DNA from: an uncultured Clostridiaceae bacterium
GTDB lineage: Bacteria; Bacillota; Clostridia; TANB77; CAG-465
NCBI GenBank assembly: GCA_947381905.1
Contig: CANCXL010000002.1
Span: 1-64,000, forward strand
Length of the DNA stretch: 64,000 nucleotides
Direction of reading: 5' to 3'
This document shows positions 1 to 64,000 of the stretch, in pieces (within the stretch, counting starts at the first letter, position 1; every line of letters starts with the position of its first letter). The notes beneath the pieces were generated by a model, which was not told where the DNA came from, searched no databases, and worked only from the letters and a program-made list of their open reading frames with translations. The position numbers and the translations under genes were made by a program.

Positions 1-45
1 ACACTATAACCTACACTCTTTCCCTACACGACGCTCTTCCGATCT
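1..45 (+). other. Illumina adapter contamination with i5 index slot
   Basis: Bases 13-45 are the 33-nt Illumina TruSeq read-1 adapter, ending CTCTTCCGATCT. Bases 1-4 (ACAC) and the 8 bases at 5-12 (TATAACCT) fit the dual-index layout, in which an i5 index sits between ACAC and ACACTCTTTCCC. TATAACCT is one base away from the commonly used index TATAGCCT. This is library sequence retained at a contig end, not organism DNA, so genomic sequence starts at about base 46. Confidence 0.97.
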
Positions 46-143
46 ATTATGAAGGACAAAAAAAGGCTAGAGAATATGGATTGTATATGCAAAAATATTG
101 TGGATGTGTATTTTCGTTTGATTCAGGAAAGTGGGTTTACTAA
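46..143 (+). CDS. queH: Epoxyqueuosine reductase QueH, C-terminal fragment (5'-truncated)
   Basis: An open frame enters from the adapter junction and stops at the TAA at 141-143. The 31 or so residues end with EYGLYMQKYCGCVFS and a short tail. A tyrosine-rich EYGLY...YCGC.FS ending is typical of QueH (DUF208), which reduces epoxyqueuosine to queuosine in tRNA; the CxC cysteines belong to its cluster and metal site. The 5' part is missing because the contig begins here, not because the gene is broken. queA and tgt of the same pathway lie further along the window. Identification rests on a short but distinctive motif. Confidence 0.72.
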
Positions 144-203
144 TTCATATATAGCTAGTTAATAATTTAAAATAAAAATATCTTATTGAAAGTAGGTGTA
201 TTA

Positions 204-1079
204 ATGAAGAAATATTCTAAAGAAAAACTAAAATTTAGAAGATTTACAACATTTTTAGCTATGTTATTGATTGCTATGTTAATAATTGGCATAGTATTGC
301 TTTTTTGTTTTTGCTTAAAAGATAAATTTGAGATCTCAAATCAGGTAAATAATGCTGTTAGTGTTACAGATGATGTTGCTCAAAATTCTCAACCAATAGT
401 CATAGATAATTTAATTGTGGGTGCTATATATAATAATTCTTGGGTTAGTGCAACTAAATATTTAAAAAGCACTAAAAAAACGGATTTAGACACATATGTA
501 TATACTAAAACAACAAAAGCAGGACAATATAAGATAAAAGATACTTATAGTTTTGGTGATAGTTTATTTGCAAATACTACATATCCAAATTATATTGATG
601 AGTATTTTGCTATACCTGGTGATACATATGCATTAAGTTCTCAATTTAACGAGGTAGAGCCAAGAGAAGATGATTATAAAAGTGTTAAGAAAGCACTAGG
701 AATAAACAGACTATATAATAGTTCAATGAATATAAAATCTGTATATTCTGGATTTGTTGATAGTTCAATACCAATAAGAATAATATCTGTTACAAGTTCT
801 AAAAGAGGGATGTTTGACGGTATATATAGTGCTATAATTATAAATTTTGTAGATGGAAATAAATCTAAAATATTACAATATAGCTATACAAAAGACCTAG
901 AAAATAGTTATGATTTTCCGTTATATTCTGTTGAATTTTTTGCAGATTTAAATGGTGATGGAAATTCAGAAATAGTAACAAGAGAGGTTACAGAATTTAA
1001 TGTTACATATAATATTTTTGAATATAAAAATGGAAAATTTGTAAAAGTCCTATGTGAGACTATGAAAGGAAAAAGCTAA
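204..1079 (+). CDS. Membrane-anchored extracytoplasmic protein of unknown function
   Basis: About 291 residues. A short basic N-terminus precedes one strongly hydrophobic segment (roughly residues 15-40), then a hydrophilic domain that should lie outside the membrane. Near the C-terminus FFADLNGDGNSEIV resembles the D-x-N-x-D-G loops of FG-GAP/VCBS-like repeats, which could bind calcium. I chose the ATG at 204 because AGTAGGTG lies just upstream; a TTG six codons earlier (186) is possible but has no good ribosome binding site. It is followed by the T-box leader of thrS, so it is a separate unit. Function is not recognised. Confidence 0.7.
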   Translation: MKKYSKEKLKFRRFTTFLAMLLIAMLIIGIVLLFCFCLKDKFEISNQVNNAVSVTDDVAQNSQPIVIDNLIVGAIYNNSWVSATKYLKSTKKTDLDTYVYTKTTKAGQYKIKDTYSFGDSLFANTTYPNYIDEYFAIPGDTYALSSQFNEVEPREDDYKSVKKALGINRLYNSSMNIKSVYSGFVDSSIPIRIISVTSSKRGMFDGIYSAIIINFVDGNKSKILQYSYTKDLENSYDFPLYSVEFFADLNGDGNSEIVTREVTEFNVTYNIFEYKNGKFVKVLCETMKGKS

Positions 1080-1085
1080 TATATA

Positions 1086-1114
1086 TTGACAAAGCAATAA
1101 AAAAATAGTATAAT
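1086..1114 (+). promoter_or_regulatory. Promoter of the thrS T-box transcript
   Basis: TTGACA at 1086-1091 and TATAAT at 1109-1114, separated by 17 bp. Both hexamers match the vegetative sigma consensus perfectly, and they sit just upstream of the T-box leader. Confidence 0.85.
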
Positions 1115-1123
1115 TATAACATA

Positions 1124-1347
1124 ACGTTGAAGGGACGAGTAAGTATTAACACTGTTACAAGAGAGAGTAAGTCATGGGCTGGAAGCTTACTTTAATAAGA
1201 TTTTACCGAAGACTACCCCGGAGTTAGTAGGAAACTACCGTTGATTTCGTACAATCGTTAAATTAAGTTAAATATTAGGGTGGAACCGTGCAAATATATT
1301 TGTACCCCTATAGACAAAGAATGTGTCTATGGGGGTACATTTTTTGT
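1124..1347 (+). promoter_or_regulatory. T-box riboswitch, threonine (thrS leader)
   Basis: The conserved T-box sequence AGGGTGGAACCGTG lies at 1277-1290. It is followed by a strong terminator, with GTACCCC from 1302 pairing with GGGGTAC around 1332-1338, then a T run. Upstream is a long structured Stem I region, with AGTA-like and GAAG elements and a candidate ACC (Thr) specifier at about 1205-1207. Uncharged tRNA-Thr should pair with the T-box sequence and favour the antiterminator, which allows thrS transcription. The specifier position is by eye; the T-box itself is clear. After the terminator, TTGTTA near 1393 and a TATAAT-rich stretch near 1420 could form a second, weaker promoter. Confidence 0.93.
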
Positions 1348-1460
1348 TAAAAACTATATAATACAGGAGGAAATGGTTCTATGTTAAATATTTTTGTTAA
1401 AGTCACGAGATAATATATAATATAATAAACATTAAATAAAAATTATAGGAGTGATTAATT

Positions 1461-3245
1461 ATGAGTAAATATGTAAATAAAAATAATGAGGTATATGAGG
1501 CAGAAATGGATTTAAATGTATTAAGACATACTGCATCACATATAATGGCACAAGCTGTTAAAAGATTATATCCACAAGCAAAACTTGCTATTGGACCTTT
1601 TATAGAAAATGGGTTTTACTATGACATTGATGTTGAACCTAAACTTGTTGAAGCTGATCTTGAAAAAATAGAAGCTGAAATGAAAAAGATAATAAAGGAA
1701 AATCTTAAAGTAGAAGGATTTACACTTCCAAGAGCAGAAGCTTTAAAATTAATGGAAGAAAAAGGTGAATCATATAAAGTTGAATTAATAAACGATTTAC
1801 CAGAGGATGAGGAAATATCATTTTTCAAACAAGGTGAATTTGTAGATTTATGTACTGGACCACATATGTTATATACTAAAGCAGTTAAAGTATTTAAATT
1901 AATGAATATTACTGGTGCATATTGGAGAGGCGATGAAAAAAATAAAATGCTTCAAAGAATCTATGCTACAGCTTTTGATTCTAAAGAAGGTTTAGAGGAA
2001 TATCTTGCACAATTAGAAGATGCAAAACAAAGAGATCATAGAAAAATAGGAAAAGATCTTGAACTATTTATGACTCATGAACTAGTTGGTGCAGGTCTTC
2101 CATTATATCTTCCAAATGGAGCAACTATTAGAAGAGTACTTGAAAGATATATTCAAGATAAAGAAATTGCACTTGGATATAAACATGTATATACTCCAAG
2201 CCTTGCAAATGTTGCATTATATAAAACAAGTGGTCACTGGGATCATTACAAAGATGATATGTTCCCACCAATGCAAATGGATAATGAAGAAATGGTTTTA
2301 AGACCAATGAATTGTCCACATCATATGTTAGTATATAGAAATAAACTACGTTCATATAGAGATTTACCAATTAGAATTGGTGAACTTGCAAATGATTTTA
2401 GATATGAAGCAAGTGGTAGTGTTTGTGGTCTTGAAAGAGTTCGTCAAATGTGTCAAAATGATGCTCATTTATTTGTAAGACCTGATCAAATTAAAGATGA
2501 GGTTGGAAAAGTATTAAGACTAATACAAGAAGTATATATTAAAGATTTTGGCTTTTCACCAGACTCTTTTAAATACAGATTATCTTTAAGAGATAAGAAA
2601 AATGTAGAAAAGTATATAGACAATGATGAAATGTGGGAGACTGCTGAAAGCCAATTAAGAGCTATTTTAAAAGAACTTAATATAGACTTTTACGAAGCAG
2701 AAGGTGAAGCAGCATTTTATGGACCAAAAATTGATATACAAATAAAAACAGCTTTAAATCATGATGTAACAATTCCAACTTGTCAATTAGACTTCGCATT
2801 ACCAGAGAGATTTGAACTTGAATATGTAGATCAAGACGGAGAAAAGAAAAGACCAGTTGTTATTCATAGAGCAATTCTTGGAACTTCTGATAGATTTATC
2901 TCATTCTTAATTGAGGAAACAAAAGGAAATCTTCCAGTATGGCTATCTCCATTACAAGTTAAGATATTAACTATAGCAGATAGACATATTGAATATGCAG
3001 ATAATTTAGCTCAAATACTTGAAAGAGCTGGAATTAGAGTAGAAGTAGATGACAGAGAAGAAAAAATGGGATATAAAATTAGAGAAGCCCAACTTCAAAA
3101 AGTACCTTATATGATTGTAATAGGAGATAAAGAAGTTGAAGAAAATAAAGTAAATGTTAGAACTAGAGGAGTTCAAGAGCAGGTTGCTATGGATAAAGAT
3201 GAATTTATAGCTAAGATAAAAGAAGAGGCTAAAAGTCCTTGCTAA
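1461..3245 (+). CDS. thrS: Threonyl-tRNA synthetase, TGS-less form
   Basis: 594 residues; charges tRNA-Thr with threonine in the cytoplasm. The editing domain shows HTASH (H23, H27) and CTGPH (C131, H135). The class II catalytic core has the zinc-site cysteine in RPMNCPHHM, the motif 2 region ending FRYEASG and motif 3 VVIHRAILGTSDRF; the anticodon-binding domain closes the protein. Typical bacterial ThrRS has about 640 residues with an N-terminal TGS domain. Here the editing domain begins within the first 25 residues, so the TGS domain is absent. AGGAG lies just upstream of the ATG and no upstream in-frame extension is evident. Expression is controlled by the T-box leader before it. Confidence 0.96.
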   Translation: MSKYVNKNNEVYEAEMDLNVLRHTASHIMAQAVKRLYPQAKLAIGPFIENGFYYDIDVEPKLVEADLEKIEAEMKKIIKENLKVEGFTLPRAEALKLMEEKGESYKVELINDLPEDEEISFFKQGEFVDLCTGPHMLYTKAVKVFKLMNITGAYWRGDEKNKMLQRIYATAFDSKEGLEEYLAQLEDAKQRDHRKIGKDLELFMTHELVGAGLPLYLPNGATIRRVLERYIQDKEIALGYKHVYTPSLANVALYKTSGHWDHYKDDMFPPMQMDNEEMVLRPMNCPHHMLVYRNKLRSYRDLPIRIGELANDFRYEASGSVCGLERVRQMCQNDAHLFVRPDQIKDEVGKVLRLIQEVYIKDFGFSPDSFKYRLSLRDKKNVEKYIDNDEMWETAESQLRAILKELNIDFYEAEGEAAFYGPKIDIQIKTALNHDVTIPTCQLDFALPERFELEYVDQDGEKKRPVVIHRAILGTSDRFISFLIEETKGNLPVWLSPLQVKILTIADRHIEYADNLAQILERAGIRVEVDDREEKMGYKIREAQLQKVPYMIVIGDKEVEENKVNVRTRGVQEQVAMDKDEFIAKIKEEAKSPC

Positions 3246-3254
3246 TAAAAAAGT

Positions 3255-3286
3255 GCAGTATATATTTATATACTGCATATTTTTTG
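3255..3286 (+). terminator. Rho-independent terminator of thrS
   Basis: GCAGTATA (3255-3262) pairs with TATACTGC (3269-3276), followed by a T-rich run ending near 3286. Confidence 0.85.
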
Positions 3287-3337
3287 TTTAAATAAAACGT
3301 TTAAATAAAAAAATGACATAAAAATGGTAAAAACTAG

Positions 3338-3366
3338 TTGACATATAAATGTAACAGTGATAACAT
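3338..3366 (+). promoter_or_regulatory. Promoter of first giant surface protein
   Basis: TTGACA at 3338-3343, 17-bp spacer, TAACAT at 3361-3366. The ribosome site AAAGGGG lies a few bases before the ATG at 3397. Confidence 0.7.
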
Positions 3367-3396
3367 ATTGGTGTAAAGAGAAAGGGGATATAATAT

Positions 3397-6300
3397 ATGA
3401 AGATAAAAAATAAAATACTAGTTACAGTATTGATTATGATGCTATGCTTACCAATGATAAGTATGTTTAAAGAATTTTATGCTGCATCATATCCAATGCC
3501 TATAGTTACAAAAGATGAACTTACTGATCATAGAGGACAGAGTGTAACAGGTGAAGATATTATAAACACAGGATTATATTTAGGAACTGTTGGATTTTCA
3601 TATCAAAATGTCGGAACTTGTACAGGATTTGTTGTACGTGTATTAAGATACTTAGAAATTAATCCATATTATGTTTCTAGATCAGGCAAATGGGATGATT
3701 TCTATAATTTAAATAATTGGGATAAAATAGGATCTCATGGATCTCCTTGGGGACCAGGAGGATTAAGTGTAGGTGGAACATATGCTGGTTTTAAAGAACA
3801 AGCAGATAAATATGCGGTTGCTTATATAGGAAAGATTCCATTTGATAAGCAATCAGATAATGCCTATATAAATTCATTAGGAATACAAAACGGTGACTTT
3901 TTAGTTACACCAGAGTTAGATGGAAAAAGTGGACATGTAGCCTTTGCATACTTGCTTAATGGAAACGTTAAGAGTTTGGGCGCAGGAAATAGTGGTATAC
4001 ATATAGGAGATTTAAAAAGCTCACAAAGCAATAAAGAGGGAGATATATATGTATATCGTCTAGTAGATTCTACTAGTAACTTAAAAATAGTAAAAGTAGA
4101 TGAATATAACAAACCTGTTGCAGGAGTTACAATGAAAGTAACAGATGAAAATAGAGTTACAGTAAAAAATACTGATGGAACAGAAATTTTCACAACAGAT
4201 GCAAATGGTGAAATATATATAGAAGGACTTACTGCTGGAAATTATTACATAACAGAAGTTAGTGCCCCTTCAAATTTAATTACAGTAGTAGATGAAATTC
4301 CTGTTGTTGTTGGAGCAGGAGAAAAAAAAGTAACAACAGTTAAAAATAATTATAAAAGAGGAAAAGCAAGAGTACATAAAGTAGACGCTTTAGATGGAGA
4401 AAAAACAAGAGGAGATGCTACATTAGAAGGAGCAGAATACACTTTATATGCAAAAGATGCTATAAGTGAGGGAGCAACATCTAAATATTCAGCTGATGAA
4501 ATTGTAGGTGTATATTCTACAAATAAAACTGGATATACAGAATGGGTAGAAAATCTTCCACTTGGAGAATACTATTGGACAGAAACTAAAGCACCAGTTG
4601 GGTACTTACGTGATACAGAAAAACATTATTTTACAGTATCAATAGATGATAATGAGACAACTAAAGGTAGCACACAAGAAATTGTAAGTGAAGAGCAACC
4701 AATAAATGGTAGAGCAAGAGTTATTAAATTTAATAATGATGAGCAAGGATCATCAGAAAAGAGTCCAGCAGCTGGAGCAGTGTTAAGAATGACACTTGTT
4801 TCATCAAAAACTGCTGAAAATCCAGATGGAATATATTATGAAGTTAAGTTAAATGAAAATGGAGAAGGAGAATTCATTGATGAAGAATTCCATAAAGCAC
4901 ATCCAGATGAAGAATCAACAATTCCATATGGAACATATGAAGTTACAGAAATTGCTGAAAGTGAAGGAAGTGCTTTAACACACTACTTTATTAAACCTTT
5001 AACTTTTAAAGTTGAAGAAAAAGATAAATTATATCCTTTCCACTTAAGTGATGAAATGACTGATAGTTATATAAGAATAGTAAAAAAAGATGAAGTTACA
5101 AAGGAAATTGTAAAAAAATCGGGTGCTAAATTTAAAATTTGGGACGTAGAAAAAAATGAATTTGTAAAATTTATGATGCCTATGTCTGGTGAATTATTTA
5201 CAGAACTAGAAGCAACAGAAGAAGGATATGTAAATACTCCAAGTGAGTTAAAAGCTGGAAAAGAATATATTATATATGAAACAGCAGCTCCAGAAGGATA
5301 TGTTATAAATCCTAAATATGCTTTACCAGAAAAAGAGTCAGACTATGGTAAAAAGAATGGATACAAATTTATCATAAATAAAGAATCATTAAATGTTCCT
5401 GAAAATATTACTTATGATAAAGATAATAGACTTATCTTAATAGTTCCAATTGAAAATCCAAGACCAATGGTAAAATTAACTGTTCATAAAACAGGAGAAA
5501 GATTTACAGAAGTTGCACAAGATTCAGTTACATATAAAACTGGAGATAATGCAAATGATAATCGTACAGAAAAAAGATACACTCCTGTGTTTAAAGAACA
5601 ACCATTACCTGGAGTAGTATTTAATGTTGTAACAACAGAAAGAGTATTAAATCCAATCAAAGATGGTACTTATGTAGAGGCTAATACTATAGTAGATACA
5701 ATAACTACAAACACAGAAGGAAATGCAACAACTATAGAACTATTCCCAGGAACATATAAACTTGTTGAGATTAAAGCTCCAAATGGATATATTGCAAATG
5801 ATAACATTGAACCAATAACTTTAACAAATGATGGTAAGGAAACACCGGTTAAAGAATTCAATGTAGATTTAGCAAATGACAGACAAAGATTAGGGTTAAC
5901 ATTCCCTAAATCATTTGAAAAAGTTAAATTCATAACTGGAGAAAAAGTTGAGCAAAAAGCAACATTTGCAATATATGCAAATGAAGATATAGTAACATAT
6001 GATGGAAAAGTAAAAATTCCAAAGGATGGTTTAGTAGATTTAGTAAAAATTGAAGGAAATGATAATGTTACAAGTAAGATAGATTTACCAGAAGGTAAAT
6101 ACTATGCAAAAGAAGTATACGTATCTTATCCATATACTCCATATGGTGAAAAGATAGAATTTTCTCTACTATATAATAACAATAAACAACCATATGTTGT
6201 TATAGAAGGAAAAGAAATAATTAATACTTATGAAACTTCATCAATAAGTTTAATAAAAATTTCTTCTTCATCTATGCAAAGCGTAGTAATGAAAGGAAAA

Positions 6301-7401
6301 GAAATAGATAAATCTAAACTTGATGAAGAAATAAGCAAAGTTATAGAAGAACTAAATGGAAAAACAGAAGAACAAGTTAAACAATATTTAAAAGATAATA
6401 AGATTATAACTGTAGCAGGAGCAACTTATGGCATTTATACTGATGCAGAATGCAAAAATATCTTAAAAATATTAAATGAAGAAACAGGTGCTTATGAAGA
6501 GGCAAAAGTTGTAACAGATGAATCTGGTATGATTAAACTTGAAGGATTACCTGTAGGAAGCTATTATGTTAAAGAGTTAGAAGCTCCAAATGGATATGAA
6601 TTATCTAAAGAAATAGTTAATGTTAATTTAACAATTGATAATAGAGATGAGATAGTATTTGATGCTTTAAAAGAAGATGGTGTAATAAGTGAATTATTTA
6701 CTAAAATAGACATCTTTGATGGTGAAGAAATACCAAATTGTGTTTTTGATATTTTAGATGAAGATGGAAATTCTATTTTAAAAACTGAAACATCATCTAA
6801 AACTGACGAAGAAGGAAAAGCATATATTCCTAGTGATTTATTCGAAGATGGTAAAACATATTACTATAAAGAAATTTCTGCACCAGAACAATATGACTTA
6901 AATCCAGAACTTCACGCTTTTGTTGCTAAGTTTAACGAAAAAGGTGAATATATAGGTGAAAGAGTTAAAGTAGAGAATACTAGAAAATCTAAAGAACTTA
7001 GAATACTAAAAGTTGATGAAAAAACAGGTGAACCACTTGCAGGCTGTGTATTCTCAATTGCATTACTAGATGAAAATGGAAATGTAAAAACAAGAAAAGA
7101 TGGATCAATTGTATATCTAGTAGAAAATGCAGTAACAGATGAAAATGGTGAATATCTAATAGAAAAAGCATATTATGGAACATATAAATTTACTGAAGTT
7201 CAAGCTCCAAAAGGATATGAAATGAATGAAAAAGATATGGAAGGATATGTATTTACTATAGATAAATATTCAGCAGATAGAATAGACTTTATTGTAACAA
7301 ATACAGGAGATATTGCAGTAATTGCTATAGCAGTAATTGCAGTAGTATGTGTTCTTGGAATAGCATTTGTTATTGTAAGAAATAAAAAAGCTACAAAATA
7401 G
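3397..7401 (+). CDS. Giant secreted Cna-B repeat protein with Cys/His peptidase-like head
   Basis: 1334 residues. A signal peptide covers about 1-30, ending near FYAAS. Residues about 55-225 form an NlpC/P60- or CHAP-like head: GTCTGFVV carries the candidate nucleophile C75, SGHVAFAY the candidate H180, and HIGD (H202) follows. From about 228 come roughly nine Cna-B/SpaA-like prealbumin domains, recognisable from alternating K-x-D strands, Y-x-[VL]-x-E-x-x-A-P hairpins and terminal N-x. Such domains often form Lys-Asn isopeptide bonds. A hydrophobic anchor and NKKATK end the chain. There is no LPxTG; NTGD directly precedes the anchor and may be a divergent sorting motif. The role (adhesin, pilin-like or wall enzyme) is inferred. 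The next gene is a paralogue of the same architecture. Confidence 0.88.
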   Translation: MKIKNKILVTVLIMMLCLPMISMFKEFYAASYPMPIVTKDELTDHRGQSVTGEDIINTGLYLGTVGFSYQNVGTCTGFVVRVLRYLEINPYYVSRSGKWDDFYNLNNWDKIGSHGSPWGPGGLSVGGTYAGFKEQADKYAVAYIGKIPFDKQSDNAYINSLGIQNGDFLVTPELDGKSGHVAFAYLLNGNVKSLGAGNSGIHIGDLKSSQSNKEGDIYVYRLVDSTSNLKIVKVDEYNKPVAGVTMKVTDENRVTVKNTDGTEIFTTDANGEIYIEGLTAGNYYITEVSAPSNLITVVDEIPVVVGAGEKKVTTVKNNYKRGKARVHKVDALDGEKTRGDATLEGAEYTLYAKDAISEGATSKYSADEIVGVYSTNKTGYTEWVENLPLGEYYWTETKAPVGYLRDTEKHYFTVSIDDNETTKGSTQEIVSEEQPINGRARVIKFNNDEQGSSEKSPAAGAVLRMTLVSSKTAENPDGIYYEVKLNENGEGEFIDEEFHKAHPDEESTIPYGTYEVTEIAESEGSALTHYFIKPLTFKVEEKDKLYPFHLSDEMTDSYIRIVKKDEVTKEIVKKSGAKFKIWDVEKNEFVKFMMPMSGELFTELEATEEGYVNTPSELKAGKEYIIYETAAPEGYVINPKYALPEKESDYGKKNGYKFIINKESLNVPENITYDKDNRLILIVPIENPRPMVKLTVHKTGERFTEVAQDSVTYKTGDNANDNRTEKRYTPVFKEQPLPGVVFNVVTTERVLNPIKDGTYVEANTIVDTITTNTEGNATTIELFPGTYKLVEIKAPNGYIANDNIEPITLTNDGKETPVKEFNVDLANDRQRLGLTFPKSFEKVKFITGEKVEQKATFAIYANEDIVTYDGKVKIPKDGLVDLVKIEGNDNVTSKIDLPEGKYYAKEVYVSYPYTPYGEKIEFSLLYNNNKQPYVVIEGKEIINTYETSSISLIKISSSSMQSVVMKGKEIDKSKLDEEISKVIEELNGKTEEQVKQYLKDNKIITVAGATYGIYTDAECKNILKILNEETGAYEEAKVVTDESGMIKLEGLPVGSYYVKELEAPNGYELSKEIVNVNLTIDNRDEIVFDALKEDGVISELFTKIDIFDGEEIPNCVFDILDEDGNSILKTETSSKTDEEGKAYIPSDLFEDGKTYYYKEISAPEQYDLNPELHAFVAKFNEKGEYIGERVKVENTRKSKELRILKVDEKTGEPLAGCVFSIALLDENGNVKTRKDGSIVYLVENAVTDENGEYLIEKAYYGTYKFTEVQAPKGYEMNEKDMEGYVFTIDKYSADRIDFIVTNTGDIAVIAIAVIAVVCVLGIAFVIVRNKKATK

Positions 7402-7415
7402 TTGTTTAATAGTAA

Positions 7416-7450
7416 AATAGACCAATATTTAATATTGGTCTATTTTTATG
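7416..7450 (+). terminator. Rho-independent terminator of first Cna-B protein
   Basis: A long stem centred at about 7430: AATAGACCAATATT pairs with AATATTGGTCTATT, followed by TTTT. Confidence 0.85.
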
Positions 7451-7602
7451 TTTTAATTACTAAATATGTAAACTTTTAATATGGATAAAAGAATGTTTAC
7501 AAAAGCATATTAAAACAAAAATTACAAAAATAAAACAAAAAGATATTTTTAAAATTACAGTAATGTGAAAAAGCTTTTGTAAAAGGCGTATTATATCGAT
7601 TT

Positions 7603-7631
7603 TTAAGATTTTATATGATAAGATATATAAT
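7603..7631 (+). promoter_or_regulatory. Possible promoter of second giant surface protein
   Basis: A perfect TATAAT lies at 7626-7631 with a weak TTAAGA -35 at 7603-7608, 17 bp away. The terminator after the first paralogue implies that this gene has its own promoter. The gap 7402-7660 otherwise shows only AT-rich sequence. Confidence 0.5.
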
Positions 7632-7660
7632 GTAAAATTGAAAAGAAAGGGGATATATAT

Positions 7661-10600
7661 ATGAAACTTAAGAATAAAATACTAGTGGTAATATTGCTTA
7701 TGATGTTTTGTGTACCAGCAATAAATACATTTAATCAAGTTTATGCAGCATCATATCCAATGCCAACAGTTACAAGAGATCAACTTACAACCAATAGAGG
7801 ACAACAGGTAACAGGTGAAGACATAGTAAATACTGGATTTTATTTGGGACATAAATCTGGATTTACATATAATAATGTTGGAACATGTACAGGGTTTGTT
7901 GTACGTGTATTAAGGTATTTAAAAGTAAACATTACATTATGTGATAATGACCCAAATAACTGGAATAGAGACTATTGGGATAGATTCTATTCAGAATCTA
8001 ATTGGGACGTTCCAGGATCACATGGTTCACCATATGGACCAACTGGATTTAAAACAGCATGTGATAACTTAGTTAATAATAAGCAAGCACAATATATAGG
8101 ATATGTTGAAGTTAATAATAGTACAGTAAGAGGCGTTCATCTTGCGGATGGAACTTTTATAAGTGGTGGACAAGATGCTATTGATAAATTAGGAATACAA
8201 AATGGAGACCTTCTAATAACAGTGCCATCAGGAGCAGGAAGAAATGGACATGTTGCTTTTGCTTATAATGTAGATGGACATGCCAGAACTTTAGGAGCTG
8301 GTAGCGCAGGAATTCATATTGGAGACATAGGAAGATATCAGTCAGATAAAGATGGTGATACTTATGTATATCGTTTAGTAGAAGGTGTTATAAGAGAGGA
8401 TGTTAAGTTAGTAAAAAAAGATAGTAATGGTGAAAATGTAGAAGGTGTTACATTTAGAATTACTAGCGAAAAACTAGAAAGTCCAATAACAGCTACTACA
8501 GACGCTAATGGTGAAATCAATTTTTTAGGTGATGATGGATTAGAAATAGGTGAATATACTTTTGAGGAAATTAGTGTTCCTGAAAATATGATAAGACAAG
8601 CAGATCCGATAACTCTAGTTGTGGAAAGAGATAGGGAAAACACATTAACAATAACTAACAGATATCAGACAGGAAGAATTGAATTACAAAAATTAGACTT
8701 ATTAGATGGAAATGTTACTAGAGGAGATGCTACTTTTAAAGATGCAGAATATACTGTATGGGCTAGACAAGATGTAAAACAAGGAAAGAAAACAATTTAT
8801 ACTGCTGGAAGTGAAGTAACAGTAATGATAACAGATTCAGAGGGATATGCATTATCTGAAGAACTTCCTATAGGAGATTATTATGTTAGAGAAACTAAAG
8901 CTCCAAAAGGATATGAATTAGATCCTAACGAGTACGATGTTAAAATAGAATACAAAGGACAAGATAGTGAAACTGCTACTATCCCAAGCTTTATTAGTAA
9001 AGATCATCCAATAAATGGAAGAGCAAGAGTTTTAAAGTGGGAAGATAAAAATCATGAATCTTCAGAAAAAAGTCCAGCAGAAGGTGCAGTTTTAAGAATG
9101 ACTTTAATTTCTTCTATTGAAAAAGGAAATCCAATATATTATGATATTATATTAGACGAAAATGGTGAAGGAGAATTTATAGATAAAAAATTCCAAGCAG
9201 AACATCCAGATGAAGACTCTACAATTCCATATGGAACATATAAAATAGAAGAAATCGTTGAACCTTCAGGAGAGGCCTTAACAGATTATTATATGCAACC
9301 TATAACTTTTGAACTTACTGAAAATAATAAATTATATCCATTTCTAGTAGTTGATGAAGTTACAGATTCATATATAAGAATAGTAAAAAAAGATGAAGTA
9401 ACAAAGAAAGTTGTTGAAGAGGAAGGCGCTAAATTTAAAATTTGGGATGTAGAAGCAGGAGAATTTGTTCAATTTATGGAACCAATATCTGCAAAACCAA
9501 TTACTGAACTTGGAACATCAGATAAAGGGTATTTAAATACACCAGATAAATTAAAGGCTGGAAAAACATATGTTGTATATGAAATTGCTGCTCCAGATGG
9601 TTATGTTATAAATCCAAAATATGCGTTACCAAGTGATAAGGCAGAATATGGAAAAAAGAATGGATTAGAATTTACTGTAAATAAACCAACTATAGGTTCA
9701 CCAGTAGAACTTATTTATGACAAAGATGTAGATTTAATATTACAAATAACTATTGAAGATCCAAGACCAATGGTTAAATTAAAAGTTCATAAAACAGGTG
9801 AAATGTTTACAAATATTTCTCAAACAAATGCACCTGATTCGTTGGGAGAAAGTGGAGCTCAATTATATGAGCCAGTATTTACTAAAGAAAATTTACCAGG
9901 AGTTACATTTAATGTAGTAGCTATGGAAAAAGTTTTAAATCCAAATAAGAGTGGAAACTATGTTGAAGCAGGAACTGTAGTAGATACTTTCACTACAAAT
10001 AATGATGGAATTGGAACATCTAAAGAGCTTTTCCCAGGAACATATAAAGTTGTTGAAATTGATGCTCCAACAGGAATTGTTATAGATCCAAATGGTGTTA
10101 CATATACATTAGAAAATGATGGTAAGGAGACACCTGTAAAAGTATATGAAAAAGAATTAACAAATGTAAGACAGAAATTAGGATTAACATTCCCTAAACG
10201 TTTTGATGAGGTTAAATTTAAACTTGGAGAGGATTATGATGAAGAACCACAAGCAACATTTGCAGTTTATGCAAATGAAAATATCAAAACAGTAAAAAAT
10301 AACAAGGAAATTCCTAAAAATGCATTAGTAGATGTAATAACTGTTAAAGGAAATGGAGATGTTACAACTAATATAGATTTACCAGAAGGAAAATACTATG
10401 TAAAAGAAGTAGCAGCATCATTCCCATATACTATTAATCCTACACAAATTGATTTTGAATTAAGGTATAATGAAAATAAAACACAAGAATATAATATTTT
10501 AAATGGTGAAACATTTACAAATAAAACTGAAACAGCAACAGTAACATTAATTAAAGTTTCTACATCATCAATGCAAAGTGTATTAATTGATGGAGAAAAT

Positions 10601-11695
10601 GTTGATCAAGATAGCATTAAAGAAGAAATGAAAAATATGCTTGAAAAGATTCAAAATATGACAAAAGATGAAGTTAAAGAATACTTTAAAGAAAATGATA
10701 TAAAAGCTGTTCCAGGAGCAACATATGGAATATACTTAGATGAAGCTTGTACTAAAATGCTAAAAATACAAAATGATGTAACAAAAGAATATGAAGATGC
10801 AAAAATAGTTACAGATGAATCTGGTATGATTACTCTTGAAAATATTCCTTTAGGTGAATATTATGTTAAAGAATTAGTAGCTCCAAAAGGATACAAACAA
10901 TCTACAGAGATTGTTAAAGTAGTATTAACAGCTGAAAATCAAGATGGAACATTATATACAGCTTTAAAAGAAGATAAAGTTGTTGATGGATTCATTAAAA
11001 AGACAGATATGTTTGATGGTGACGTAGTACCTAATTGTATATTTACAATCACAGATGAAAATGGAGAAGAGATTTTACGTTCAAAAACATCAGATAAAGG
11101 AATAGCATATATTCCAGCAGATGCATTAGAAAATGGTAAAAAATATTTCTTTACAGAAATTGATGCTCCAGAAGAATATGATTTAAATACTACACCTCAT
11201 CCATTTACAGCTAAAATAAAAGAAGTTGATGGTGAGCTAGTATGGGATGGAGAAATACATAAGGTAGAAAATACTAGAAAACATAAAGAATTAAGAATAC
11301 TAAAAATTGACGAGAAAACAGGAGAACCACTAGCAGGTTGTGTATTCTCAATTGTTCAATTAGATAAAGATGGAAATGTAAAACTAAATGCTGATGGAAC
11401 TGTTTCTTATCTAGTAGAAAATGCAGTAACAGATGAAAATGGTGAATATTTAATAGAAAAGGCATATTATGGAACATATAAATTTACTGAAGTTCAAGCT
11501 CCAGAAGGATATGAACTAAATGAAAAAGATATGGAAGGATATGTATTTACTATAGATAAAGATTCAGCAGATAGAATAGATTTCATTATAACAAATACAG
11601 GAGATATTGCAGTAATTGCTATAGCAGTAGTTGCAGTAGTATGTGTTCTTGGAATAGTATTTGTTATTGTAAGAAATAAAAAAGCTACAAAATAG
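7661..11695 (+). CDS. Second giant Cna-B repeat protein with Cys/His peptidase-like head
   Basis: 1344 residues, a paralogue of the preceding gene throughout. Signal peptide about 1-30; candidate catalytic GTCTGFVV (C76), NGHVAFAY (H197) and HIGD (H219). The head carries a longer insertion (about residues 90-175) than its partner. About nine Cna-B-like domains follow, then the same anchor sequence and NKKATK tail, again with NTGD but no LPxTG. The last domain and anchor are much more alike between the two proteins than the head is. An AAGAAAGGGG ribosome site precedes the ATG. Function is inferred as a cell-surface adhesin or wall-acting enzyme; no sortase gene is visible in the window. Confidence 0.88.
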   Translation: MKLKNKILVVILLMMFCVPAINTFNQVYAASYPMPTVTRDQLTTNRGQQVTGEDIVNTGFYLGHKSGFTYNNVGTCTGFVVRVLRYLKVNITLCDNDPNNWNRDYWDRFYSESNWDVPGSHGSPYGPTGFKTACDNLVNNKQAQYIGYVEVNNSTVRGVHLADGTFISGGQDAIDKLGIQNGDLLITVPSGAGRNGHVAFAYNVDGHARTLGAGSAGIHIGDIGRYQSDKDGDTYVYRLVEGVIREDVKLVKKDSNGENVEGVTFRITSEKLESPITATTDANGEINFLGDDGLEIGEYTFEEISVPENMIRQADPITLVVERDRENTLTITNRYQTGRIELQKLDLLDGNVTRGDATFKDAEYTVWARQDVKQGKKTIYTAGSEVTVMITDSEGYALSEELPIGDYYVRETKAPKGYELDPNEYDVKIEYKGQDSETATIPSFISKDHPINGRARVLKWEDKNHESSEKSPAEGAVLRMTLISSIEKGNPIYYDIILDENGEGEFIDKKFQAEHPDEDSTIPYGTYKIEEIVEPSGEALTDYYMQPITFELTENNKLYPFLVVDEVTDSYIRIVKKDEVTKKVVEEEGAKFKIWDVEAGEFVQFMEPISAKPITELGTSDKGYLNTPDKLKAGKTYVVYEIAAPDGYVINPKYALPSDKAEYGKKNGLEFTVNKPTIGSPVELIYDKDVDLILQITIEDPRPMVKLKVHKTGEMFTNISQTNAPDSLGESGAQLYEPVFTKENLPGVTFNVVAMEKVLNPNKSGNYVEAGTVVDTFTTNNDGIGTSKELFPGTYKVVEIDAPTGIVIDPNGVTYTLENDGKETPVKVYEKELTNVRQKLGLTFPKRFDEVKFKLGEDYDEEPQATFAVYANENIKTVKNNKEIPKNALVDVITVKGNGDVTTNIDLPEGKYYVKEVAASFPYTINPTQIDFELRYNENKTQEYNILNGETFTNKTETATVTLIKVSTSSMQSVLIDGENVDQDSIKEEMKNMLEKIQNMTKDEVKEYFKENDIKAVPGATYGIYLDEACTKMLKIQNDVTKEYEDAKIVTDESGMITLENIPLGEYYVKELVAPKGYKQSTEIVKVVLTAENQDGTLYTALKEDKVVDGFIKKTDMFDGDVVPNCIFTITDENGEEILRSKTSDKGIAYIPADALENGKKYFFTEIDAPEEYDLNTTPHPFTAKIKEVDGELVWDGEIHKVENTRKHKELRILKIDEKTGEPLAGCVFSIVQLDKDGNVKLNADGTVSYLVENAVTDENGEYLIEKAYYGTYKFTEVQAPEGYELNEKDMEGYVFTIDKDSADRIDFIITNTGDIAVIAIAVVAVVCVLGIVFVIVRNKKATK

Positions 11696-11705
11696 TAGAT
11701 AAACT

Positions 11706-11740
11706 AAAAAGAAGGATTTTATAATCCTTCTTTTTGTTTT
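11706..11740. terminator. Bidirectional terminator between Cna-B gene and Crp-family gene
   Basis: AAAAAGAAGGATT (11706-11718) pairs with AATCCTTCTTTTT (11723-11735), with a T run on the plus strand and an A run that serves the convergent minus-strand gene. Confidence 0.85.
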
Positions 11741-12370
11741 TTAATATTTTAGTGTTATTTTACTACCATCTTTAGTTATAAAACCTTCTTCTTGAAGAGA
11801 TTTTAATTCTCGCATCATTGCACTTCTATCAACACTTAAATAGTCTGCAAGATCAGTATAAGAAAGTGGAATTTTAAAAGATCTAGATAGGCCCCCTTTA
11901 GTAAGGGAAGCAAAATAAGATTGTAACTTTTCACGAATTGTACGCTTTGTTAAAAGCTCAATTCGTATATTTTGGCTTATTGTTCTATTTAATATTAGTT
12001 TTAATAGATTAGAATTAAGTATTTCATGAAATTTACAACCTCTTGTACATTTTTGTAAAATATCATCATATATAAAATATACAACCTCACATTTTTCACG
12101 AGCTACAACAAATAGCTCGTTATTTGTCTTTACAGGGAAGAAGATCTCACCAAATACGTCATCTGCTTTTAATGTTTCAACGATTGTTTTATTTCCATTT
12201 ATATCATATCTTACTAAATCTGCAAGACCATCTTTTAAAATACATATTTGATTTCTATTTTTTATATAAGTTGTGATTGTTTCATTTTTTACAAATTTTT
12301 TTGTTTGAGCTTTTGCACAACTATTTTGTAATTGTTGTGTAAACTCTTGTATGTTAAAGTCGCTATACAT
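11741..12370 (-). CDS. Crp/Fnr-family transcriptional regulator
   Basis: 209 residues. The N-terminal part is a cyclic-nucleotide-binding-type beta barrel: the LKDGLADLVRYDINGNKT turn, then DVFGE and FPVKTN. A long dimer helix is followed by a C-terminal winged helix, YTDLADYLSVDRSAMMREL being the recognition helix-turn-helix. The CTRGCKFHEIL stretch resembles the C-x3-C-x-FH segment common in clostridial members of this family; whether the cysteines bind metal, heme or sense redox state is unknown. It is divergent from nrdDG, whose promoter carries a palindrome suited to this family, so it may activate those genes under anaerobiosis (inference). The ATG lies close behind a GGAGG. Confidence 0.88.
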   Translation of the reverse strand: MYSDFNIQEFTQQLQNSCAKAQTKKFVKNETITTYIKNRNQICILKDGLADLVRYDINGNKTIVETLKADDVFGEIFFPVKTNNELFVVAREKCEVVYFIYDDILQKCTRGCKFHEILNSNLLKLILNRTISQNIRIELLTKRTIREKLQSYFASLTKGGLSRSFKIPLSYTDLADYLSVDRSAMMRELKSLQEEGFITKDGSKITLKY

Positions 12371-12511
12371 ATGAATTCCTCCAAATTTATTACATTATAC
12401 TATAAAATTTTATAAAAATAAATACTACATTTTTGTAATGTAAATGATATAAATTCTAAACCCCTTGATTTTACTTGCTTACAAGATTTGACAAAAAATA
12501 TTTTTAAGTTT

Positions 12512-12553
12512 TGTTGCAATTGCAACAGATTTTTAAAACATAGGGAGTATAAT
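12512..12553 (+). promoter_or_regulatory. Palindromic activator site and -10 element of nrdDG promoter
   Basis: TGTTGCAATTGCAACA (12512-12527) is a perfect 16-bp palindrome. TATAAT lies at 12548-12553 with no recognisable -35 at the right distance. If transcription starts about 7 bp after the -10, the palindrome centre lies near -41, the position of a class II Crp/Fnr activator site. A TTGACA at 12488-12493 has no matching -10 and may belong to something else. The rest of 12371-12584 shows nothing further. Confidence 0.6.
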
Positions 12554-12584
12554 ATGAGTGTAAATACAAGAGGGAGGAATTGTA

Positions 12585-14711
12585 ATGAAAGTAATAAAAA
12601 GAGATGGAAGAGTTGTAGATTATGATAGAGAAAAAATAGCTACAGCAATACAAAAAGCAAATAAAGAAGTAAAGCCAAGAGAAAGAGCTACAAAAGAAGA
12701 CATAAAGTCAATAATGGAATATATCGAGGAATTAGATAAGAAAAGAATTCTTGTTGAAGATATACAAGATATAATTGAAGAAAAGTTAATGGAATTACAA
12801 AAATTTGAACTTGCAAAAAAATATATTGTGTATAGATATACAAGAGCTTTAGTTAGAAAACAAAATACAACAGATGAATCTATTCTTGGATTAATTAGAA
12901 ATGAAAATAAAGAGCTAGCAGAAGAAAATTCAAATAAAAATACAATGCTTGCTTCAACTCAAAGGGACTATATTGCAGGTGAAGTATCAAGAGATTTAAC
13001 AAAAAGAATGTTACTTCCTGAAAAAATTACTAAAGCGCATGAAGATGGAGTATTACATTTCCATGATGCAGATTACTTTATTCAACCAATATTTAACTGT
13101 TGCTTAATTAACATATCAGATATGTTAGATAATGGTACAGTTATGAATGGAAAGATGATTGAAAGTCCTAAAAGTTTCCAAGTAGCATGTACTGTTACAA
13201 CTCAAATTATAGCTGCCGTTGCTTCAAATCAATATGGTGGTCAATCAGTAGATTTGAAACATTTAGGAAAATATTTAAGAAAAAGTCATGATAAATTTGA
13301 AAAAGAATTAAGAGAACAATATGAAGGAAAATTATCTGATGAGATGATTGAAGAAATTGTAAGTTTAAGAGTTAAATCTGAACTTGCATCTGGTGTTCAA
13401 ACAATTCAATACCAAATTAATACATTAATGACAACTAATGGTCAATCTCCTTTTGTTACATTATTCCTACACTTAGAAGAAGATGATCCATACATTAAAG
13501 AAAATGCAATGATAATTGAAGAAGTACTAAAACAAAGATATAAAGGAATTAAAAATGAAAAAGGTGTATATGTAACACCAGCTTTCCCAAAACTTGTTTA
13601 CGTACTTGATGAACATAACTGCTTAAAAGGTGGAGAATATGACTATCTTACAAAACTTGCTGTAAAATGTTCAGCAAAAAGAATGTATCCAGATTATATT
13701 TCAGCTAAAAAGATGAAAGAAAACTATAAAGGATGTGTATTTAGTCCAATGGGATGCAGAAGTTTCTTATCTCCATGGAAAGATGAAAATGGAAATTATA
13801 AATGGGAAGGAAGATTTAATCAAGGTGTTGTTAGTCTTAACCTACCACAAATTGCTATTGTTGCAGATGGTGATGAAGAAAAATTCTGGAAAGAGCTAGA
13901 TGAAAGATTAGAAATATGTTATGAAGCATTAATGTGTAGACATTATTCTTTACTTGGAACAGCATCAGATATATCTCCAATACATTGGCAGTATGGTGCT
14001 ATTGCAAGACTTGAAAAAGGCCAAAAAATAGACGAATTACTAAAGGGTGGATATTCTACATTATCTTTAGGATATATAGGTGTATATGAGACTACAAAAT
14101 TAATGAAAGGTGTATCTCATACAACTAAAGAAGGACATGAATTTGCAATTAAAGTAATGAGAAAATTAAGAGAGACAACTGATAAATGGAAAGAGAAAAC
14201 TGGTCTTGGATTTGCTCTTTATGGAACACCAGCAGAAAGCTTATGTTACAGATTTGCAAGAATAGATAAACAAAGATTTGGAACAATTGAAGATATTACT
14301 GATAAAGGTTATTATACAAATTCATATCATGTTGATGTTAGAGAAAATATCGATGCTTTTGATAAACTTTCATTTGAAAGTGAATTCCAAAATATTTCAT
14401 CTGGTGGGGCAATTTCATATATTGAAATACCAAACTTAAGAAATAATTTGAAAGCATTAGAAGAAGTTGTAAAATTTATTTATGATAATATCCAATATGC
14501 AGAGTTTAATACAAAGTCAGATTATTGTCATGTATGTGGATATGATGGTGAAATAGTAATAAATGATAATAATGAATGGGAATGTCCTCAATGTGGAAAT
14601 AAAGATCATAACAAGATGAATGTTACAAGAAGAACATGTGGATATTTAGGTGAGAATTTCTGGAATGAAGGAAAAACAAGAGAGATAAAATCTAGAGTTC
14701 TTCATCTATAG
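12585..14711 (+). CDS. nrdD: Anaerobic ribonucleoside-triphosphate reductase (class III)
   Basis: 708 residues. Makes deoxyribonucleotides from NTPs without oxygen, using a glycyl radical. An ATP-cone allosteric domain fills about 1-95 (KVIKRDGRVVDYDREKIATA). The large barrel follows. Near the C-terminus CHVCG and CPQCG form a four-cysteine zinc site, and RRTCGYLGE carries the radical glycine (G686). Length matches the family. The start follows AGAGGGAGGAATTG, an excellent ribosome site. nrdG is 23 bp downstream, forming the usual enzyme plus activase pair. Confidence 0.97.
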   Translation: MKVIKRDGRVVDYDREKIATAIQKANKEVKPRERATKEDIKSIMEYIEELDKKRILVEDIQDIIEEKLMELQKFELAKKYIVYRYTRALVRKQNTTDESILGLIRNENKELAEENSNKNTMLASTQRDYIAGEVSRDLTKRMLLPEKITKAHEDGVLHFHDADYFIQPIFNCCLINISDMLDNGTVMNGKMIESPKSFQVACTVTTQIIAAVASNQYGGQSVDLKHLGKYLRKSHDKFEKELREQYEGKLSDEMIEEIVSLRVKSELASGVQTIQYQINTLMTTNGQSPFVTLFLHLEEDDPYIKENAMIIEEVLKQRYKGIKNEKGVYVTPAFPKLVYVLDEHNCLKGGEYDYLTKLAVKCSAKRMYPDYISAKKMKENYKGCVFSPMGCRSFLSPWKDENGNYKWEGRFNQGVVSLNLPQIAIVADGDEEKFWKELDERLEICYEALMCRHYSLLGTASDISPIHWQYGAIARLEKGQKIDELLKGGYSTLSLGYIGVYETTKLMKGVSHTTKEGHEFAIKVMRKLRETTDKWKEKTGLGFALYGTPAESLCYRFARIDKQRFGTIEDITDKGYYTNSYHVDVRENIDAFDKLSFESEFQNISSGGAISYIEIPNLRNNLKALEEVVKFIYDNIQYAEFNTKSDYCHVCGYDGEIVINDNNEWECPQCGNKDHNKMNVTRRTCGYLGENFWNEGKTREIKSRVLHL

Positions 14712-14734
14712 ACTTAAAAGAAAGAGGGATATAT

Positions 14735-15259
14735 ATGAGATATGCAAGTGTAAAAAAGTGTGATGTAGCAAATGGTACAGGAATTAGAGTTTCAATATTT
14801 GTAAGCGGATGTCATCATCACTGTAAAGGATGCTTTAATACTGATGCATGGGACTTTAATTTTGGTAAAGAGTATAATGAAGAAATAGAAGAATCTATAT
14901 TAAAAGAGTTAGATAAAAGTTATATTCAAGGTCTATCTTTACTTGGAGGAGAACCACTTGAGTATGTTAACCAAAAAGGATTATTATCTCTTGTAAAAAA
15001 AGCTAAAGAAAGACATCCAGAAAAAACAATATGGTGCTATACTGGATATAAATTTGACGATGATGTTATGGGAGATATGTTTGAAAAATGGCCAGAAACA
15101 AAAGAATTAGTATCAAATTTTGATATTGTTGTAGATGGCAAATACGATGAAGATTTAAGGGATTTAAATTTAAAATTTAAAGGTTCATCAAATCAGAGAA
15201 TTATAGATGTCCAAAAAACATTACAAAATAATGAGGTTATACTTGCAGATAATATATAA
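14735..15259 (+). CDS. nrdG: Anaerobic RNR-activating radical-SAM protein
   Basis: 174 residues. Installs the glycyl radical on NrdD using S-adenosylmethionine and a [4Fe-4S] cluster. GCHHHCKGC gives the C-x3-C-x2-C cluster motif (C26, C30, C33), preceded by VSIFVSGC; LLGGEPL is the SAM-side GGEP motif. Length is typical of NrdG. The AGAGGGA ribosome site lies upstream and a terminator follows, so nrdD-nrdG is a two-gene operon. Confidence 0.95.
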   Translation: MRYASVKKCDVANGTGIRVSIFVSGCHHHCKGCFNTDAWDFNFGKEYNEEIEESILKELDKSYIQGLSLLGGEPLEYVNQKGLLSLVKKAKERHPEKTIWCYTGYKFDDDVMGDMFEKWPETKELVSNFDIVVDGKYDEDLRDLNLKFKGSSNQRIIDVQKTLQNNEVILADNI

Positions 15260-15273
15260 ATAAAAATGTAAAA

Positions 15274-15310
15274 GAGTGGAGAAGATGGAAAATGTCTTCT
15301 TCACTTTTTC
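15274..15310 (+). terminator. Rho-independent terminator of nrdDG
   Basis: GTGGAGAAGA (15276-15285) pairs with TCTTCTTCAC (15295-15304) with one G-T pair, followed by a T run. Confidence 0.8.
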
Positions 15311-15322
15311 TGCATTTATCTG

Positions 15323-15352
15323 TTGTAAAGTTATTAAAAAATATTGTATAAA
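15323..15352 (+). promoter_or_regulatory. Possible promoter of CAP-dockerin gene
   Basis: TTGTAA at 15323-15328 and TATAAA at 15347-15352, 18-bp spacer. Other AT-rich hexamers nearby are also possible. Confidence 0.45.
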
Positions 15353-15406
15353 TGAAAGTTTTATATTAAAATATAAGTATGTTAGGAAATACAGAAGGGT
15401 GACTAT

Positions 15407-17884
15407 ATGAAAAATAGATTTAAATTTTTATCTTTAATTATGTGTTTATTTATGATTATGCAAGTAGTTTTGCCATGCTTTGATGTAACATATGCAGTTA
15501 TATCAGATAGTAATACAATACTAATTGCATGTGGAGTAACAATTAAAAATAACACTACTTTAAATCAAGTAGTATCACAATATGGCGCACAGCCAAAAAT
15601 TACAACAAGTTCTGTTTTTGGTGGTACTGCTACTACTTTTTATAAAGAAGGATATGAGGACTTACTTTATATTGAAACAAATGAAGCAGGAATAGTAATG
15701 GCTGCTGGAACTTGTGCTACAGACTTTAAGTCTAATTTGAAGGATTATCATGAACCATTTGATGGAACAGTTCATTTTATGCAAGGATATGTAATAGATG
15801 ATTGGGATGATGGATCAATAGGAGTACTTGCATACAATAATGCAGTAAAAAATGGTATAGAGCAAAAGAAACTATTAGATAAATGGTATTCTAATCAATA
15901 TGAATATGAAAAAAATCTATGTCAACATGCAATTCCAATTGTAAATTGCTATTTAACAAGAGACGGAGATTCTCCAATTGAATTTAACAATGAAATATAT
16001 GATGCTCTTGCAAAAATTGAACAAAATGGAAAAGATTTACAAACTTATGCTGATGAAAACAATAAAACAGATACATATAAAAGAGTAGGATCTGACACTG
16101 GATATCTTGCAACATGGGAAGCATTGCCAAATCCGTTTAGAGCAGCAGATGGTGCTAGTGGATTTAGAGCAACAGAAACAAAAAAATATGGATACTTTAA
16201 ATATCATATAGAGCCTAAAGATACCAATAATTATCTTGCAGAGATAGAAAAATATTATGTTTCAGAAGATCTTATTAAAAAAGGTGGAGAAGAAGTTGCA
16301 CTTACTCAAGACGAGCAAGAAAAATTAGAAGCTGCCAAAGCAATGTATAAAAAATCTGTAGAAGAATTTAATCAAAGTGGAAATATAGATCATCAAATAG
16401 ATCCAGTTTATGATAAAACACCACTTGTTGCTGGAAAAATATATGAAAACAGATTAAAAGGTGCTGTAGATTATCTAAATGCAATTAGAATTGCGGCTGG
16501 ACTTCCAACAGTAAAATATAATGCAACTTTGAGTAATGCTGCACAACATAAATCAGTACTTGTAGTGTATGTAAATAACTTTGCTGGATATACATCAGAA
16601 GAACTAAAAAATATGAATGCGCACTATCCTCCAAAGCCAGATGCAGTATCTCAAGAATTTTATAATACAGCAATGAGCAATATGTCTGCTGAAAATCTAT
16701 ACAATGGAGATATAATTTCTAGTATACCTAATGCAATAAATGATGGATATGGAGACCCAATTACTTGTGGACATAGATACAATTTACTTGAACCATATTG
16801 GACAGACTTTGGTCTTGGTGAGGCTGGAAGACAAAGTACACATAGATTTAGTGGCCCACAGTCATATACAAATGAAATTGTAGCATGGCCTAGTGATGGA
16901 ATAACACCGCTTGAAGCATATTCAGGTGGATATTGGACATGTAAATTTTATAAAAACTATCAAGTAACTGATAGCACTACAATAGATGTAAAAAGATTAA
17001 ATGATAATAAGACATGGAGTTTTAGTGTAAGAACTAAATATGGAGATAATAGATTTCAAGTAAACGGAAATTTACTATCATTTTATAATGCAGATATGAC
17101 AGGTAAAGAAGGCTTAGTATATGAATTTACAATACATAAATTAAGAAATACTCAAACCAAAACATATACAGATTATACATATAGAACAGTATTTAAATCT
17201 ATAAGTGGTGCAGATAAAAAAGTGCTTAAATATCCTGATTTAGTAACATTAGATAAAAATGAAGCTGTAATGAATGTAAATGATAAAATAAATTTAAAAA
17301 CAACATTTAGTGATGATACAACAGAGGTATGTGTTAAATTTGAATCAGATAATGAAGATGTTGCATCTGTAGATCAATATGGAAATGTAACGGCTAATAA
17401 GCTAGGAGAAGCAACAATTACAGTTACAACTTTAAATGATAAAAAAGCAACATGTAAAGTTAAAATAATTGATGGTGTTGCAGTAGATAAAACATCTATT
17501 ACAATGTTTATAGACACAAATGATAGAATTAATGCCATTAATACACAAGGTGAAAAGCTAACATGGAAGTCATCAAATCAAAATGTGGTTTTAGTAGATA
17601 GTAATGGAAATATTACAGCAAAAAATACAGGAAGTGCAACAATTACAGTTACAACATCTAAAGGAAAGAGTGTAACAATAAAAGTTAATGTAATCAAGTA
17701 TTTAAAAGGTGATTTAGACAGAAACGGAATTGTAAATGCAAATGACGCAGCAGTAGCACAGGATTTATATAATGGAACTAGTATAACAGATGAAGACTTA
17801 CAAATTGGTGATATGGATGGAAATGAAGTACTAAATTCAAATGATGCAGCGTTAATATTTGACGTATATAACTCTGGAAAATAA
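15407..17884 (+). CDS. Secreted CAP-domain protein with Ig-like repeats and a dockerin
   Basis: 825 residues. Signal peptide about 1-30. A CAP-associated N-terminal region (about 35-125) resembles the YlbC family. The CAP/SCP-PR1 domain (about 348-475) shows LNAIRIAAGLPTVKYNATLS, SAENLYNG and GHRYNLLEP. Two BIG2-like Ig domains (about 610-765) carry ...SSNQNVVLVDSNGNITA and ATITVTT motifs. Residues about 767-825 are a type I dockerin-like pair of calcium loops: GDLDRNGIVNANDAAVAQDLY and GDMDGNEVLNSNDAALIFDVY. The dockerin implies attachment to a cohesin, none of which is seen here. The ATG follows GAAGGGTG. A close paralogue follows after 47 bp. Confidence 0.88.
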   Translation: MKNRFKFLSLIMCLFMIMQVVLPCFDVTYAVISDSNTILIACGVTIKNNTTLNQVVSQYGAQPKITTSSVFGGTATTFYKEGYEDLLYIETNEAGIVMAAGTCATDFKSNLKDYHEPFDGTVHFMQGYVIDDWDDGSIGVLAYNNAVKNGIEQKKLLDKWYSNQYEYEKNLCQHAIPIVNCYLTRDGDSPIEFNNEIYDALAKIEQNGKDLQTYADENNKTDTYKRVGSDTGYLATWEALPNPFRAADGASGFRATETKKYGYFKYHIEPKDTNNYLAEIEKYYVSEDLIKKGGEEVALTQDEQEKLEAAKAMYKKSVEEFNQSGNIDHQIDPVYDKTPLVAGKIYENRLKGAVDYLNAIRIAAGLPTVKYNATLSNAAQHKSVLVVYVNNFAGYTSEELKNMNAHYPPKPDAVSQEFYNTAMSNMSAENLYNGDIISSIPNAINDGYGDPITCGHRYNLLEPYWTDFGLGEAGRQSTHRFSGPQSYTNEIVAWPSDGITPLEAYSGGYWTCKFYKNYQVTDSTTIDVKRLNDNKTWSFSVRTKYGDNRFQVNGNLLSFYNADMTGKEGLVYEFTIHKLRNTQTKTYTDYTYRTVFKSISGADKKVLKYPDLVTLDKNEAVMNVNDKINLKTTFSDDTTEVCVKFESDNEDVASVDQYGNVTANKLGEATITVTTLNDKKATCKVKIIDGVAVDKTSITMFIDTNDRINAINTQGEKLTWKSSNQNVVLVDSNGNITAKNTGSATITVTTSKGKSVTIKVNVIKYLKGDLDRNGIVNANDAAVAQDLYNGTSITDEDLQIGDMDGNEVLNSNDAALIFDVYNSGK
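17543..17862 (+). repeat. 320-nt tract identical to 20029-20348 (copy 1)
   Basis: This part of the CAP-dockerin gene covers most of the last Ig-like domain and the dockerin. It appears identical base for base to 20029-20348 in the next gene, although the N-terminal halves of the two proteins have diverged strongly. A less perfect match extends upstream to about 17485. This suggests recent gene conversion or a shared duplicated module. Confidence 0.9.
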
Positions 17885-17931
17885 AGAGAATATTATAAAA
17901 TATAAAAAATGAAAGGATATATCTATAAAAA

Positions 17932-20370
17932 ATGTATAAAAATGTAAAAAGAATAGTTCTTGTTAGTTGTTTAATAATGATATTAAATGTAATAGTACCT
18001 ACAATTTATCATGTACAAGCTATAATAAATGATAATTCTATTCTAATTAAAAGTAGTATTATTAATATTACCAAAAACACTAGTATCGAAAGTATTAATA
18101 ATGCTTATGGACATGAGGCAAACATTATTACGCCAACACCACATGGTGGACATGCATATACATGGTATAAACAAAATTATACTGACTTAATATATATAGA
18201 AACAAATGAAAATGAACAAATTGTTTCAGCTGGAATTTGTGCAAATGGTTTTGAATCAACTCTATGTTCATATGAAGATAAAAAAGTAACTACAGATGAA
18301 TATATGCAAGGTGCTATAATAGATAGAAGACAAAATGGCATAGAAGGATGTATTGTTTATAATAAAGATAGAGTTAATGCTAAAAAATATATAGAAGAAT
18401 ATATGAAATCACCAACAAGTTATGATAAATATTTAAGTAAGCATTCTATAGCAATTGTAAACCAATATCTTATAAGCCGTGGAGCTGTTGAAGTTATTTT
18501 TGATGAAGAACTATATGATAAAGTTCAAAGAATAGAAGATTTAGGACTAGACATAAGAGAATATGTTAAACTTAATGATAAGGAAGGAAAATACATAGAA
18601 ACACAACGAGATTCTGGATATGATTCACTTTATGAAGCTTTACCAAATCCTATTAGACTTGCTGCTACTGCACATAGATTTAATTCAAGTGAAGAGTGTA
18701 AATATTTATATATGAGGTATCATATAAAAGATCCAAAAGGATCTGCAGATGGAGCAAGTATACGTTCTATATATCTTTCAAAAGATGTAGTTTGCGATGA
18801 TAACGAAAAAGTAGAGCTTACAAGTGATGAGAAAGAAAAATATAATAATTCTAAAAAAATATATAAAGATTCACTTAATATATTTAACGATGGAATTACT
18901 AGTTATTTAAAAAAGAACTATAATTATCAAAGTTTACCACTTATAGCAGGTGAAATTTATGAAAATAAATTAATTGGTGCTACTAAGTATCTTAATGCAA
19001 TAAGAGCTGGAGCTGGTCTTCCTGAAATTGAATATGATAAAAGTCTTTCAGAATATGCGCAACATAAATCTGTTTTGACAGTATATATGACACAAAATAA
19101 AATTCCAGTATCAGATGCGCATCGTCCTCAAAAACCTGATGGAGTTGATGATGATTTTTATAATAAAGCTATGAGTGGAATGGATGGAGAAAATTTATAT
19201 CAAGGTTCAATAATAACATCTATTTCAAATGCATTAAATGATAGTGCAGGAGACGCCATAACTTGTGGACATAGATATAATTTGTTAAATCCAACTTGGA
19301 AATATATAGGTATAGGAAGTGCAGAAAATCAATCATGTCATAAGTTTTCTGGATATCAATATTGGAGTGGCAACGCTGTTGCATGGCCAAATATTGGTGT
19401 AACTCCAACAGAATCTTTTACTGGTGGATATTGGTCATGCAAAATGTATAATTTTTCTACAACATCTAATACAACAATAGAGGTATTAAGGCTTAATGAT
19501 AGAAAAAAATGGAATTTTAGTAATAGAACAACAATTGGAAATAATAAATTGTATGTAGAAGATAAATATATATCTTTTTATAATGCAGATTTAGCATGCA
19601 AAGATGGATATGTATATCAAATTACAATTCATAATATAGATAAGGGAAATGGAAATATAGGGGATTATACGTATAGATCTGTATTTAAATCTTTAGAAAA
19701 AGAAGAAACTATTATATACCCAGAGTACATAGATATAGACAAGAGCAACATTACTATTTTTGTTGATGAAAAAGAGCAAATAACACCAAGCTTTCAAAAT
19801 GGAGCAACAGAAATTGCAACAGATTGGAGCTCTTCAAATGAATCTATAGTTGAAGTTTCTCAGTATGGAATTATAACCGCTAAGAAGAATGGGGAAGCAA
19901 CAATCACAGTAACAACTTTAAATGGTAAAAAAGCAACATGTAAAGTGAAAGTCATTGGTGGGGTATCGGTAGATAAAACATCTATTACAATGTTTATAAA
20001 TACAAATGATAGAATTAATGCTATTACTACACAAGGTGAAAAGCTAACATGGAAGTCATCAAATCAAAATGTGGTTTTAGTAGATAGTAATGGAAATATT
20101 ACAGCAAAAAATACAGGAAGTGCAACAATTACAGTTACAACATCTAAAGGAAAGAGTGTAACAATAAAAGTTAATGTAATCAAGTATTTAAAAGGTGATT
20201 TAGACAGAAACGGAATTGTAAATGCAAATGACGCAGCAGTAGCACAGGATTTATATAATGGAACTAGTATAACAGATGAAGACTTACAAATTGGTGATAT
20301 GGATGGAAATGAAGTACTAAATTCAAATGATGCAGCGTTAATATTTGATGTATATAACTCTGGACAATAA
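17932..20370 (+). CDS. Second secreted CAP-domain/Ig-like/dockerin protein
   Basis: 812 residues with the same plan as the preceding gene. Signal peptide about 1-30; CAP-associated region; CAP domain (about 345-465) with LNAIRAGAGLPEIEYDKSLS, MDGENLYQG and GHRYNLLNP; BIG2-like Ig domains from about 610; dockerin from about 754. The N-terminal two thirds are only moderately similar to the first paralogue, the last third nearly identical. AAAGGATAT is the nearest ribosome site. With no terminator between them, the two are probably co-transcribed. Confidence 0.87.
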   Translation: MYKNVKRIVLVSCLIMILNVIVPTIYHVQAIINDNSILIKSSIINITKNTSIESINNAYGHEANIITPTPHGGHAYTWYKQNYTDLIYIETNENEQIVSAGICANGFESTLCSYEDKKVTTDEYMQGAIIDRRQNGIEGCIVYNKDRVNAKKYIEEYMKSPTSYDKYLSKHSIAIVNQYLISRGAVEVIFDEELYDKVQRIEDLGLDIREYVKLNDKEGKYIETQRDSGYDSLYEALPNPIRLAATAHRFNSSEECKYLYMRYHIKDPKGSADGASIRSIYLSKDVVCDDNEKVELTSDEKEKYNNSKKIYKDSLNIFNDGITSYLKKNYNYQSLPLIAGEIYENKLIGATKYLNAIRAGAGLPEIEYDKSLSEYAQHKSVLTVYMTQNKIPVSDAHRPQKPDGVDDDFYNKAMSGMDGENLYQGSIITSISNALNDSAGDAITCGHRYNLLNPTWKYIGIGSAENQSCHKFSGYQYWSGNAVAWPNIGVTPTESFTGGYWSCKMYNFSTTSNTTIEVLRLNDRKKWNFSNRTTIGNNKLYVEDKYISFYNADLACKDGYVYQITIHNIDKGNGNIGDYTYRSVFKSLEKEETIIYPEYIDIDKSNITIFVDEKEQITPSFQNGATEIATDWSSSNESIVEVSQYGIITAKKNGEATITVTTLNGKKATCKVKVIGGVSVDKTSITMFINTNDRINAITTQGEKLTWKSSNQNVVLVDSNGNITAKNTGSATITVTTSKGKSVTIKVNVIKYLKGDLDRNGIVNANDAAVAQDLYNGTSITDEDLQIGDMDGNEVLNSNDAALIFDVYNSGQ
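20029..20348 (+). repeat. 320-nt tract identical to 17543-17862 (copy 2)
   Basis: Partner of the tract in the preceding gene. The first difference on the left is the codon just before ACACAAGG; on the right it is a GAC/GAT synonymous change. Confidence 0.9.
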
Positions 20371-20379
20371 ATACAAAAT

Positions 20380-20408
20380 ATGAGTGGAGGTTCCACTCAT
20401 ATTTTTTG
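20380..20408 (+). terminator. Rho-independent terminator after dockerin pair
   Basis: ATGAGTGGA pairs with TCCACTCAT across a short loop (20380-20400), followed by ATTTTTTG. Confidence 0.88.
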
Positions 20409-20485
20409 TGAATTGATATACTTATTAATTGATAAATTTCATCCTTTGATATATAATAGAAAATGGTGAAAAAGGGGAGGTAAAA

Positions 20486-21313
20486 ATGAATATATATCCA
20501 AAAACATGTAGAAATTTTGAAGGATTAGATAAGATATTAAAATATGTAGAAAAATATAATGGAATTGAATTACAGTTTTTTGATGAGCAAGGACCTATGA
20601 GTCGTTTTGAGATTGAAAGTGTTATAGACAAGCTGGTTCAAAAAGTACCAACAATAAAAGAGATAACTATTCATCCACCACTTAATCTTTATGATATAGA
20701 GTATGTCATATCTAAAGATATAAATATAATTAAGGAGCAGTTTGAACTCCTTGTAAAACTTACAAGAAAATATAATTTAAAAATTAATATTGTATATCAT
20801 ACAATGTTAAATATTGAGGGACATAAAGCATTAACTATAGATAAAATAAAAGAGTGCTTAAAAATATTAGAAGGAGAAAATGTTACTGTATGTATTGAAA
20901 ACATTTTCATGTTTTTTGAAAAGAAATGTAGTGCTTATGAGCTTGCAGCATATATAGATCATCCAAACCTTAAAGTTTGTTTTGATCTTTGCCATCTATA
21001 TTGTAGAGCACATATAGATAAAATGGATGTAAGAGAGTATGCAAAAAAATACTTAGATAAAGAGTTATGCAAAAAATATACATATCAAATACATTTCTCA
21101 TATACAGCAGATAATGATGGCTATATAAATAAATATACACATGGAAGAAGACACCTAAGCATTGATGACTTAAGGGAAGATGTAAAACTTTTAAATGAAT
21201 ATAATATTTCAAATTGTAACTATATAACCGAGGTGTCTGAAGAAGATTATTCATCAAGAAAAGATCAATTAGAAGAGTTAGATATGTTAGAGAAGGTTTT
21301 AAACGAGGAGTAA
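20486..21313 (+). CDS. TIM-barrel sugar isomerase/AP-endonuclease-2-like protein
   Basis: 275 residues. Looks like the xylose isomerase-like TIM-barrel superfamily, whose members bind metal ions and act on sugar phosphates or abasic DNA. Candidate metal ligands fall at the ends of strands: VCIENIF (Glu), VCFDLCH (Asp/His), QIHFSYT, GRRHLS and YITEVSEED (Glu). The precise substrate cannot be told. GGGGAGG precedes the ATG. An HD-domain gene starts 4 bp after the stop, so the two are co-transcribed. Confidence 0.72.
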   Translation: MNIYPKTCRNFEGLDKILKYVEKYNGIELQFFDEQGPMSRFEIESVIDKLVQKVPTIKEITIHPPLNLYDIEYVISKDINIIKEQFELLVKLTRKYNLKINIVYHTMLNIEGHKALTIDKIKECLKILEGENVTVCIENIFMFFEKKCSAYELAAYIDHPNLKVCFDLCHLYCRAHIDKMDVREYAKKYLDKELCKKYTYQIHFSYTADNDGYINKYTHGRRHLSIDDLREDVKLLNEYNISNCNYITEVSEEDYSSRKDQLEELDMLEKVLNEE

Positions 21314-21317
21314 TGTA

Positions 21318-22112
21318 ATGGATTTTAATAAATTTGAAAAGATATTTGATGATTATGTAAATAGATACATAGAGAAAGCAAAAGAAGAAAATAATGAAGC
21401 TAAAATTCTAAATCTTACTAATAAAAAGATACATTCATATAAAGTAAGGGATAATATTTTAAAAATTGCAAGTTTAGAGAATTTAAAAGTCAATATGTTT
21501 ATTGTGGAATTTATTGGGTTATTTCATGATATAGGAAGATTTTATCAATATGATAAATATGAAACATTTAATGATTCTAAATCTGAAGATCACGCAAAGC
21601 TTAGTATAAAAGTTTTAGAAGACGAAGGAATAATAAAGCTTATAGATTATGAAGATAGACCATATGTTGTAGATGCAATACTTATGCATAATAAAAAAGA
21701 TTTACCAAAAGATTTAGATAGAAAAATGTATTTATATTCTGCTTTAATAAGAGATGCAGATAAACTTGATGGCTTTAGAACTATAACAGTGTATGAAAGA
21801 GAGAATAAGAATCTTGCATATTTTAAAAATAAATCAGATGAACCTACAATATCAGATGAGATATATAATAATATAATTAGTCATAAATCTGTTTGTAAAG
21901 ATAATTTAGAAACTATACTTGAATGCCAAATAACAACAGTAGGGTATATAACCTCAGATATTAATTTTAATGCAACATTAAAGCTTGTAAAAGAAAATAA
22001 TTATGTTGATAAAATGTTTGAGATGATACAAGAAACAGAAAGATCAAAAAATATATATAATTTCGTAAATACATATATAGAAAACAGATTAAGTAGTGCT
22101 AATAAAAAATAA
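21318..22112 (+). CDS. HD-domain phosphohydrolase
   Basis: 264 residues. A metal-dependent phosphohydrolase fold of the HD superfamily: HSYKVRDNI (first His), LFHDIGRF (the HD doublet), a His in ILMHNKK, and DADKLDGFR with the late Asp. Substrates in this family are usually nucleotides or signalling phosphates; which one is unknown. Co-transcribed with the TIM-barrel gene upstream and ended by a bidirectional terminator. Confidence 0.8.
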   Translation: MDFNKFEKIFDDYVNRYIEKAKEENNEAKILNLTNKKIHSYKVRDNILKIASLENLKVNMFIVEFIGLFHDIGRFYQYDKYETFNDSKSEDHAKLSIKVLEDEGIIKLIDYEDRPYVVDAILMHNKKDLPKDLDRKMYLYSALIRDADKLDGFRTITVYERENKNLAYFKNKSDEPTISDEIYNNIISHKSVCKDNLETILECQITTVGYITSDINFNATLKLVKENNYVDKMFEMIQETERSKNIYNFVNTYIENRLSSANKK

Positions 22113-22136
22113 GTATATGTTGTTTATTGATATAAA

Positions 22137-22166
22137 AAAAGACCATATTTAAGTATATGGTCTTTT
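22137..22166. terminator. Bidirectional terminator between HD gene and acyl-CoA ligase
   Basis: AAAAGACCATAT pairs with ATATGGTCTTTT around a short loop, with T runs on both strands. It lies between convergent genes. Confidence 0.88.
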
Positions 22167-22173
22167 AATAAAT

Positions 22174-23913
22174 TTAATTATTATTTTTCTTTTCGTTTTC
22201 TAGTATTTTTTCTATTTCTTTAAATCTTTTTACTTTTGCTGTAGTTGTTTTTATCATTTCTTCATCTGTTAAGAATAATTTCTTTATGTATTTATATGTT
22301 GGAAGAGTAGTATTTATTTTTTTAATATCATTCCAAACAATATCATGTAACTGATCATATGAGATATTATTCATTTCTTTTTCAACATAATCTTTATTAT
22401 ATTGAACCTCAACAGATACAACTAAATCGTCATCTTTTGGATATCCAAATACCATTGATTCGGCTACATATGGTAGATTATTAATTAATGCTTCAAGTTC
22501 TTCAGGGAAGATGTTCTTACCATTTTTTAGAACTATAACAGTTTTTTTCCTTCCATTAATTACTAAATAACCATCTTTATTTATATATCCAAGATCTCCA
22601 GTATAGAACCAGCCATCTTTTAATACCTCGTTTGTTGCTTCTTCATTTTCAAAGTAGCCAAGCATTACATTATCACCTTTAGCTTTTATTTCTCCGATTC
22701 CTTTTTCGTCTGGATTATCTATTTCAATTTCCACACCATGCATAGGAACGCCAACTGTACCTGGAGCAATATGTCTTGTATTTTCTGATGCAAGTACAGG
22801 AGATGTTTCAGTTAGACCATAACCTTGAATTACAGTTACACCAAAAGTTCTAAATCCTTTTGCTACATCTTTATCTAGTGCAGCGGCTCCGCTTACAACA
22901 AATCTAACGTGTCCACCTAACTGGTCAAGTATAACTTTAAATAATTTTCTACGAATGTCTATATGCATTTTATATAGTCCATTAGATATTTTTCCAACAG
23001 TATTTATTAATTTTTCTTTTCCTTGTTTTTTTACTTCTTGCATTATTTTTTTATACATAGATTCAATAATTAAAGGTACACAAACAAATACAGATACTTT
23101 ATATTCTACTAAATTCTTTTGTATGTATTTTAACCCGTCACAAAAAGTTGTACAAACACCATTATGTAAGAATAGTAATAATGCTGTAGAACCAAATGTA
23201 TGATGAAAAGGCAAGAAAGCAAGAGATACATCCGAATCTAAAAACTCTATCATACAATCCATCTGATAAATGTTAGATAGTATATTATCTTGAGACAACA
23301 TTACTCCTTTTGAAAGAGCAGTTGTTCCTGATGTAAATAATATAACTGCCATTGATTTTGGATCTATTGTATATTCAAAGACATCTTTTTTACCATCAGA
23401 TAATTCTTTTTTACCAATAGCTATAACATCATCAATTGTTTTATATCCATTTTCATTTTTTCTCATACAGATGAATTCTTTAATGTTTGAATTTCCCTTT
23501 TCTTTGACATCATTCATTATGTCTATATACTTATCATCAAACACAATGCAATCTGCACTGCTACGAGAAATTAAAGATTCAATTTCATCTTGTTTAAGTC
23601 CTTTATCTAATGGAACTGATATTCCAACAGAAGAGAGTACAGTTAGATATGTAAGTCCCCATTCATAACTGTTTTTCCCTATAATTGCAATTCTTTTTCC
23701 TTTAAGTCCTAGAGAAATAAGTCCTTGACCAAAGCTATCTACATCATCCTTTAGCCTATTATATGATATATATTTATATTTAGGATTTTTTTCAATTTTT
23801 TCTTTAATTATAAAAGCATTTTTTTCTCCATATTTTTTAGCACTATCTTCTAAAAGCTCTCTAAATGAGTTAAGCTTTTTAGCACTTTTATATATTATTT
23901 CTTCATTTTTCAA
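22174..23913 (-). CDS. AMP-forming acyl-CoA synthetase (long-chain type)
   Basis: 579 residues. ANL-superfamily ligase that adenylates a carboxylic acid and probably transfers it to CoA. The P-loop is ILFTSGTTALSKGVMLS; the central motif GYGLTETSPV is followed by a W-F-Y-T-G-D motif (GWFYTGDLGYINKDG), the hinge GRKKTVIV and the late LKNGKNIFPEELE lysine region. N-terminal features (SFGQGLISLG, GKNSYEW) resemble the FadD/long-chain group. It stands alone, convergent with the HD gene, with its own promoter. The natural substrate is inferred to be a fatty acid. Confidence 0.87.
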   Translation of the reverse strand: MKNEEIIYKSAKKLNSFRELLEDSAKKYGEKNAFIIKEKIEKNPKYKYISYNRLKDDVDSFGQGLISLGLKGKRIAIIGKNSYEWGLTYLTVLSSVGISVPLDKGLKQDEIESLISRSSADCIVFDDKYIDIMNDVKEKGNSNIKEFICMRKNENGYKTIDDVIAIGKKELSDGKKDVFEYTIDPKSMAVILFTSGTTALSKGVMLSQDNILSNIYQMDCMIEFLDSDVSLAFLPFHHTFGSTALLLFLHNGVCTTFCDGLKYIQKNLVEYKVSVFVCVPLIIESMYKKIMQEVKKQGKEKLINTVGKISNGLYKMHIDIRRKLFKVILDQLGGHVRFVVSGAAALDKDVAKGFRTFGVTVIQGYGLTETSPVLASENTRHIAPGTVGVPMHGVEIEIDNPDEKGIGEIKAKGDNVMLGYFENEEATNEVLKDGWFYTGDLGYINKDGYLVINGRKKTVIVLKNGKNIFPEELEALINNLPYVAESMVFGYPKDDDLVVSVEVQYNKDYVEKEMNNISYDQLHDIVWNDIKKINTTLPTYKYIKKLFLTDEEMIKTTTAKVKRFKEIEKILENEKKNNN

Positions 23914-23944
23914 GTCGGTTTCCCCCTTATTATCTTATGATTGT

Positions 23945-23974
23945 ATTATACTATTATTTAAACGATTTTGTCAA
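23945..23974 (-). promoter_or_regulatory. Promoter of acyl-CoA synthetase gene (minus strand)
   Basis: Read on the minus strand: TTGACA (plus-strand 23969-23974), 18-bp spacer, TATAAT (23945-23950). Both are perfect hexamers. A stretch just upstream (23975-23990) contains GGTTGGTCAG and may hold a weak regulator site; I could not make a convincing palindrome of it. Confidence 0.82.
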
Positions 23975-24034
23975 TTGAATGGTTGGTCAGTATCATATTT
24001 ATACAAATAAAGAACTATATAATATATAATTAAC

Positions 24035-24063
24035 TTGTAATATATATTCTCATATGATAAAAT
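24035..24063 (+). promoter_or_regulatory. Promoter of CYTH-hisC-pheA genes
   Basis: TTGTAA at 24035-24040, 17-bp spacer, TAAAAT at 24058-24063, about 27 bp before the CYTH start codon. Confidence 0.6.
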
Positions 24064-24090
24064 TTCTAAAAGAAAAACGGAGGGTAAAAA

Positions 24091-24624
24091 ATGAATATTG
24101 AATATGAAGTAAGAGTACTAGAAATAGATAAAGAGGAGCTTAGAGCTAAACTTGACTCATATGGAGCTATCTTTATGGGAGAATTTAATCAAAAAAGATA
24201 TGTATATAATACTATTCCAAAAGAAGATGGAAAATGGTTAAGACTAAGAACTAACGGAGAAAATACTACACTTACATATAAATCTGTAGAAAAGAATTCT
24301 ATTGATGGTACAAAGGAGATTGAAGTAAAGGTTAGTGATTTTAAAAAGACACATGAACTATTAGAGGCATCAGGATTTAAGTCTAAAAGTTATCAAGAAA
24401 ATAAAAGAATACAATATGTTTTAGATGGCGTTGAGATAGATATAGATTCATGGCCTATGATTCCAACTTATGTTGAGATAGAAGGGAAAAATGAAGAAAG
24501 TGTAAATAAGATAATAGATAAATTAGAACTAAATAAAGAAAAAGTAACTGCTTTAGATGTTCAAAGTGTCTATGAAAAAATATATGGTATAGATATATCT
24601 AAAGTCCATGTTCTTAAATTTTAG
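24091..24624 (+). CDS. CYTH-domain protein (CyaB/triphosphate-tunnel type)
   Basis: 177 residues. The N-terminal IEYEVRV is the E-x-E-x-[KR] signature of the CYTH fold. Alternating charged residues that line the tunnel follow (KWLRLRTNG, TLTYKSVEK, EIEVKV, EIDIDSWPMIPTYVEIEG). Family members hydrolyse triphosphates, or in class IV make cAMP; activity cannot be assigned here. ACGGAGGGT precedes the ATG. hisC begins 9 bp after the stop, so it is probably co-transcribed with hisC-pheA. Confidence 0.82.
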   Translation: MNIEYEVRVLEIDKEELRAKLDSYGAIFMGEFNQKRYVYNTIPKEDGKWLRLRTNGENTTLTYKSVEKNSIDGTKEIEVKVSDFKKTHELLEASGFKSKSYQENKRIQYVLDGVEIDIDSWPMIPTYVEIEGKNEESVNKIIDKLELNKEKVTALDVQSVYEKIYGIDISKVHVLKF

Positions 24625-24633
24625 GAGGTAGAA

Positions 24634-25710
24634 ATGGAATATAGAGATTGTTTAAAGAAAGTTAGTCCATATGTTCCTGGTAAATCAGAAGAAGAAATAA
24701 AAGAGTTATATTGTTTAAATGAGGTATATAAGCTTGCATCAAATGAAAATCCATATGGACCAACACAAAAAATTAAAGAGGCAACTGACAAATTATTATA
24801 TAGTTTGTATCCAGATAATTATGTAACTAATTTAAGAAATATGTTATCTAAAAAGTATGATTTAGATAAGGATATGTTTCTATTTGGTAATGGTTCAGTA
24901 GAAATTATACAAATGTTATCAAGGATTATGCTAGATCAAGGAGATAATATAATAACTGAATTACCATCTTTTTCTAGTTATTTTTCAGAGGCAAAAATCC
25001 AGGATTCACAAATAAAAACTATAAATTTTAATGATAAATATTCATTTTGTTTAAGTGAAATGATAAGCTTAATAGATAACAACACAAAAATGATATATAT
25101 AACTAATCCCAATAATCCATTAGGCACAATAATATCTAAAGATGAAATGTTAGATTTTCTTAAACTAGTACCAAGTGATATTTTAGTAGTTGTAGATGAA
25201 GCATATGGAGAGTTTGTAAGAGATAATAAGTTTGAAAGCGCTATAAATTATATAAAGGAATATAGTAATGTGTGCGTATTAAAAACATTTTCAAAAGCAT
25301 ATGGTCTTGCTGCATTAAGAATAGGATATATAGTAGCAGACAAATCTGTAATTAATGAACTAGAAAAAGTAAGAGTTCCATTTAATGTTTCTACTATATC
25401 TCAAAATATTGCGCAAATTGCATTGCAAGACGAGGAACATATGAAATATGCTGTAAAACAAATACATGACTCTATAGATTATATGTATGATGAGCTAGAA
25501 AAAAGAGGTATTGAATATATAAAAACGCAAGCAAATTTTATTATGATCAATACTAAAATGGATTCTAAAAAAGTAGTGCAAGAACTAATAAGGAGAGGAT
25601 ATATAGTAAGAGATGGCTTCCCTCTTATGGATACATGGATTAGAGTATCTATAGGAACACTAGAGCAAATGAAAGGCTTTACTAAAAAACTTTGTGAGGT
25701 GATTTTATGA
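24634..25710 (+). CDS. hisC: Histidinol-phosphate/aromatic aminotransferase, PLP-dependent
   Basis: 358 residues, a fold-type I aminotransferase. Substrate and cofactor motifs: KLASNENPYGP near the N-terminus, ITNPNNPLG, VVDEAYGEF, and TFSKAYGLAALRIGY with the PLP lysine. The sequence is of the HisC type. Its stop overlaps the start of pheA by 4 bp and no other histidine genes are near, so it may work as an aromatic aminotransferase on phenylpyruvate (inference). AGGAGGTAG precedes the ATG. Confidence 0.88.
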   Translation: MEYRDCLKKVSPYVPGKSEEEIKELYCLNEVYKLASNENPYGPTQKIKEATDKLLYSLYPDNYVTNLRNMLSKKYDLDKDMFLFGNGSVEIIQMLSRIMLDQGDNIITELPSFSSYFSEAKIQDSQIKTINFNDKYSFCLSEMISLIDNNTKMIYITNPNNPLGTIISKDEMLDFLKLVPSDILVVVDEAYGEFVRDNKFESAINYIKEYSNVCVLKTFSKAYGLAALRIGYIVADKSVINELEKVRVPFNVSTISQNIAQIALQDEEHMKYAVKQIHDSIDYMYDELEKRGIEYIKTQANFIMINTKMDSKKVVQELIRRGYIVRDGFPLMDTWIRVSIGTLEQMKGFTKKLCEVIL

Positions 25711-26501
25711 AAATAGGATATCTTGGACCAAAAGGATCATATTCGTATGAGGCTGCAAGCCAATATAAAAATGAAAATGATAATATAATAGAATTTGACA
25801 CAATTTCTAAAGTTGTAAATGAGCTTGAGGACAGAAAAATAGATAAGTGTATTGTACCTATAGAAAACGCTATTCAAGGTAGTGTTATAGATACTATGGA
25901 TTCTATATTAAAATATGACGATGTATATATAATAGATGAGATAATACTAGATATTAAACATTCTTTTATGTCTAAAACAAAAGATGGTAAAATAGCAAAG
26001 ATTTATTCACACCCTCAAGCGCTTGCACAATGTAGTGAATATTTAGATGAGTATTATCCAGATGTTAAACAAGTCCCCGTGTCTAGTACATCATATGCTG
26101 CGTGTTTAGCAGAAAAAGAAAGTGATACAGCATGCATTTGTAATTCTATTTGTAAAGATTTATATAAGTTGGAAGTATTAAGTGAGAATATACAAAATAT
26201 TAAAGACAATCAAACTAAATTTATAGTTCTTTCAAAAGAAAAGAACAAAAGACCAACACAAAAAACAAGTGTAATTTTTTCTACAAAAGATGAGCCAGGT
26301 GCTTTATATAAAATACTTGGACTATTTTCTTTAGGCGAGATAAATCTAACAAAAATTGAATCTAGACCTGCTAAAACTAAACTTGGAGAATACATGTTTT
26401 TTGTAGATATCGTGGGAGATGAAAAAGATATAAAAATATCATCTATATTAAATGACATATCAAAGCATTGTAATGAATTTAGAATAATAGGTTCATATTA
26501 G
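25707..26501 (+). CDS. pheA: Prephenate dehydratase with ACT domain
   Basis: 264 residues; turns prephenate into phenylpyruvate in phenylalanine synthesis. The N-terminal catalytic part begins IGYLGPKGSYSYEAA and contains VPIENAIQGSV, STSYAACLA and NQTKFIVL (the TKF catalytic motif). A C-terminal ACT domain (about 190-264) carries DEPGALYKIL and the phenylalanine-binding ESRP, so feedback inhibition is likely. There is no chorismate mutase domain. It overlaps hisC by 4 bp (ATGA), indicating translational coupling. Confidence 0.94.
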   Translation: MKIGYLGPKGSYSYEAASQYKNENDNIIEFDTISKVVNELEDRKIDKCIVPIENAIQGSVIDTMDSILKYDDVYIIDEIILDIKHSFMSKTKDGKIAKIYSHPQALAQCSEYLDEYYPDVKQVPVSSTSYAACLAEKESDTACICNSICKDLYKLEVLSENIQNIKDNQTKFIVLSKEKNKRPTQKTSVIFSTKDEPGALYKILGLFSLGEINLTKIESRPAKTKLGEYMFFVDIVGDEKDIKISSILNDISKHCNEFRIIGSY

Positions 26502-26542
26502 ATAAACATAATATTTTATTTTAAATTTAACATAAAAACATA

Positions 26543-26571
26543 TTGCCAAATCGTGTACAAAGATATATAAT
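26543..26571 (+). promoter_or_regulatory. Promoter of small membrane-anchored protein gene
   Basis: TTGCCA at 26543-26548, 17-bp spacer, TATAAT at 26566-26571. Confidence 0.75.
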
Positions 26572-26596
26572 TTATGTGTAAAGGAATGGAATATGT

Positions 26597-27178
26597 ATGG
26601 AAAAGAAAAATAAAACAAAAAAAGTAGAAAATAAACAACCAAAAAAGAAAATGAATTTTTTTACTAAATTCTTAATATATACTGTTGTATTCATTGCACT
26701 TTTTGTAGGAACAATATGGGGAACAAAGTATTATTTTTATGATAGTGACTATGCAGTAAAAAAGACAGATTTATCTGAAATTTCTATAGATAAAATAAAA
26801 CTTGGAATGAATTATAGTGAGATTGATGTTTCAAAATATAAAGAAACAAATACTACAGTAGATAATTGTAACTATAATTTTGAAGAAATAAGTATAAAAA
26901 CTAATTCTAAAGGTGAAATCACAGAGATTATTGCACCATATAATAAGGTTACAGTATCTCTTGGAAATGACGCAGAAAGAGCATCAAAAATAAATGATGT
27001 TTGGAAAGCTTTAGGATCAAATTACGATAATGAGATATATAAACCAAAAGAAAATAACTATTGGAAAATAACAAGATATTTTGATACAGAAAATAAAATA
27101 TATCTAGGAATCATATATTCTAGGTATAATAATGAAATACAAAAAATAATTTTATCTAATCATAAAATTGAGGACTAA
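26597..27178 (+). CDS. Single-pass membrane protein of unknown function
   Basis: 193 residues. A very basic cytoplasmic start (KKKNKTKKVENKQPKKK) is followed by one membrane helix (about 23-45) and an external domain of about 145 residues. The segment IDKIKLGMNYSEIDVSKY resembles the G-M-x-x-x-E/D-V-x-x turn of SmpA/OmlA-like modules, and a comparable motif closes the protein at 29665-30876. No function can be given. It has its own promoter and terminator. Confidence 0.7.
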   Translation: MEKKNKTKKVENKQPKKKMNFFTKFLIYTVVFIALFVGTIWGTKYYFYDSDYAVKKTDLSEISIDKIKLGMNYSEIDVSKYKETNTTVDNCNYNFEEISIKTNSKGEITEIIAPYNKVTVSLGNDAERASKINDVWKALGSNYDNEIYKPKENNYWKITRYFDTENKIYLGIIYSRYNNEIQKIILSNHKIED

Positions 27179-27206
27179 ATATACCTATTTTAGGTATATT
27201 TTTTCT
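27178..27206 (+). terminator. Rho-independent terminator
   Basis: AATATACCTA pairs with TAGGTATATT around a short loop, followed by TTTTTT. It overlaps the last base of the stop codon of the upstream gene. Confidence 0.85.
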
Positions 27207-27263
27207 TGTGTTTTTCGAAAAAGTATGGTATATTAAGGTACGTAAAAAGGAGGTATGATAGTT

Positions 27264-28706
27264 ATGAATAATTATTATGACGTAATTGTAGTAGGTGCTG
27301 GGCCTAGTGCTGTATTTTTAGGCTATGAAATGATTAAGAAAAACAGCAGTAAAAAGGTGCTTATTATAGAACAAGGAAAGAGTGTAGATAAGAGAAGTTG
27401 TCCTATAGAAAAGACTGGAAAATGTATACATTGTAAACCAATGTGCAATATAACATGTGGCTTTTCTGGAGCTGGAGCTTTTTCTGATGGAAAGTTATCT
27501 TTATATAATAAAGATGATGATGAGCTTCATGTTGGTGGAATTTTACATGAGTATATTGGTGTAGAAGAAACAAAGAAATTAATAGACTATACTGATGATA
27601 TATATTTAAAATTTGGTGCTGATACTCATCTTGAAGGAACAGAATACAAGAAAGAAGTAAAGGCATTATGTGCTAAAGCAAAAAAAGAGAATGTTACACT
27701 AATAGATATACCAATAAGGCATTTAGGCACAGAAAAAAGCCATGAACTTTATTTAAAGATACAAAATTACCTTTTAGAAAATGGTATTGAAATTAAATTT
27801 GAAACAGCGGTTAAAGACCTTATAGTTGAAAATAATACTATAAAGGGTGTAAAAATCCAAAAATCCATGGACTATATATCTGGTAAGGATGAGTGTGAAG
27901 AGTTATATGCTTCAAAAGTTGTTCTTGCTGTTGGACGAAAGGGCGCAAATTGGCTAGTAGATATGTGTGATAAACACAACATTCAAACAACAAGCGGAAC
28001 TGTAGATATAGGTATTAGATATGAACTTCCAGATAGTGTAATGAAAGAAGTAAATAAATATATGTATGAAGCAAAGTTTATCGGAAGGATAGGAAGATAT
28101 AAAGATAAAGTTAGAACTTTCTGTCAAAATCCTAGTGGATTTGTTTCAACGGAAGTTTATGATCATAACATTACTTTAGTTAATGGACATTCATATAAAG
28201 ATAGAAAAAGTACAAATACAAATCTTGCAATACTTGTATCTCATAACTTCAATTATCCATTTAATAAGCCAATAGAATATGGTAGAAATATAGCTACTAA
28301 TTTAAATGCAATTGGAAATGGAAATATTGTTGTACAAAGACTTGGAGATATATACAGAGGAAAGAGAACTTGGCAAGAAGAATTAGATAATAATTCAGTT
28401 GTACCAACACTTAAAAGTGCTACTCCGGGAGATTTAACATTTGCTCTTGGATATAGAACTATGACAAATATACTAGATTTCATTCAAACAATAGATAAGA
28501 TTGTTGAAGGATTTGGAGCGCCAGATAATTTGTTATATGGTCCAGAAATAAAGTTTTATAGTAATAAGGTAAAAATTACAAATGACTTTGAAACTAGTAT
28601 AAAAGGATTATATTCTATAGGTGATGGTGGCGGTATGACCCGTGGACTTATGATGGCATCATGCTCAGGAATACAAATGGCAAGAATTATAGAGGAGAAA
28701 AAGTAA
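27264..28706 (+). CDS. FAD-dependent oxidoreductase (COG2509-like)
   Basis: About 480 residues. The N-terminal Rossmann motif VVGAGPSAVFLG binds FAD, and the C-terminal SIGDGGGMTRGLMMAS is the second flavin-contact motif. A cysteine-rich patch, KTGKCIHCKPMCNITCGFSG, lies at about residues 50-68. The overall pattern is that of a widespread but uncharacterised family of FAD-dependent dehydrogenases. I chose the ATG at 27264 because AGGAGG (27248-27253) stands 10 bp upstream; an ATG at 27255 is too close to it. A DUF1653 gene follows with a 1-bp gap. Confidence 0.82.
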   Translation: MNNYYDVIVVGAGPSAVFLGYEMIKKNSSKKVLIIEQGKSVDKRSCPIEKTGKCIHCKPMCNITCGFSGAGAFSDGKLSLYNKDDDELHVGGILHEYIGVEETKKLIDYTDDIYLKFGADTHLEGTEYKKEVKALCAKAKKENVTLIDIPIRHLGTEKSHELYLKIQNYLLENGIEIKFETAVKDLIVENNTIKGVKIQKSMDYISGKDECEELYASKVVLAVGRKGANWLVDMCDKHNIQTTSGTVDIGIRYELPDSVMKEVNKYMYEAKFIGRIGRYKDKVRTFCQNPSGFVSTEVYDHNITLVNGHSYKDRKSTNTNLAILVSHNFNYPFNKPIEYGRNIATNLNAIGNGNIVVQRLGDIYRGKRTWQEELDNNSVVPTLKSATPGDLTFALGYRTMTNILDFIQTIDKIVEGFGAPDNLLYGPEIKFYSNKVKITNDFETSIKGLYSIGDGGGMTRGLMMASCSGIQMARIIEEKK

Positions 28707-28707
28707 T

Positions 28708-28944
28708 ATGATGGATGTACAAGTAGGAAAAAAATATCAACATTTTAAAGGACATATAGTTGAGGTTATTGCAATAGGTACTAATACAGAAACAATGGAG
28801 GAAATGGTTGTATATAGACATTTAGCTCAAGATAGAATCTGGATTAGACCCCTTGAAATGTTTGCAGATACTACAGAGGACGTAAGTACAAGAAAAGACA
28901 ATGTAACAGGTCAAAAAACAAGATTTGTTATATACAATGGGTAA
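28708..28944 (+). CDS. DUF1653 small protein
   Basis: 78 residues, matching DUF1653 in its core: VGKKYQHFKGHIVEVI, then EEMVVYRHL and RIWIRPLEMF. The fold is a small beta barrel of unknown function, common in Firmicutes and often beside metabolic enzymes. It begins 1 bp after the FAD gene's stop and uses GAGGAG inside that gene as ribosome site. A terminator hairpin overlaps its stop codon. Confidence 0.82.
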   Translation: MMDVQVGKKYQHFKGHIVEVIAIGTNTETMEEMVVYRHLAQDRIWIRPLEMFADTTEDVSTRKDNVTGQKTRFVIYNG

Positions 28945-28966
28945 GATTAAAAAATCTTACCTTTTA
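28940..28966 (+). terminator. Rho-independent terminator overlapping DUF1653 stop
   Basis: GGTAAGAT pairs with ATCTTACC around a short A-rich loop, then TTTT. Confidence 0.8.
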
Positions 28967-28992
28967 CATTTTTTAGTTAGGAGGAAAAAAGT

Positions 28993-29595
28993 ATGAAGAT
29001 AATAATGGCAACAAATAATGCTGGAAAAATTAAAGAATTAAAAGAAATGTTAGAAGACTATGAAGTTATATCTCAAAAAGAAGCTGGAATAGAAGATTTA
29101 AATGTAGATGAAAATGGAATGACTTTTGAGGAAAATGCAATAATAAAAGCAAAATCTATTAAAGATTTAATAAAAGATGATTCAATAATTATTGCAGAAG
29201 ATACAGGAATATGTATTGAATGCTTAGGAGGATATCCTGGTGTAAAGAGTAAGAGAGCACCTGGTGAAGAACTCGGAAGAGAAGTAAATGATTTTGAAAG
29301 AAATGATTTTTATATAAAAAAGGTTGGAGAAAATAATAATAGAACTATTATTTGGCAAACAGCAGTAGCACTAATTGAAAAAGATGGAAGTGTTAGAACT
29401 TTCATTGGAGAAGTAAAAGGAGAAATTCCTAAGGTTCAAAGAGGTGAAGAAGGATTTGGATTTGATCCTATATTTTTCATACCAGAAGAAAATAAAACAT
29501 TAGCTCAAATGAATTTTGAAGAAAAGTCAAACTATAGCGCAAGAAAAAGAGCAATTGAAAAGTTAGTGAAATATTTAAGAGAAAAAAATAAATAA
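28993..29595 (+). CDS. rdgB: dITP/XTP pyrophosphatase (HAM1/RdgB family)
   Basis: 200 residues; hydrolyses dITP, XTP and ITP to keep non-canonical purines out of DNA and RNA. Motifs: IIMATNNAGKIKELKEML at the N-terminus, FEENAIIKAK, AEDTGICIECLGGYPGVKSKR (in two parts around the catalytic Asp), GFGFDPIFF and SARKRAI. Length matches the family. AGGAGGAAAAAAGT precedes the ATG. Confidence 0.94.
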   Translation: MKIIMATNNAGKIKELKEMLEDYEVISQKEAGIEDLNVDENGMTFEENAIIKAKSIKDLIKDDSIIIAEDTGICIECLGGYPGVKSKRAPGEELGREVNDFERNDFYIKKVGENNNRTIIWQTAVALIEKDGSVRTFIGEVKGEIPKVQRGEEGFGFDPIFFIPEENKTLAQMNFEEKSNYSARKRAIEKLVKYLREKNK

Positions 29596-29664
29596 ATTTG
29601 TAAAATTGTTTTGCATTTTTTCTCTTTATGGTATACTAAAAATGATATGATATGGAGGATATGT

Positions 29665-30876
29665 ATGAATAATAAAAAAGGTTTATCAAAAATAGCTTTA
29701 ATTTTAATAATTGTAATTATATTAGTAGTAATTGCTGTTGGAACTGTTGTAACTATAACATTGATACAAAAAAATAATAAACCACCTGTAGAGGTAGAAC
29801 TATATGAGGAGTATGCAGAAGGTGAAGGCTTTATAAATGATGAGGATTTAGTAAAGGATAAATACACACCTCTTGCAAGTGGTCTAAAAGAATATAAGAA
29901 TGATGAGCTAGGAATTAGATTTGGATATATTGATGGCTTGAGTACACCAGAAGATGAACAATTAGAAGATGGTACTTATATTTCTACAATGGAGGACGAG
30001 AAAACTGGTACAGTTGTTGAGTTAAGAGTAGGAAAAATAGATGTATCTCAAACAGATATTGATCATGTTCAAAAGCAAAAAGAGTCTTTAACTAAAGAGC
30101 TAATTAAGGCCGAAACAAAAGTGGTTATAGAAGAAGTTGATGGAAAAGAAGTTGAAAAGACAATTGTTCCAGAAAAAGTATCAGATATAACTGCGACTAA
30201 TTCATTATTTGCAAATCAACTTGCAGTAAGACTTGGTTATACAGAAAAAGGAAAACAAGCAACTAGAATTCTTACAATAAAGAACAACTATGTTTTCTCG
30301 TTAACATACAAAGCAGAAAAAGATAAATATAGTACAGTAGAAGAAAATAAAGTATTTAATAGTTTTGAATTTATATCTAAAATCGATGAGGTTGAAAAGA
30401 GTGAACTTAACACTGTAACAATTAATGACAAAGAATATACTCTACCTATTAAACAAACACAAATGGATGGTCTTGTTATAGATAGTAAATATTCTGTACA
30501 AAAAATCCAACCAAACTATTTTACAATTGTATCATTATATGAACTACAAGATCCAAAATATAGTGCATATGTATACAATGCAAAAGCAAGTATGAGTGAA
30601 ATAGGGGACGGATACGTAACAGCTATATCTACAGATATTAATAGAGGAGGAAACATTAAGATATATAAAGGTATAGAAATTGGTACTTCATATAAAAACG
30701 TAAAAGATTTACTTGGAAGTCCATCAAGACAATATATATCTGAAGATGATTCTACTTTAACAAACATTTATCAAATAGAAGATATTACTATACAATTGAA
30801 ATTTAGAAATGATGATATGTCTAAACCAGATGATTCATCTAAAGTTGTTTCAATTCTTGTAAAAGTTGCAAGATAA
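29665..30876 (+). CDS. Membrane-anchored extracytoplasmic protein of unknown function
   Basis: About 403 residues. One N-terminal membrane helix (about 10-33) is followed by a hydrophilic, lysine/glutamate-rich exterior. The C-terminal GIEIGTSYKNVKDLLGSPS resembles SmpA/OmlA-like modules. I placed the start at the ATG at 29665, behind GGAGG at about 29654; an upstream ATG extends the frame 18 codons but overlaps the likely promoter (TATACT at 29632-29637). No function recognised. Confidence 0.72.
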   Translation: MNNKKGLSKIALILIIVIILVVIAVGTVVTITLIQKNNKPPVEVELYEEYAEGEGFINDEDLVKDKYTPLASGLKEYKNDELGIRFGYIDGLSTPEDEQLEDGTYISTMEDEKTGTVVELRVGKIDVSQTDIDHVQKQKESLTKELIKAETKVVIEEVDGKEVEKTIVPEKVSDITATNSLFANQLAVRLGYTEKGKQATRILTIKNNYVFSLTYKAEKDKYSTVEENKVFNSFEFISKIDEVEKSELNTVTINDKEYTLPIKQTQMDGLVIDSKYSVQKIQPNYFTIVSLYELQDPKYSAYVYNAKASMSEIGDGYVTAISTDINRGGNIKIYKGIEIGTSYKNVKDLLGSPSRQYISEDDSTLTNIYQIEDITIQLKFRNDDMSKPDDSSKVVSILVKVAR

Positions 30877-30896
30877 AAAAATATAAATTAATATTA

Positions 30897-30934
30897 AAGA
30901 AGAATATGATTTTACAGTCATATTCTTCTTTTTT
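30897..30934 (+). terminator. Rho-independent terminator
   Basis: AAGAAGAATATGA pairs with TCATATTCTTCTT around an 8-nt loop, followed by TTTT. Confidence 0.88.
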
Positions 30935-30971
30935 CTGTAGTATTATGATATAATCAAGACGAGGTAAAATT

Positions 30972-31784
30972 ATGGAAAAGATAGCAATAATATCAGATGT
31001 GCATGGAAATTATACAGCACTACAAGAAGTTTTAAATGATATAGAAAAAAGAGGAATAAAAAGAATTTTTTGCTTAGGCGATATGCTTGTTAAATGCTCA
31101 AGTCCTAAAAAATGTGTAGAAACAATACTTAATAGATGTGAGGTTGTTCTTATGGGAAATTGCGAGTCTAGAGCAACAATTACTCAACTTACAGATGAAC
31201 ATGCTTGGAATGGAAATATGTTATCTAAAGAGCTCTTTGATAAAGTAAGTAAATTACCACTTTCATATGACTTTTATATCAGCGGTTTAAGAGTAAGACT
31301 AATGCACGCATCTCCATTTTCAATACATGAAAAATCATATTATTGGGATATGACAGAAGGCTTTGATAAAAGAGCTATAAAGATGTTTGAAAATACAGAG
31401 TATCTAAATAATATAGGTCAAGATACACCAGATGTTGTAATATTTGGGCATATACATAGACCGTTTGCATATAGATCAAGACCTAATAAAAAATTACTAA
31501 TAAATCCAGGAGCTGTTTCAAATACAAGCGAAATAATAAATATTAATGGGAAAGACTATACTTATGGTTCGTATATTATTTTAGAGGGAGAATTTAATTC
31601 TAAAGAGATTAGTTCTTTTTCATATGAGTTTGTAAAATTTTCATATGATAATGAAAAAGAAGCAAGAAATATTTTAGAAACAGATATGCCAAATAAAGAG
31701 GCTTCTGCAGAAGAGATACTTACAGGAAAATATTTCGATAGGAAAAAATTAAATCAGGAGGCAGCAGCACAGTGGAAAAAATAG
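30972..31784 (+). CDS. Calcineurin-like metallophosphatase (YfcE/MJ0936 type), copy 1
   Basis: 270 residues. Metallophosphoesterase motifs in order: IISDVHGNYTAL (D-x-H), FCLGDML (GD), MGNCES (GN-[HC]), LMHASP, IFGHIHRPF (GH-x-H). The family hydrolyses phosphodiesters with two metal ions; the substrate is unknown. The normal GNHD is replaced by GNCE in both copies. Overlaps the following paralogue by 13 bp, which implies a tandem duplication and translational coupling. Confidence 0.87.
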   Translation: MEKIAIISDVHGNYTALQEVLNDIEKRGIKRIFCLGDMLVKCSSPKKCVETILNRCEVVLMGNCESRATITQLTDEHAWNGNMLSKELFDKVSKLPLSYDFYISGLRVRLMHASPFSIHEKSYYWDMTEGFDKRAIKMFENTEYLNNIGQDTPDVVIFGHIHRPFAYRSRPNKKLLINPGAVSNTSEIININGKDYTYGSYIILEGEFNSKEISSFSYEFVKFSYDNEKEARNILETDMPNKEASAEEILTGKYFDRKKLNQEAAAQWKK

Positions 31785-32539
31785 CAATTATTTCAGACAT
31801 TCATGGATGTACAATTACATTAAATAAGGTTTTAGAAGATATAAAATGTAAAGGAATAAAAAGAATTTTCTGTTTAGGAGATTTGGTTGCAAAAGGAACT
31901 GAACCTAAAAGATCTATTGAACTAATTAGAGAAAATTGTGAAATAGTAATAAAAGGAAATTGTGATGATGTTATATCAAATTATCCTGAAACAGAGGAAC
32001 ATCTATGGAATAAAGAAAAGATAGGAAAAGAAAATGTAGATTACTTAAATAGTCTACCACTTTCATATGATTTTTACATGAGTGGATTAAAGATAAGACT
32101 TATTCATGCAACTTCTAATTCACTATATAGTTCTATTAATTACTATGATATAGATGAAAGTATGTTAAATAAGATAGAAGATTTGTTTAAAAATAGTGAA
32201 GAGTTTAAAAATCAAGGAAAAAAAGAACCAGATATAGTAATTTTTGGACATATTCATTCTCCATTTGTATATAGACTAAATAATAAAATTGCAATTAATT
32301 CTAGTAGTGTATCTAATGCTTGTGATATCATAGAAAAAGATGGTAAAAAATATATGTATACATCATACTTAATTATTGGTGGTGATTATGATAAAAAAGA
32401 ACAAAGTACAATATCATTTAAGTATGTAAAGATCCCATATGATTATGAAAAAGAAATAGAAGCGTTACAAAAATCAGATATGCCAAATAAAGAAATGGCA
32501 ATTGAGGAGATAAAAACAGGAGTATATGTAAAAAGATAG
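31772..32539 (+). CDS. Calcineurin-like metallophosphatase, copy 2
   Basis: 255 residues, a paralogue of the previous gene: IISDIHGCTITL, FCLGDLVAKG, KGNCDDV, LIHATS, IFGHIHSPF. The start is a GTG at 31772, ten bases after an AGGAGG that lies inside the upstream gene. The 13-bp overlap supports coupled translation. Substrate unknown. Confidence 0.86.
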   Translation: MEKIAIISDIHGCTITLNKVLEDIKCKGIKRIFCLGDLVAKGTEPKRSIELIRENCEIVIKGNCDDVISNYPETEEHLWNKEKIGKENVDYLNSLPLSYDFYMSGLKIRLIHATSNSLYSSINYYDIDESMLNKIEDLFKNSEEFKNQGKKEPDIVIFGHIHSPFVYRLNNKIAINSSSVSNACDIIEKDGKKYMYTSYLIIGGDYDKKEQSTISFKYVKIPYDYEKEIEALQKSDMPNKEMAIEEIKTGVYVKR

Positions 32540-32550
32540 GGGAATTTGAT

Positions 32551-32889
32551 ATGGAAAATAAATATAAATTAGTTATAAATTCGGCAATAAAAATATTAAA
32601 TAGTTTTATTATGTTTTTTGGATTATGCTTTGCAATAGTTGTATATTTAAATGTTAAAATAAATATATCTAAAATATGGAATATATGCTTTTTAATACCA
32701 ATGCTTGTTTTAGCTCTTGCAAGTGTTATACAGCTTGTTATATGCTTTTGGCGTGTGGGAAAAATAAATGGTAGTGAAGAAAGAGTAGCAAAGAGAAAAT
32801 CTTGTTTGATATTTTCATCATGTATAACTTTTTTTGTATTTTTATCTAACTTTATTTCATATATTATTTTTTCTATTATTATTTTATAA
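32551..32889 (+). CDS. Small membrane protein, three predicted helices
   Basis: 112 residues with hydrophobic segments at about 13-31, 43-65 and 86-110, and a basic loop (EERVAKRK) between the last two. It begins 11 bp after the second phosphoesterase and is probably its operon partner. No family recognised. Confidence 0.65.
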   Translation: MENKYKLVINSAIKILNSFIMFFGLCFAIVVYLNVKINISKIWNICFLIPMLVLALASVIQLVICFWRVGKINGSEERVAKRKSCLIFSSCITFFVFLSNFISYIIFSIIIL

Positions 32890-32894
32890 AAAAT

Positions 32895-32979
32895 AAAAAA
32901 GTAAAGGGAGGTTATAAAAACCTCCTTTTACGATACAACATAAGTATATAGGTATTAAAAAAGCCATTTTCCTATATAC
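32895..32979 (-). ncRNA. Tandem small RNA copy A (new family candidate)
   Basis: Minus-strand unit of about 85 nt. Promoter: TTGTAA (plus-strand 33009-33014), 17-bp spacer, TATACT (32986-32991). The predicted RNA begins at a hairpin: GTATATAGG (minus strand, 32979-32971) pairs with CCTATATAC (32952-32944), the loop containing AATGGC and a U run. A 12-19 nt linker leads to a terminator: GTAAAAGGAGG (32931-32921) pairs with CCTCCCTTTAC (32911-32901), then TTTTTT. Shares its loop sequence with copy D. Confidence 0.78.
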
Positions 32980-33018
32980 ATTTATAGTATAACACGATTA
33001 TTATAATTTTACAATACA

Positions 33019-33117
33019 AATAGCTTAAGATTTATCTTAAGCTATTACTAAATAAACATTTAGCTTGGATTACGAAGTAGCCTTTTCAAGAATTATCTCT
33101 AGGGCGCCTTAGAATCG
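33019..33117 (-). repeat. 99-nt structured element X, copy 1
   Basis: 96 of 99 positions match 33252-33350. On the minus strand it holds GGCGCCC, a small TTCG-loop hairpin, a CTAAAT/ATTTAG hairpin and a terminal stem AATAGCTTAAGA with its complement. It lies between the terminator of small RNA B and the promoter of small RNA A. Strand is inferred from its setting. Not recognised as any known RNA. Confidence 0.7.
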
Positions 33118-33125
33118 CTATTTTC

Positions 33126-33211
33126 AAAAAGTAAAAGGAGGTTTTTATAACCTCCTTTTACGTCATACTACAAAGATATATAGGTCTATAAAAACCCATT
33201 CCCTATATATC
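33126..33211 (-). ncRNA. Tandem small RNA copy B
   Basis: Promoter: TTGAAA (plus-strand 33241-33246), 17-bp spacer, TATACT (33218-33223). The RNA starts at the hairpin GATATATAGG (33211-33202) with CCTATATATC (33184-33175), loop containing AATGGG and a U run, followed by the terminator stem GTAAAAGGAGG/CCTCCTTTTAC (33161-33131) and TTTTT. Loop type shared with copy C. Confidence 0.8.
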
Positions 33212-33251
33212 AATTATAGTATAACATAAATTAGATGTATTTTCAATATAA

Positions 33252-33350
33252 AATAGCTTAAGATTTCTCTTAAGCTATTACTAAATAAACATTTAGCTTG
33301 GACTACGAAGCAGCCTTTTCAAGAATTATCTCTAGGGCGCCTTAGAATCG
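33252..33350 (-). repeat. 99-nt structured element X, copy 2
   Basis: Partner of 33019-33117. It differs at three positions, one in a hairpin loop and one that keeps a G-U pair in the TTCG hairpin. It lies 53 nt downstream of the 59-codon gene on the minus strand and may form the 3' end of that mRNA, its last hairpin being followed by a short T-rich run. Confidence 0.7.
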
Positions 33351-33402
33351 ATTTTTATAATGCATAAACATTGAGTCTAAACCTTGTTAATTTAATTAAA
33401 AT

Positions 33403-33582
33403 CTAGTTAAAATAGTTTCTAATTCTGTTGAGTGCATTTTTGGTTATCCACTCAAAATGCTGAGAATTAACATCGTCTGGCAAATCTTCTATGAAATCAT
33501 CTAAAGATTTCCAGATTTCATTAACAATTACTAAGATTCCTTCGCATGGGTTTGCGTCAGAATCATTTTTGTAGTATGTCAT
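33403..33582 (-). CDS. Small 59-residue protein of unknown function
   Basis: ATG at plus-strand 33582-33580 and TAG at 33405-33403. GGAGG stands upstream at the normal distance. The protein begins MTYYKNDSDANPCEGIL, has an amphipathic middle (VIVNEIWKSLDDFIEDLP) and ends ALNRIRNYFN; it is soluble and somewhat acidic. Its start region lies in the loop of a 14-bp stem formed by 33552-33565 and 33601-33614. It is the only apparent gene within the small-RNA cluster. No family recognised. Confidence 0.65.
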   Translation of the reverse strand: MTYYKNDSDANPCEGILVIVNEIWKSLDDFIEDLPDDVNSQHFEWITKNALNRIRNYFN

Positions 33583-33614
33583 TTTTATTCCTCCAAGTTC
33601 TGATTCTAACGCAA
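33552..33614 (-). promoter_or_regulatory. Stem-loop enclosing the ribosome site and start of the 59-codon gene
   Basis: In the minus-strand mRNA, TTGCGTTAGAATCA (33614-33601) can pair with TGATTCTGACGCAA (33565-33552). All 14 positions pair, one of them as G-U. The 35-nt loop contains GGAGG and the ATG; the 3' half of the stem is coding sequence (codons 6-10). This could control translation or mRNA stability. The rest of 33615-33770 is plain AT-rich sequence with a likely promoter containing TATAAT on the minus strand near 33700. Confidence 0.62.
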
Positions 33615-33775
33615 GTATATGCTAGTTTGTATATTAATTGTTCTAGATATTTCTTAAAAATTATTTTATAAAATATAAAACATATAACTTAACTATATTA
33701 TATCACAATTTACATAAAATTTAAAGCTTTGGATTATTTCATGAAAAATATTGAAATATAATTTAATTTGTATAT

Positions 33776-33860
33776 AAAAAAGTAGAAGGAGATTATAAAA
33801 ATCTCCTTCTATGATACATAAAAGATATATAGGTCTATAAAATCCCATTTCCCATATATC
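33776..33860 (-). ncRNA. Tandem small RNA copy C
   Basis: Promoter: TTGAAA (plus-strand 33890-33895), 17-bp spacer, TATAAC (33867-33872). Hairpin GATATATGGG (33860-33851) with CCTATATATC (33833-33824); terminator stem TAGAAGGAGA/TCTCCTTCTA (33811-33783) followed by TTTTTT. The changes in the terminator stem relative to the other copies are compensatory (C replaced by T and the partner G by A), so pairing is kept. Confidence 0.78.
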
Positions 33861-33898
33861 AATTATGTTATAGCATAAATATAACTAATTTTCAACAT

Positions 33899-33946
33899 AA
33901 GTGACACATGTATAAAAAAGTAAAGTGACACATATATAAAAAAGTA
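33899..33946 (+). repeat. 24-bp perfect-length tandem duplication
   Basis: AAGTGACACATGTATAAAAA and four more bases at 33899-33922 are repeated at 33923-33946 with one mismatch (G to A). It sits between small RNA copies C and D and covers the end of copy D's terminator tract. Confidence 0.85.
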
Positions 33947-34021
33947 AAAGAAGATTATAAAATCTCCTTTTACGATACAACATAAGTATATAGGTATTTA
34001 AAAAGCCATTTTTCTATATAC
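33938..34021 (-). ncRNA. Tandem small RNA copy D
   Basis: Promoter: TTGAAG (plus-strand 34051-34056), 17-bp spacer, TATACT (34028-34033). Hairpin GTATATAGA (34021-34013) with CCTATATAC (33994-33986) and a loop matching copy A (AATGGC, U run). Terminator stem GTAAAAGGAGATT (33973-33961) with the region 33956-33944, then TTTTT. Confidence 0.77.
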
Positions 34022-34123
34022 ATTTATAGTATAACATTGTTTTGCTAAATCTTCAACATAAATATCTAATTGGTTTTCTTAAGATTATACATAAACATTA
34101 AAATTACATATTAATTATAATAT

Positions 34124-34146
34124 TTATCATAGTTTTTATCATAGTT
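34124..34146 (+). repeat. 11-bp direct repeat abutting hisS promoter
   Basis: TTATCATAGTT occurs at 34124-34134 and 34136-34146. The second copy runs into the -35 hexamer, so this may be a regulator site or chance in AT-rich DNA. Confidence 0.5.
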
Positions 34147-34173
34147 GACAATAAAAAATAATTATTGTATAAT
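34145..34173 (+). promoter_or_regulatory. Promoter of hisS leader transcript
   Basis: TTGACA at 34145-34150, 17-bp spacer, TATAAT at 34168-34173: a perfect consensus promoter. Confidence 0.88.
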
Positions 34174-34201
34174 ATAACCAGTTGAAAGGAGTAGAATAAA
34201 A

Positions 34202-34267
34202 ATGAATAAACAAATAAAAATAAACACATTAGCACATCATCATATTTATTCTATGTCTGCGTTATAA
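34202..34267 (+). CDS. hisS leader peptide with three consecutive His codons
   Basis: A 21-residue open frame, MNKQIKINTLAHHHIYSMSA plus Leu, starts behind AAAGGAG and ends with TAA at 34265-34267. Three CAT codons lie at 34235-34243. A terminator and then hisS follow. This arrangement fits ribosome-mediated attenuation: slow translation of His codons when charged tRNA-His is scarce should prevent termination. CACATCA at 34233-34239, overlapping the His codons, can pair with TGATGTG at 34302-34308, so a stalled ribosome would block that helix. No T-box sequence is present. The exact antiterminator is not resolved. Confidence 0.72.
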   Translation: MNKQIKINTLAHHHIYSMSAL

Positions 34268-34280
34268 TTTTAAAAATAAC

Positions 34281-34351
34281 TCAGGCATAGTTTGTTGTGC
34301 CTGATGTGTGATATAACTTACACGTAAGGCCAAAAACTTACGTGTTTTTTT
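34281..34351 (+). terminator. Attenuator hairpins and terminator of hisS leader
   Basis: A first hairpin pairs TCAGGCA (34281-34287) with TGCCTGA (34298-34304). The terminator pairs ACACGTAAG (34320-34328) with CTTACGTGT (34337-34345), followed by TTTTTTT. The first hairpin shares bases with the alternative pairing of TGATGTG to the His codons, so the two are mutually exclusive. Confidence 0.85.
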
Positions 34352-34416
34352 ATTATTATTAAAATATTGTAATAAAAAAATATTAATTATAAATTAAGAT
34401 TGAAGGAGAGATAGAA

Positions 34417-35733
34417 ATGGAAGAAATAAAAAGAGTTGAACCAAGAACATTAAGTGGATTTATGGAACTATTACCACAAGATCAAATAAAATTTAACGAA
34501 ATGTTACAAACAATAAGAAAAACATATGAATTATATGGATTTTTACCACAAGAAACACCAATAATAGAAGCGTCAGAAGTATTACTTGCAAAAGCTGGAG
34601 GAGAAACAGAAAAGCAAATTTATTCTTTTAAAAAAGGAGATAAAGATTTAAGTCTTCGTTTTGATTTAACAGTACCTCTTGCAAAATATGTAGCAGAATA
34701 TTATAATGATTTAACTTTCCCATATAGAAGATATCAAATTGGTAAAGTATTTAGAGGTGAAAGAGCACAAAAAGGAAGATATAGAGAATTTTATCAATGT
34801 GATATAGATATAATTGGAGATGGAAAATTAAGTATAATAAATGATGCAGAAATACCAAGTATAATATATACAACATTTAAAAACTTAGGATTTTCTAATT
34901 TTGTTATTAAAATAAATAATAGAAAGATACTAAATGGTCTATTTGATGAGCTAGATATTGCTGAAAAAATGACAGATATATTAATAATTATAGATAAACT
35001 TGAAAAAATAGGTATGGAAGCAGTAAAGGAAGAATTATCTAAATTAGGATTAGACAACGATAAGATAGAAAAAATAGAAGAGTTTTTAAATATTTCTGGA
35101 ACAACAGATGAAAAAATAGTAAAACTTAATGAATTAAACTTTAATAGTGAAATATTTAAAAAAGGATTAGAGGAGCTAACAGAAGTAATAAAATATGTTA
35201 GATTATTTAAAGTAGATGAAGAAAACTTTGTAATAGATTTAACAATTGCAAGAGGACTAGACTATTATACAGGAACAGTATATGAGACAAATTTAAAAGG
35301 ATATGAGTCAATAGGCAGTGTTTGTTCTGGAGGAAGATATGAAAATCTTGCAGGTTATTATACTAAAAAGGATTTACCAGGAGTGGGGATTTCAATAGGA
35401 CTTACAAGACTTTTCTATAACTTAAAGGAATTAGGACTTCTTGCAACTAAACAAAAATCTATTTCAAAAATAGATATAATAACAATGGGTGTAGGAGTAG
35501 AAAATGCCGTTGAAATATCTAATGTATTAAGAGACAATAATATACCAAATGAGATATATAAAGAAGATTCTAAAACTAAAGCAAAATTTAGTTATGCAAA
35601 TAATCTTGAAATTCCATATGTAATTGTAATTGGAGAAGAAGAGCTACAAACTAAAAAATATACTCTTAAAAATATGGTTACAGGAGAGCAAGAAATGTTA
35701 ACAATAAATGACATTATATCAAGAATAAAATAA
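34417..35733 (+). CDS. hisS: Histidyl-tRNA synthetase
   Basis: 438 residues; charges tRNA-His. Class II motifs: RFDLTVPLAKYVAE, YRREYQ-type motif 2 RYREFYQCDIDIIG, and the HisRS-specific ARGLDYYTGTVYE and SVCSGGRYENL; a C-terminal anticodon-binding domain (IDIITMGVG onwards) is present. The full set of HisRS motifs argues against the regulatory paralogue HisZ. Expression is probably controlled by the leader-peptide attenuator upstream, which is unusual for this phylum where T-boxes are the rule. Confidence 0.95.
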   Translation: MEEIKRVEPRTLSGFMELLPQDQIKFNEMLQTIRKTYELYGFLPQETPIIEASEVLLAKAGGETEKQIYSFKKGDKDLSLRFDLTVPLAKYVAEYYNDLTFPYRRYQIGKVFRGERAQKGRYREFYQCDIDIIGDGKLSIINDAEIPSIIYTTFKNLGFSNFVIKINNRKILNGLFDELDIAEKMTDILIIIDKLEKIGMEAVKEELSKLGLDNDKIEKIEEFLNISGTTDEKIVKLNELNFNSEIFKKGLEELTEVIKYVRLFKVDEENFVIDLTIARGLDYYTGTVYETNLKGYESIGSVCSGGRYENLAGYYTKKDLPGVGISIGLTRLFYNLKELGLLATKQKSISKIDIITMGVGVENAVEISNVLRDNNIPNEIYKEDSKTKAKFSYANNLEIPYVIVIGEEELQTKKYTLKNMVTGEQEMLTINDIISRIK

Positions 35734-35740
35734 TTAATAT

Positions 35741-35776
35741 AAGAGCTAGTAGATATTATCTATTAACTCTTTTTTA
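35741..35776 (+). terminator. Rho-independent terminator of hisS
   Basis: AAGAGCTAGTAGATA (35741-35755) pairs, with two mismatches, with the region 35758-35772, followed by a T run. Confidence 0.75.
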
Positions 35777-35839
35777 TATATTAGTTTATGTAAAATTGTA
35801 GCGAAAATAATAGTAAAATATAGCTATTTGCATAAGCTA

Positions 35840-35886
35840 TTGACAAAATTAGTACAAGTGTGCTAAAATTAGTACAGTTGTATAAA
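35840..35886 (+). promoter_or_regulatory. Promoter with two tandem operators for the TetR cassette
   Basis: TTGACA at 35840-35845 and TAAAAT at 35864-35869 (18-bp spacer). TTAGTACAAGTGTGCTAA (35849-35866) is an imperfect palindrome lying between the two hexamers, and TTAGTACAGTTGTATAAA (35869-35886) is a related site over the start point. Their centres are 20 bp apart, two helical turns. The placement suits autorepression by the TetR protein encoded next. Confidence 0.68.
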
Positions 35887-35900
35887 AAGGAGAAAAAATT

Positions 35901-36479
35901 ATGTTTCGAATGTCTTTTTATAAAAAGAATCCATCAGAAAAGATTAAAGAAGCAACTTTAGAGCTACTTGCAACAAATGGATATGATGATATTTCTATGA
36001 GAAAGATAGCTAAAGAGGCAGATGTAGCACTTGGACAATTAACTTACTACTATAAATCAAAGAATTCTTTAATTATTTCTGTTGTTAAGGAAACACTTGA
36101 AGCTTTTTATTATGAATTTGAAGATAAGATTATGAAAAGTGACAGTAAATTGGATGATATAGTAAAAGATGTTGGACTTATTATTAATGAAGATACAAAT
36201 ATTGATTCATTATTAATAACTATAATATCTCAATCAAAATTTAACAAAAAATTAAAGCAGATTTTAAGTGAATTTTGGGAGAAGATAATATCACTTATTA
36301 CAAAGTGTTATAAGGATGAGATTAAAGATATAACAGATGAAGAAGCAAATCTTAAAGCAAGATTTTTAATAGGAACATGTATTGAAAACATAGTAGAAAA
36401 TATGCTAGATGTAAATATTAATCTTAACAAAGATAAATCACTAATTATAGAAGGAAGAAAAAAATTAGGAGAAATCTAA
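35901..36479 (+). CDS. TetR/AcrR-family regulator
   Basis: 192 residues. N-terminal TetR helix-turn-helix: IKEATLELLATNGYDDISMR, KIAKEADVALGQLTYYYKSK. The rest is the usual helical ligand/dimer domain, not conserved enough to name a ligand. It is the first gene of a five-gene run of acyltransferases and glycosyltransferases, with 1-bp to overlapping junctions, and operator-like palindromes lie in its own promoter, so it probably represses the run. Confidence 0.88.
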   Translation: MFRMSFYKKNPSEKIKEATLELLATNGYDDISMRKIAKEADVALGQLTYYYKSKNSLIISVVKETLEAFYYEFEDKIMKSDSKLDDIVKDVGLIINEDTNIDSLLITIISQSKFNKKLKQILSEFWEKIISLITKCYKDEIKDITDEEANLKARFLIGTCIENIVENMLDVNINLNKDKSLIIEGRKKLGEI

Positions 36480-36480
36480 T

Positions 36481-37269
36481 ATGAAAGACCAAAAAGTATA
36501 TTACTATAAAAGTGAAACAGATGATTTTGTTGGACAAAATATAAAGAAAGTGGAAATAAATGAGAACTATAAATATATAAATAAAAATATTTTATGGAAT
36601 ATAACATCGTTTATTGTTTATAGAATTATAGCAATGCCAATAGCATTTTTATATTGCAAAATTGTATTTGGATTAAAATTTGTAAATAAAAAAGTGTTAA
36701 ATGAATCTAAAAAAAGCGGATACTTTACATATTCTAACCATACACAAGAAATATTAGATACATTTATGCCAACATTTGCAAATTTTCCTAGAAAATGTCA
36801 AATTGTTGCACATCCAGATAATATTGCAATTCCGTTTCTTGGTAATTTTAACAAAATGATGGGAGCATTTCCTATTCCATCAGATATTAAAGCTATGAAA
36901 AATTTCTTAAACGCAATGGAATATTATTTAGACAAGAAAGATGTTATCACAATATATCCTGAAGCACATGTTTGGCCATATTATACTAAAATAAGGGACT
37001 TCGCAGTAACTTCTTTTAAATATCCAGTAAAACTTAATAAACCTATTTATGCTTTTACAACAACATATGAAAAAAGAAAGTATAGAAGGCCTAGAGTTGT
37101 AGTATATATTGATGGACCATTTTATCCAAATAAAGATTTAAATATTAAACAAGCACAACAAGAACTAAGAGATAGAGTTTATAATACGATGTGCATGAGA
37201 GCTGAAAAATCAGATGTTGAGTATTATAAATATGTAAAGATAGATGACAATGAGGTAAAACAAAAATGA
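36481..37269 (+). CDS. PlsC-like lysophospholipid acyltransferase, divergent
   Basis: 262 residues. The SNHTQEILD stretch corresponds to the acyltransferase NH-x4-D box but has five residues between His and Asp, and IYPEAHVWPYY corresponds to the YPEG substrate box. A hydrophobic segment (about 40-65) anchors it to the membrane. Expected to move an acyl chain onto a lipid or glycolipid, though the altered box leaves activity uncertain. It begins 1 bp after the TetR stop and overlaps the next gene by 4 bp. Confidence 0.72.
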   Translation: MKDQKVYYYKSETDDFVGQNIKKVEINENYKYINKNILWNITSFIVYRIIAMPIAFLYCKIVFGLKFVNKKVLNESKKSGYFTYSNHTQEILDTFMPTFANFPRKCQIVAHPDNIAIPFLGNFNKMMGAFPIPSDIKAMKNFLNAMEYYLDKKDVITIYPEAHVWPYYTKIRDFAVTSFKYPVKLNKPIYAFTTTYEKRKYRRPRVVVYIDGPFYPNKDLNIKQAQQELRDRVYNTMCMRAEKSDVEYYKYVKIDDNEVKQK

Positions 37270-38144
37270 TTAATTTAATGTTTTGTGGCAATGATAAAGT
37301 ATTAGATGGTATGATTATTTCGCTTTTATCTATAGTAAAACATTGTAAAAAAGAATTGAATGTATTCGTTTTAACAATGGATTTAACACAGATTAATGAA
37401 AAGTATAGACCAATTACAAAGAGTCAGGCCGAAGTTTTAGATAAAATATTAAAAAAAGTAAATAATAAAAGTAAAATAACTTTAATAGATATAACAGATA
37501 TATTCAAAGATGAAATGCTTAATAGTGTTAATATAAACACACATTATACACCATATATATTAGTTAGACTTTTTTCAGACAGAGTAAATGAAATACCAGA
37601 TAAGATATTATATTTAGATAGTGATATTGTAGTATATAAAAATATTGAACCATTATATAATATGAAGATAGATGGTTATGATTATGCTGCATGTATTGAT
37701 GAAATTGGAAAAGTATTTATTAGTAAAGACTATATAAATTCTGGCGTATTACTTATGAATATGAAAAAGCTAAGACAAGAGAATTCTCTTTCTAAATGTA
37801 GAGAGATGGTTATAAATAAAAAAATGCTTTTGCCAGATCAAACAGCATTAAATAAAATATGTAAAGATAAAAAATATATAGAAAGAAAATATAATGAGCA
37901 AAAAAAGCGTGCTAGTGATACAGTAATTAGGCATTATAGTATGACAATGAAGATTATGTTTACACTAGATTTACAAAAGAGAAAAATTATTAAACAAAAC
38001 TGTTCTATTTTAAAATTTATACCATTTTTAAAGTTTCTAAATATTAAGCCATGGAATATTGAAGGAATTCATAAAATATATAAGATACATGATTTTGATG
38101 ATATTTTAAAAGAATATCAAAAGATAAAAGGAGAGATAAAATAA
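37266..38144 (+). CDS. Family 8 glycosyltransferase, copy 1
   Basis: 292 residues, GT8 type: ILYLDSDIVVYKNIEPLY carries the D-x-D metal/nucleotide-sugar motif; YINSGVLLMNMKKLR and LLPDQTALN are the other family signatures. Likely transfers a hexose to a lipid or surface glycan; donor and acceptor unknown. Overlaps the acyltransferase upstream by 4 bp (ATGA) and is 1 bp before the next GT8 gene. Confidence 0.85.
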   Translation: MINLMFCGNDKVLDGMIISLLSIVKHCKKELNVFVLTMDLTQINEKYRPITKSQAEVLDKILKKVNNKSKITLIDITDIFKDEMLNSVNINTHYTPYILVRLFSDRVNEIPDKILYLDSDIVVYKNIEPLYNMKIDGYDYAACIDEIGKVFISKDYINSGVLLMNMKKLRQENSLSKCREMVINKKMLLPDQTALNKICKDKKYIERKYNEQKKRASDTVIRHYSMTMKIMFTLDLQKRKIIKQNCSILKFIPFLKFLNIKPWNIEGIHKIYKIHDFDDILKEYQKIKGEIK

Positions 38145-38145
38145 A

Positions 38146-39102
38146 ATGAATAAGGAAACAATACCGATATTTTTTGCATCAGATGATAATTATATACCAT
38201 TTTTATCTGTAGCAATAAGTTCATTATTAGAACATGCAAATAAAGATTATAATTATGATATTATAGTATTGACATCTGGACTAAAGGATGAAAATATAAA
38301 AAAAGTAAAAGTTTATGAAAGAGAAGGAGTTAATATAAAGTTTGAAGATGTAAGACCAAAAGTAAAAGACATAGTAGATGATTTATCTTTAAGACTTAGA
38401 GATTACTATTCTGTGTCAATTTATTATAGACTATTTATACCATCACTTTATCCAGAATATAAGAAAGCTATATATTTAGATGCAGATATAGTTTTAGTAG
38501 ACGATATATCTAAAATGTATAATGAAGATTTAAGTGGATATTTAGTTGCATCTGTTACAGATGATGTAGTAAATGGACATGAAGCATTTAGAGAGTATTC
38601 ACAAGAAATGATAGGTATTAGTCCAGAAAAATATTTTAATTCTGGGGTATTACTTATGAACCTCGAAGAGTTTAGAGATGAAAAAATAGAAGAGAAATTT
38701 TTACATCTTTTAAGTAAATATAATTTCGATGTTATTTGTCCAGATCAAGATTATTTAAACTTTTTGTGTAAAGGAAAAGTTAAATATTTAGATAAAGGAT
38801 GGGATAGAATGCCTTTACCAGATGAAAAGTTTAATGATGATAATTTGCACTTAATACATTATAATAATTTCCATAAGCCATGGAATTATGATGATGTGTT
38901 ATATAGTGATATATATTGGAATTGTGCTAAAAAGTCAAACAGCTATGACGAAATAATATCTTTAAAAGGCAAATATACACAAGACGATGTAAGAAAAGAT
39001 GATGAGGGATTTGTAAACCTTGTAAATCAAAGTAAAAGAATATCTGCCTCAGATTTTACTTTTAAAGATAAAATATCAGATGATTATTTTAAATTTATGT
39101 AA
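38146..39102 (+). CDS. Family 8 glycosyltransferase, copy 2
   Basis: 318 residues, GT8 type: IPIFFASDDNYIPFLSVAIS at the start, YLDADIVLVDDISKMY (D-x-D), YFNSGVLLMNLEEFR, CPDQDYLNFLC and HYNNFHKPW. More canonical than its neighbour. Part of the TetR cassette, probably acting in sequence with the other GT8 enzyme. Confidence 0.88.
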   Translation: MNKETIPIFFASDDNYIPFLSVAISSLLEHANKDYNYDIIVLTSGLKDENIKKVKVYEREGVNIKFEDVRPKVKDIVDDLSLRLRDYYSVSIYYRLFIPSLYPEYKKAIYLDADIVLVDDISKMYNEDLSGYLVASVTDDVVNGHEAFREYSQEMIGISPEKYFNSGVLLMNLEEFRDEKIEEKFLHLLSKYNFDVICPDQDYLNFLCKGKVKYLDKGWDRMPLPDEKFNDDNLHLIHYNNFHKPWNYDDVLYSDIYWNCAKKSNSYDEIISLKGKYTQDDVRKDDEGFVNLVNQSKRISASDFTFKDKISDDYFKFM

Positions 39103-39117
39103 TGAAAAGGAATATAT

Positions 39118-39972
39118 ATGGAAAAGAGTCAAGATAGATTAATAGTTATAGAAAATATAAAAAGAGCAATTGAGGAAAATAATTTAAATGCTAAAGTAGA
39201 AGAGGGAGATCCTGTTGTGTCTCAATCGGATAGAGAAAAAGTTATTTTAAATTATGATACTAAAAAGAAAAAAATAAAAAATAAAGTAGAGTATTATTTT
39301 GCAAGAAGCCTTACAGATTCTATTGCAAAAAGTGTAAATAAAGAAACTAAAATTATTGGACTTGAAAATATACAAAATATAGACAGTGGTGCAATTATAA
39401 CATGTAATCATTTTAGTAAAGTAGATAATACAATTGTTAGATATATGTTAAAAAAGATTAATAAGACTAAAAACTTTGGTATTATTGTACAAGAGTCAAA
39501 CTTCTTCATGCCTGGAATTATAGGATGGTTAATTAGAAATAATAAAACAATCCCTTTAAGTTTAGATCATAAATATATGTCAAATAACTTTATTCCAACA
39601 ATTGAAGAAATGCTAGAGAATAAAAGTTTTATTTTGATTTATCCAGAAGAGGAAATGTGGTTTAACTATAAAAAGCCAAGACCTCCAAAGCCTGGTGCAT
39701 ATCACTATGCAGCAAGATATAATGTCCCAATCGTTCCATGTTTTATTCAAATAGAAGATACGGATGAGTATGAGGACAATGGATTTAAAAAATCTAGATA
39801 TACAATGCACATTATGCCACCAATATTTCCAGATAAAAATAAAGATTTTAAGGAAAATAAAACTCAAATGAGAGAAAAGGATTACGAGCTAAAAAAACTT
39901 GTATATGAAAAAGTATATGGTAAAAAATTAGATTATACATTTGATCCAAAAGAAGATATTGCAGGATTTTAA
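39118..39972 (+). CDS. PlsC-like lysophospholipid acyltransferase, canonical
   Basis: 284 residues. TCNHFSKVDN holds the NH-x4-D box, PGIIGWLIRNNKTIPL the second block and IYPEEEMWF the third. No strong transmembrane helix, so it is probably peripheral. Last gene of the TetR cassette, followed by a terminator. Confidence 0.82.
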   Translation: MEKSQDRLIVIENIKRAIEENNLNAKVEEGDPVVSQSDREKVILNYDTKKKKIKNKVEYYFARSLTDSIAKSVNKETKIIGLENIQNIDSGAIITCNHFSKVDNTIVRYMLKKINKTKNFGIIVQESNFFMPGIIGWLIRNNKTIPLSLDHKYMSNNFIPTIEEMLENKSFILIYPEEEMWFNYKKPRPPKPGAYHYAARYNVPIVPCFIQIEDTDEYEDNGFKKSRYTMHIMPPIFPDKNKDFKENKTQMREKDYELKKLVYEKVYGKKLDYTFDPKEDIAGF

Positions 39973-40001
39973 GATGAGTACATTAGTACTCATCTTTTTT
40001 T
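39972..40001 (+). terminator. Terminator of TetR cassette
   Basis: AGATGAGTAC (39972-39981) pairs with GTACTCATCT (39986-39995), followed by TTTTTT. The stem begins at the last base of the stop codon. Confidence 0.9.
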
Positions 40002-40094
40002 AGAGCTTAATTTAGGTATTTTTCTTCAAATTTCTATATGTTTATGATAAAATAGAGATGTCAAATAATTTATACTAAATAGAAGGAGGTAATT

Positions 40095-41783
40095 ATGCAA
40101 AAAACATGGAATTTAAGAAAATATGATAATGATTTAGTAAAAAGAATACAAGATACATATGATGTATCAGAAATAATGGCAAAACTAATGATTGCCAGAA
40201 ATATAGAATTTGATGAAATTAATAACTTTTTAAAAGGCTCTTTAGATGATCTGAAAGATCCATATGATTTAAAAGATATGGAAAAGCTTGTAGATAGAAT
40301 AGATAGAGCAATAAAAAACAACGAGAAAATATGCATATATGGAGATTATGATGTAGATGGTATTACAAGTATTACTATCATGTATCAATTTTTAACAAAG
40401 CTTGGAGCCCATGTTATGTATTATTTACCAGATAGACTAATTGAAGGTTATGGAATAAACAATAATGCGTTAGATGAAATAAAAGATAAAGGAGTAACTT
40501 TAGTAATAACTGTTGACTGTGGAATAACAGCAATATCTGAGGTAGAACATGCAAAAGAAATTGGTCTTGATATCTGTATTACAGATCACCATGAATGTGC
40601 AGAAACAATTCCAGATGCTGTTGCAATAGTAAATCCTAAAAGAAGAGATAGTAATTATAATTTTAGACTTCTTGCAGGAGTTGGAGTGGCGTTTAAAACT
40701 ATAACAGCTATATCTATGAAATATAATCTTCCTAAAGAAGAATATTTAAGATTTATAGATATTGTAGCAATTGGAACAATATCAGATATAGTGCCATTAA
40801 TTGGCGAAAATAGAATTATATCTAAATATGGATTAAAAGCAATGGCCCAAACAGAAAATATAGGTCTTAAAGCTTTAATTAAACTAGTTAATGCTAAAGA
40901 AATGGATAGCATGATGGTATCTTTTGGAATGGCTCCAAGAATAAATGCCTGTGGAAGAATGGGAAATGCTTCTGCAGCAGTAAAATTATTACTCGAAAAA
41001 AATGAAGCAAAAGCAGAGCAGATGGCATTAGGCCTTGATGAACTAAATCAAGAAAGAAAAAATGTTGAGACTATAATATATGAAGATGCTTTAAATATGA
41101 TAAAAGAAAAGGGGCTTGAGAGTAAAAATAGCATTGTGTTATATAATAGCTCATGGCATAATGGTGTTATTGGAATAGTTGCATCTCGTCTTGTAAATAT
41201 GTATTATAAGCCTGTTATTTTACTTACTAAAGAGCATGGAACTATAAGAGGATCTGGAAGATGTCCTATTGGTTTTTCTATATATGATGCTTTAACTGAA
41301 TGCAAAGAAAGTGTAATTCAATTTGGTGGACATGAACTTGCAGCAGGTCTTAGCCTTGAAGAAGAAAAAATAGAAGAGTTTATTATTGCCTTTGAGATTG
41401 CATCTTCAAAAAGAAGTGAATCTTTATCTGAACAAATAATAGAAGTAGATGCAGAGGTTCAAAGAAAAGACTTAAATGGACAATTAATAAAAGATATAAG
41501 AATGATGAAACCATATGGTCAATCAAATCAAGTACCAGTATTTTTATATAAAGGATTAAAGGTAAATGCCATCAGAACAATAAAAGATGAAAAACATCTA
41601 AAATTAGTTTTAAAAGATGATAAGAGTCTAATAGATGCTATTGGCTTTTCAATGGGACAAAGAAGAGATGAAATAAGAATAGGAGATAGAGTTGATGTAG
41701 TAGGAACTATAGAACTAAATTCATATAATACTCCAAAAACAATACAAATACTATTACAAGATTTTAAAAAATCTGTAGAATAA
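40095..41783 (+). CDS. recJ: Single-stranded-DNA-specific exonuclease RecJ
   Basis: 562 residues; degrades single-stranded DNA 5' to 3' in recombination and repair. DHH phosphoesterase motifs: YGDYDVDGITS, TVDCGI, TDHHECAE (the DHH triad), and DHHA1 motif GSGRCP with QFGGHELAAGLSL. Length is typical. AGGAGGT precedes the ATG. It heads a run with the RSH gene, an MBL hydrolase and ung. Confidence 0.94.
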   Translation: MQKTWNLRKYDNDLVKRIQDTYDVSEIMAKLMIARNIEFDEINNFLKGSLDDLKDPYDLKDMEKLVDRIDRAIKNNEKICIYGDYDVDGITSITIMYQFLTKLGAHVMYYLPDRLIEGYGINNNALDEIKDKGVTLVITVDCGITAISEVEHAKEIGLDICITDHHECAETIPDAVAIVNPKRRDSNYNFRLLAGVGVAFKTITAISMKYNLPKEEYLRFIDIVAIGTISDIVPLIGENRIISKYGLKAMAQTENIGLKALIKLVNAKEMDSMMVSFGMAPRINACGRMGNASAAVKLLLEKNEAKAEQMALGLDELNQERKNVETIIYEDALNMIKEKGLESKNSIVLYNSSWHNGVIGIVASRLVNMYYKPVILLTKEHGTIRGSGRCPIGFSIYDALTECKESVIQFGGHELAAGLSLEEEKIEEFIIAFEIASSKRSESLSEQIIEVDAEVQRKDLNGQLIKDIRMMKPYGQSNQVPVFLYKGLKVNAIRTIKDEKHLKLVLKDDKSLIDAIGFSMGQRRDEIRIGDRVDVVGTIELNSYNTPKTIQILLQDFKKSVE

Positions 41784-41803
41784 ATATGTGAGGTGATTAC
41801 TTA

Positions 41804-43969
41804 ATGGAATATGAAAATTACGTAGAGAAAATAAAAGTTATTCTTGAAAATGAGAATATAAAGTATGAAGAGGAAGAATTAAAAAGAGTTGTAGAATATG
41901 CATATAAAAATCATGAGAACAAGACTATATTATCAGACACTACAATGGACTTTGTGTTAGAAGTTGCAAGTGAAGTTGCAACTCTTCGTCTAGATGATAA
42001 GTCTATATATGCAGCGTTATTATATCCAGTTGTAGATTATGATAACTTTAATGAAAAGGAGCTAATAGACATTGCTCAAAAAGAAACAACAGATTTAATT
42101 ATTACTCTAAAAAAATTAGAAGAAGATTATAAAACATCAGATAAAATAAATGTAGCAACAAATCCAGAAGTACTAAGAAATATGTTTATGGCAATAGCCA
42201 AAGATATAAGAGTTGTAATTATAAAAATTACTGAAAGACTATCATATATGAGAAGAATGAACTCTTTAGAAAAAGGAGTTAAGGAACAAATTGCAAAAGA
42301 ATGCTTGGAAATATATGCTCCTATTGCTCATAGACTTGGTATGTCAAAGGTAAAATCTGAGTTAGAAGATATATCTTTTAGAATATTACTTCCAGAAGAT
42401 TATCATAAAATAAAAGAACAAATTGATGAAAAGAAAGAAGAAAGAGAAGCATATATTGATACAAGAATAAATGAAGTATCACAAAAGCTAAAGGAACAAA
42501 ATATTGAAGCAACAATATATGGAAGACCAAAACATTTTTATAGCATATATAAGAAAATGAAGGCTAAATCTTGTGAAGCAGAAGATTTATTTGACCTTAT
42601 TGCAATACGTGTTATTGTAAATTCAATTAAGGATTGTTATAGTGTGCTTGGTATAGTTCATGATATGTATAAACCAATGCCAGGAAGATTTAAAGACTAT
42701 ATTGCTGTTCCAAAAACTAATATGTATCAGTCATTACATACTACTGTGTTTGGAGAAGAAGGAAGACCTTTTGAAATACAAATTCGTACATGGGATATGC
42801 ATAATGTCGCAGAGCGTGGTATTGCTGCTCACTTTTCATACAAAGAGAAAAGTAAAAAAATATCTGAGGCAGATAAAAAAATTATTTGGCTTAGAAAAAC
42901 ACTTGAAATTCAAAAAGAATTATCAGATAATACAGAAAATATAGATAAAATAAAAACTGAGATATTTGGTGAGGAAGTATTTGTATTTACTCCAAAAGGT
43001 GAGATCAAATCTATGCCAAAGGGTTCTACACCTATAGATTTTGCATACTCTATTCACCAAAAAGTCGCAGAGTCTATGATTGGAGCTAAAATAAATGGTA
43101 GAATGGTTCCACTTAATACTAAACTTGAGAATAAAGATGTAGTAGAGATTGTAACTAGTAAAACACCAAAAGGACCAAATAGAGATTGGTTAAAGTATGT
43201 AAAAACATCTAGTGCTAAAAATAAGATTACAAGCTTTTTGAAAAAGCAAGGAAGAGAAGCAAATATTCAAATTGGTAGAGAATCTTTTGAAAAGATGCTA
43301 AAAAAACAAAAGTATACAAGAGATGAATTAATGGATGAAAAATTCTTGATTCCAGCAATAAAAAGATTTAACTGTAATACTATAGAAGATTGCTATGAAA
43401 ATATAGGATTTGGAAGTATTTCTCCAGTTAAAGTTGTAAATAAAATCGTTGAACTATATGAGGATAGCTTAAATCCAGCAGAGGACTTAAAACTTAAGAC
43501 TGTTTCTAAAAAAAGAAAGTCAAATAGTAATGACTTAGTTGAAGTAGAAGGAATAGATAACTGCTTGGTAAAATTTGCAAAGTGTTGCTCACCAATACCA
43601 GGTGATGAGATAATAGGATATATTACATTTGCAAATGGTATTTCGATACATAGAAAAGATTGTACTAATTTAAAGAGTTTAGATATAGAAGCAAGAACAA
43701 TTAATGTTAAATGGAAAGAGCAAACTCATGCAGAATTTAATGCACGTTTAGTTGTAAAGGCAAATGATAGGGACGGAGTACTATCAGATATTCTAAAAAC
43801 TATGAAAGAACAAAAGGTAGAAATTACTGAAATTAGTACTAAAGTAACACAAGATAGAGAGAATATAACAAATTTGTGTGCAAATATTAAAGATATTGTT
43901 ACACTTCAAAGTGTAATAAAAGCATTAAGAAAAATAGATAGTGTTTTTGATGTAAGGAGAATAAAATAA
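41804..43969 (+). CDS. relA: RelA/SpoT homologue, hydrolase-degenerate (p)ppGpp synthetase
   Basis: 721 residues. The N-terminal HD-hydrolase region is present but its catalytic residues are missing: the usual ALLHD is ALLYP (VVDYD follows), and the usual HP near the start is absent. The synthetase domain looks intact: YGRPKHFYSIYKKM, DLIAIRVI, PKTNMYQSLHTTV, EIQIRTWDMHNVAERGIAAH. TGS (about 385-445: FVFTPKGEIKSMPKGSTPID) and C-terminal zinc-finger and ACT regions follow. Expected to make (p)ppGpp in response to stalled ribosomes but not to break it down. Confidence 0.9.
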   Translation: MEYENYVEKIKVILENENIKYEEEELKRVVEYAYKNHENKTILSDTTMDFVLEVASEVATLRLDDKSIYAALLYPVVDYDNFNEKELIDIAQKETTDLIITLKKLEEDYKTSDKINVATNPEVLRNMFMAIAKDIRVVIIKITERLSYMRRMNSLEKGVKEQIAKECLEIYAPIAHRLGMSKVKSELEDISFRILLPEDYHKIKEQIDEKKEEREAYIDTRINEVSQKLKEQNIEATIYGRPKHFYSIYKKMKAKSCEAEDLFDLIAIRVIVNSIKDCYSVLGIVHDMYKPMPGRFKDYIAVPKTNMYQSLHTTVFGEEGRPFEIQIRTWDMHNVAERGIAAHFSYKEKSKKISEADKKIIWLRKTLEIQKELSDNTENIDKIKTEIFGEEVFVFTPKGEIKSMPKGSTPIDFAYSIHQKVAESMIGAKINGRMVPLNTKLENKDVVEIVTSKTPKGPNRDWLKYVKTSSAKNKITSFLKKQGREANIQIGRESFEKMLKKQKYTRDELMDEKFLIPAIKRFNCNTIEDCYENIGFGSISPVKVVNKIVELYEDSLNPAEDLKLKTVSKKRKSNSNDLVEVEGIDNCLVKFAKCCSPIPGDEIIGYITFANGISIHRKDCTNLKSLDIEARTINVKWKEQTHAEFNARLVVKANDRDGVLSDILKTMKEQKVEITEISTKVTQDRENITNLCANIKDIVTLQSVIKALRKIDSVFDVRRIK

Positions 43970-44649
43970 TGCTTGAAAAATTAGAAATAGAAATAAGCAA
44001 TACAGGACATTATACAAATTCATATATATATTATGATGATACATCTAAAGAGGCTATTGTAATAGATCCTGCAGATAGAGCAGAAAAAATTATAAGCTAT
44101 ATAGAAAAACACAATTTAAGATTAAAATATATATTGCTAACACATGGTCATGCTGACCATGTGCTTGCTGTAAATACTATTATAAAAAGATATAGAATAA
44201 AGGTTATAGCAAATATTAATGAAAAAAATATGATTATAGGTAATATAACAAATTACAGTAATGTATTTGGTTTAATTCAAGAAAAAATTAATGAAGATGA
44301 TTGCATTTTTCTAAATGATGAAGACGAAGTGAAAATACAAGGAGCAACTTTTAAAATGATAAATACACCTGGACATACGATTGGTAGTGTTTGTTATTTA
44401 TTAAAAGAAGAAAATATATTATTTACAGGAGATACACTTTTTTCTAATTGTTTTGGAAGATGTGATTTGGTTACAGCAAGTATTGAGGATATTGCAAATT
44501 CATTAGTAAAATTATATAAAAATTATAAAGATGTTAAAGTATATTCTGGACATGGTGATACTGGAATGGATATATCAAAAACATATGAAAGTGTAAGAGA
44601 AGAATTAAGATATAATACACTCGTAGACTTAAATGATGTATTAAACTAA
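43969..44649 (+). CDS. MBL-fold metallo-hydrolase (glyoxalase II-like)
   Basis: 226 residues. Metallo-beta-lactamase fold: THGHADHV (H-x-H-x-D-H), INTPGHTIGSVCYL, FTGDTLFSNCFGR and YSGHGDTG. This short form lacks the C-terminal half of glyoxalase II and resembles YcbL-type proteins; the substrate, probably a thioester, is unknown. Its ATG overlaps the stop of the RSH gene (TAATG), so it is translationally coupled. Confidence 0.87.
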   Translation: MLEKLEIEISNTGHYTNSYIYYDDTSKEAIVIDPADRAEKIISYIEKHNLRLKYILLTHGHADHVLAVNTIIKRYRIKVIANINEKNMIIGNITNYSNVFGLIQEKINEDDCIFLNDEDEVKIQGATFKMINTPGHTIGSVCYLLKEENILFTGDTLFSNCFGRCDLVTASIEDIANSLVKLYKNYKDVKVYSGHGDTGMDISKTYESVREELRYNTLVDLNDVLN

Positions 44650-44658
44650 GGAGGAAAT

Positions 44659-45321
44659 ATGAATTATTTTAAGGATATAATAGAAGAAGAAAGTAAAAAA
44701 GAATATTATAAAGCATTACATGATTTTGTAGATAATGCATATCAAGAGGATATTATTTTTCCTGAAAGAAAAAATATCTTTGCAGCACTTAAATATACAC
44801 CTTACGAGAACGTTAAGGTTGTAATACTTGGACAAGATCCATATCATGGACTTGGGGAAGCACATGGAATGGCATTTTCAGTGTGCCCAGGAATAAAAAC
44901 ACCACCATCACTTCAAAATATATACAAAGAGCTAAATACTGAAATGGGATGCTATATTCCAAATAATGGATATCTTATGAAATGGTCAAGACAAGGAGTA
45001 TTATTGTTAAACTCTGTATTAACTGTAAAAAAAGATACTCCTGCATCTCACAGAGGTAAAGGATGGGAGATTTTTACAGATAAGATAATAGAAGAAATAA
45101 ATAAAAAGCAAGAGCCAGTTGTATTTATGCTTTGGGGTAATTTTGCAAGGTCAAAAAAGGGATTAATTACAAATCCTAAACATTTGATTTTAGAAGCACC
45201 TCATCCAAGTCCTTTTTCTGCAAGAAGTGGTTTTTTTGGATGTAACCATTTTATTAAAGCAAATAACTTTTTAAAAGAAAATAATATTGAACCAATAGAT
45301 TGGCAAATAGAAAACATATAA
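44659..45321 (+). CDS. ung: Uracil-DNA glycosylase (family 1)
   Basis: 220 residues; removes uracil from DNA. VVILGQDPYHGLGEAHGMAF contains the water-activating Asp (D60), and APHPSPFSARSGFFGCNHF the intercalating loop and catalytic His. Length typical. AGGAGG precedes the ATG. Last gene of the recJ run. Confidence 0.97.
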   Translation: MNYFKDIIEEESKKEYYKALHDFVDNAYQEDIIFPERKNIFAALKYTPYENVKVVILGQDPYHGLGEAHGMAFSVCPGIKTPPSLQNIYKELNTEMGCYIPNNGYLMKWSRQGVLLLNSVLTVKKDTPASHRGKGWEIFTDKIIEEINKKQEPVVFMLWGNFARSKKGLITNPKHLILEAPHPSPFSARSGFFGCNHFIKANNFLKENNIEPIDWQIENI

Positions 45322-45338
45322 TGTATTATATATAAAGG

Positions 45339-45369
45339 AGATATTCTAGTTAAAGAATATCTTTTTTTT
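45339..45369 (+). terminator. Terminator of recJ-ung operon
   Basis: AGATATTCT (45339-45347) pairs with AGAATATCT (45354-45362), followed by eight T residues. Confidence 0.9.
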
Positions 45370-45438
45370 GTATACTAGGAAAAATCAATTTTTTGTCGAA
45401 AATCGCGATGAAAAGTTGCGAAAAATAAGTAAAGAGTA

Positions 45439-45467
45439 TTTACAAACAAATGTTCTTGATATATAAT
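45439..45467 (+). promoter_or_regulatory. Promoter of structured RNA 1
   Basis: TTTACA at 45439-45444, 17-bp spacer, TATAAT at 45462-45467. Confidence 0.82.
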
Positions 45468-45473
45468 GTGAAC

Positions 45474-45666
45474 ATCAGCTGATAATGCTATATCTAGATA
45501 GTAACCCAAACCTAGAAATAGCGATGGATAATGGTCGAGAACAACGACCGATTAAGAAAAGGGTGGCCTAAGAAATTAGGTGGAAACTTAAATACAACAT
45601 CTTAATAAAAAATCCAAAACTATGAAATACTTTTGGAGCGTAACAAATTTATTTGTTACTTTTGTT
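45474..45666 (+). ncRNA. Free-standing structured RNA, about 195 nt (raiA-like candidate)
   Basis: No open frame. Stems seen: GCTATATCTAG (45487-45497) with CTAGAAATAGC (45512-45522); GGTCG/CGACC (45533-45549); TTAAG/CTTAA (45552-45591) enclosing CCTAA/TTAGG (45567-45580); TCCAAAA/TTTTGGA (45613-45637). ACCC in the first loop (45504-45507) can pair with GGGT (45561-45564) as a pseudoknot. A terminator GTAACAAA/TTTGTTAC (45640-45659) with a T run ends it. It has its own promoter. Size, pseudoknot and taxon make the raiA RNA class a candidate, but I cannot confirm this. Confidence 0.65.
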
Positions 45667-45743
45667 CATCTTAAAAAATGATATGTATGTATAATATTTT
45701 AAAAATGGAAAAAAACAATAACATAAGCAAATAAGGAGTAATT

Positions 45744-46412
45744 ATGGAAAAAGAAAAAAATAATGTATTTGCATATGGAATTTGTTTTGCCAAACTTTTT
45801 GTATTCTTTCTAATTGGATGTATTTTTGGAACATATTATGAAGAAATCTTACATTTTATTACAAATAGGGAATGGTCTAATAGGCAGGCTATGATGATAG
45901 GACCATTTAATCCTATATATGGAATTCCAGCAGTAATTTATATATTATTACTTGCAAAAGGAAACGAAAAAAGAAGTATATTTAAAACATATATATATTC
46001 TGTAATTATTGGTGGAGTTGCAGAATACATAGTAGGATTTGCAATAGAAACGCTATTTAAAGTGAAATTTTGGGATTATACAGGATATTTTATGAATATA
46101 GGTGGAAAAACAACTATTCCATTCATGCTATTTTGGGGGCTTCTTGGTGTGTTACTGATGAAAGTTATATATCCATTTGTATCTCAAACTATAGAAAAAG
46201 TACCATATAAGATTGCAAAACCTGTATATATGGTTTTACTTGTTTTTATGATTTTTAATAGTGTTTTAACATATAGTGCATTTACTAGAATGGCATCAAG
46301 AAATGTTGGTAAAGAGGCAAATACTTTTATAGGTAGGTTTTATGATAAAGTATTTACTAATGAATATATGAGTACAAAGTTTCCAGCAATGCAAATTGGA
46401 CTAGATATTTAA
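45744..46412 (+). CDS. Putative ABC-transporter type IV membrane protein (CmpB-like)
   Basis: 222 residues with five or six hydrophobic segments. The segment KFWDYTGYFMNIGGKTTIPF followed by LFWGLLGVLL is characteristic of the ABC_trans_CmpB family. Despite the family name there is no ATPase gene beside it and transport is unproven. AAGGAG precedes the ATG. Confidence 0.8.
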   Translation: MEKEKNNVFAYGICFAKLFVFFLIGCIFGTYYEEILHFITNREWSNRQAMMIGPFNPIYGIPAVIYILLLAKGNEKRSIFKTYIYSVIIGGVAEYIVGFAIETLFKVKFWDYTGYFMNIGGKTTIPFMLFWGLLGVLLMKVIYPFVSQTIEKVPYKIAKPVYMVLLVFMIFNSVLTYSAFTRMASRNVGKEANTFIGRFYDKVFTNEYMSTKFPAMQIGLDI

Positions 46413-46477
46413 TATAAATATATGCATTTTCTATAAATAGTGGTATAATATATTCGTATAAATAAGGAGAGTATATT

Positions 46478-47122
46478 ATGAGATATCACGTTTTAAGATT
46501 TGATGTTTGGTTATGCCTTTTAATTAGTGTATTACTTGCTTTTGGAGCTGGAAAACTTGCAGAAGGATTGTTACAACAAAAGTATGAGGAACATAAGCAA
46601 GAACATAAAGTGGATGTAGGACAAATAGGCGGAAAAGCAGATGAGAGTGTTTTTAGAGCGCAAAATGTAGATGATTTACTAGCAAATGATACATTTACTA
46701 TTGTATCAAAAGGCATTAAATACATGAATGAAGGTGCTGGATATTATAAGAACTTTTATATGTATGCAGTAACATTACCATCTGGACAAAGAGTTGCAGC
46801 CAGAGTAAATCAAGAGAATGTAACACATACAGGAGATTCTATTTATAGTGGAGATTCCATTTTACCAGTAGGTAGAATAATAAAAGAAGACTTAACTCAA
46901 GAGGAATATTTCATGGATCAAATTGAATATTCTAAACCATTAGATAGAACTGATTTTTATATAGACATGGTAGGAGAAGCAGAAATTCAAAGTGAAGAAT
47001 CCTTCATAGAGGCTCCTATAATCTTAATTCAATTATTAGTTATTGCTATAGTATTTCCAATAACACATGCTCTTGGTTCTAAAATAGGAATTTTTCCATA
47101 CTTTTTTAGTCCCAAATTATAA
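46478..47122 (+). CDS. Membrane protein with external domain, unknown function
   Basis: 214 residues. An N-terminal helix (about 10-30), an external domain of about 135 residues rich in charged residues, and a C-terminal hydrophobic segment (about 178-200). No family recognised. A TATAAT at 46444-46449 suggests its own promoter. Confidence 0.68.
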   Translation: MRYHVLRFDVWLCLLISVLLAFGAGKLAEGLLQQKYEEHKQEHKVDVGQIGGKADESVFRAQNVDDLLANDTFTIVSKGIKYMNEGAGYYKNFYMYAVTLPSGQRVAARVNQENVTHTGDSIYSGDSILPVGRIIKEDLTQEEYFMDQIEYSKPLDRTDFYIDMVGEAEIQSEESFIEAPIILIQLLVIAIVFPITHALGSKIGIFPYFFSPKL

Positions 47123-47186
47123 TAATAAATATATGAATTTCTATATGAAAAATAAATTAATCAGAATATAAGAAGGGAGAATAAAA

Positions 47187-47375
47187 ATGAGTGAACAAGG
47201 AAAAAATTCAGTTATAAGTGAAGAAGATAAAAAGGCAATAAGTGACGATTTATCTATGATTCCATATTTGGTAAAATCTATGGAAAAGAATGATTCAAAA
47301 GAAGAAGGAAGCAAATTTTATTTTGAAATGTTAGAAAGAATACTTAATATAGAAAACATTATAAATAAATATTAG
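47187..47375 (+). CDS. Small acidic helical protein, unknown
   Basis: 62 residues, MSEQGKNSVISEEDKKAISD at the start, then amphipathic helices. AAGGGAG precedes the ATG. It lies between a membrane protein and an RNA gene; no family recognised. Confidence 0.6.
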   Translation: MSEQGKNSVISEEDKKAISDDLSMIPYLVKSMEKNDSKEEGSKFYFEMLERILNIENIINKY

Positions 47376-47391
47376 GTATAAAGTAAAGATA

Positions 47392-47420
47392 TTGCAAGAA
47401 AAGGATAAAAATGGTATAAT
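47392..47420 (+). promoter_or_regulatory. Promoter of structured RNA 2
   Basis: TTGCAA at 47392-47397, 17-bp spacer, TATAAT at 47415-47420. Confidence 0.82.
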
Positions 47421-47426
47421 ATAATT

Positions 47427-47549
47427 GTATATAGTAGTAATACTATATATGATTGGCTGTTCAGGGAGTAGAGAAATCTACTCCTATTTGTCTATGGTGA
47501 ATGAATATACAATGTGCAAGGCTAGAGTAGTATCTGCCTTGTTTTTTTT
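47427..47549 (+). ncRNA. Structured small RNA, about 120 nt, upstream of queA
   Basis: No coding frame. Three stems: TATATAGTA/TACTATATA with loop GTAA (47428-47449); GGAGTAGA/TCTACTCC with loop GAAA (47465-47484); and terminator CAAGGC/GCCTTG (47517-47541) followed by eight T residues. About 30 unpaired bases lie before the terminator. It has its own promoter. It could be a trans-acting RNA or a leader that controls queA, which starts 80 bp later behind another TATAAT (47592-47597). It does not match a preQ1 riboswitch by eye. Confidence 0.65.
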
Positions 47550-47629
47550 GGTTTAAATTACATAAACCTATCTTTTTTTAGCGTTTTATGATATAATATG
47601 AGAGTTAAAAAAGGAGAAAAAACAAGAAA

Positions 47630-48652
47630 ATGAAAACAGCAGACTTTTATTATGATTTACCACATGAACTTATTGCTCAAACACCACTTGAAAATAGACA
47701 AAAATCTAGAATGATGGTGTTAGATAGAGCAAATAATACTATAGAACATAAAATTTTTGAAAATATAGTAGATTATATTAATCCAGGAGATACATTAGTA
47801 TTAAATGATACTAGAGTAATACCTGCAAGACTATTTGGACATAGGATAGGAAAAGAAGAAAAAATTGAAGTGCTATTACTAAAGCAACAATCAGGAGATA
47901 GATGGCAAACTTTAGTTAAACCAGGAAAAAAATGTAAAATAGGTGAGACAATAGAGTTTTCAGATAAGTTGTCTCTAGAAATAGTAGATATACTAGAAGA
48001 TGGACAAAGAGTAATTGAGTTTAAATATGATGGAATATTTAATGAAATATTAGATGAACTTGGAACTATGCCACTTCCACCATACATAACAGAAAAATTA
48101 GATGATCAAGATAGATATCAAACAATTTATAGTAAAAATAGAGGTAGTGCTGCAGCCCCTACAGCAGGATTACACTTTACAAAAGAGGTATTAAAAGCAC
48201 TAGAAGATAAGGGCGTAAATCTAGTATATGTAACACTGCATGTAGGTCTTGGAACATTTAGACCAGTTAAAGTAGACGATGTTACAAAGCATGATATGCA
48301 TAGTGAGTATTATATTATTACTAAAGAGGCATGCGACACAATTAATGAAACAAAAAGAAGAGGAAACAGAGTAATATCTGTTGGAACTACTTCTTGTAGA
48401 GTATTGGAAAGTGCTACAGGTGATGATGGAATAATTACACCTCATGCAGAAGAAACAAAAATATTTATATATCCTGGATATAAATTTAAGATGATAGATG
48501 GACTTCTTACAAATTTCCATTTACCAGAGTCAACATTAATAATGCTTGTTAGCGCGCTTGCAACAAAAGACAAGATAATGGAAGCATATAAAATAGCAGT
48601 TGAAAATAAATATAGATTTTTTAGTTTTGGAGACTGTATGCTAATATTATAG
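47630..48652 (+). CDS. queA: S-adenosylmethionine:tRNA ribosyltransferase-isomerase
   Basis: 340 residues; adds the SAM-derived ring to preQ1-tRNA, giving epoxyqueuosine. N-terminal [67 protein letters not shown] and [17 protein letters not shown] are all standard QueA motifs. AAGGAG precedes the ATG. With tgt downstream and queH at the window start it completes late queuosine synthesis. Confidence 0.96.
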
Positions 48653-48667
48653 GAAGGGAAAAAAAGT

Positions 48668-49567
48668 ATGTTAGAGATAAAAAACTTAACAAAATATTTT
48701 GGAATAAAAAAAGCAGTAGATAATGTGTCTTTTAAAGTTGAAGAAGGACATATTCTTGGTGTACTTGGAAAAAATGGTGCAGGTAAATCTACTATTTTTA
48801 GAATGATATTAAATATTCTAGAACCTGATGAAGGAGAGGTATTATATAATGGTCAAAAAATAGATCATAGCATATCAGATAGAATTGGATATTTGCCAGA
48901 AGTTGGGTCACTTATAGATTCATATACTGTATATGAACAGTGTATATATTATGGCAAGATGAAATCAATGAAATCTGAAGATATAAAGAATAATATGTTT
49001 GAACTTTTAGAGCAATTTGGAATTGTTGAATATGCTAATATGAAGATTAAGGAATTGTCTAAAGGAAATAAACAAAAAATTCAATTTATAATATCATTAT
49101 TACATAATCCTGATCTAATTATACTAGATGAACCATTTTCAGGACTTGATCCAGTAAGTGTTGAATATTTTAAAAGAATAATATTACAATTAAAAGAACA
49201 AGGAAAAACTATTGTTTTTTCATCTCATATAATGAGTCAAGTTGAAATGCTTTGCGAAGATGTATTAATAATCAATGATGGAAAAGTTGTATTAGATTGT
49301 AATCTTGAACAAATTAAGCAAGAGTATTCAAGCAAGACATTAGATATAACAGGCATTATACCAGAAAGTACATTAAAGCAAATCGCTATTTTTGGAACAA
49401 TAGATAGAAAAGGAAATAATAGATACATTGTAAATCTTGCAAATAAAGAGAGAATAAGTGATGTATTTAGATTGTTATATACAAGTGAAATAACAAAATT
49501 TAGTGTATTAAATGTATCTTTAAATGATATATTTTTAGATAAGGTAGGTACTAAATATGAAGAATAG
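48668..49567 (+). CDS. ABC transporter ATP-binding protein
   Basis: 299 residues. Walker A GKNGAGKSTIF, signature LSKGNKQKIQFI, Walker B LIILDEPFSGLDP, H-loop SSHIMSQ. Belongs to the exporter-type group seen with NatB-like permeases, with a C-terminal extension of about 90 residues. The ribosome site is AGGAAGGGAAA. Overlaps the permease gene by 11 bp. Confidence 0.92.
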   Translation: MLEIKNLTKYFGIKKAVDNVSFKVEEGHILGVLGKNGAGKSTIFRMILNILEPDEGEVLYNGQKIDHSISDRIGYLPEVGSLIDSYTVYEQCIYYGKMKSMKSEDIKNNMFELLEQFGIVEYANMKIKELSKGNKQKIQFIISLLHNPDLIILDEPFSGLDPVSVEYFKRIILQLKEQGKTIVFSSHIMSQVEMLCEDVLIINDGKVVLDCNLEQIKQEYSSKTLDITGIIPESTLKQIAIFGTIDRKGNNRYIVNLANKERISDVFRLLYTSEITKFSVLNVSLNDIFLDKVGTKYEE

Positions 49568-51818
49568 TAAAGTTGGAGCCATAGTAAAAAATGAGCTCGA
49601 AAAAAGTATAAAAAATAAATGGTTTGTAATACTTAATCTTTTACTTCTTATTGTTACAATAGTAGGATTAAATTTTGGTAATATAAAAGCTCTATTAAAA
49701 AGAAATAATGTAGATTTATCTTCAAAGATGGAAATATATGTAGAAGATATAGAAAATATAGCATATACTGAGCTTGCAAAGGAATTTTTGGAACAAGAAA
49801 ATGTTACAATCCAGAAAGTTGATAGTATAGAAAAATATAAAAATGAATCACTTTCAAAAGATGCTATTTTATTAAAAGTTGAAAAGTCCAAAACAGAATA
49901 TATAAAAGCATCAATAATTACTAAAGAAACTGTACTTTCAAGTTATTTGGAAAAAATAGAAAAAATATTAACTAGTGTTAAAGATAAAATGTTATCTGAA
50001 AATAAAAATTTAACGAAAGAAGAAATAGAGATAATTAAGTCTGGTGCAAGTATTGATAGAGTGATATTATCTGAAACTATTGATACAAGTGAATCTACAA
50101 CTCTTGGTCAACTTTTTACTACATATATAATATTTTTTGTATTATTACTTTGCTTAAATAAAATAGCAAATACAATTTCTCAAGAGAAAATGTCAAAGAG
50201 TATAGAATATATACTTACATCAATAAACACAAAGGAATATATAGTATCTAAAGTTATTAGCATGTGCCTTACAGTGGTTATACAATTTGTATTTATGATA
50301 ACATATTTAGTAATTGCACTTATGATTTCAAGCCTATTTTCAAGTGCAGCTATAAATATAGAAGGGGCAAATTCAATAGATATTTCTAGTATGATATCTT
50401 TAAAAACAATAGGGTATCTTGTACTTACTTTTGTATTTATGTGCATTACAACATTTATTCAAGGTGTTATACAATCTGTAATGTCTGCTAAAACAACTAA
50501 TATACAAGAGGCAGGAAATGCAACAGTATTTTTAGTTACATTAAACTTAATACTTTATACAGTAGTTACAGCATTAGTGTCTCCACTAAAGACAGTTGGA
50601 ATAATATCATATATTTTATCTGTTATACCTATTGCTTCAATGTATTTTATACCTTCAATGTTTTTAATAGGTCAAGCAAATATAATTCAAGTTATAATTG
50701 CACTTGTAATACTTATTGCATCAGTGCCATTAAGCTTAATACTTGCAGAAAAGCCATTTAAAAATGCAATACTAGACTATACAAATAAGAAGAATAAAAA
50801 GATAGATGGAATTGAAAAAATTATTGCGACAAGAGAATATCAAGAAAGAATGATAAATAGAAAAGAGAGCTCAAAAAAAGGATTAATAATTGGCTTTTCA
50901 GTTATATTATTAATTATTTTGCAAGTAGTATCTGGACTAATACTTTCAGTATTTATTGAACCAATAAGTCAAAAGATTACTTTCATATCAAGAGATAATA
51001 TATACTTAGTATTAATGTGTGTTATATTTGCATTATCTGTATACTTACCATACTTATTACTTAAAGCATATATACCAAAAGAGCATAAAGAAGAAAAAAC
51101 AAAAGAAGAGAAGAAAGAATCAATAATAAAATGTGTAAAATATATTGTTCTTTCTATTCCTATAATGAGTGTAATTCAAATGATTTGCTCATTTGCAGTT
51201 GAAAAAATTGGACTTGGTTCAGATGTAACTGATGCACTAGGACTTTTTAATTATTCTGGTAAACTTGCATCTGTACTTATATTTGTTCAAATTGCAATAC
51301 TTCCTGCTATATTTGAAGAATTATTTATACGTAAAGGTGTAATGGGAATATTAAAAGATAAAGGTGCAATATTTGCAACTATAGTATCTTCTATAGTTTT
51401 CGCAACAATTCACTTAAATATTTCACAATTTATGTTCGCATTTTTAGTTGGAATATTATTTGGTATTGTTAGAACTAAAACTGGTAAAATGTATCCTACT
51501 ATGATTTTACATTTAATAAATAATGGATTTGCTGTAATACAAGCGTTGTTTTATGATAAGATAGTATTTATGGATATATTTACATATAGTGTTATAGCAG
51601 TAAACGCAGTAGGTTTTTGTATTTTAATATACATGTTATATAAAAAAGTAATGGAACTTAAAGATAAAGAAAGTATTAAAGCATTAAAAGAAAAATTAGA
51701 TTATAGAAAAATAAAATTAGATATAACAGAGAATATGTTTGTATTTAAAGATTACACATTCATGGTATGTGCCTTATTATGTGCTATATTATTTACAGCA
51801 GTTGAAAGAATGTTATAG
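49557..51818 (+). CDS. ABC-2 permease fused to CPBP intramembrane protease
   Basis: 753 residues. The N-terminal half is an ABC-2/NatB-like permease: one helix, an external domain of about 140 residues, then a bundle of about five helices (about 185-400). After a linker and more helices comes a CPBP (CAAX-protease-like) domain, with EELFIRKG carrying the catalytic glutamates, FATIHLN and HLINNG the later metal-site motifs. Probably exports a peptide or ion and may process a peptide in the membrane. Partner of the ATPase it overlaps by 11 bp. Confidence 0.86.
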   Translation: MKNSKVGAIVKNELEKSIKNKWFVILNLLLLIVTIVGLNFGNIKALLKRNNVDLSSKMEIYVEDIENIAYTELAKEFLEQENVTIQKVDSIEKYKNESLSKDAILLKVEKSKTEYIKASIITKETVLSSYLEKIEKILTSVKDKMLSENKNLTKEEIEIIKSGASIDRVILSETIDTSESTTLGQLFTTYIIFFVLLLCLNKIANTISQEKMSKSIEYILTSINTKEYIVSKVISMCLTVVIQFVFMITYLVIALMISSLFSSAAINIEGANSIDISSMISLKTIGYLVLTFVFMCITTFIQGVIQSVMSAKTTNIQEAGNATVFLVTLNLILYTVVTALVSPLKTVGIISYILSVIPIASMYFIPSMFLIGQANIIQVIIALVILIASVPLSLILAEKPFKNAILDYTNKKNKKIDGIEKIIATREYQERMINRKESSKKGLIIGFSVILLIILQVVSGLILSVFIEPISQKITFISRDNIYLVLMCVIFALSVYLPYLLLKAYIPKEHKEEKTKEEKKESIIKCVKYIVLSIPIMSVIQMICSFAVEKIGLGSDVTDALGLFNYSGKLASVLIFVQIAILPAIFEELFIRKGVMGILKDKGAIFATIVSSIVFATIHLNISQFMFAFLVGILFGIVRTKTGKMYPTMILHLINNGFAVIQALFYDKIVFMDIFTYSVIAVNAVGFCILIYMLYKKVMELKDKESIKALKEKLDYRKIKLDITENMFVFKDYTFMVCALLCAILFTAVERML

Positions 51819-51825
51819 TTTTTGA

Positions 51826-52974
<1,149 letters not shown>

Positions 52975-52995
52975 TGTATAAGTAGGTGAAATGAT

Positions 52996-54585
52996 ATGGA
53001 TAAAGAATCTAGACATTTAAAAAAGAATATTAGAAAATCAGAAAACTCTTTATTTAGAACAATTTTTAAATTGTTATTTGTAATTGTAGCTTTGGCACTG
53101 CAAATAGCAATTGTATATTTTGTTTATATGGCTACAGGCAGTATGTATAATTCTAAATATTTCATTTACAATTTGATAAGAATTGTTTCAGTTGCATATA
53201 TTCTATATAAGCATGATTCCGCTTTATATAAATTGTCTTGGATTTTATTTATAATGTTTATGCCTGTTCTTGGAATATGTGTTTATACTTTATGGGGCAA
53301 TAGTAGGCTTAGAAGGCAAAAACAGATAGAAATTAAAGAAATAGAAAATGATACTAATTACTTATTAGATAATTCATTTGACTTAGATGAGAAAATAAAA
53401 GCAGAAGATAAGCATATATATAATATGCTAAACTATATACAAAATATTACCTCATATACAGTATGTAGGAATTATAAAGCAAAATATTATGACCTTGGTG
53501 ATAAAGTTTTTGTAGATATGAAAAAAGACTTACTTGATGCAAAAAATTATATATTTATGGAATTTTATATAATAGACAAGGGAAAGCTTGCAAGCGAGAT
53601 TTTTGATATATTAAAATCTAAAGCCCAAAAAGGTGTAGATGTAAGAATTATATATGATTCATATGGATGTATTACAAAGTTTTCTAAAAAGATGATAAAA
53701 GACTTAAGAGAAGCAGGTGTAAAAGTGTATGCATTTAATCCTCCAACTATATTTATTAATACATATTTTAATAATAGACTGCATAGAAAAGTAATAGCAA
53801 TAGATGGGAAAATTTCATATACAGGCGGAATAAATCTTGCCGATGAATATGCAAATATAAAAGAAAAGTATGGTCATTGGAAAGATAATGGTATTAGATT
53901 TGAAGGAGAGATTTCTTGGAATTTTACACTTATGTTTTTAAGAGACTTAAATTTAATATCTAAAGAAGAAAAAATAGATTATAATTACTATAAAAAAATT
54001 AGTAAAGAAAATGTAGTGCCATCTAAAGAGTATAAAGGTATTACTGTTGCACTTTCTGATGGACCTAATAACAGAAAAAATCCAGTTGAAACGGTATATA
54101 TGCAAACAATAAACACAGCTACAGACTATGTATATATAGCAACACCATATTTTGCTATTTCAGAAGAGATGCTTGCTTCACTATTAAATAGTGCAAGAAG
54201 TGGTGTAGATGTTAGAATAATTTTACCACATATTCCAGACAAGAAGATAGTTCAAATGTCTACAAGATCTTATTATGAGGTATTATTATCAAGTGGAATA
54301 AAAGTATATGAATATAAACCAGGCTTTATTCATTCCAAAACGTTTGTATCAGATAATAAACTTGCAATTGTTGGAAGTGCAAACATGGATTATAGAAGTA
54401 TGAATTTAAACTATGAATGTATCAGCTTAATATATGACACTGGCACAGAAAAAAATATAAAAGAAGATTTTGATAATATGATAAAAAATTCATGTATTGA
54501 AATAGAACTAAAGGATTGGATAAGAAGACCACTAATACTTAAAGTTATTGAGTCTATACTGACTACATTTTCAACTATGTTTTAA
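52996..54585 (+). CDS. cls: Cardiolipin synthase, phospholipase-D type
   Basis: 529 residues. Two N-terminal membrane helices (about 23-45 and 72-95). Two PLD motifs: LHRKVIAIDGKISYTGGINL and IHSKTFVSDNKLAIVGSAN (H-x-K-x4-D each, the second with a conserved Asn further on). Joins phosphatidylglycerol molecules to give cardiolipin at the membrane. AGTAGGTGA precedes the ATG. A patatin gene follows 12 bp later. Confidence 0.92.
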   Translation: MDKESRHLKKNIRKSENSLFRTIFKLLFVIVALALQIAIVYFVYMATGSMYNSKYFIYNLIRIVSVAYILYKHDSALYKLSWILFIMFMPVLGICVYTLWGNSRLRRQKQIEIKEIENDTNYLLDNSFDLDEKIKAEDKHIYNMLNYIQNITSYTVCRNYKAKYYDLGDKVFVDMKKDLLDAKNYIFMEFYIIDKGKLASEIFDILKSKAQKGVDVRIIYDSYGCITKFSKKMIKDLREAGVKVYAFNPPTIFINTYFNNRLHRKVIAIDGKISYTGGINLADEYANIKEKYGHWKDNGIRFEGEISWNFTLMFLRDLNLISKEEKIDYNYYKKISKENVVPSKEYKGITVALSDGPNNRKNPVETVYMQTINTATDYVYIATPYFAISEEMLASLLNSARSGVDVRIILPHIPDKKIVQMSTRSYYEVLLSSGIKVYEYKPGFIHSKTFVSDNKLAIVGSANMDYRSMNLNYECISLIYDTGTEKNIKEDFDNMIKNSCIEIELKDWIRRPLILKVIESILTTFSTMF

Positions 54586-54597
54586 GGGGGAAAATAT

Positions 54598-55779
54598 ATG
54601 ACAAAATATAGTATTGTTCTTGAAGGTGGTGGCGCAAGGGGCGCATACCAGCTTGGGGCTATTAAAGCACTTAAAGAATGTGGATATGATTTTAATTGCA
54701 TAATAGGAACATCTATTGGAGCTCTAAATGCAGCTTTTATTGCTCAAGGAGATATCCAAAAACTAGAAGAGCTATGGAGTACATTATCATTTGAAGATTT
54801 AATAGATGTTAATAACCAAATAGCAAATGATGCGTTAAACATGAAAATTAGTCCTGAACTTTTAAGTGAACTTTCTAAGAAGATAAAAAAAGCGTTAAAA
54901 GATAAGGGAATAGATACGTCTTTAATTAAGGGAATTCTTGAAAAGTATATTGATGAGGAGAAGATAAGAAAAAGTAAAATAAGATTTGGTCTTGTTACTT
55001 TATGTCTAACAGATATGAAACCTCAAAAATTATATATTGAAGATATTCCGCAAGGAGATGTAGTTAATTATTTAATGGCTACATCTAATCTTCCAATATT
55101 TAAAAGGCAAAAAATATCAGATAAAAGCTTTTTAGACGGTGGTGCTTTTGATAACTGCTCTGTGGAAATGCTATATGATGAAGGATACAAGGATATAATT
55201 GCAATAAGACTGTTTACTAAAAGAAATAGAATAAGAAATTATTCAAAATTAATAAAAAAAGAGGATCTTAATTTAATTGAAATTATTCCAAGTGAGGAAT
55301 TGCCATTTATCCTAAATTTTGATACTAAAGTACTAAATGCTTTGGTAGAATATGGATATGTAGATACAATTAAACAACTTAAAGGATATCATGGAAAAAA
55401 ATATTGTATAAAAGATATAACTAAAAAGAGAATAGAATCTTTTAATAAAATGTTTACAACTAAGTTTTCAACAGAACTTTCAAAATATGCAAAAACTCCT
55501 TTAAAAATTGGAGAAAATATTAAAGATATAGCAAAAAACAATACTATGAAAGCACTTACAAAATATATCACAAGGAAAAATATTGAAGAATTTGATGAAC
55601 AGATACTTACAATACTTGAATATGTTGCACAAATAGAAGAGGTTTCTAAACTAAAGATATATACATTAAATGAGTTTATAAAAGAAACAAAAAAAGCTGT
55701 AAGTAAATCAGATAAAAAATTAACAGGAATGAAAAAGGCAATATATTATTTTGTACAAAATATACCAGAAGAGGAATAA
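54598..55779 (+). CDS. Patatin-like phospholipase
   Basis: 393 residues. Oxyanion motif LEGGGARGAYQLGA, nucleophile elbow IIGTSIGALN (S39) and catalytic Asp in FLDGGAFDN: the Ser-Asp dyad of patatins. A C-terminal helical extension of about 130 residues is not typical of the short bacterial members. Hydrolyses acyl chains of lipids. Sits directly after cls, so the pair likely remodels phospholipids. Confidence 0.88.
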   Translation: MTKYSIVLEGGGARGAYQLGAIKALKECGYDFNCIIGTSIGALNAAFIAQGDIQKLEELWSTLSFEDLIDVNNQIANDALNMKISPELLSELSKKIKKALKDKGIDTSLIKGILEKYIDEEKIRKSKIRFGLVTLCLTDMKPQKLYIEDIPQGDVVNYLMATSNLPIFKRQKISDKSFLDGGAFDNCSVEMLYDEGYKDIIAIRLFTKRNRIRNYSKLIKKEDLNLIEIIPSEELPFILNFDTKVLNALVEYGYVDTIKQLKGYHGKKYCIKDITKKRIESFNKMFTTKFSTELSKYAKTPLKIGENIKDIAKNNTMKALTKYITRKNIEEFDEQILTILEYVAQIEEVSKLKIYTLNEFIKETKKAVSKSDKKLTGMKKAIYYFVQNIPEEE

Positions 55780-55796
55780 ATCCTCTTCTTTTTTTA
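55767..55796 (+). terminator. Terminator overlapping patatin stop codon
   Basis: AGAAGAGGA (55767-55775) pairs with TCCTCTTCT (55781-55789), followed by TTTTTT. The 5' arm encodes the last residues of the patatin and the loop holds its stop codon. Confidence 0.88.
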
Positions 55797-55820
55797 TATA
55801 ATTTATTGGTGATATAATAA

Positions 55821-56615
55821 ATGAAAGTATATATAATTGGCGAAGACGAAAGAAGTAATAATTTAAGAAAAATATATAAAAATAACATTGTTAAAATAGA
55901 GGAAGCACAAGTGATATTTTGTCCTATACCGTTTTCAAGAGATGGAATTACCTTAACAAGCAGTCAAACTAAAATTGATGATTTAATTGATATTATAAAA
56001 AACAAGGGAGTAAAAATAGTTTCTTCAAATATTAAAGAAGATGTAAATAATAAGTTAATACAAAATAATATAGATGTAATAGATTTGTCAAAATATGAAG
56101 AATTTACTATAAAAAATGCTATAGCAACAAGTGAAGGTGCCATAAAAAAAGCAATAGAGATGACAGATATAACATTAAATGATAGTACTATCTTAGTTAT
56201 GGGATATGGTAGAATTGGCAAGTGTTTAAGCCGAAATTTAGAAGGATTTGGTTCTAAAATTTACTGTGAAGCAAGAAAAGAGAAGGATATTGCATTAATT
56301 AAAAGTATGGGATATAATTGTGTAAATTTAAAAGACATTGATAGTATTTTACCTAAAGTAGATATTATATTTAATACAATACCATTTGTTGTATTAGATA
56401 AAGAAAGAATAGATCTTTTAAATGAAAATGTAGTAATAATAGATTTAGCATCTGCACCAGGAGGCGTAGATTTTGAGTATTTAAGACAAAAGAACATTAA
56501 ATGTAATTGGTATTTAGCAGTTCCATCTAAAGACTCACCATATTCTGCTGCAATGTATATTAAAGAAACTACAGATAAAATAATAGGAGAGGAAGATAAT
56601 GGGGGAAAAAATTAA
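55821..56615 (+). CDS. dpaA: Dipicolinate synthase subunit A-like protein
   Basis: 264 residues. A Rossmann-type dinucleotide motif VMGYGRIGKCLSRNLEGFG, the TSEGAI segment before it, and LASAPGGVDFEYLRQKNIK near the end match DpaA/SpoVFA, which with subunit B makes dipicolinic acid in the mother cell during sporulation. The usual final LPGKVAP-like segment is altered (LAVPSKDSPYSA). No dpaB follows; the next gene is folD, overlapping by 17 bp. The role in sporulation is inferred from family. Confidence 0.78.
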   Translation: MKVYIIGEDERSNNLRKIYKNNIVKIEEAQVIFCPIPFSRDGITLTSSQTKIDDLIDIIKNKGVKIVSSNIKEDVNNKLIQNNIDVIDLSKYEEFTIKNAIATSEGAIKKAIEMTDITLNDSTILVMGYGRIGKCLSRNLEGFGSKIYCEARKEKDIALIKSMGYNCVNLKDIDSILPKVDIIFNTIPFVVLDKERIDLLNENVVIIDLASAPGGVDFEYLRQKNIKCNWYLAVPSKDSPYSAAMYIKETTDKIIGEEDNGGKN

Positions 56616-57450
56616 CGTAAAAGATATTGTAAGAAGAAAAAAAGAAGATTTAAAAAAAGAAGTTGAAGCTTTAAAGAAAGAGGGAATTTCTCCTAAACTT
56701 GCAGTAATTCTTGCAAGTGAAGATGAAGCGTCTAAAATATATGTAGGCAAAAAGAGAAAAATGTGTGAGGAAATGGGAATAGGGCAAGAGGAGTATATTT
56801 TAGATAGCTCGAAAACAACGCAAGATGTAGTAGATATTGTTAAAAAACTAAATGATGATAAAAGTGTAAATGGTATACTTGTACAGTTACCATTATTTAA
56901 ACATATGGATATGGATGAGGTACTAGATTCAATATCAGATAAAAAGGACGTTGATGGATTTCATCCATTAACCCTTGGTAAACTGTTTATTGGAGAAAAG
57001 GAGACATTTATATCATGTACTCCTAAAGGAATAATGACAATACTTGATGATATTTGCGTTGATTGTGAAGGAAAGCATGCAGTAATTGTTGGAAGAAGTA
57101 GAATTGTTGGAAAGCCAATATCACAATTATTATTAAAAAGAGGGGCAACTGTTACTATATGTCATTCTAAAACTAAAGATATATCAGTATTTACAAAACA
57201 AGCAGATATTTTAGTTGCAGCTGTTGGAAAGCCACATATTATAAAAGCAGATATGGTAAAAGAAGGTGCTATAGTAATAGATGTTGGAATAAATAGGATT
57301 GATGGAAAAATTCTTGGAGATGTTGATACTGAAAATGTTTTAAATGTTTGTGATAAGATAACTCCAGTTCCAGGTGGAGTTGGTATAACAACTGTTCTTT
57401 CTTTGCTTGAAAATGTTGTACAAGCTGCAAAAGAACAAAATAATATATAA
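56599..57450 (+). CDS. folD: Methylenetetrahydrofolate dehydrogenase/cyclohydrolase
   Basis: 283 residues. Interconverts methylene- and formyl-tetrahydrofolate. Motifs: ASKIYVGKKRKMCEEMG (catalytic Tyr48 and Lys52), VQLPLFKHMDMDEVLDSI, DVDGFHPLT, VIVGRSRIVGKPISQLLL and TPVPGGVGITTV. The ATG lies behind AGGAGAGGA inside dpaA, giving a 17-bp overlap and translational coupling. Confidence 0.96.
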   Translation: MGEKINVKDIVRRKKEDLKKEVEALKKEGISPKLAVILASEDEASKIYVGKKRKMCEEMGIGQEEYILDSSKTTQDVVDIVKKLNDDKSVNGILVQLPLFKHMDMDEVLDSISDKKDVDGFHPLTLGKLFIGEKETFISCTPKGIMTILDDICVDCEGKHAVIVGRSRIVGKPISQLLLKRGATVTICHSKTKDISVFTKQADILVAAVGKPHIIKADMVKEGAIVIDVGINRIDGKILGDVDTENVLNVCDKITPVPGGVGITTVLSLLENVVQAAKEQNNI

Positions 57451-57458
57451 AAATATAA

Positions 57459-57478
57459 GAGAGCATTAGCTCTCTTTC
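57459..57478. terminator. Bidirectional terminator, folD and minus-strand gene
   Basis: AGAGAGC pairs with GCTCTCT around ATTA, with T-rich sequence on the plus strand. It overlaps the 3' end of the convergent minus-strand gene. Confidence 0.75.
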
Positions 57479-57960
57479 TCTGTTTTATAGAGGTCTGTAT
57501 AGTATCTAGATGTATGATACTTTTTCTCATATATTTCGTCTTGGTAATTGCATTCGTCAGGTCTAAACCTTGGAATAATATTATCATCTTTTTTATAGAA
57601 CTTAGAATATATATGATATTTAGGTATAGCAATCATTAATGTTGTATCTATAATTTCATTTTCCGTTTCTATCCATACATGATCTCCATTTGGACTATTT
57701 TTAGTCCCTTTAAGTATTTCTACTTTTCCTGTGCAAATTAAAGAATCTTCAAAAAGGCTTGAAACATAATGTGCAGTTAAAAGACAATTTCCAATATTGT
57801 ATCCATCTTTAAATATTGTCTTTAGTGATAGTGTACTGTTACCATCTATGAATTTAATTCTAAATACTTTTAATTCAAAATCTTTATTCCAAGCAAGACT
57901 CTTTAATTTAATTTTGTGATTCTTAGATATAATCAATCGTAAGAACTTTGAAGGAATCAT
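57466..57960 (-). CDS. Cys-His-Asp papain/transglutaminase-like protein, unknown
   Basis: About 164 residues. A possible catalytic triad is visible: GNCLLTAHYVSSLF (Cys at a helix start), NGDHVWIET (His) and IIDTTL (Asp), the order found in transglutaminase-core proteins. No signal peptide, so cytoplasmic. I chose the ATG at 57960, with GGGAG at a proper distance; earlier GTG and ATG codons are too close to it. Function and substrate unknown; the assignment is tentative. Confidence 0.62.
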   Translation of the reverse strand: MIPSKFLRLIISKNHKIKLKSLAWNKDFELKVFRIKFIDGNSTLSLKTIFKDGYNIGNCLLTAHYVSSLFEDSLICTGKVEILKGTKNSPNGDHVWIETENEIIDTTLMIAIPKYHIYSKFYKKDDNIIPRFRPDECNYQDEIYEKKYHTSRYYTDLYKTEKES

Positions 57961-58114
57961 TAGCATCACTCCCTTTTAAATTAAAATATTTAGGAGAATA
58001 ATTCTAACATATTTTTGTATATAAGTAAATAATAATCATTAAATTAGAATTAATAAATAATATAATTCTTTTAAATGTTGCAAATCTATGCTATAGTATA
58101 TGTAGGTGAATAAT

Positions 58115-58606
58115 ATGATAAGTATAGTAAAAGCGCAAAAAGAAGATGCATTACAAATTGCAATTGTAAATGTATATACTTGGAAAACACAATATCAAGG
58201 ATTAATTCCTGACGAGGTAATAGATTTTAGAATAGAAAACATTGAACGTTCAGAAAATAAGATAAGCTCAAGAATTGCTGAAGATAGACAATATTTTGTG
58301 GCTAAAAAAGATAATACAGTAATTGGCTTTTGTAGATATGGCAAAAGCGATTTTGGAGATTATGGAGAAATACATGCATTATACGTATTAAAAGGATTTA
58401 GTAAAAAAGGAATAGGAAGACTACTCTTCGAATCTGCAAAAGAAGAACTAAATAAAATGGGATTTAAGCGTTTTAGAATTAATTGTCTAAAGAATAATCC
58501 TACTTTAGATTTCTATATACATATGGGCGGAAAAATTACTGGAGAATTTGAAAATGAAATAGTTGGTCATAAAATAAAAGAAGATATTTTATTTTTTGAT
58601 ATATAA
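58115..58606 (+). CDS. GNAT-family acetyltransferase, copy 1
   Basis: About 163 residues. GNAT fold: EIHALYVLKGFSKKGIGRLL (the V-x-x-x-x-[RK]-x-x-G-[IL]-[GA] acetyl-CoA loop), followed by KRFRINCLKNN. Substrate unknown. The ATG at 58115 follows TAGGTG by a normal distance. A second GNAT gene follows after 11 bp. Confidence 0.84.
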   Translation: MISIVKAQKEDALQIAIVNVYTWKTQYQGLIPDEVIDFRIENIERSENKISSRIAEDRQYFVAKKDNTVIGFCRYGKSDFGDYGEIHALYVLKGFSKKGIGRLLFESAKEELNKMGFKRFRINCLKNNPTLDFYIHMGGKITGEFENEIVGHKIKEDILFFDI

Positions 58607-58617
58607 AAGGAGAAGAA

Positions 58618-59097
58618 ATGATTACAGAAAATATTAATTTAGATCAAGTAAAAGAAATATATAATTCAAGCAATAAAGAGTTTATTACAGAGGAGAGTAA
58701 TAATACTGCTATAGAAGACAATAACATGAAAAACTATTTATATTATGATGACAATGATAGTACTAAAGCTTTAGGTTATGTAACTGTGTATGAAAAATGT
58801 GATTTTATAGAAAAAGAAGAATTTGATGTTCAAATAGATAATATAGATGAAAATAGTGTATATATATGGGAGATAGGAACAAGAAAAGGATATGAAGGGC
58901 AAGGCATTGCAACTAAATTATTAAAATATGTTATAGAAAAATATAAAGGTCAAGATATATACACATGTTTAGATGAAAAAAATATAGCATCTATTAAAAT
59001 TCATGAAAAAGTTGGATTTAGAAAAATCAAAGAATTTACTGGAGATTTTTTTGAAGGAGATGAGCATTATATAATTTCTAAACTGAAAAATAAATAA
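58618..59097 (+). CDS. GNAT-family acetyltransferase, copy 2
   Basis: 159 residues. IWEIGTRKGYEGQGIATKLL is the acetyl-CoA loop, and CLDEKNIASIKIHEKVGFRK the end of the fold. Different in sequence from its neighbour, so not a recent duplicate. AAAGGAGAAGA precedes the ATG. Confidence 0.84.
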   Translation: MITENINLDQVKEIYNSSNKEFITEESNNTAIEDNNMKNYLYYDDNDSTKALGYVTVYEKCDFIEKEEFDVQIDNIDENSVYIWEIGTRKGYEGQGIATKLLKYVIEKYKGQDIYTCLDEKNIASIKIHEKVGFRKIKEFTGDFFEGDEHYIISKLKNK

Positions 59098-59187
59098 GGA
59101 ACAGGTGATTATACATTATTTTAAAGATATAAAGGAGTAAAATCAACAATAAAAATATAAAAAAATGCGTAGAATGTAGATATAATC

Positions 59188-59216
59188 TTGTTTTCTTAAA
59201 TCTTTTATGCTATAAT
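59188..59216 (+). promoter_or_regulatory. Promoter of HU gene
   Basis: TTGTTT at 59188-59193, 17-bp spacer, TATAAT at 59211-59216. Confidence 0.78.
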
Positions 59217-59263
59217 CATCTTGAAATAATGAAGAAATTTATTATTTTTAGGGGGTGAAATAT

Positions 59264-59536
59264 ATGACAAAAGCAGAAATGATCAAAGCATTAGCAGACA
59301 AAACTGGAATGACTAAAGCTGATAGCGAAAGAGCTTTCAATGGTGTTTTTGAGATTGTTAAAGACGAATTAGAAGCTGGAAATAAAGTAGCTGTAGCTGG
59401 ATTTGGTACTTTCAGAGTTTCAGAAAGAGCTGCAAGAATGGGTAAAAACCCTAGAACTGGTGAAGCTATTAAAATACCTGCAAGCAAATCTGTTGCATTT
59501 AAAGCTGGTACTGAATTAAAAGCTAAAGTTAACTAG
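59264..59536 (+). CDS. hup: DNA-binding protein HU
   Basis: 90 residues; histone-like dimer that bends and compacts DNA. MTKAEMIKALADKTGMTKAD, VAGFGTFRVSERAARMGKNP (with the DNA-binding arm GKNPRTGE) and FKAGTELKAKVN are standard. The ATG at 59264 follows GGGGGTG by the right distance, and a GTG three codons earlier is part of that site. GCT codons are unusually frequent compared with neighbours, as expected for a highly expressed gene. Confidence 0.96.
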   Translation: MTKAEMIKALADKTGMTKADSERAFNGVFEIVKDELEAGNKVAVAGFGTFRVSERAARMGKNPRTGEAIKIPASKSVAFKAGTELKAKVN

Positions 59537-59546
59537 TAATATAAGA

Positions 59547-59580
59547 GTTAGTACTTCATTTTGAAGTACTAACTTTTTTG
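59547..59580 (+). terminator. Terminator of HU gene
   Basis: GTTAGTACTTCA pairs with TGAAGTACTAAC, followed by TTTTTT. Confidence 0.92.
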
Positions 59581-59670
59581 TTATATATTTTACTATTTTA
59601 TACAATTATTATGCAATTTGACTTTAATATGATGGTTTGATATAATAATACTAGATAGGAGGAGATTTCT

Positions 59671-60693
59671 ATGGATTTTTCTAATTGTGAATATGATTTA
59701 TATAAATCGTATTCTGGTAAACAACCAAAACTTCCAATTAAATATAATGGGAAATCTTATATACTTAAATATAGAGAGGAAGATAAAGGGCAACCAGTAT
59801 ATTCTGATATTTCAGAATACATAGGGTGCAAAATATATGAATCATTAGGAATGGAAGTACAAAAAGTTATACAAGGAACTTATAATGGTAAAAGTGTAGT
59901 TTTATGTGAAAATTTTTTAAAAAAAGGTGAAGTATTACAAGAATTTTCTAATTTTACTAATAGTTATTCGAAAGTTAAAGATAAAAGATATTCATTCGAT
60001 GAAATAATTAATACAATAGACAAACATCAAAGTATTTTTAATAAAGAAGAGGTCAAAAAGAATTTTTGGAGAATGTATGTAGTTGATTCCTTTTTAGGTA
60101 ATTTTGATAGACATGGAGGGAATTGGGGATTTGTTGTTAATGAAGAAATGCAATATTCAAAGTTTTCTCCTGTATATGACTGTGGTAGTTGTTTATATCC
60201 TCAAATAAATGATAAAGAAATAGATAGAATTTTAAAAAGTGATTATGAAATTAAAAGAAGAATATTTGAATTTCCTACATCACAGATAGTTACAAATGAA
60301 AATAGAACAAAATCTAGTTACTATGAGGTTATTAATAATTTAGAATCTGATGATTGTAATAAAGCTGTAGAATGGTTTGTTGAAAATATAGATCTATATG
60401 AAGTTGAGAGTATTATTGATAAGACAGAAAATTTAAGTGATAAAAGAAAAAAATTCTTAAATACTATGTTAAATGAAAGGTATAAATGTATTATCATGCC
60501 AGCTTATGAGAAAATAAAAAATATAAAAGAGAAAAATACAGAAATAAATCACTTGGAAACAGATTTATTAAAAAAGCAACAACAGCTTAGGGCATATACT
60601 GAAGAATTGAATGATAATGCGGATGAAATTAGAAATTATGAAAGCATTATAAAAGGTCATATAGAAATAAAAGATAAAGAGGAAAAATATTAG
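59671..60693 (+). CDS. HipA/CtkA-like protein kinase
   Basis: 340 residues. YILKYRE is a candidate ATP-lysine, DSFLGNFDRHGGNWGFVV the catalytic loop (D-x-x-x-x-N type) and SPVYDCGSCLY the metal-binding Asp. These are HipA/CtkA-superfamily features, but the N-terminal HipA subdomain is missing, so it is the short form. The C-terminal 60 residues form a coiled coil. A small coiled-coil gene begins 1 bp after its stop. No HipB-like antitoxin is present. The target may be a protein; toxin activity is unproven. Confidence 0.72.
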   Translation: MDFSNCEYDLYKSYSGKQPKLPIKYNGKSYILKYREEDKGQPVYSDISEYIGCKIYESLGMEVQKVIQGTYNGKSVVLCENFLKKGEVLQEFSNFTNSYSKVKDKRYSFDEIINTIDKHQSIFNKEEVKKNFWRMYVVDSFLGNFDRHGGNWGFVVNEEMQYSKFSPVYDCGSCLYPQINDKEIDRILKSDYEIKRRIFEFPTSQIVTNENRTKSSYYEVINNLESDDCNKAVEWFVENIDLYEVESIIDKTENLSDKRKKFLNTMLNERYKCIIMPAYEKIKNIKEKNTEINHLETDLLKKQQQLRAYTEELNDNADEIRNYESIIKGHIEIKDKEEKY

Positions 60694-60694
60694 T

Positions 60695-60904
60695 ATGAAT
60701 ATAAACTTTAATAAAAAAGAAGAAAAGCCAATAATACAATGTAATAATTTTTATTACGACAAATATATTGAATATCAAGAGCATAAAATTCAAATTCTAA
60801 AAGAAAAGATAAGGATACTTGATGAAAAAATAATATTATATAGAGATACAATTAATAAGCAAGAGCGATTAATAAATAAATATAAGTCTCTAAATATATT
60901 ATAA
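60695..60904 (+). CDS. Small coiled-coil protein, partner of HipA-like kinase
   Basis: 69 residues. After a polar start (NINFNKKEEKPIIQ) nearly the whole protein is a heptad-like helix (KIQILKEKIRILDEKIILYR). It starts 1 bp after the kinase stop, with GAGG inside the kinase gene as ribosome site. It may bind the kinase's own C-terminal coiled coil (inference). No family recognised. Confidence 0.6.
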   Translation: MNINFNKKEEKPIIQCNNFYYDKYIEYQEHKIQILKEKIRILDEKIILYRDTINKQERLINKYKSLNIL

Positions 60905-60927
60905 TAATATATGGAGAGGAAAATAGA

Positions 60928-61167
60928 ATGGATGAAAGAACTTATATCAATCAATTGAAAAGAGATTTGAACAAATTGAAAGATGCTATAGATAATAAAA
61001 ATTTAACTTTAGATTGTGAATACTGTGAAATAGAAGCAGATATAGAAAGTATATACTTGTGGAAAGAAGCATCTAAAGAAGAAGTAGAAATAATTATATT
61101 GGAGTATGATTTCAACGATGATACAAAAAGTAGATTGCTTTATAGAGTGAATAAAATATATAATTAG
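60928..61167 (+). CDS. Small acidic protein downstream of kinase
   Basis: 79 residues, helical and acidic (MDERTYINQLKRDLNKLKDA; EYCEIEADIESIYLWKEAS). GAGAGGA precedes the ATG, 23 bp after the previous gene. Probably the third gene of the kinase operon. Unknown function. Confidence 0.6.
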   Translation: MDERTYINQLKRDLNKLKDAIDNKNLTLDCEYCEIEADIESIYLWKEASKEEVEIIILEYDFNDDTKSRLLYRVNKIYN

Positions 61168-61265
61168 TTCTTATGAAAAAGAATTATGGTTATATTAGTG
61201 TTAATGTGATTATACAGATTATTATTAAGAAGTCATTTGAAAAATTATATGATAATAAACATTTT

Positions 61266-61303
61266 AATACTGTTATTAATTTTGATAACAGTATTATTTT
61301 TTG
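61266..61303 (+). terminator. Terminator of kinase operon
   Basis: AATACTGTTAT pairs with ATAACAGTATT around an 8-nt loop, followed by ATTTTTT. The stretch 61168-61265 shows no gene with a ribosome site. Confidence 0.85.
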
Positions 61304-61363
61304 CTTGTAAAAAATAATATCTAATGATATACTAGAAGAAATTATTTAAGAGGAGAAAGAGAT

Positions 61364-62302
61364 ATGAAACTAGATTTTTGTGATGTTATAGTAACAGATG
61401 ATATTGAAAATGCAAATTGTATAACTCATAGTGGAACATTTCACGCTGATGAGGTATTTGCAACTGCTTTTTTATCACTATTATTTGAAAGGATAAATGT
61501 TTGTAGAGTAAACGAGGTACCAAAAAGTAAGGTAGGCAGTAGTGCAGTTGTTATATATGATGTGGGGCTTGGAGAGCTTGACCATCATCAAGTAGGTGGC
61601 AATGGAGAAAGAGAAAATGGAGTTATGTATGCTGCATGTGGTCTTGTATGGGAAAAATATGGAAGAAACATTTTATCCAAAATTGGAGTTGAAGATAAAG
61701 ACATAGAATATGTACATAGTCAAATTGATAAAAATTTAATTCAATTTATAGATGCAAATGATAATGGTATTACACCTAATATTTCTACAGATTATAATTA
61801 TGTAACACTTGCAAGTATAATTGCATCTTTTAATCCAATATGGAATGAAAATATTAATCCAAATGATAGATTTTATGATGCTGTAAAATTTGCTAAAGTT
61901 ATAGTAGAAAATTTTGTTTTAAAAGAGATTGCAAAATCTCAAGCAAAAGAGATAGTAGAAGAAGCTATTAAAAATAGTGAAAATAAAATAATGGTACTTG
62001 ATAGATATATGCCATGGAAAGACTTTATATTAAATTCTAATAACTTAAAGGCAAAAGAAATATTATATGTTGTATTTCCTTCTAATAGAGGTGGATACAA
62101 CGTTTATACAGTCCCTAAAGAGCATGGAAGCTTTGAAAATAGAAAAAGCCTTCCAAAAGAATGGTCAGGATTAAGAGATGAAGAACTACAAAATAAGACA
62201 GGAGTAAAGACTGCAAGATTTTGTCATATTGCATGTTTTATATGTACAGCAGAAACTAAAGAAGATGCACTTGAGCTTGCAAACTTAGCAGTAAAATATT
62301 AA
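61364..62302 (+). CDS. MYG1/UPF0160-family DHH-type hydrolase
   Basis: 312 residues. ITHSGTFHADEVFATAFL at the N-terminus, VIYDVGLGELDHHQVG and IQFIDANDNG are the metal-binding motifs of the MYG1/UPF0160 family, metal-dependent hydrolases related to DHH phosphoesterases and 3'-5' exonuclease-like in eukaryotes. Its role in bacteria is unknown. AGAGGAG precedes the ATG. Confidence 0.87.
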   Translation: MKLDFCDVIVTDDIENANCITHSGTFHADEVFATAFLSLLFERINVCRVNEVPKSKVGSSAVVIYDVGLGELDHHQVGGNGERENGVMYAACGLVWEKYGRNILSKIGVEDKDIEYVHSQIDKNLIQFIDANDNGITPNISTDYNYVTLASIIASFNPIWNENINPNDRFYDAVKFAKVIVENFVLKEIAKSQAKEIVEEAIKNSENKIMVLDRYMPWKDFILNSNNLKAKEILYVVFPSNRGGYNVYTVPKEHGSFENRKSLPKEWSGLRDEELQNKTGVKTARFCHIACFICTAETKEDALELANLAVKY

Positions 62303-62304
62303 CA

Positions 62305-62335
62305 AAAAGAACATATCACATTGATATGTTCTTTT
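62305..62335. terminator. Bidirectional terminator
   Basis: AAAAGAACATATCA (62305-62318) pairs with TGATATGTTCTTTT (62322-62335). Serves both the MYG1-like gene and the convergent ferritin-like gene. Confidence 0.9.
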
Positions 62336-62337
62336 AC

Positions 62338-62880
62338 TTATCCGTTTTGTAGTATTTCTAAAATTTTAGTAAAAATCTGTATATGTGATTCTTCATCTTC
62401 TATTATTCTTAATATTATCTCAGATATATTGTCGTTTTGAGATTTTTGTACAATTTGTCTATATTCATCTATTGCATCGTTTTCTATTTCTATATTGTAT
62501 TTTATAAATTCTTCTACATCAGTTATATACTTTACGTTATTGCTTGACCAAGGAGAACATATATCATAGTTATTATCTATATACCTGCAAAATTTTGGAT
62601 TAATCCCTTGAGATATTAATATTTGACTTAATAGTTCAAGGTGGTGCATTTCCTTTATAGAGATTTGTTCAAGAAGTCTTGATAGTCCTAAATAATTATT
62701 ATTTGGCTTTACTATAAAGCTTTGGTAAATATATTGTGTAATCGCTGTAAGTTCACTTTTTGAACCACCATAAGAATAGATTAAGTCTGTTATTATAGCT
62801 TCATCTTTTTGTGTTGTTGTAAGTTTTGGATATGGAGTTTTAATCTCATAATCATCATAATTTATGCTTTCAAAATTCAT
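62338..62880 (-). CDS. Ferritin-like di-iron protein
   Basis: About 180 residues in four helices. Candidate metal ligands: SELTAITQY (Glu), SIKEMHHLELL (Glu/His), NIEIENDAIDEY (Glu) and RIIEDEESHIQIF (E-x-x-H). This matches the ferritin/rubrerythrin-like superfamily, and a link to spore-coat or manganese-catalase-like members is possible. The ATG at 62880 lies 9 bp after AGGTG. Confidence 0.75.
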   Translation of the reverse strand: MNFESINYDDYEIKTPYPKLTTTQKDEAIITDLIYSYGGSKSELTAITQYIYQSFIVKPNNNYLGLSRLLEQISIKEMHHLELLSQILISQGINPKFCRYIDNNYDICSPWSSNNVKYITDVEEFIKYNIEIENDAIDEYRQIVQKSQNDNISEIILRIIEDEESHIQIFTKILEILQNG

Positions 62881-62997
62881 TTTAATAATCACCTATAATA
62901 AGTATAATCTAATTTTAGCTATTTTATGCATAGATTAAGCTATACTTGAAAAATATGCCAAATTATGGTATATTGATAACATAAGTTGGAGGAAAAT

Positions 62998-63690
62998 ATG
63001 AATATAAAAATTATACATTCTGCAAGAAATGCAATGGATGCAACAGGACTTACTGTTGTCATAGATGTGTTTAGAGCATTTTCTGTTGAAGCTTATTTAA
63101 TAAGTCAAAATGCACAAAGAATAATACCTGTAGGGGAAAAAGAAGTAGCATACGATTTTAAAAAGAAAAATAAAGATATAATTTTAGTCGGAGAAAGAAA
63201 TGGGATAAAACTTCCAGATTTTGATTATGGTAATTCTCCTACACAGATTGAAAATATAGATTTTTCTGGAAAAACTATAGTTCATACTACTAGTGCTGGC
63301 ACTCAAGGTTTAATAAGAAGCATAAATGCAGATGAAATAATAACAGGTAGTCTTGTTAATGCAAAAGCTATAGTAAAGTACATTAAAGATAATAGATTTA
63401 ATGACGTATCACTCTTATGTACTAGCTGGCAAAATCCAGATTATGAAGAAGAAGACACAATATGTGCAAAATATATAAAGGCTATGCTTGAAGCAAAACC
63501 ATATGACATAGATTCTAAAATTGAAGAGTTAAGGCATACAGGTGGAGCTAAATTTTTCAATGAAGAATTAAAAGATGTGTTCCCTAAAAAAGATTTTGAA
63601 CTATGCACTAAACTTAATATCTTTAATTTTGTATTAAGATATAATAGAATTGACAAAGAGTATGGTCAAATAACTAAAATAGATGTATAA
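62998..63690 (+). CDS. ComB-like 2-phosphosulfolactate phosphatase family protein
   Basis: About 230 residues. IDVFRAFSVEA, GERNGIKLPDFDYGNSPTQI and VHTTSAGTQG match the ComB family, which removes phosphate from 2-phosphosulfolactate in coenzyme M synthesis. No other coenzyme M gene is in view, and bacterial members often have unknown substrates. The start is the ATG at 62998 after TTGGAGGAAAAT; the TTG at 62986 overlaps that site. Confidence 0.82.
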   Translation: MNIKIIHSARNAMDATGLTVVIDVFRAFSVEAYLISQNAQRIIPVGEKEVAYDFKKKNKDIILVGERNGIKLPDFDYGNSPTQIENIDFSGKTIVHTTSAGTQGLIRSINADEIITGSLVNAKAIVKYIKDNRFNDVSLLCTSWQNPDYEEEDTICAKYIKAMLEAKPYDIDSKIEELRHTGGAKFFNEELKDVFPKKDFELCTKLNIFNFVLRYNRIDKEYGQITKIDV

Positions 63691-63750
63691 ATATTGATTA
63701 TTTTGTAGTTTTTTTGCTATATTTGTATTGAAATAAATGGAGGGGTATAT

Positions 63751-63978
63751 ATGAATGAAATAGAAACTATTGTTAATAGACTTATGAAAAAAGAGATATC
63801 TGTTGACGACTTAACAGAAGATGGAAAAAAAGCTGTTGCAAAATATTTAGAAAAAGCAGACAAAAAACTTCAAAAACATTTAACTAATATGAAAAAACAA
63901 ACATTAATGTATCAAAAAAATACTGAAAAATTAAAAAAGGCTTGTGACAAGTTAGATGAAAAAATGGAGGTAGAATAA
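63751..63978 (+). CDS. Small coiled-coil protein, unknown
   Basis: 75 residues, largely helical and lysine-rich (KYLEKADKKLQKHLTNMKKQ). Size recalls the exonuclease VII small subunit but the family motif is not convincing. GGAGGGG precedes the ATG. It is 2 bp upstream of a gene cut by the window end. Confidence 0.6.
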   Translation: MNEIETIVNRLMKKEISVDDLTEDGKKAVAKYLEKADKKLQKHLTNMKKQTLMYQKNTEKLKKACDKLDEKMEVE

Positions 63979-63980
63979 AG

Positions 63981-64000
63981 ATGAATAGAAAAAATGATCC
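63981..64000 (+). CDS. Start of a gene cut by the window end
   Basis: ATGAATAGAAAAAATGATCC begins 2 bp after the previous stop, with GGAGG inside the previous gene about 10 bp upstream. Only six codons are visible (MNRKND), so the product cannot be named. Confidence 0.55.

What the first reader, a model, noticed from the sequence alone, without database searches (positions are those of the whole stretch)
32895..34056. Array of four tandem small-RNA genes of an apparently undescribed family
Four minus-strand units at about 33.0, 33.2, 33.9 and 34.0 kb each have a promoter with exactly 17-bp spacing, a start-proximal hairpin with ATATAGG arms, a linker and a terminator. Arms and terminator stems vary with pairing kept (copy C), while two loop types alternate (AATGGC in A and D, AATGGG in B and C). 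This looks like multicopy regulatory RNAs such as those of Listeria LhrC, with loops as possible target-pairing sites.
Basis: partly seen in the sequence, partly recalled or inferred. Interest (0 to 1): 0.85.

Follow-up and report, generated by a model that had tools for sequence, protein, structure and literature searches.

The report
Barcoded antisense RNAs guarding small proteins
The four small-RNA genes belong to a previously undescribed family of short antisense RNAs in a genus of gut Clostridia; each type carries two short sequence 'barcodes' that match the start of one particular neighbouring small-protein gene and should switch it off, an arrangement that looks like an unrecognised kind of toxin-antitoxin system, although toxicity has not been tested.

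Summary
Four minus-strand units (TSS about 32979, 33211, 33860, 34021) each have an extended -10 promoter with a 17-bp spacer, a 5' hairpin, a linker and a terminator. No Rfam match. The family is dispersed: about 24 copies at ten loci plus one divergent site in this genome. It also occurs in 6 of 27 congeners and nowhere else in 385 genomes of the order.

The missing piece is the target. Each main locus holds a small orphan ORF (59-98 aa; here 33403-33582, minus). The sRNA linker is antisense to its AUG and codons 2-6: for 16 of 16 ORFs a local sRNA is the best of 44. The hairpin loop pairs with codons 10-13 (12 of 12 long-loop pairs; z = 7.8). In the mRNA, codons 7-11 pair either with a 5'UTR arm enclosing the start site (11 of 14 pairs covary) or with codons 13-16, placing the second barcode in a hairpin loop. 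Codons 2-7 are hypervariable; the rest is under purifying selection. In the window only copy B matches the resident ORF; A, C and D are orphans.

Best reading: bipartite antisense repressors of a type-I-toxin-antitoxin-like module with a soluble helical-hairpin protein. Pairing is well supported; repression and toxicity are inferred. LhrC-like behaviour is not supported.

The parts
32890..32979 (-). sRNA copy A (orphan specificity: linker TTATGTTGTATCGT, loop AAAATGGC)
   Evidence: promoter -35 at 33014, -10 ending 32986
33126..33211 (-). sRNA copy B: matches the resident 59-aa ORF (linker TTTGTAGTATG, loop ATGGGTTT)
   Evidence: (I19); promoter -35 at 33246, -10 ending 33218
33776..33860 (-). 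sRNA copy C (orphan linker; loop AATGGG half-matches the resident ORF)
33937..34021 (-). sRNA copy D (same specificity as A: linker identical 16/16, hairpin 36/38)
   Evidence: promoter -35 at 34056, -10 ending 34028
33403..33582 (-). resident small ORF, 59 aa, MTYYKNDSDANPCEGIL..., predicted helical hairpin; putative toxin or effector
33697..33725 (-). predicted promoter of the ORF mRNA (TTTAAA-17-TATAAT), TSS about 33690
33601..33614 (-). alpha arm in the 5'UTR (TTGCGTTAGAATCA), pairs with beta and encloses SD, AUG and barcode 1
33565..33582 (-). barcode 1: AUG and codons 2-6, antisense to the copy B linker
33552..33565 (-). beta arm (TGATTCTGACGCAA, codons 6-11)
33546..33553 (-). barcode 2: AAACCCAT, antisense to the copy B loop; loop of the alternative beta-gamma hairpin
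33535..33546 (-). gamma arm (TGCGAAGGAATC), alternative partner of beta
33251..33356 (-). D4: structured 3'UTR element of the ORF mRNA ending in a terminator-like stem (33279-33252)
33018..33123 (-). duplicate of D4 upstream of copy A

Best explanation
Each sRNA is a bipartite antisense RNA for a small-protein gene beside it. Its unpaired linker is complementary to the start codon and codons 2-6 (barcode 1). The loop of its 5' hairpin is complementary to codons about 10-13 (barcode 2). In the target mRNA the strand between the barcodes (beta) can pair upstream with a 5'UTR arm (alpha), enclosing SD and AUG, or downstream (gamma), which puts barcode 2 in a hairpin loop ready to kiss the sRNA loop. 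The sRNA thereby blocks initiation and probably exposes the duplex to RNase III. Extra sRNAs in an array have other barcodes and are predicted to silence other alleles of the same gene. The protein is most likely a toxin, making this a type-I-toxin-antitoxin-like module with a soluble helical-hairpin protein and hypervariable orthogonal barcodes. Shown by sequence: both complementarities, the competing mRNA helices, barcode hypervariability. Inferred: transcription, repression, RNase III, toxicity. My estimates: antisense pairing with the adjacent ORF 0.93; negative regulation 0.85; toxin 0.55.
For: Linker: 16 of 16 ORFs have a local sRNA as best of 44; sum of best-local energies -275.5 against -112.8 +/- 7.7 for non-local sRNAs, minimum of 20,000 draws -142.3. 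Loop: in 12 of 12 long-loop cognate pairs, chosen by linker only, the loop ranks the resident ORF first (ties counted) at a fixed offset of 29-33 nt from AUG; z = 7.8, none of 100,000 permutations. mRNA: alpha-beta 207 of 224 cells paired against 159 +/- 7 with partners swapped, 11 of 14 pairs with double changes; a beta-gamma hairpin in all 16 ORFs, shuffle p <= 0.04 in 15, its loop lying in barcode 2 in the long-loop families; the free minimum-energy fold picks alpha-beta in some mRNAs and beta-gamma in others. Window vs C8 ORF: codons 2-7 0/6 aa and 10/18 nt identical, rest 47/52 aa and 143/156 nt; dN/dS of the rest 0.12-0.49 in ten comparisons. sRNA stem covariation. Orphans A and D: linker 16/16 identical although spacer (10/17) and upstream DNA (43/68) diverged. 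Decayed ORF copies beside intact sRNAs and patchy distribution fit an addiction-type element.
Against: No transcript or toxicity data. The proteins are not hydrophobic (max 19-residue Kyte-Doolittle 1.43), unlike most type I toxins. More than half of the 44 sRNAs have no cognate ORF found here. The loop pairing is absent in the four short-loop (94-98 aa) pairs. B's linker energy to its ORF is second of 92 start regions in the window (-15.1; a 728-aa gene scores -15.5), so the linker alone is not unique window-wide. Beta-gamma shuffle significance is modest for the window ORF (p 0.04).
Confidence: 0.66

Rival explanations
1. Antisense-controlled non-toxic module: the same RNA mechanism regulates a small helical protein with another role (regulator, phage-sensing effector, or Rop-like RNA-binding partner).
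For: Soluble helical hairpins without transmembrane segments; purifying selection on the protein; no Pfam or NCBIfam hit and no PADLOC hit.
Against: Hypervariable barcodes, tight multilayer silencing, many paralogues, patchy distribution and decayed ORFs beside kept sRNAs are more typical of toxin-antitoxin evolution.
Confidence: 0.25
2. LhrC-like multicopy trans-acting sRNAs that regulate many distant mRNAs through loops and linker.
For: Multicopy, loops pair with mRNA; A, C and D have no known target nearby.
Against: Each ORF has a dedicated adjacent sRNA matched at two sites; linkers differ between copies, whereas LhrC repeats one UCCC motif.
Confidence: 0.06
3. Ordinary promoter-hairpin-terminator units, chance or transcriptional noise.
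For: AT-rich DNA gives many promoter-like sites (19 found, 17 expected).
Against: Stem covariation, two-site complementarity, and identical linkers in A and D despite diverged flanks.
Confidence: 0.02

Closest known systems
AapA/IsoA type I toxin-antitoxin (Helicobacter pylori)
   Same: Toxin mRNA with SD sequestered by structure and transient stem-loops; antitoxin RNA binds by two kissing-loop contacts (PMC8167048).
   Different: IsoA is cis-encoded and AapA is a small membrane peptide; here sRNAs are adjacent units with own promoters, the proteins are soluble, and contacts are one loop and one linker in the coding region.
Ibs/Sib and ZorO/OrzO type I modules (E. coli)
   Same: Paralogous modules kept orthogonal by variable recognition regions (TRD1+TRD2 in SibC, V1 in OrzO; PMC8309996, PMC3919570); RBS sequestered in zorO.
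   Different: Toxins are 19-29 aa hydrophobic peptides; no arrays of orphan specificities that I know of; no homology found.
Cytosolic type I toxins RalR and SymE
   Same: Antisense-controlled soluble protein toxins (PMC8309996).
   Different: They are nucleases; the proteins here are 59-98 aa without a known family.
LhrC multicopy sRNA (Listeria)
   Same: Several near-identical sRNA genes with 5' hairpin, linker and terminator.
   Different: UCCC motifs against SD regions of unlinked mRNAs (PMC4132741); here dedicated adjacent targets and variable barcodes.

Membership tests
Type I toxin-antitoxin | Antitoxin is an RNA complementary to the toxin mRNA | tested here: met
Type I toxin-antitoxin | Adjacent gene for a small protein under selection as protein | tested here: met
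   59-98 aa, dN/dS 0.12-0.49
Type I toxin-antitoxin | Toxin mRNA with sequestered start region (common, not universal) | tested here: met
   alpha-beta helix and SD hairpins, by prediction and covariation
Type I toxin-antitoxin | Protein is toxic when expressed and the RNA neutralises it | not testable with these tools
   needs expression in a laboratory strain
Type I toxin-antitoxin (membrane class) | Hydrophobic peptide with transmembrane helix | tested here: not met
   max 19-residue hydropathy 0.36-1.43
LhrC-like multicopy sRNA | Repeated UCCC motif in loop and linker binding SD regions | tested here: not met
   no such motif in loop or linker; pairing is to codons
Any Rfam family | Score above gathering threshold | tested here: not met

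The most novel reading that the evidence does not exclude
The arrays are a heritable repertoire of antisense 'antidotes': one sRNA guards the resident small-protein gene, while orphan sRNAs with conserved barcodes protect the cell against other alleles of the same selfish gene arriving from related strains.
Probability: 0.25. Interest if true: 0.88.

Novelty: new variant of a known kind. Interest (0 to 1): 0.8.

Why it matters
It would add a family of antisense-controlled modules in uncultured gut Clostridia, with a soluble helical-hairpin protein instead of a membrane peptide. Target recognition is split into two short, readable barcodes, so specificity and cross-talk between paralogues can be predicted from sequence. 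The orphan barcodes make a sharp, testable prediction about ORF alleles in other strains.

Tried and rejected
Loop scoring that included stem bases gave a noisy result; it was replaced by a register-locked test on loop bases only. A 5'-3' long-distance helix appears in the minimum-energy fold of the window mRNA, but the best 5'-3' duplex has shuffle p = 0.2: left open. Two-state folding with constraints did not enforce the pairs; re-run with enforced pairs for alpha-beta only. Homologues in viral contigs, phages and plasmids: none. The one genome-contig scan found only the rabbit-gut MAG and a short match in a Verrucomicrobiaceae MAG, not followed. Profile comparison of the 59-aa and 66-aa families gave no support for homology. 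Foldseek gave nothing below E 0.001, including a weak Rop-like hit at E 8.9. Cognate ORFs for orphans A, C and D were not found in the held relatives.

Full report
OBSERVATION. The four minus-strand units exist as described. Predicted starts, 6-7 nt after the -10, are 32979 (A), 33211 (B), 33860 (C) and 34021 (D); terminators end near 32890, 33126, 33776 and 33937. All have a 17-bp spacer and a TG before the -10. Promoter-like sites are no commoner here than in shuffles (19 against 17), but terminators are (7 against 0.2). Rfam has no match.

FAMILY. A covariance model of the -10 and 5' hairpin (R1) finds about 24 copies in this genome at ten loci (window 4, C8 4, C9 3, C43 3, C10 2, C22 2, C25 2, and one each in C12, C14, C18) plus one divergent copy at window 47.4 kb. 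Seven of 28 genomes of the genus, this one included, have copies, and none outside the genus among 385 genomes of the order. G020 corresponds to a rabbit-gut MAG, uncultured Clostridia bacterium Lapin-033 bin11 (same contig numbers and positions). Over 44 distinct hairpins, 98.9% of cells pair and 5 of 8 pairs show double changes.

THE TARGET. Sixteen small ORFs (59-98 aa; 11 in this genome, 3 in G002, 2 in G020) lie beside the sRNAs. The sRNA linker is antisense to AUG and codons 2-6: for example B TTTGTAGTATG against ATGACATACTACAAA, C43 TCGTGTTTTTTCAT against ATGAAGAAACACGA, C18 ATGAAATTTTCTTTT against AAAAGAAAATTTCAT. Without choosing pairs, the best of 44 sRNAs is a local one for all 16 ORFs; the energy sum is -275.5 against -112.8 +/- 7.7 for non-local sRNAs. 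Locally assigned pairs fall into two clear classes, matched and not matched.

THE SECOND BARCODE. For the 12 long-loop pairs chosen by the linker alone, the hairpin loop also ranks the resident ORF first (ties counted, since the window and C8 ORFs share this barcode) at a fixed offset of 29-33 nt: B ATGGGTTT against AAACCCAT, L061 AAGGGCTT against AAGCCCTT, C14 TTGCGTTT against AAACGCAA, C18 GTGGTGTT against AACACCAC (z = 7.8). The four short-loop pairs of the 94-98-aa proteins show no such match. Array member L025 has a linker for the C10 ORF but a loop for the C43 ORF, so the two barcodes can be reshuffled.

THE mRNA. Between the barcodes lies an arm (beta, about codons 7-11) that pairs with a 5'UTR arm (alpha) enclosing SD, AUG and barcode 1, and alternatively with a downstream arm (gamma, about codons 13-16), which puts barcode 2 in the hairpin loop in the long-loop families. 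Alpha-beta has double changes at 11 of 14 pairs and loses pairing when partners are swapped (207 against 159 +/- 7 cells). Free folding prefers alpha-beta in most mRNAs and beta-gamma in several, including L013, L044, L050 and L058. Many leaders also carry a terminator-like hairpin with a U-run upstream of alpha (sequence) and SD-masking hairpins.

THE PROTEIN. Outside codons 2-7 the ORFs evolve under purifying selection (dN/dS 0.12-0.49), while codons 2-7 are hypervariable: window against C8, 0 of 6 residues identical there and 47 of 52 elsewhere. AlphaFold gives two-helix hairpins with disordered N-termini (59 aa: pLDDT 73, residues 1-7 disordered; 66 aa: pLDDT 85, residues 1-11 disordered). 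There are no family, PDB-sequence or confident fold matches and no membrane segment.

ORPHANS. In the window, only B matches the resident ORF at both sites. A and D share one other specificity (linker identical 16/16, hairpin 36/38) although their spacers (10/17) and upstream DNA (43/68) have diverged, which suggests selection on the RNA or gene conversion. C has a third linker. Read in reverse, the linkers predict ORF starts ATGATACAACATAAG (A, D; M-I-Q-H-K) and ATGATACATAAAAGA (C; M-I-H-K-R), the form of the known allele starts (MAQHKY, MSHQRK, MTLHNN). No such ORF is in the held genomes. Decayed ORFs lie beside intact sRNAs at C43:1479-1655, G020:C28:3419-3589 (start codon and upstream region lost) and probably G002:C69:128450-128572.

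CONTEXT. The hisS-adjacent site is empty in the 14 congeners whose hisS region could be examined, so the window locus is specific to this genome among those; upstream flanks were at most 1.5 kb. No mobile-element genes were seen beside the loci.

INTERPRETATION. The mechanism most resembles type I toxin-antitoxin: structured, self-masking mRNA as in AapA/IsoA with two-site contact, and variable recognition regions that separate paralogues as in Ibs/Sib and ZorO/OrzO. It differs in the soluble helical-hairpin protein, in placing both barcodes inside the coding region, and in arrays of orphan specificities. Toxicity is the untested defining feature, so the module is called type-I-like, not a confirmed member. 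Paper searches found no description of this family, but the library lacks most subscription journals.

Noticed in passing
window 34145-34345 (+), upstream of hisS 34417-35733: Classic-looking attenuator of hisS: TTGACA-17-TATAAT promoter, leader peptide MNKQIKINTLAHHHIYSMSAL with three His codons, then a terminator. A His-rich leader ('HHHIYSMSA' core in nearly all) precedes hisS in 14 of 15 genus genomes examined; no Rfam family matches.
   Followed up: partly
window 33251-33356 and 33018-33123 (-): D4, a structured 3'UTR element after the 59-aa ORF, also found after its relatives in C8 and G020; its function is unknown.
   Followed up: partly
window 47187-47490 (+): A second, divergent site: 62-aa ORF weakly similar to the 66-aa family (E 9e-4) followed by a weak sRNA match (38 bits) with a partial antisense match (TGTTCA against TGAACA).
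   Followed up: partly
L046 and L052 (G001 and G015): The same sRNA with near-identical sequence downstream of the same 112-aa ORF in two species, without a recognisable small ORF within 1.5 kb: a possible domesticated copy.
   Followed up: no
window 33899-33946: A 24-nt direct repeat (AAGTGACACATGTATAAAAAAGTA, 96% identical) between copies C and D.
   Followed up: no

Follow-up and report, generated by a model that had tools for sequence, protein, structure and literature searches.

A Repeated 99-nt Element as the Probable 3' Regulatory End of a Small mRNA in a Putatively Antisense-Controlled Locus of an Uncultured Clostridiaceae Bacterium

Described type I systems and the present locus

The toxins of type I toxin-antitoxin systems are usually hydrophobic and membrane-spanning, with SymE and RalR as exceptions, and the AapA toxins are membrane peptides. 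The hok mRNA carries a 3' element that is able to fold back on its own 5' leader. In the aapA mRNA, transient hairpins form near the Shine-Dalgarno (SD) sequence during transcription, one of them reaching into the ORF, and the finished mRNA is kept inert by a 5'-3' long-distance interaction that is removed by 3' processing (PMC6733600). The RCd type I systems of Clostridioides difficile consist of a convergent, overlapping gene and RNA and encode hydrophobic toxins with a lysine-rich tail (PMC6563280), while the zorO-orzO system of E. coli uses a small RNA (sRNA), encoded near the toxin gene, that base-pairs with the toxin mRNA (PMC3919570).

In the window (the whole stretch of 64,000 nucleotides that we analyzed), a 99-nt element, X, occurs twice within an array of sRNAs. 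We consider it probable that X supplies both a 3'-terminal regulatory domain and the terminator to an mRNA that encodes a 59-aa protein, and that this mRNA forms part of a type I toxin-antitoxin-like module (Table 1). By analogy, X seems to act as the 3' end does in the hok or aapA mRNAs, and we know of no comparable 3' fold-back element in zorO-orzO. With hok/sok of the R1 plasmid and its relatives, the locus shares a small ORF, an antisense RNA directed at the translation start region, and a candidate 3' fold-back element; it differs in that the sRNA is a separate unit on the same strand rather than cis-overlapping, and in that the protein has no predicted membrane helix. The likeness to aapA/IsoA of Helicobacter (PMC6733600) lies in a 5'-3' long-distance interaction, here a candidate only, in short hairpins around the SD, here putatively metastable, and in the presence of several loci per chromosome, although IsoA is cis-overlapping and Helicobacter belongs to a different bacterial phylum. 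The RCd systems are likewise found in Clostridia, in several chromosomal copies, and encode small proteins, but their layout is different and their toxins are hydrophobic (PMC6563280). The zorO-orzO system resembles the locus in having a nearby-encoded sRNA that pairs with the mRNA and differs from it in its hydrophobic toxin (PMC3919570).

Element X and the small mRNA

The two copies of X as first reported (33019-33117 and 33252-33350, 99 nt each) lie 233 bp apart and differ at exactly three positions (33034 A/C, 33070 T/C, and 33078 T/C); in a repeat search the pair reaches 106 nt at 95% identity. The 97% identity given in the earlier note was borne out, as was its statement that X is better conserved than the flanking sRNAs, given that the four neighboring sRNA units are 75-86% alike compared with three changes in 99 for X. 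Its proposed genome search was also fruitful: a third copy (85%) lies on another contig of the source genome (G000:C8), and a second species of the genus (G003) has two full copies as well as remnants, which excludes chance as the origin of the repeat. The Rfam search proposed alongside it returned nothing at gathering score across the window and nothing at E<=1 in 32850-34420. The fold z-scores of the two copies are -3.1 and -3.7 on the minus strand and -3.0 and -2.2 on the plus strand. One end of X is a perfect palindrome, and the end of X2, read on the minus strand, is a 12-bp palindromic stem (AATAGCTTAAGA-NNNN-TCTTAAGCTATT) followed by T-rich sequence. The strong final stem reported previously is therefore sound as a structure but is to be read as a minus-strand terminator. 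The palindrome had prompted us to consider an IS200/IS605 end, an omega RNA, or a REP-like element, candidates that were dropped in view of the ORF context.

X does not stand by itself within the sRNA array: X2 lies directly downstream of a small minus-strand ORF of 59 codons, starting approximately 50 nt past its stop codon. The earlier note had missed this ORF as well as the strand logic and the fact that the sRNA linker is antisense. We refer to the family of the window ORF as class A; its intact copies are those of the window, G000:C8, G003:C49, and G003:C28. The latter three repeat the order of the window copy: promoter, leader of ~75-90 nt, SD, 59-codon ORF, 3' untranslated region (3'UTR), X, and sRNA. 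The ORF has the same length in every intact copy, and its pN/pS of 0.31-0.75 is below 1 in all pairs, which together indicate that it is under constraint. Given the conserved order from promoter to X and the constrained ORF, we take X to be the 3' terminus of an mRNA. Conservation of the 3'UTR extends upstream of X as first reported, into the 5' arm of a stem, P1, in which GTTTAGACT can pair with AGTCCAAGC in X; this pairing is perfect in G000:C8 and contains mismatches in the window copy and in G003:C49.

Table 1. Features of the sRNA array and small-ORF locus in the window
Feature	Position	Strand	Basis or remark
sRNA1, orphan guide, same as sRNA4; promoter 32986-33014	32896-32979	-	
X1, orphan X copy immediately following the sRNA2 terminator; no ORF, no promoter of its own, P1 5' arm absent	33019-33120	-	
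sRNA2, predicted cognate antisense sRNA: 5' hairpin, guide, terminator; promoter 33218-33246	33126-33211	-	
sRNA2 guide, complementary to ORF AUG through codon 5	33160-33176	-	Score 13.4, non-cognate maximum 7.3
X2, predicted 3' end of small-ORF mRNA (candidate fold-back element, hairpins, terminator)	33252-33351	-	Kept 3' of ORF in 4/4 intact class A copies, two species
X2 terminator stem, 12 bp	33252-33279	-	
T element inside X2, GATTCTAAGGCGC, can pair with L	33337-33349	-	Two-sided change in G003:C28
P1 5' arm in 3'UTR, GTTTAGACT, just outside X as first reported	33374-33382	-	Pairs with 33296-33304
Small ORF, 59 aa, MTYYKNDSDANPCEGILVIVNEIWKSLDDFIEDLPDDVNSQHFEWITKNALNRIRNYFN	33403-33582	-	Equal-length homologues in G000:C8 and G003
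C2 element, GGAATCTTAG, L-like, can pair with C1	33531-33540	-	One two-sided change; L041 inspection
C1 element in coding region, TGATTCTGACGCAA, pairs with L	33552-33565	-	
sRNA target site: AUG and codons 2-5, ATGACATACTACAAA	33568-33582	-	Guide complementarity
Shine-Dalgarno GGAGG	33590-33594	-	Sequence
L element in leader, TTGCGTTAGAATCA	33601-33614	-	Pairs with C1 (14 bp) and T
Predicted promoter of ORF mRNA, TTTAAA-17-TATAAT, TG before -10	33697-33725	-	
sRNA3, orphan guide	33777-33866	-	
sRNA4, orphan guide, same as sRNA1; promoter 34028-34056	33938-34021	-	

Among the three roles that the earlier note had offered for X, a 3' regulatory RNA proved the best, in the form of the 3'UTR and terminator of a small mRNA with an element complementary to its own leader. 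Processing together with the sRNAs found no support, since every sRNA is predicted to have a promoter and a terminator of its own and X2 is part of the mRNA. The high conservation of X, its stable fold, and the occurrence of X1 without an ORF could also point to a free-standing regulatory RNA, or to a processed 3'UTR-derived sRNA, that acts on other targets. We find this very improbable, given that no promoter was seen upstream of X1, that an ORF precedes X in all four intact cases, and that complementarity to the leader within the same mRNA accounts for the conserved T segment. The third role, a recombination unit, drew indirect support from the orphan copy X1 and from X remnants where the ORF is missing, but the distribution of X is not insertion-like. 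A mobile or recombination unit, whether a MITE-like element or a recombination site, would be in keeping with the spacing of the two copies, the presence of X in several arrays, its end palindrome, and the GATTCT inverted repeats that flank the window ORF. It is nevertheless hardly credible to us, as the X copies are confined to these sRNA arrays, the flanking leader, ORF, and terminator are conserved along with X, and other families show the L, C1, and T complementarity in unrelated sequences.

On the reading of X as an mRNA 3' end, X1, which stands between the sRNA2 terminator and sRNA1, looks like the remnant of a neighboring unit that lost its ORF and kept its sRNA (sRNA1). Remnants of the X terminator also precede sRNAs on G003 contigs C7 and C34. 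Elsewhere in the window, positions 47405-47550 of the plus strand hold a divergent sRNA-like hairpin and terminator followed by a 3' end like that of class B (a second ORF family, described below), with no ORF between them; this looks like another relic of the same kind, and the ORF just upstream (47188-47373) gives a weak match to the class B profile (E 0.027). Remnants of X or class-B-like 3' ends were found beside retained sRNAs at four places. Such traces, with the ORF lost and its sRNA retained, are what one would expect of a toxin-antitoxin pair.

Contigs C7, C8, and C34 of G003 end inside the leader or X, which suggests that this assembly has collapsed additional copies of the module. 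Decayed ORFs lie beside sRNAs at L041 (1501-1671) and L095 (G016:C2); one has lost its leader and start codon, and the other ends after 10 codons beside an intact sRNA.

Small RNAs, guides, and proteins

The sRNAs share a promoter-like site (mostly an extended -10 with TG), a 5' hairpin (TATATAGG...CCTATATA), a variable linker of ~15 nt, and a terminator. Linker and neighboring ORF are complementary over the start codon and codons 2-6 (ATGACATACTACAAA in the window, ATGTCACATCAAAGA on C8). A covariance model built from the -10 box and hairpin found 23 places in the source genome. It found further ones in seven other genomes of the genus, with a weak match only in two of these (E 0.005-0.01), and nothing outside the genus over a broad sample of the class. 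In all 15 mRNA-sRNA pairs the cognate match ranked first among 15, and the summed score of guides against start codons was 225, compared with a permutation mean of 108 (sd 9.5) and 0 of 100,000 permutations as high. These pairs had been chosen after a scan, and a less selected test was therefore made on 41 testable sRNAs, 17 of which match the start of a nearby ORF with a preceding SD at p <= 0.01, where ~0.4 would be expected. The protein N termini vary together with the guides. The antisense logic of the locus, in which the sRNA would address the translation initiation region as in type I systems, is well supported at the level of sequence.

Many sRNAs of the arrays have no cognate ORF in reach. 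The guide of sRNA1 (anti-ATG-ATA-CAA-CAT-AAG), shared with sRNA4, has no perfect start-codon target in the source genome; besides the two sRNA genes, the nearest possible start, at window position 17313, has two mismatches and no SD in view and was rejected. Guides of further orphan sRNAs, at G000:C8 (L020, 1323 and 2358) and G003:C28, match no tested ORF start, and their targets may be alleles of other strains.

The arrangement of antisense sRNA and small ORF also occurs at other loci of the source genome and of relatives in the genus, where the ORFs fall into class B (66-68 aa), class C (64 aa), C18/C25 (66 aa), C22/C9/G012 (94-98 aa), and G012:C57 (93 aa). These families have no detectable relation to the window ORF, the profile comparison being of class A with class B only, for which no homology was detected. 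Among viral contigs, phages, genome contigs, and 143 relatives, only two species of the genus were found to have the class A protein. Models from Pfam, NCBIfam, PADLOC, and PHROGs gave no protein match above the curated cut-off. AlphaFold models are two-helix hairpins for class A (pLDDT 80) and class B (pLDDT 85), and a PDB fold search with the class B model returned generic helical hairpins only (best E 0.67). The maximum KD19 is 0.36-1.21 across the proteins, with no membrane-like stretch, and the class A and class B models are soluble helical hairpins.

At 59 aa in the window and 59-98 aa across the loci, the proteins are small, as in type I systems (typically <60 aa), but the KD19 values and soluble hairpin models do not show the hydrophobic, membrane-spanning character that is usual for such toxins. 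The toxin label is hypothetical and is drawn by analogy from the circuitry, not from the protein. Because toxicity is hypothetical and the usual hydrophobic toxin is absent, we do not class the locus as a proven type I toxin-antitoxin system. The same RNA circuitry could serve non-toxin proteins, in which case X would be the 3' regulatory end for tightly dosed small regulatory, immunity, or structural proteins under dedicated antisense sRNAs, and soluble two-helix hairpins lacking a convincing match in the four model collections would suit such a role. We regard this alternative as unlikely, although worth serious consideration, given that toxin loci typically show several sRNAs per ORF, orphan sRNAs kept once the ORF is gone, a patchy distribution, and translational control in several layers.

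The leader switch and its possible role

In 15 of 15 mRNAs, L pairs with C1 (codons ~6-13) and encloses the SD and AUG, and in each of them the pairing exceeds all 200 shuffles. A stem around the SD and AUG that reaches into the ORF is of the hok/aapA type, its metastability here being putative. Most 3'UTRs also hold a C1-like element, T, that is complementary to L (GATTCTAAGGCGC in X, TAGAATAGCTAATG in C18, ATGAGAGCTGCTAAT in C25, and ATATGATACTA in C10), and the L/C1/T complementarity of other families involves unrelated sequences (CATTAGC, CTAGTATC). Over ten loci the L:T complementarity reaches a Fisher p of ~1e-11; the class A p-values are marginal singly (0.02-0.10), and C14 has no convincing T (p 0.39). 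Class A shows one two-sided change each in L:T, in C1:C2, and in a stem within X.

In the energy model, L:T is dominant (P at least 0.77) in 10 of 15 full-length mRNAs. The window mRNA has L:C1 at 99% and L:T at ~0%, the L:T fold-back of the other class A copies is 0.91, 0.25, and 0.34, and on removal of T the L:C1 pairing returns in no more than about half of the mRNAs. Given that L:T is dominant in 10 of 15 mRNAs and L:C1 in the window copy, a fold-back role is supported by sequence for the family and only plausible for the window copy.

We propose that L would pair with C1 in the nascent mRNA, holding the SD and AUG in a loop. Once the 3' end is made, T in X could pair with L, and C1 with C2, and this 5'-3' fold-back would silence the full-length mRNA. 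We infer that the 3' end is then processed; its removal would bring back the 5' state with the AUG loop exposed. The neighboring sRNA, presumably transcribed separately, would pair through its linker with the AUG and codons 2-6 and block translation.

We further suggest, tentatively and with slightly less than even confidence, a genus-restricted superfamily in which several unrelated soluble helical toxins share one sRNA scaffold built from a conserved 5' hairpin, an exchangeable 15-nt guide, and a terminator. Guides and N-terminal codons would have diverged together, the shared L/C1/C2/T switch would have been kept despite the differing proteins, and arrays of orphan sRNAs could act as an immunity store against absent alleles. 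If our reading of X and its module is right, the locus belongs to an antisense-controlled small-gene family of uncultured gut Clostridia that went unrecognized by the Rfam, Pfam, NCBIfam, PADLOC, and PHROGs models used, and type I toxin-antitoxin logic extends to soluble proteins. The co-diverged guides and target codons would then offer a natural data set for pairing rules, allele cross-talk, and orphan antitoxins.

Two further features of the window lie near the array. Upstream of hisS (34417-35733), the plus strand encodes a short leader peptide, MNKQIKINTLAHHHIYSMSAL (34202-34267), in which three His codons stand in a row. A terminator follows at 34320-34345, and the two together look like a histidine attenuator for hisS. 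At 30972-32539 (plus strand), two adjacent similar genes of 270 and 255 aa carry metallophosphoesterase-like motifs (SDVHGN / SDIHGC, GDM..K) and are a tandem duplication.

Follow-up and report, generated by a model that had tools for sequence, protein, structure and literature searches.

Leader region upstream of hisS

In the window, by which we mean the whole 64,000-nucleotide stretch analyzed here, the plus-strand gene hisS (34417–35733) encodes a histidine–tRNA ligase (398.5 bits against TIGR00442, cutoff 286.75, with an additional match to Pfam PF13393) and is preceded by a series of expression signals on the same strand. A sigma-70 promoter, TTGACA-17 nt-TATAAT (34145–34173), matches the consensus in 12 of 12 positions and is the only one to do so among the 18 promoter-like sites between 33600 and 35900. 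It is followed by the Shine-Dalgarno sequence GAAAGGAG (34184–34191), invariant in the 11 sequences of set A1, and by an open reading frame (ORF) of 21 codons (ATG at 34202, TAA ending at 34267) for the leader peptide MNKQIKINTLAHHHIYSMSAL, in which codons 12–14 are three adjacent His codons, CAT CAT CAT (34235–34243). An HHH run occurs in only 3 of the 883 short ATG-initiated ORFs in the window, two of these three being nested; over the genome as a whole, CAYCAYCAY is found at 215 sites. An intrinsic terminator with the stem ACACGTAAG/CTTACGTGT and the loop GCCAAAAA (34320–34345, T tail to 34351) lies between the leader ORF and hisS and ends 66 nt ahead of the latter; from shuffled sequences, 0.2 terminators are expected over the whole 2.3 kb region (33600–35900). 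The fold of the leader has a z-score of -5.06 and was equaled by none of 200 shuffles. The first-pass annotation, which was made from the letters alone, had described a consensus promoter, a 21-residue peptide with three His codons and a terminator ahead of hisS, and all these elements are indeed in place.

Several other features of the window were recorded. Upstream of the hisS promoter, the minus strand carries an intergenic tandem pair of similar terminator-like hairpins (AGAAGGAGATT..AATCTCCTTCT; 33783–33811 and 33944–33973). At 3397–11695 (~1340 aa each) and 15407–20370 (812–825 aa each), tandem genes encode two pairs of large proteins that are repetitive and apparently secreted, those of the second pair ending in what look, by eye, like dockerin repeats. 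A weak match to the OrzO-P antitoxin RNA at 62258–62335 (29.9 bits, gathering score 60, E 1) is probably due to chance.

Mutually exclusive helices and the position of the ribosome

The leader RNA contains six plus-strand segments, A to F, with alternative pairing partners. Segment A (CACAUC, 34233–34238) lies within the His codons and, in the minimum free energy fold of the untranslated RNA, pairs with GAUGUG at 34303–34308; all six pairs are present in each of the 11 A1 sequences, with zero variation. This is the helix over the His codons that the first-pass annotation had noted as an option. Segment B (CUAUGUCUG, 34251–34259, with an extension to ~34263) pairs with segment C (CAGGCAUAG, 34282–34290), which can instead pair with UGUGCCUG at 34296–34303. 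Segment D (GCCUGAUGUGU, 34299–34309), part of which is bound by A when the ribosome is absent, forms the antiterminator with segment E (ACACGUAAGGC, 34320–34330). The latter consists of the 5' arm of the terminator and the conserved GGC of its loop, and pairs with either D or segment F (CUUACGUGU, 34337–34345), which together with the U tail (to 34351) makes up the 3' half of the terminator and is invariant in A1. The conservation of the loop GGC is explained by the use of these bases in the antiterminator D:E. The helices thus form a chain, B:C, C:D, D:E and E:F, in which each pairing excludes its neighbor; as isolated hairpins, they have computed energies of -14.3, -10.5, -13.4 and -11.9 kcal/mol, respectively.

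The dependence of the fold on the position of the ribosome was computed with a masked partition function, whereby the RNA upstream of and beneath the ribosome is removed codon by codon and the rest is folded. The probability of the terminator is 0.03 and 0.04 when the A site is at His codons 12 and 13, respectively; on the third His codon (14), it is 0.36, and at all codons from 15 onward it is 0.96–0.98, about the value obtained with no ribosome (0.97). For assumed footprints between 9 and 16 nt, the switch point shifts by about two codons at most and stays near the His run. By this computation, the formation of an antiterminator incompatible with the terminator depends on a ribosome located at the control codons. 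The same profile was obtained for 9 of the 11 homologs, with weaker switching in the remaining two (L010 and L011). When the spacer was subjected to 1000 dinucleotide shuffles as a control, 6 of the shuffled versions switched just as completely and, therefore, the single sequence taken alone is suggestive rather than probative.

Conservation of the leader within the genus

HisRS of the type encoded by this hisS is present in 15 genomes of the genus, namely, the source genome and 14 other members. An HHH leader precedes hisS in 14 of the 15 (G000, G004, G005, G006, G007, G011, G012, G014, G016, G019, G020, G074, G090 and G079), in each case with a Shine-Dalgarno sequence; the exception is G008, where hisS of this type has no leader. 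Relatives that retain the terminator but have lost the His codons, which would have spoken against the attenuator originally proposed, were sought and none was found: all 14 leaders keep the peptide, the His codons and the terminator. Across the A1 sequences, the N-terminal half of the peptide is free to vary, unlike the His codons and segments B to F; the residues I/N-YSMSA that follow the His run are kept in 13 leaders.

The comparison of relatives that the first-pass annotation had suggested also revealed covariation. In a set of 14 sequences, which includes the diverged G079 and G008 leaders, 94% of the cells are paired in the antiterminator state (B:C plus D:E), with five pairs changed on both sides, a number reached by none of 500 shuffles; slid control structures were at most 55% paired. 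For the terminator state, the fraction of paired cells is 97.5%. Among the compensatory changes are U-A to C-G replacements in the pairs adjoining the B:C core. Most helix positions are invariant in the main group of 13 leaders, so that the covariation comes from the B:C extension and the two diverged leaders. One of these, in G079 (MKVITINTHVHHHG), scores 46.9 bits against R1, a covariance model of the leader; its computed terminator probability is 0.00 at all four His codons, rises to 0.70 one codon later and reaches 0.87 at the stop codon.

The genus is split with respect to this enzyme: some members have a canonical HisRS without an attenuator, and others have a second HisRS, ~33% identical to the first, with one; G008 has both types and, in G003, no HisRS was found. 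In the six genus members with the canonical HisRS, hisS is preceded by neither the leader nor the attenuator terminator. Outside the genus, no His leader was detected among 77 other loci for HisRS of the present type in the sampled genome contigs, nor before this gene in the genomes of the family and order that were inspected, with the exception of G034; the inspected loci that lack the peptide also lack an attenuator terminator before hisS. In this genome, from another family of the order, an unrelated His-leader attenuator precedes hisS (L170 read as reverse complement, 1993–2150). It consists of MNFQFVNNNKIVVVKAHHHVGYLSC and a terminator and follows the same logic with an unrelated sequence, the antiterminator pairing into the terminator loop; the terminator probability dips to 0.42 at the third His codon and to 0.07 just after it.

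His leaders in front of other genes

A search of 38 relatives with R1 produced one match per genome, located before hisS in all cases except G008, where the match precedes another gene. This diverged leader, MKNIIKYKMAHHHIVTMFAL, lies upstream of pepD, encoding a beta-Ala-His dipeptidase (386 bits against TIGR01893, cutoff 343.75), so that the genes under such leaders, hisS and pepD, are both histidine-related. The locus (G008:C26, L141:2065–4555) comprises the copy of the hisS leader, pepD and a gene of the DapF fold, which is most similar to histidine racemases, at a score (79.8 bits) so far below the cutoff (300) as to provide a lead only. Possibly, pepD and the DapF-fold gene form a histidine-scavenging operon.

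The closest relatives of this pepD in G005, G014, G020 and G003 are the last genes of amino-acid ABC transporter operons (SBP_bac_3, BPD_transp_1, ABC_tran). At the head of each of the four operons is a short ORF with His codons, together with a terminator (MRNILNNKGYNHHIK in three genomes, MKLVFLNNSIHHHRRSL in G003). When the taxonomic family was searched for the solute-binding protein, it was detected in four genomes, the very ones that have the ABC-pepD leader. The models that match the transporter are divided among Lys/Arg, cystine, Gln and His transporters, histidine being one candidate substrate among several. In two genomes, G003 (L168, G003:C7:2500–10500 as reverse complement, 1946–5589) and G004 (L169:389–2581), the ATP-binding protein of an amino-acid ABC transporter and a PepD-like dipeptidase are joined in one protein (731 aa); in G005, G014 and G020, the ATPase and the dipeptidase are separate genes. 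No His leader lies ahead of the pepD paralogs of G000 and most other relatives, which share 31–36% identity with the G008 protein.

The leaders of G008, G003 and G005 contain the same chain of B:C, C:D, D:E and E:F helices made of different sequences, with at most 6 of 1000 shuffles equaling each helix. In the computed nascent RNA, the antiterminator probability falls from 1.00 and 0.70 at the His codons to 0.04 thereafter in G005, from 0.98 to 0.12 in G008, and from 0.96 to 0.49 in G003; in a weakness of the model, a ribosome at the stop codon likewise favors the antiterminator in G008. At equilibrium over the full-length leaders of G003, G005, G020 and G008, the strong terminator wins at every ribosome position and, accordingly, the switch in these genomes would have to be kinetic.

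The recurrence of the same design, in other sequences, before pepD in G008 and before the ABC-pepD operons of four relatives makes a small histidine-starvation regulon likely. A broader reading, which we favor with some reservation, is that His-codon attenuators form a family whose members spread to different histidine genes of this one clostridial genus and constitute a translation-sensed histidine-starvation regulon that includes the non-canonical HisRS, an amino-acid ABC transporter with beta-Ala-His dipeptidase (in some genomes as a fusion with the ATPase), and pepD with the histidine-racemase-like gene. The leader would then have accompanied the replacement of the canonical, unattenuated hisS.

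Alternative explanations and the proposed mechanism

We considered three alternatives to attenuation by a ribosome that senses charged tRNA-His. Arrest of the nascent chain, as in the erm and tna leaders, would make the His run incidental, with HHHIYSMSA stalling the ribosome in response to another signal, such as a drug or a metabolite. The conservation of I/N-YSMSA in 13 leaders speaks for such a mechanism; the codons for these residues, however, form the B helix, so that RNA pairing accounts for their conservation. Furthermore, the His codons are retained in other leaders built in the same way, with different residues behind them (HHHG, HHHRRSL, NHHIK and HHHIVTMFAL), and the genes under their control all belong to histidine metabolism or amino-acid uptake. 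We therefore regard nascent-chain arrest as very improbable.

Less probable still is a degenerate T-box or another riboswitch that binds tRNA or a metabolite. The genome does use T-boxes, as the first-pass annotation had assumed for synthetase genes including thrS, but a search with RF00230 found five, before pheS, valS, argG, thrS and ileS, and none before hisS. No Rfam family matched 34184–34351 at E 5, including the His_leader family RF00514, which had no match up to this E-value before hisS; the thrS T-box in the same window (1118–1312; 69 bits, E 6.8e-13) was detected. Since the score of this T-box is below the gathering score of 93, the window yields no hit in an Rfam scan with default settings. 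Just as implausible is a plain terminator, or the 3' end of a small RNA, next to a chance ORF, with no regulation of hisS: although a few spacer shuffles equal the native sequence in switching, the order promoter, peptide, switch and hisS is maintained in 14 genomes, His codons and helices are conserved together, some pairs have changed in a compensatory manner, and the design recurs ahead of other histidine genes.

Thus, hisS is very probably controlled by a ribosome-mediated transcription attenuator that senses the supply of charged tRNA-His; the earlier proposal of such attenuation in a clostridium agrees with every comparative test run on these sequences. The promoter, the leader ORF and the terminator are presumably in use, and histidine shortage would be the signal. 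A ribosome would translate the 21-codon leader behind the RNA polymerase. When His-tRNA is scarce, it would wait at the His codons, leaving B free to pair with C, and D with E; D:E would keep E from F, so that no terminator forms and hisS is transcribed. With ample His-tRNA, the ribosome would advance over B, C:D and E:F would form, and transcription would end before hisS. In the absence of leader translation, A would pair with D around B:C, and the terminator would form as well. In the relatives, the same design appears to control also pepD and the operon of the amino-acid ABC transporter and pepD.

Relation to known attenuators

The his attenuator of Escherichia coli and Salmonella (RF00514) consists of a leader peptide with a His run and segments A to F, of which B:C and D:E lead to readthrough, and C:D and E:F to termination. 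The leader described here shares the His-codon run, the alternative segments and the same two sets of pairings, but differs in its target, hisS as opposed to the his operon, in the number of His codons, three as opposed to seven, and in the untranslated RNA, where A:D forms around B:C instead of A:B.

Among Firmicutes, a His leader peptide has been predicted before hisS* and hisZ of Bacillus (Naville & Gautheret 2010, PMC2965389), and the same authors noted that regular leader peptides replace T-boxes in this phylum (PMC2965389). Going by the description, these cases resemble ours in having a His-codon ORF and a terminator before a gene of the HisRS family; hisS*, however, is an extra paralog of Bacillus, where the main hisS keeps its T-box, whereas here the regulated gene apparently encodes the sole HisRS in its genome (one match), from a different class. 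Predicted His-leader attenuators of his operons have been described in the Bacillus cereus group, Peptostreptococcaceae and Erysipelotrichales (PMC9413887), in a paper that found no RF00514 in Firmicutes and from which hisS is absent. Those clostridial and other Firmicute leaders are similar to the present ones and have 3–5 His codons, but they control his biosynthesis operons rather than hisS or, as in the relatives, pepD and transporter-pepD operons. Another aminoacyl-tRNA synthetase gene, cysS of Alphaproteobacteria, is preceded by the uORFC-8-2 motif, likewise a leader-peptide attenuator recognized through comparative genomics, but with Cys codons (PMC8632094). For a Firmicute, experiments support ribosome-mediated attenuation by the leucine-rich peptide of the Staphylococcus aureus ilv-leu operon (PMC5794164), which differs in the use of Leu codons and in its biosynthetic target.

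The class of mechanism is already known, and a His leader ahead of hisS has a precedent among Firmicutes in the prediction for Bacillus hisS* (PMC2965389). What is new, as far as the literature searched shows, is the lineage, the targeting of an apparently sole HisRS, and the dipeptidase and transporter targets; a search for pepD with leader peptides found no paper. In this well-resolved example, an aminoacyl-tRNA synthetase gene has apparently come under peptide-leader attenuation although T-boxes still serve other synthetases of the lineage, and the six-segment scheme known from the his attenuator of enterobacteria recurs in unrelated clostridial sequences. The leader is absent from Rfam, and its alignment could seed a new family. 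The gene neighborhoods point to peptide scavenging, by pepD, the ABC transporter and the candidate racemase, as a route of histidine supply in these small-genome gut bacteria, a reading that would provide testable functions for unannotated operons.
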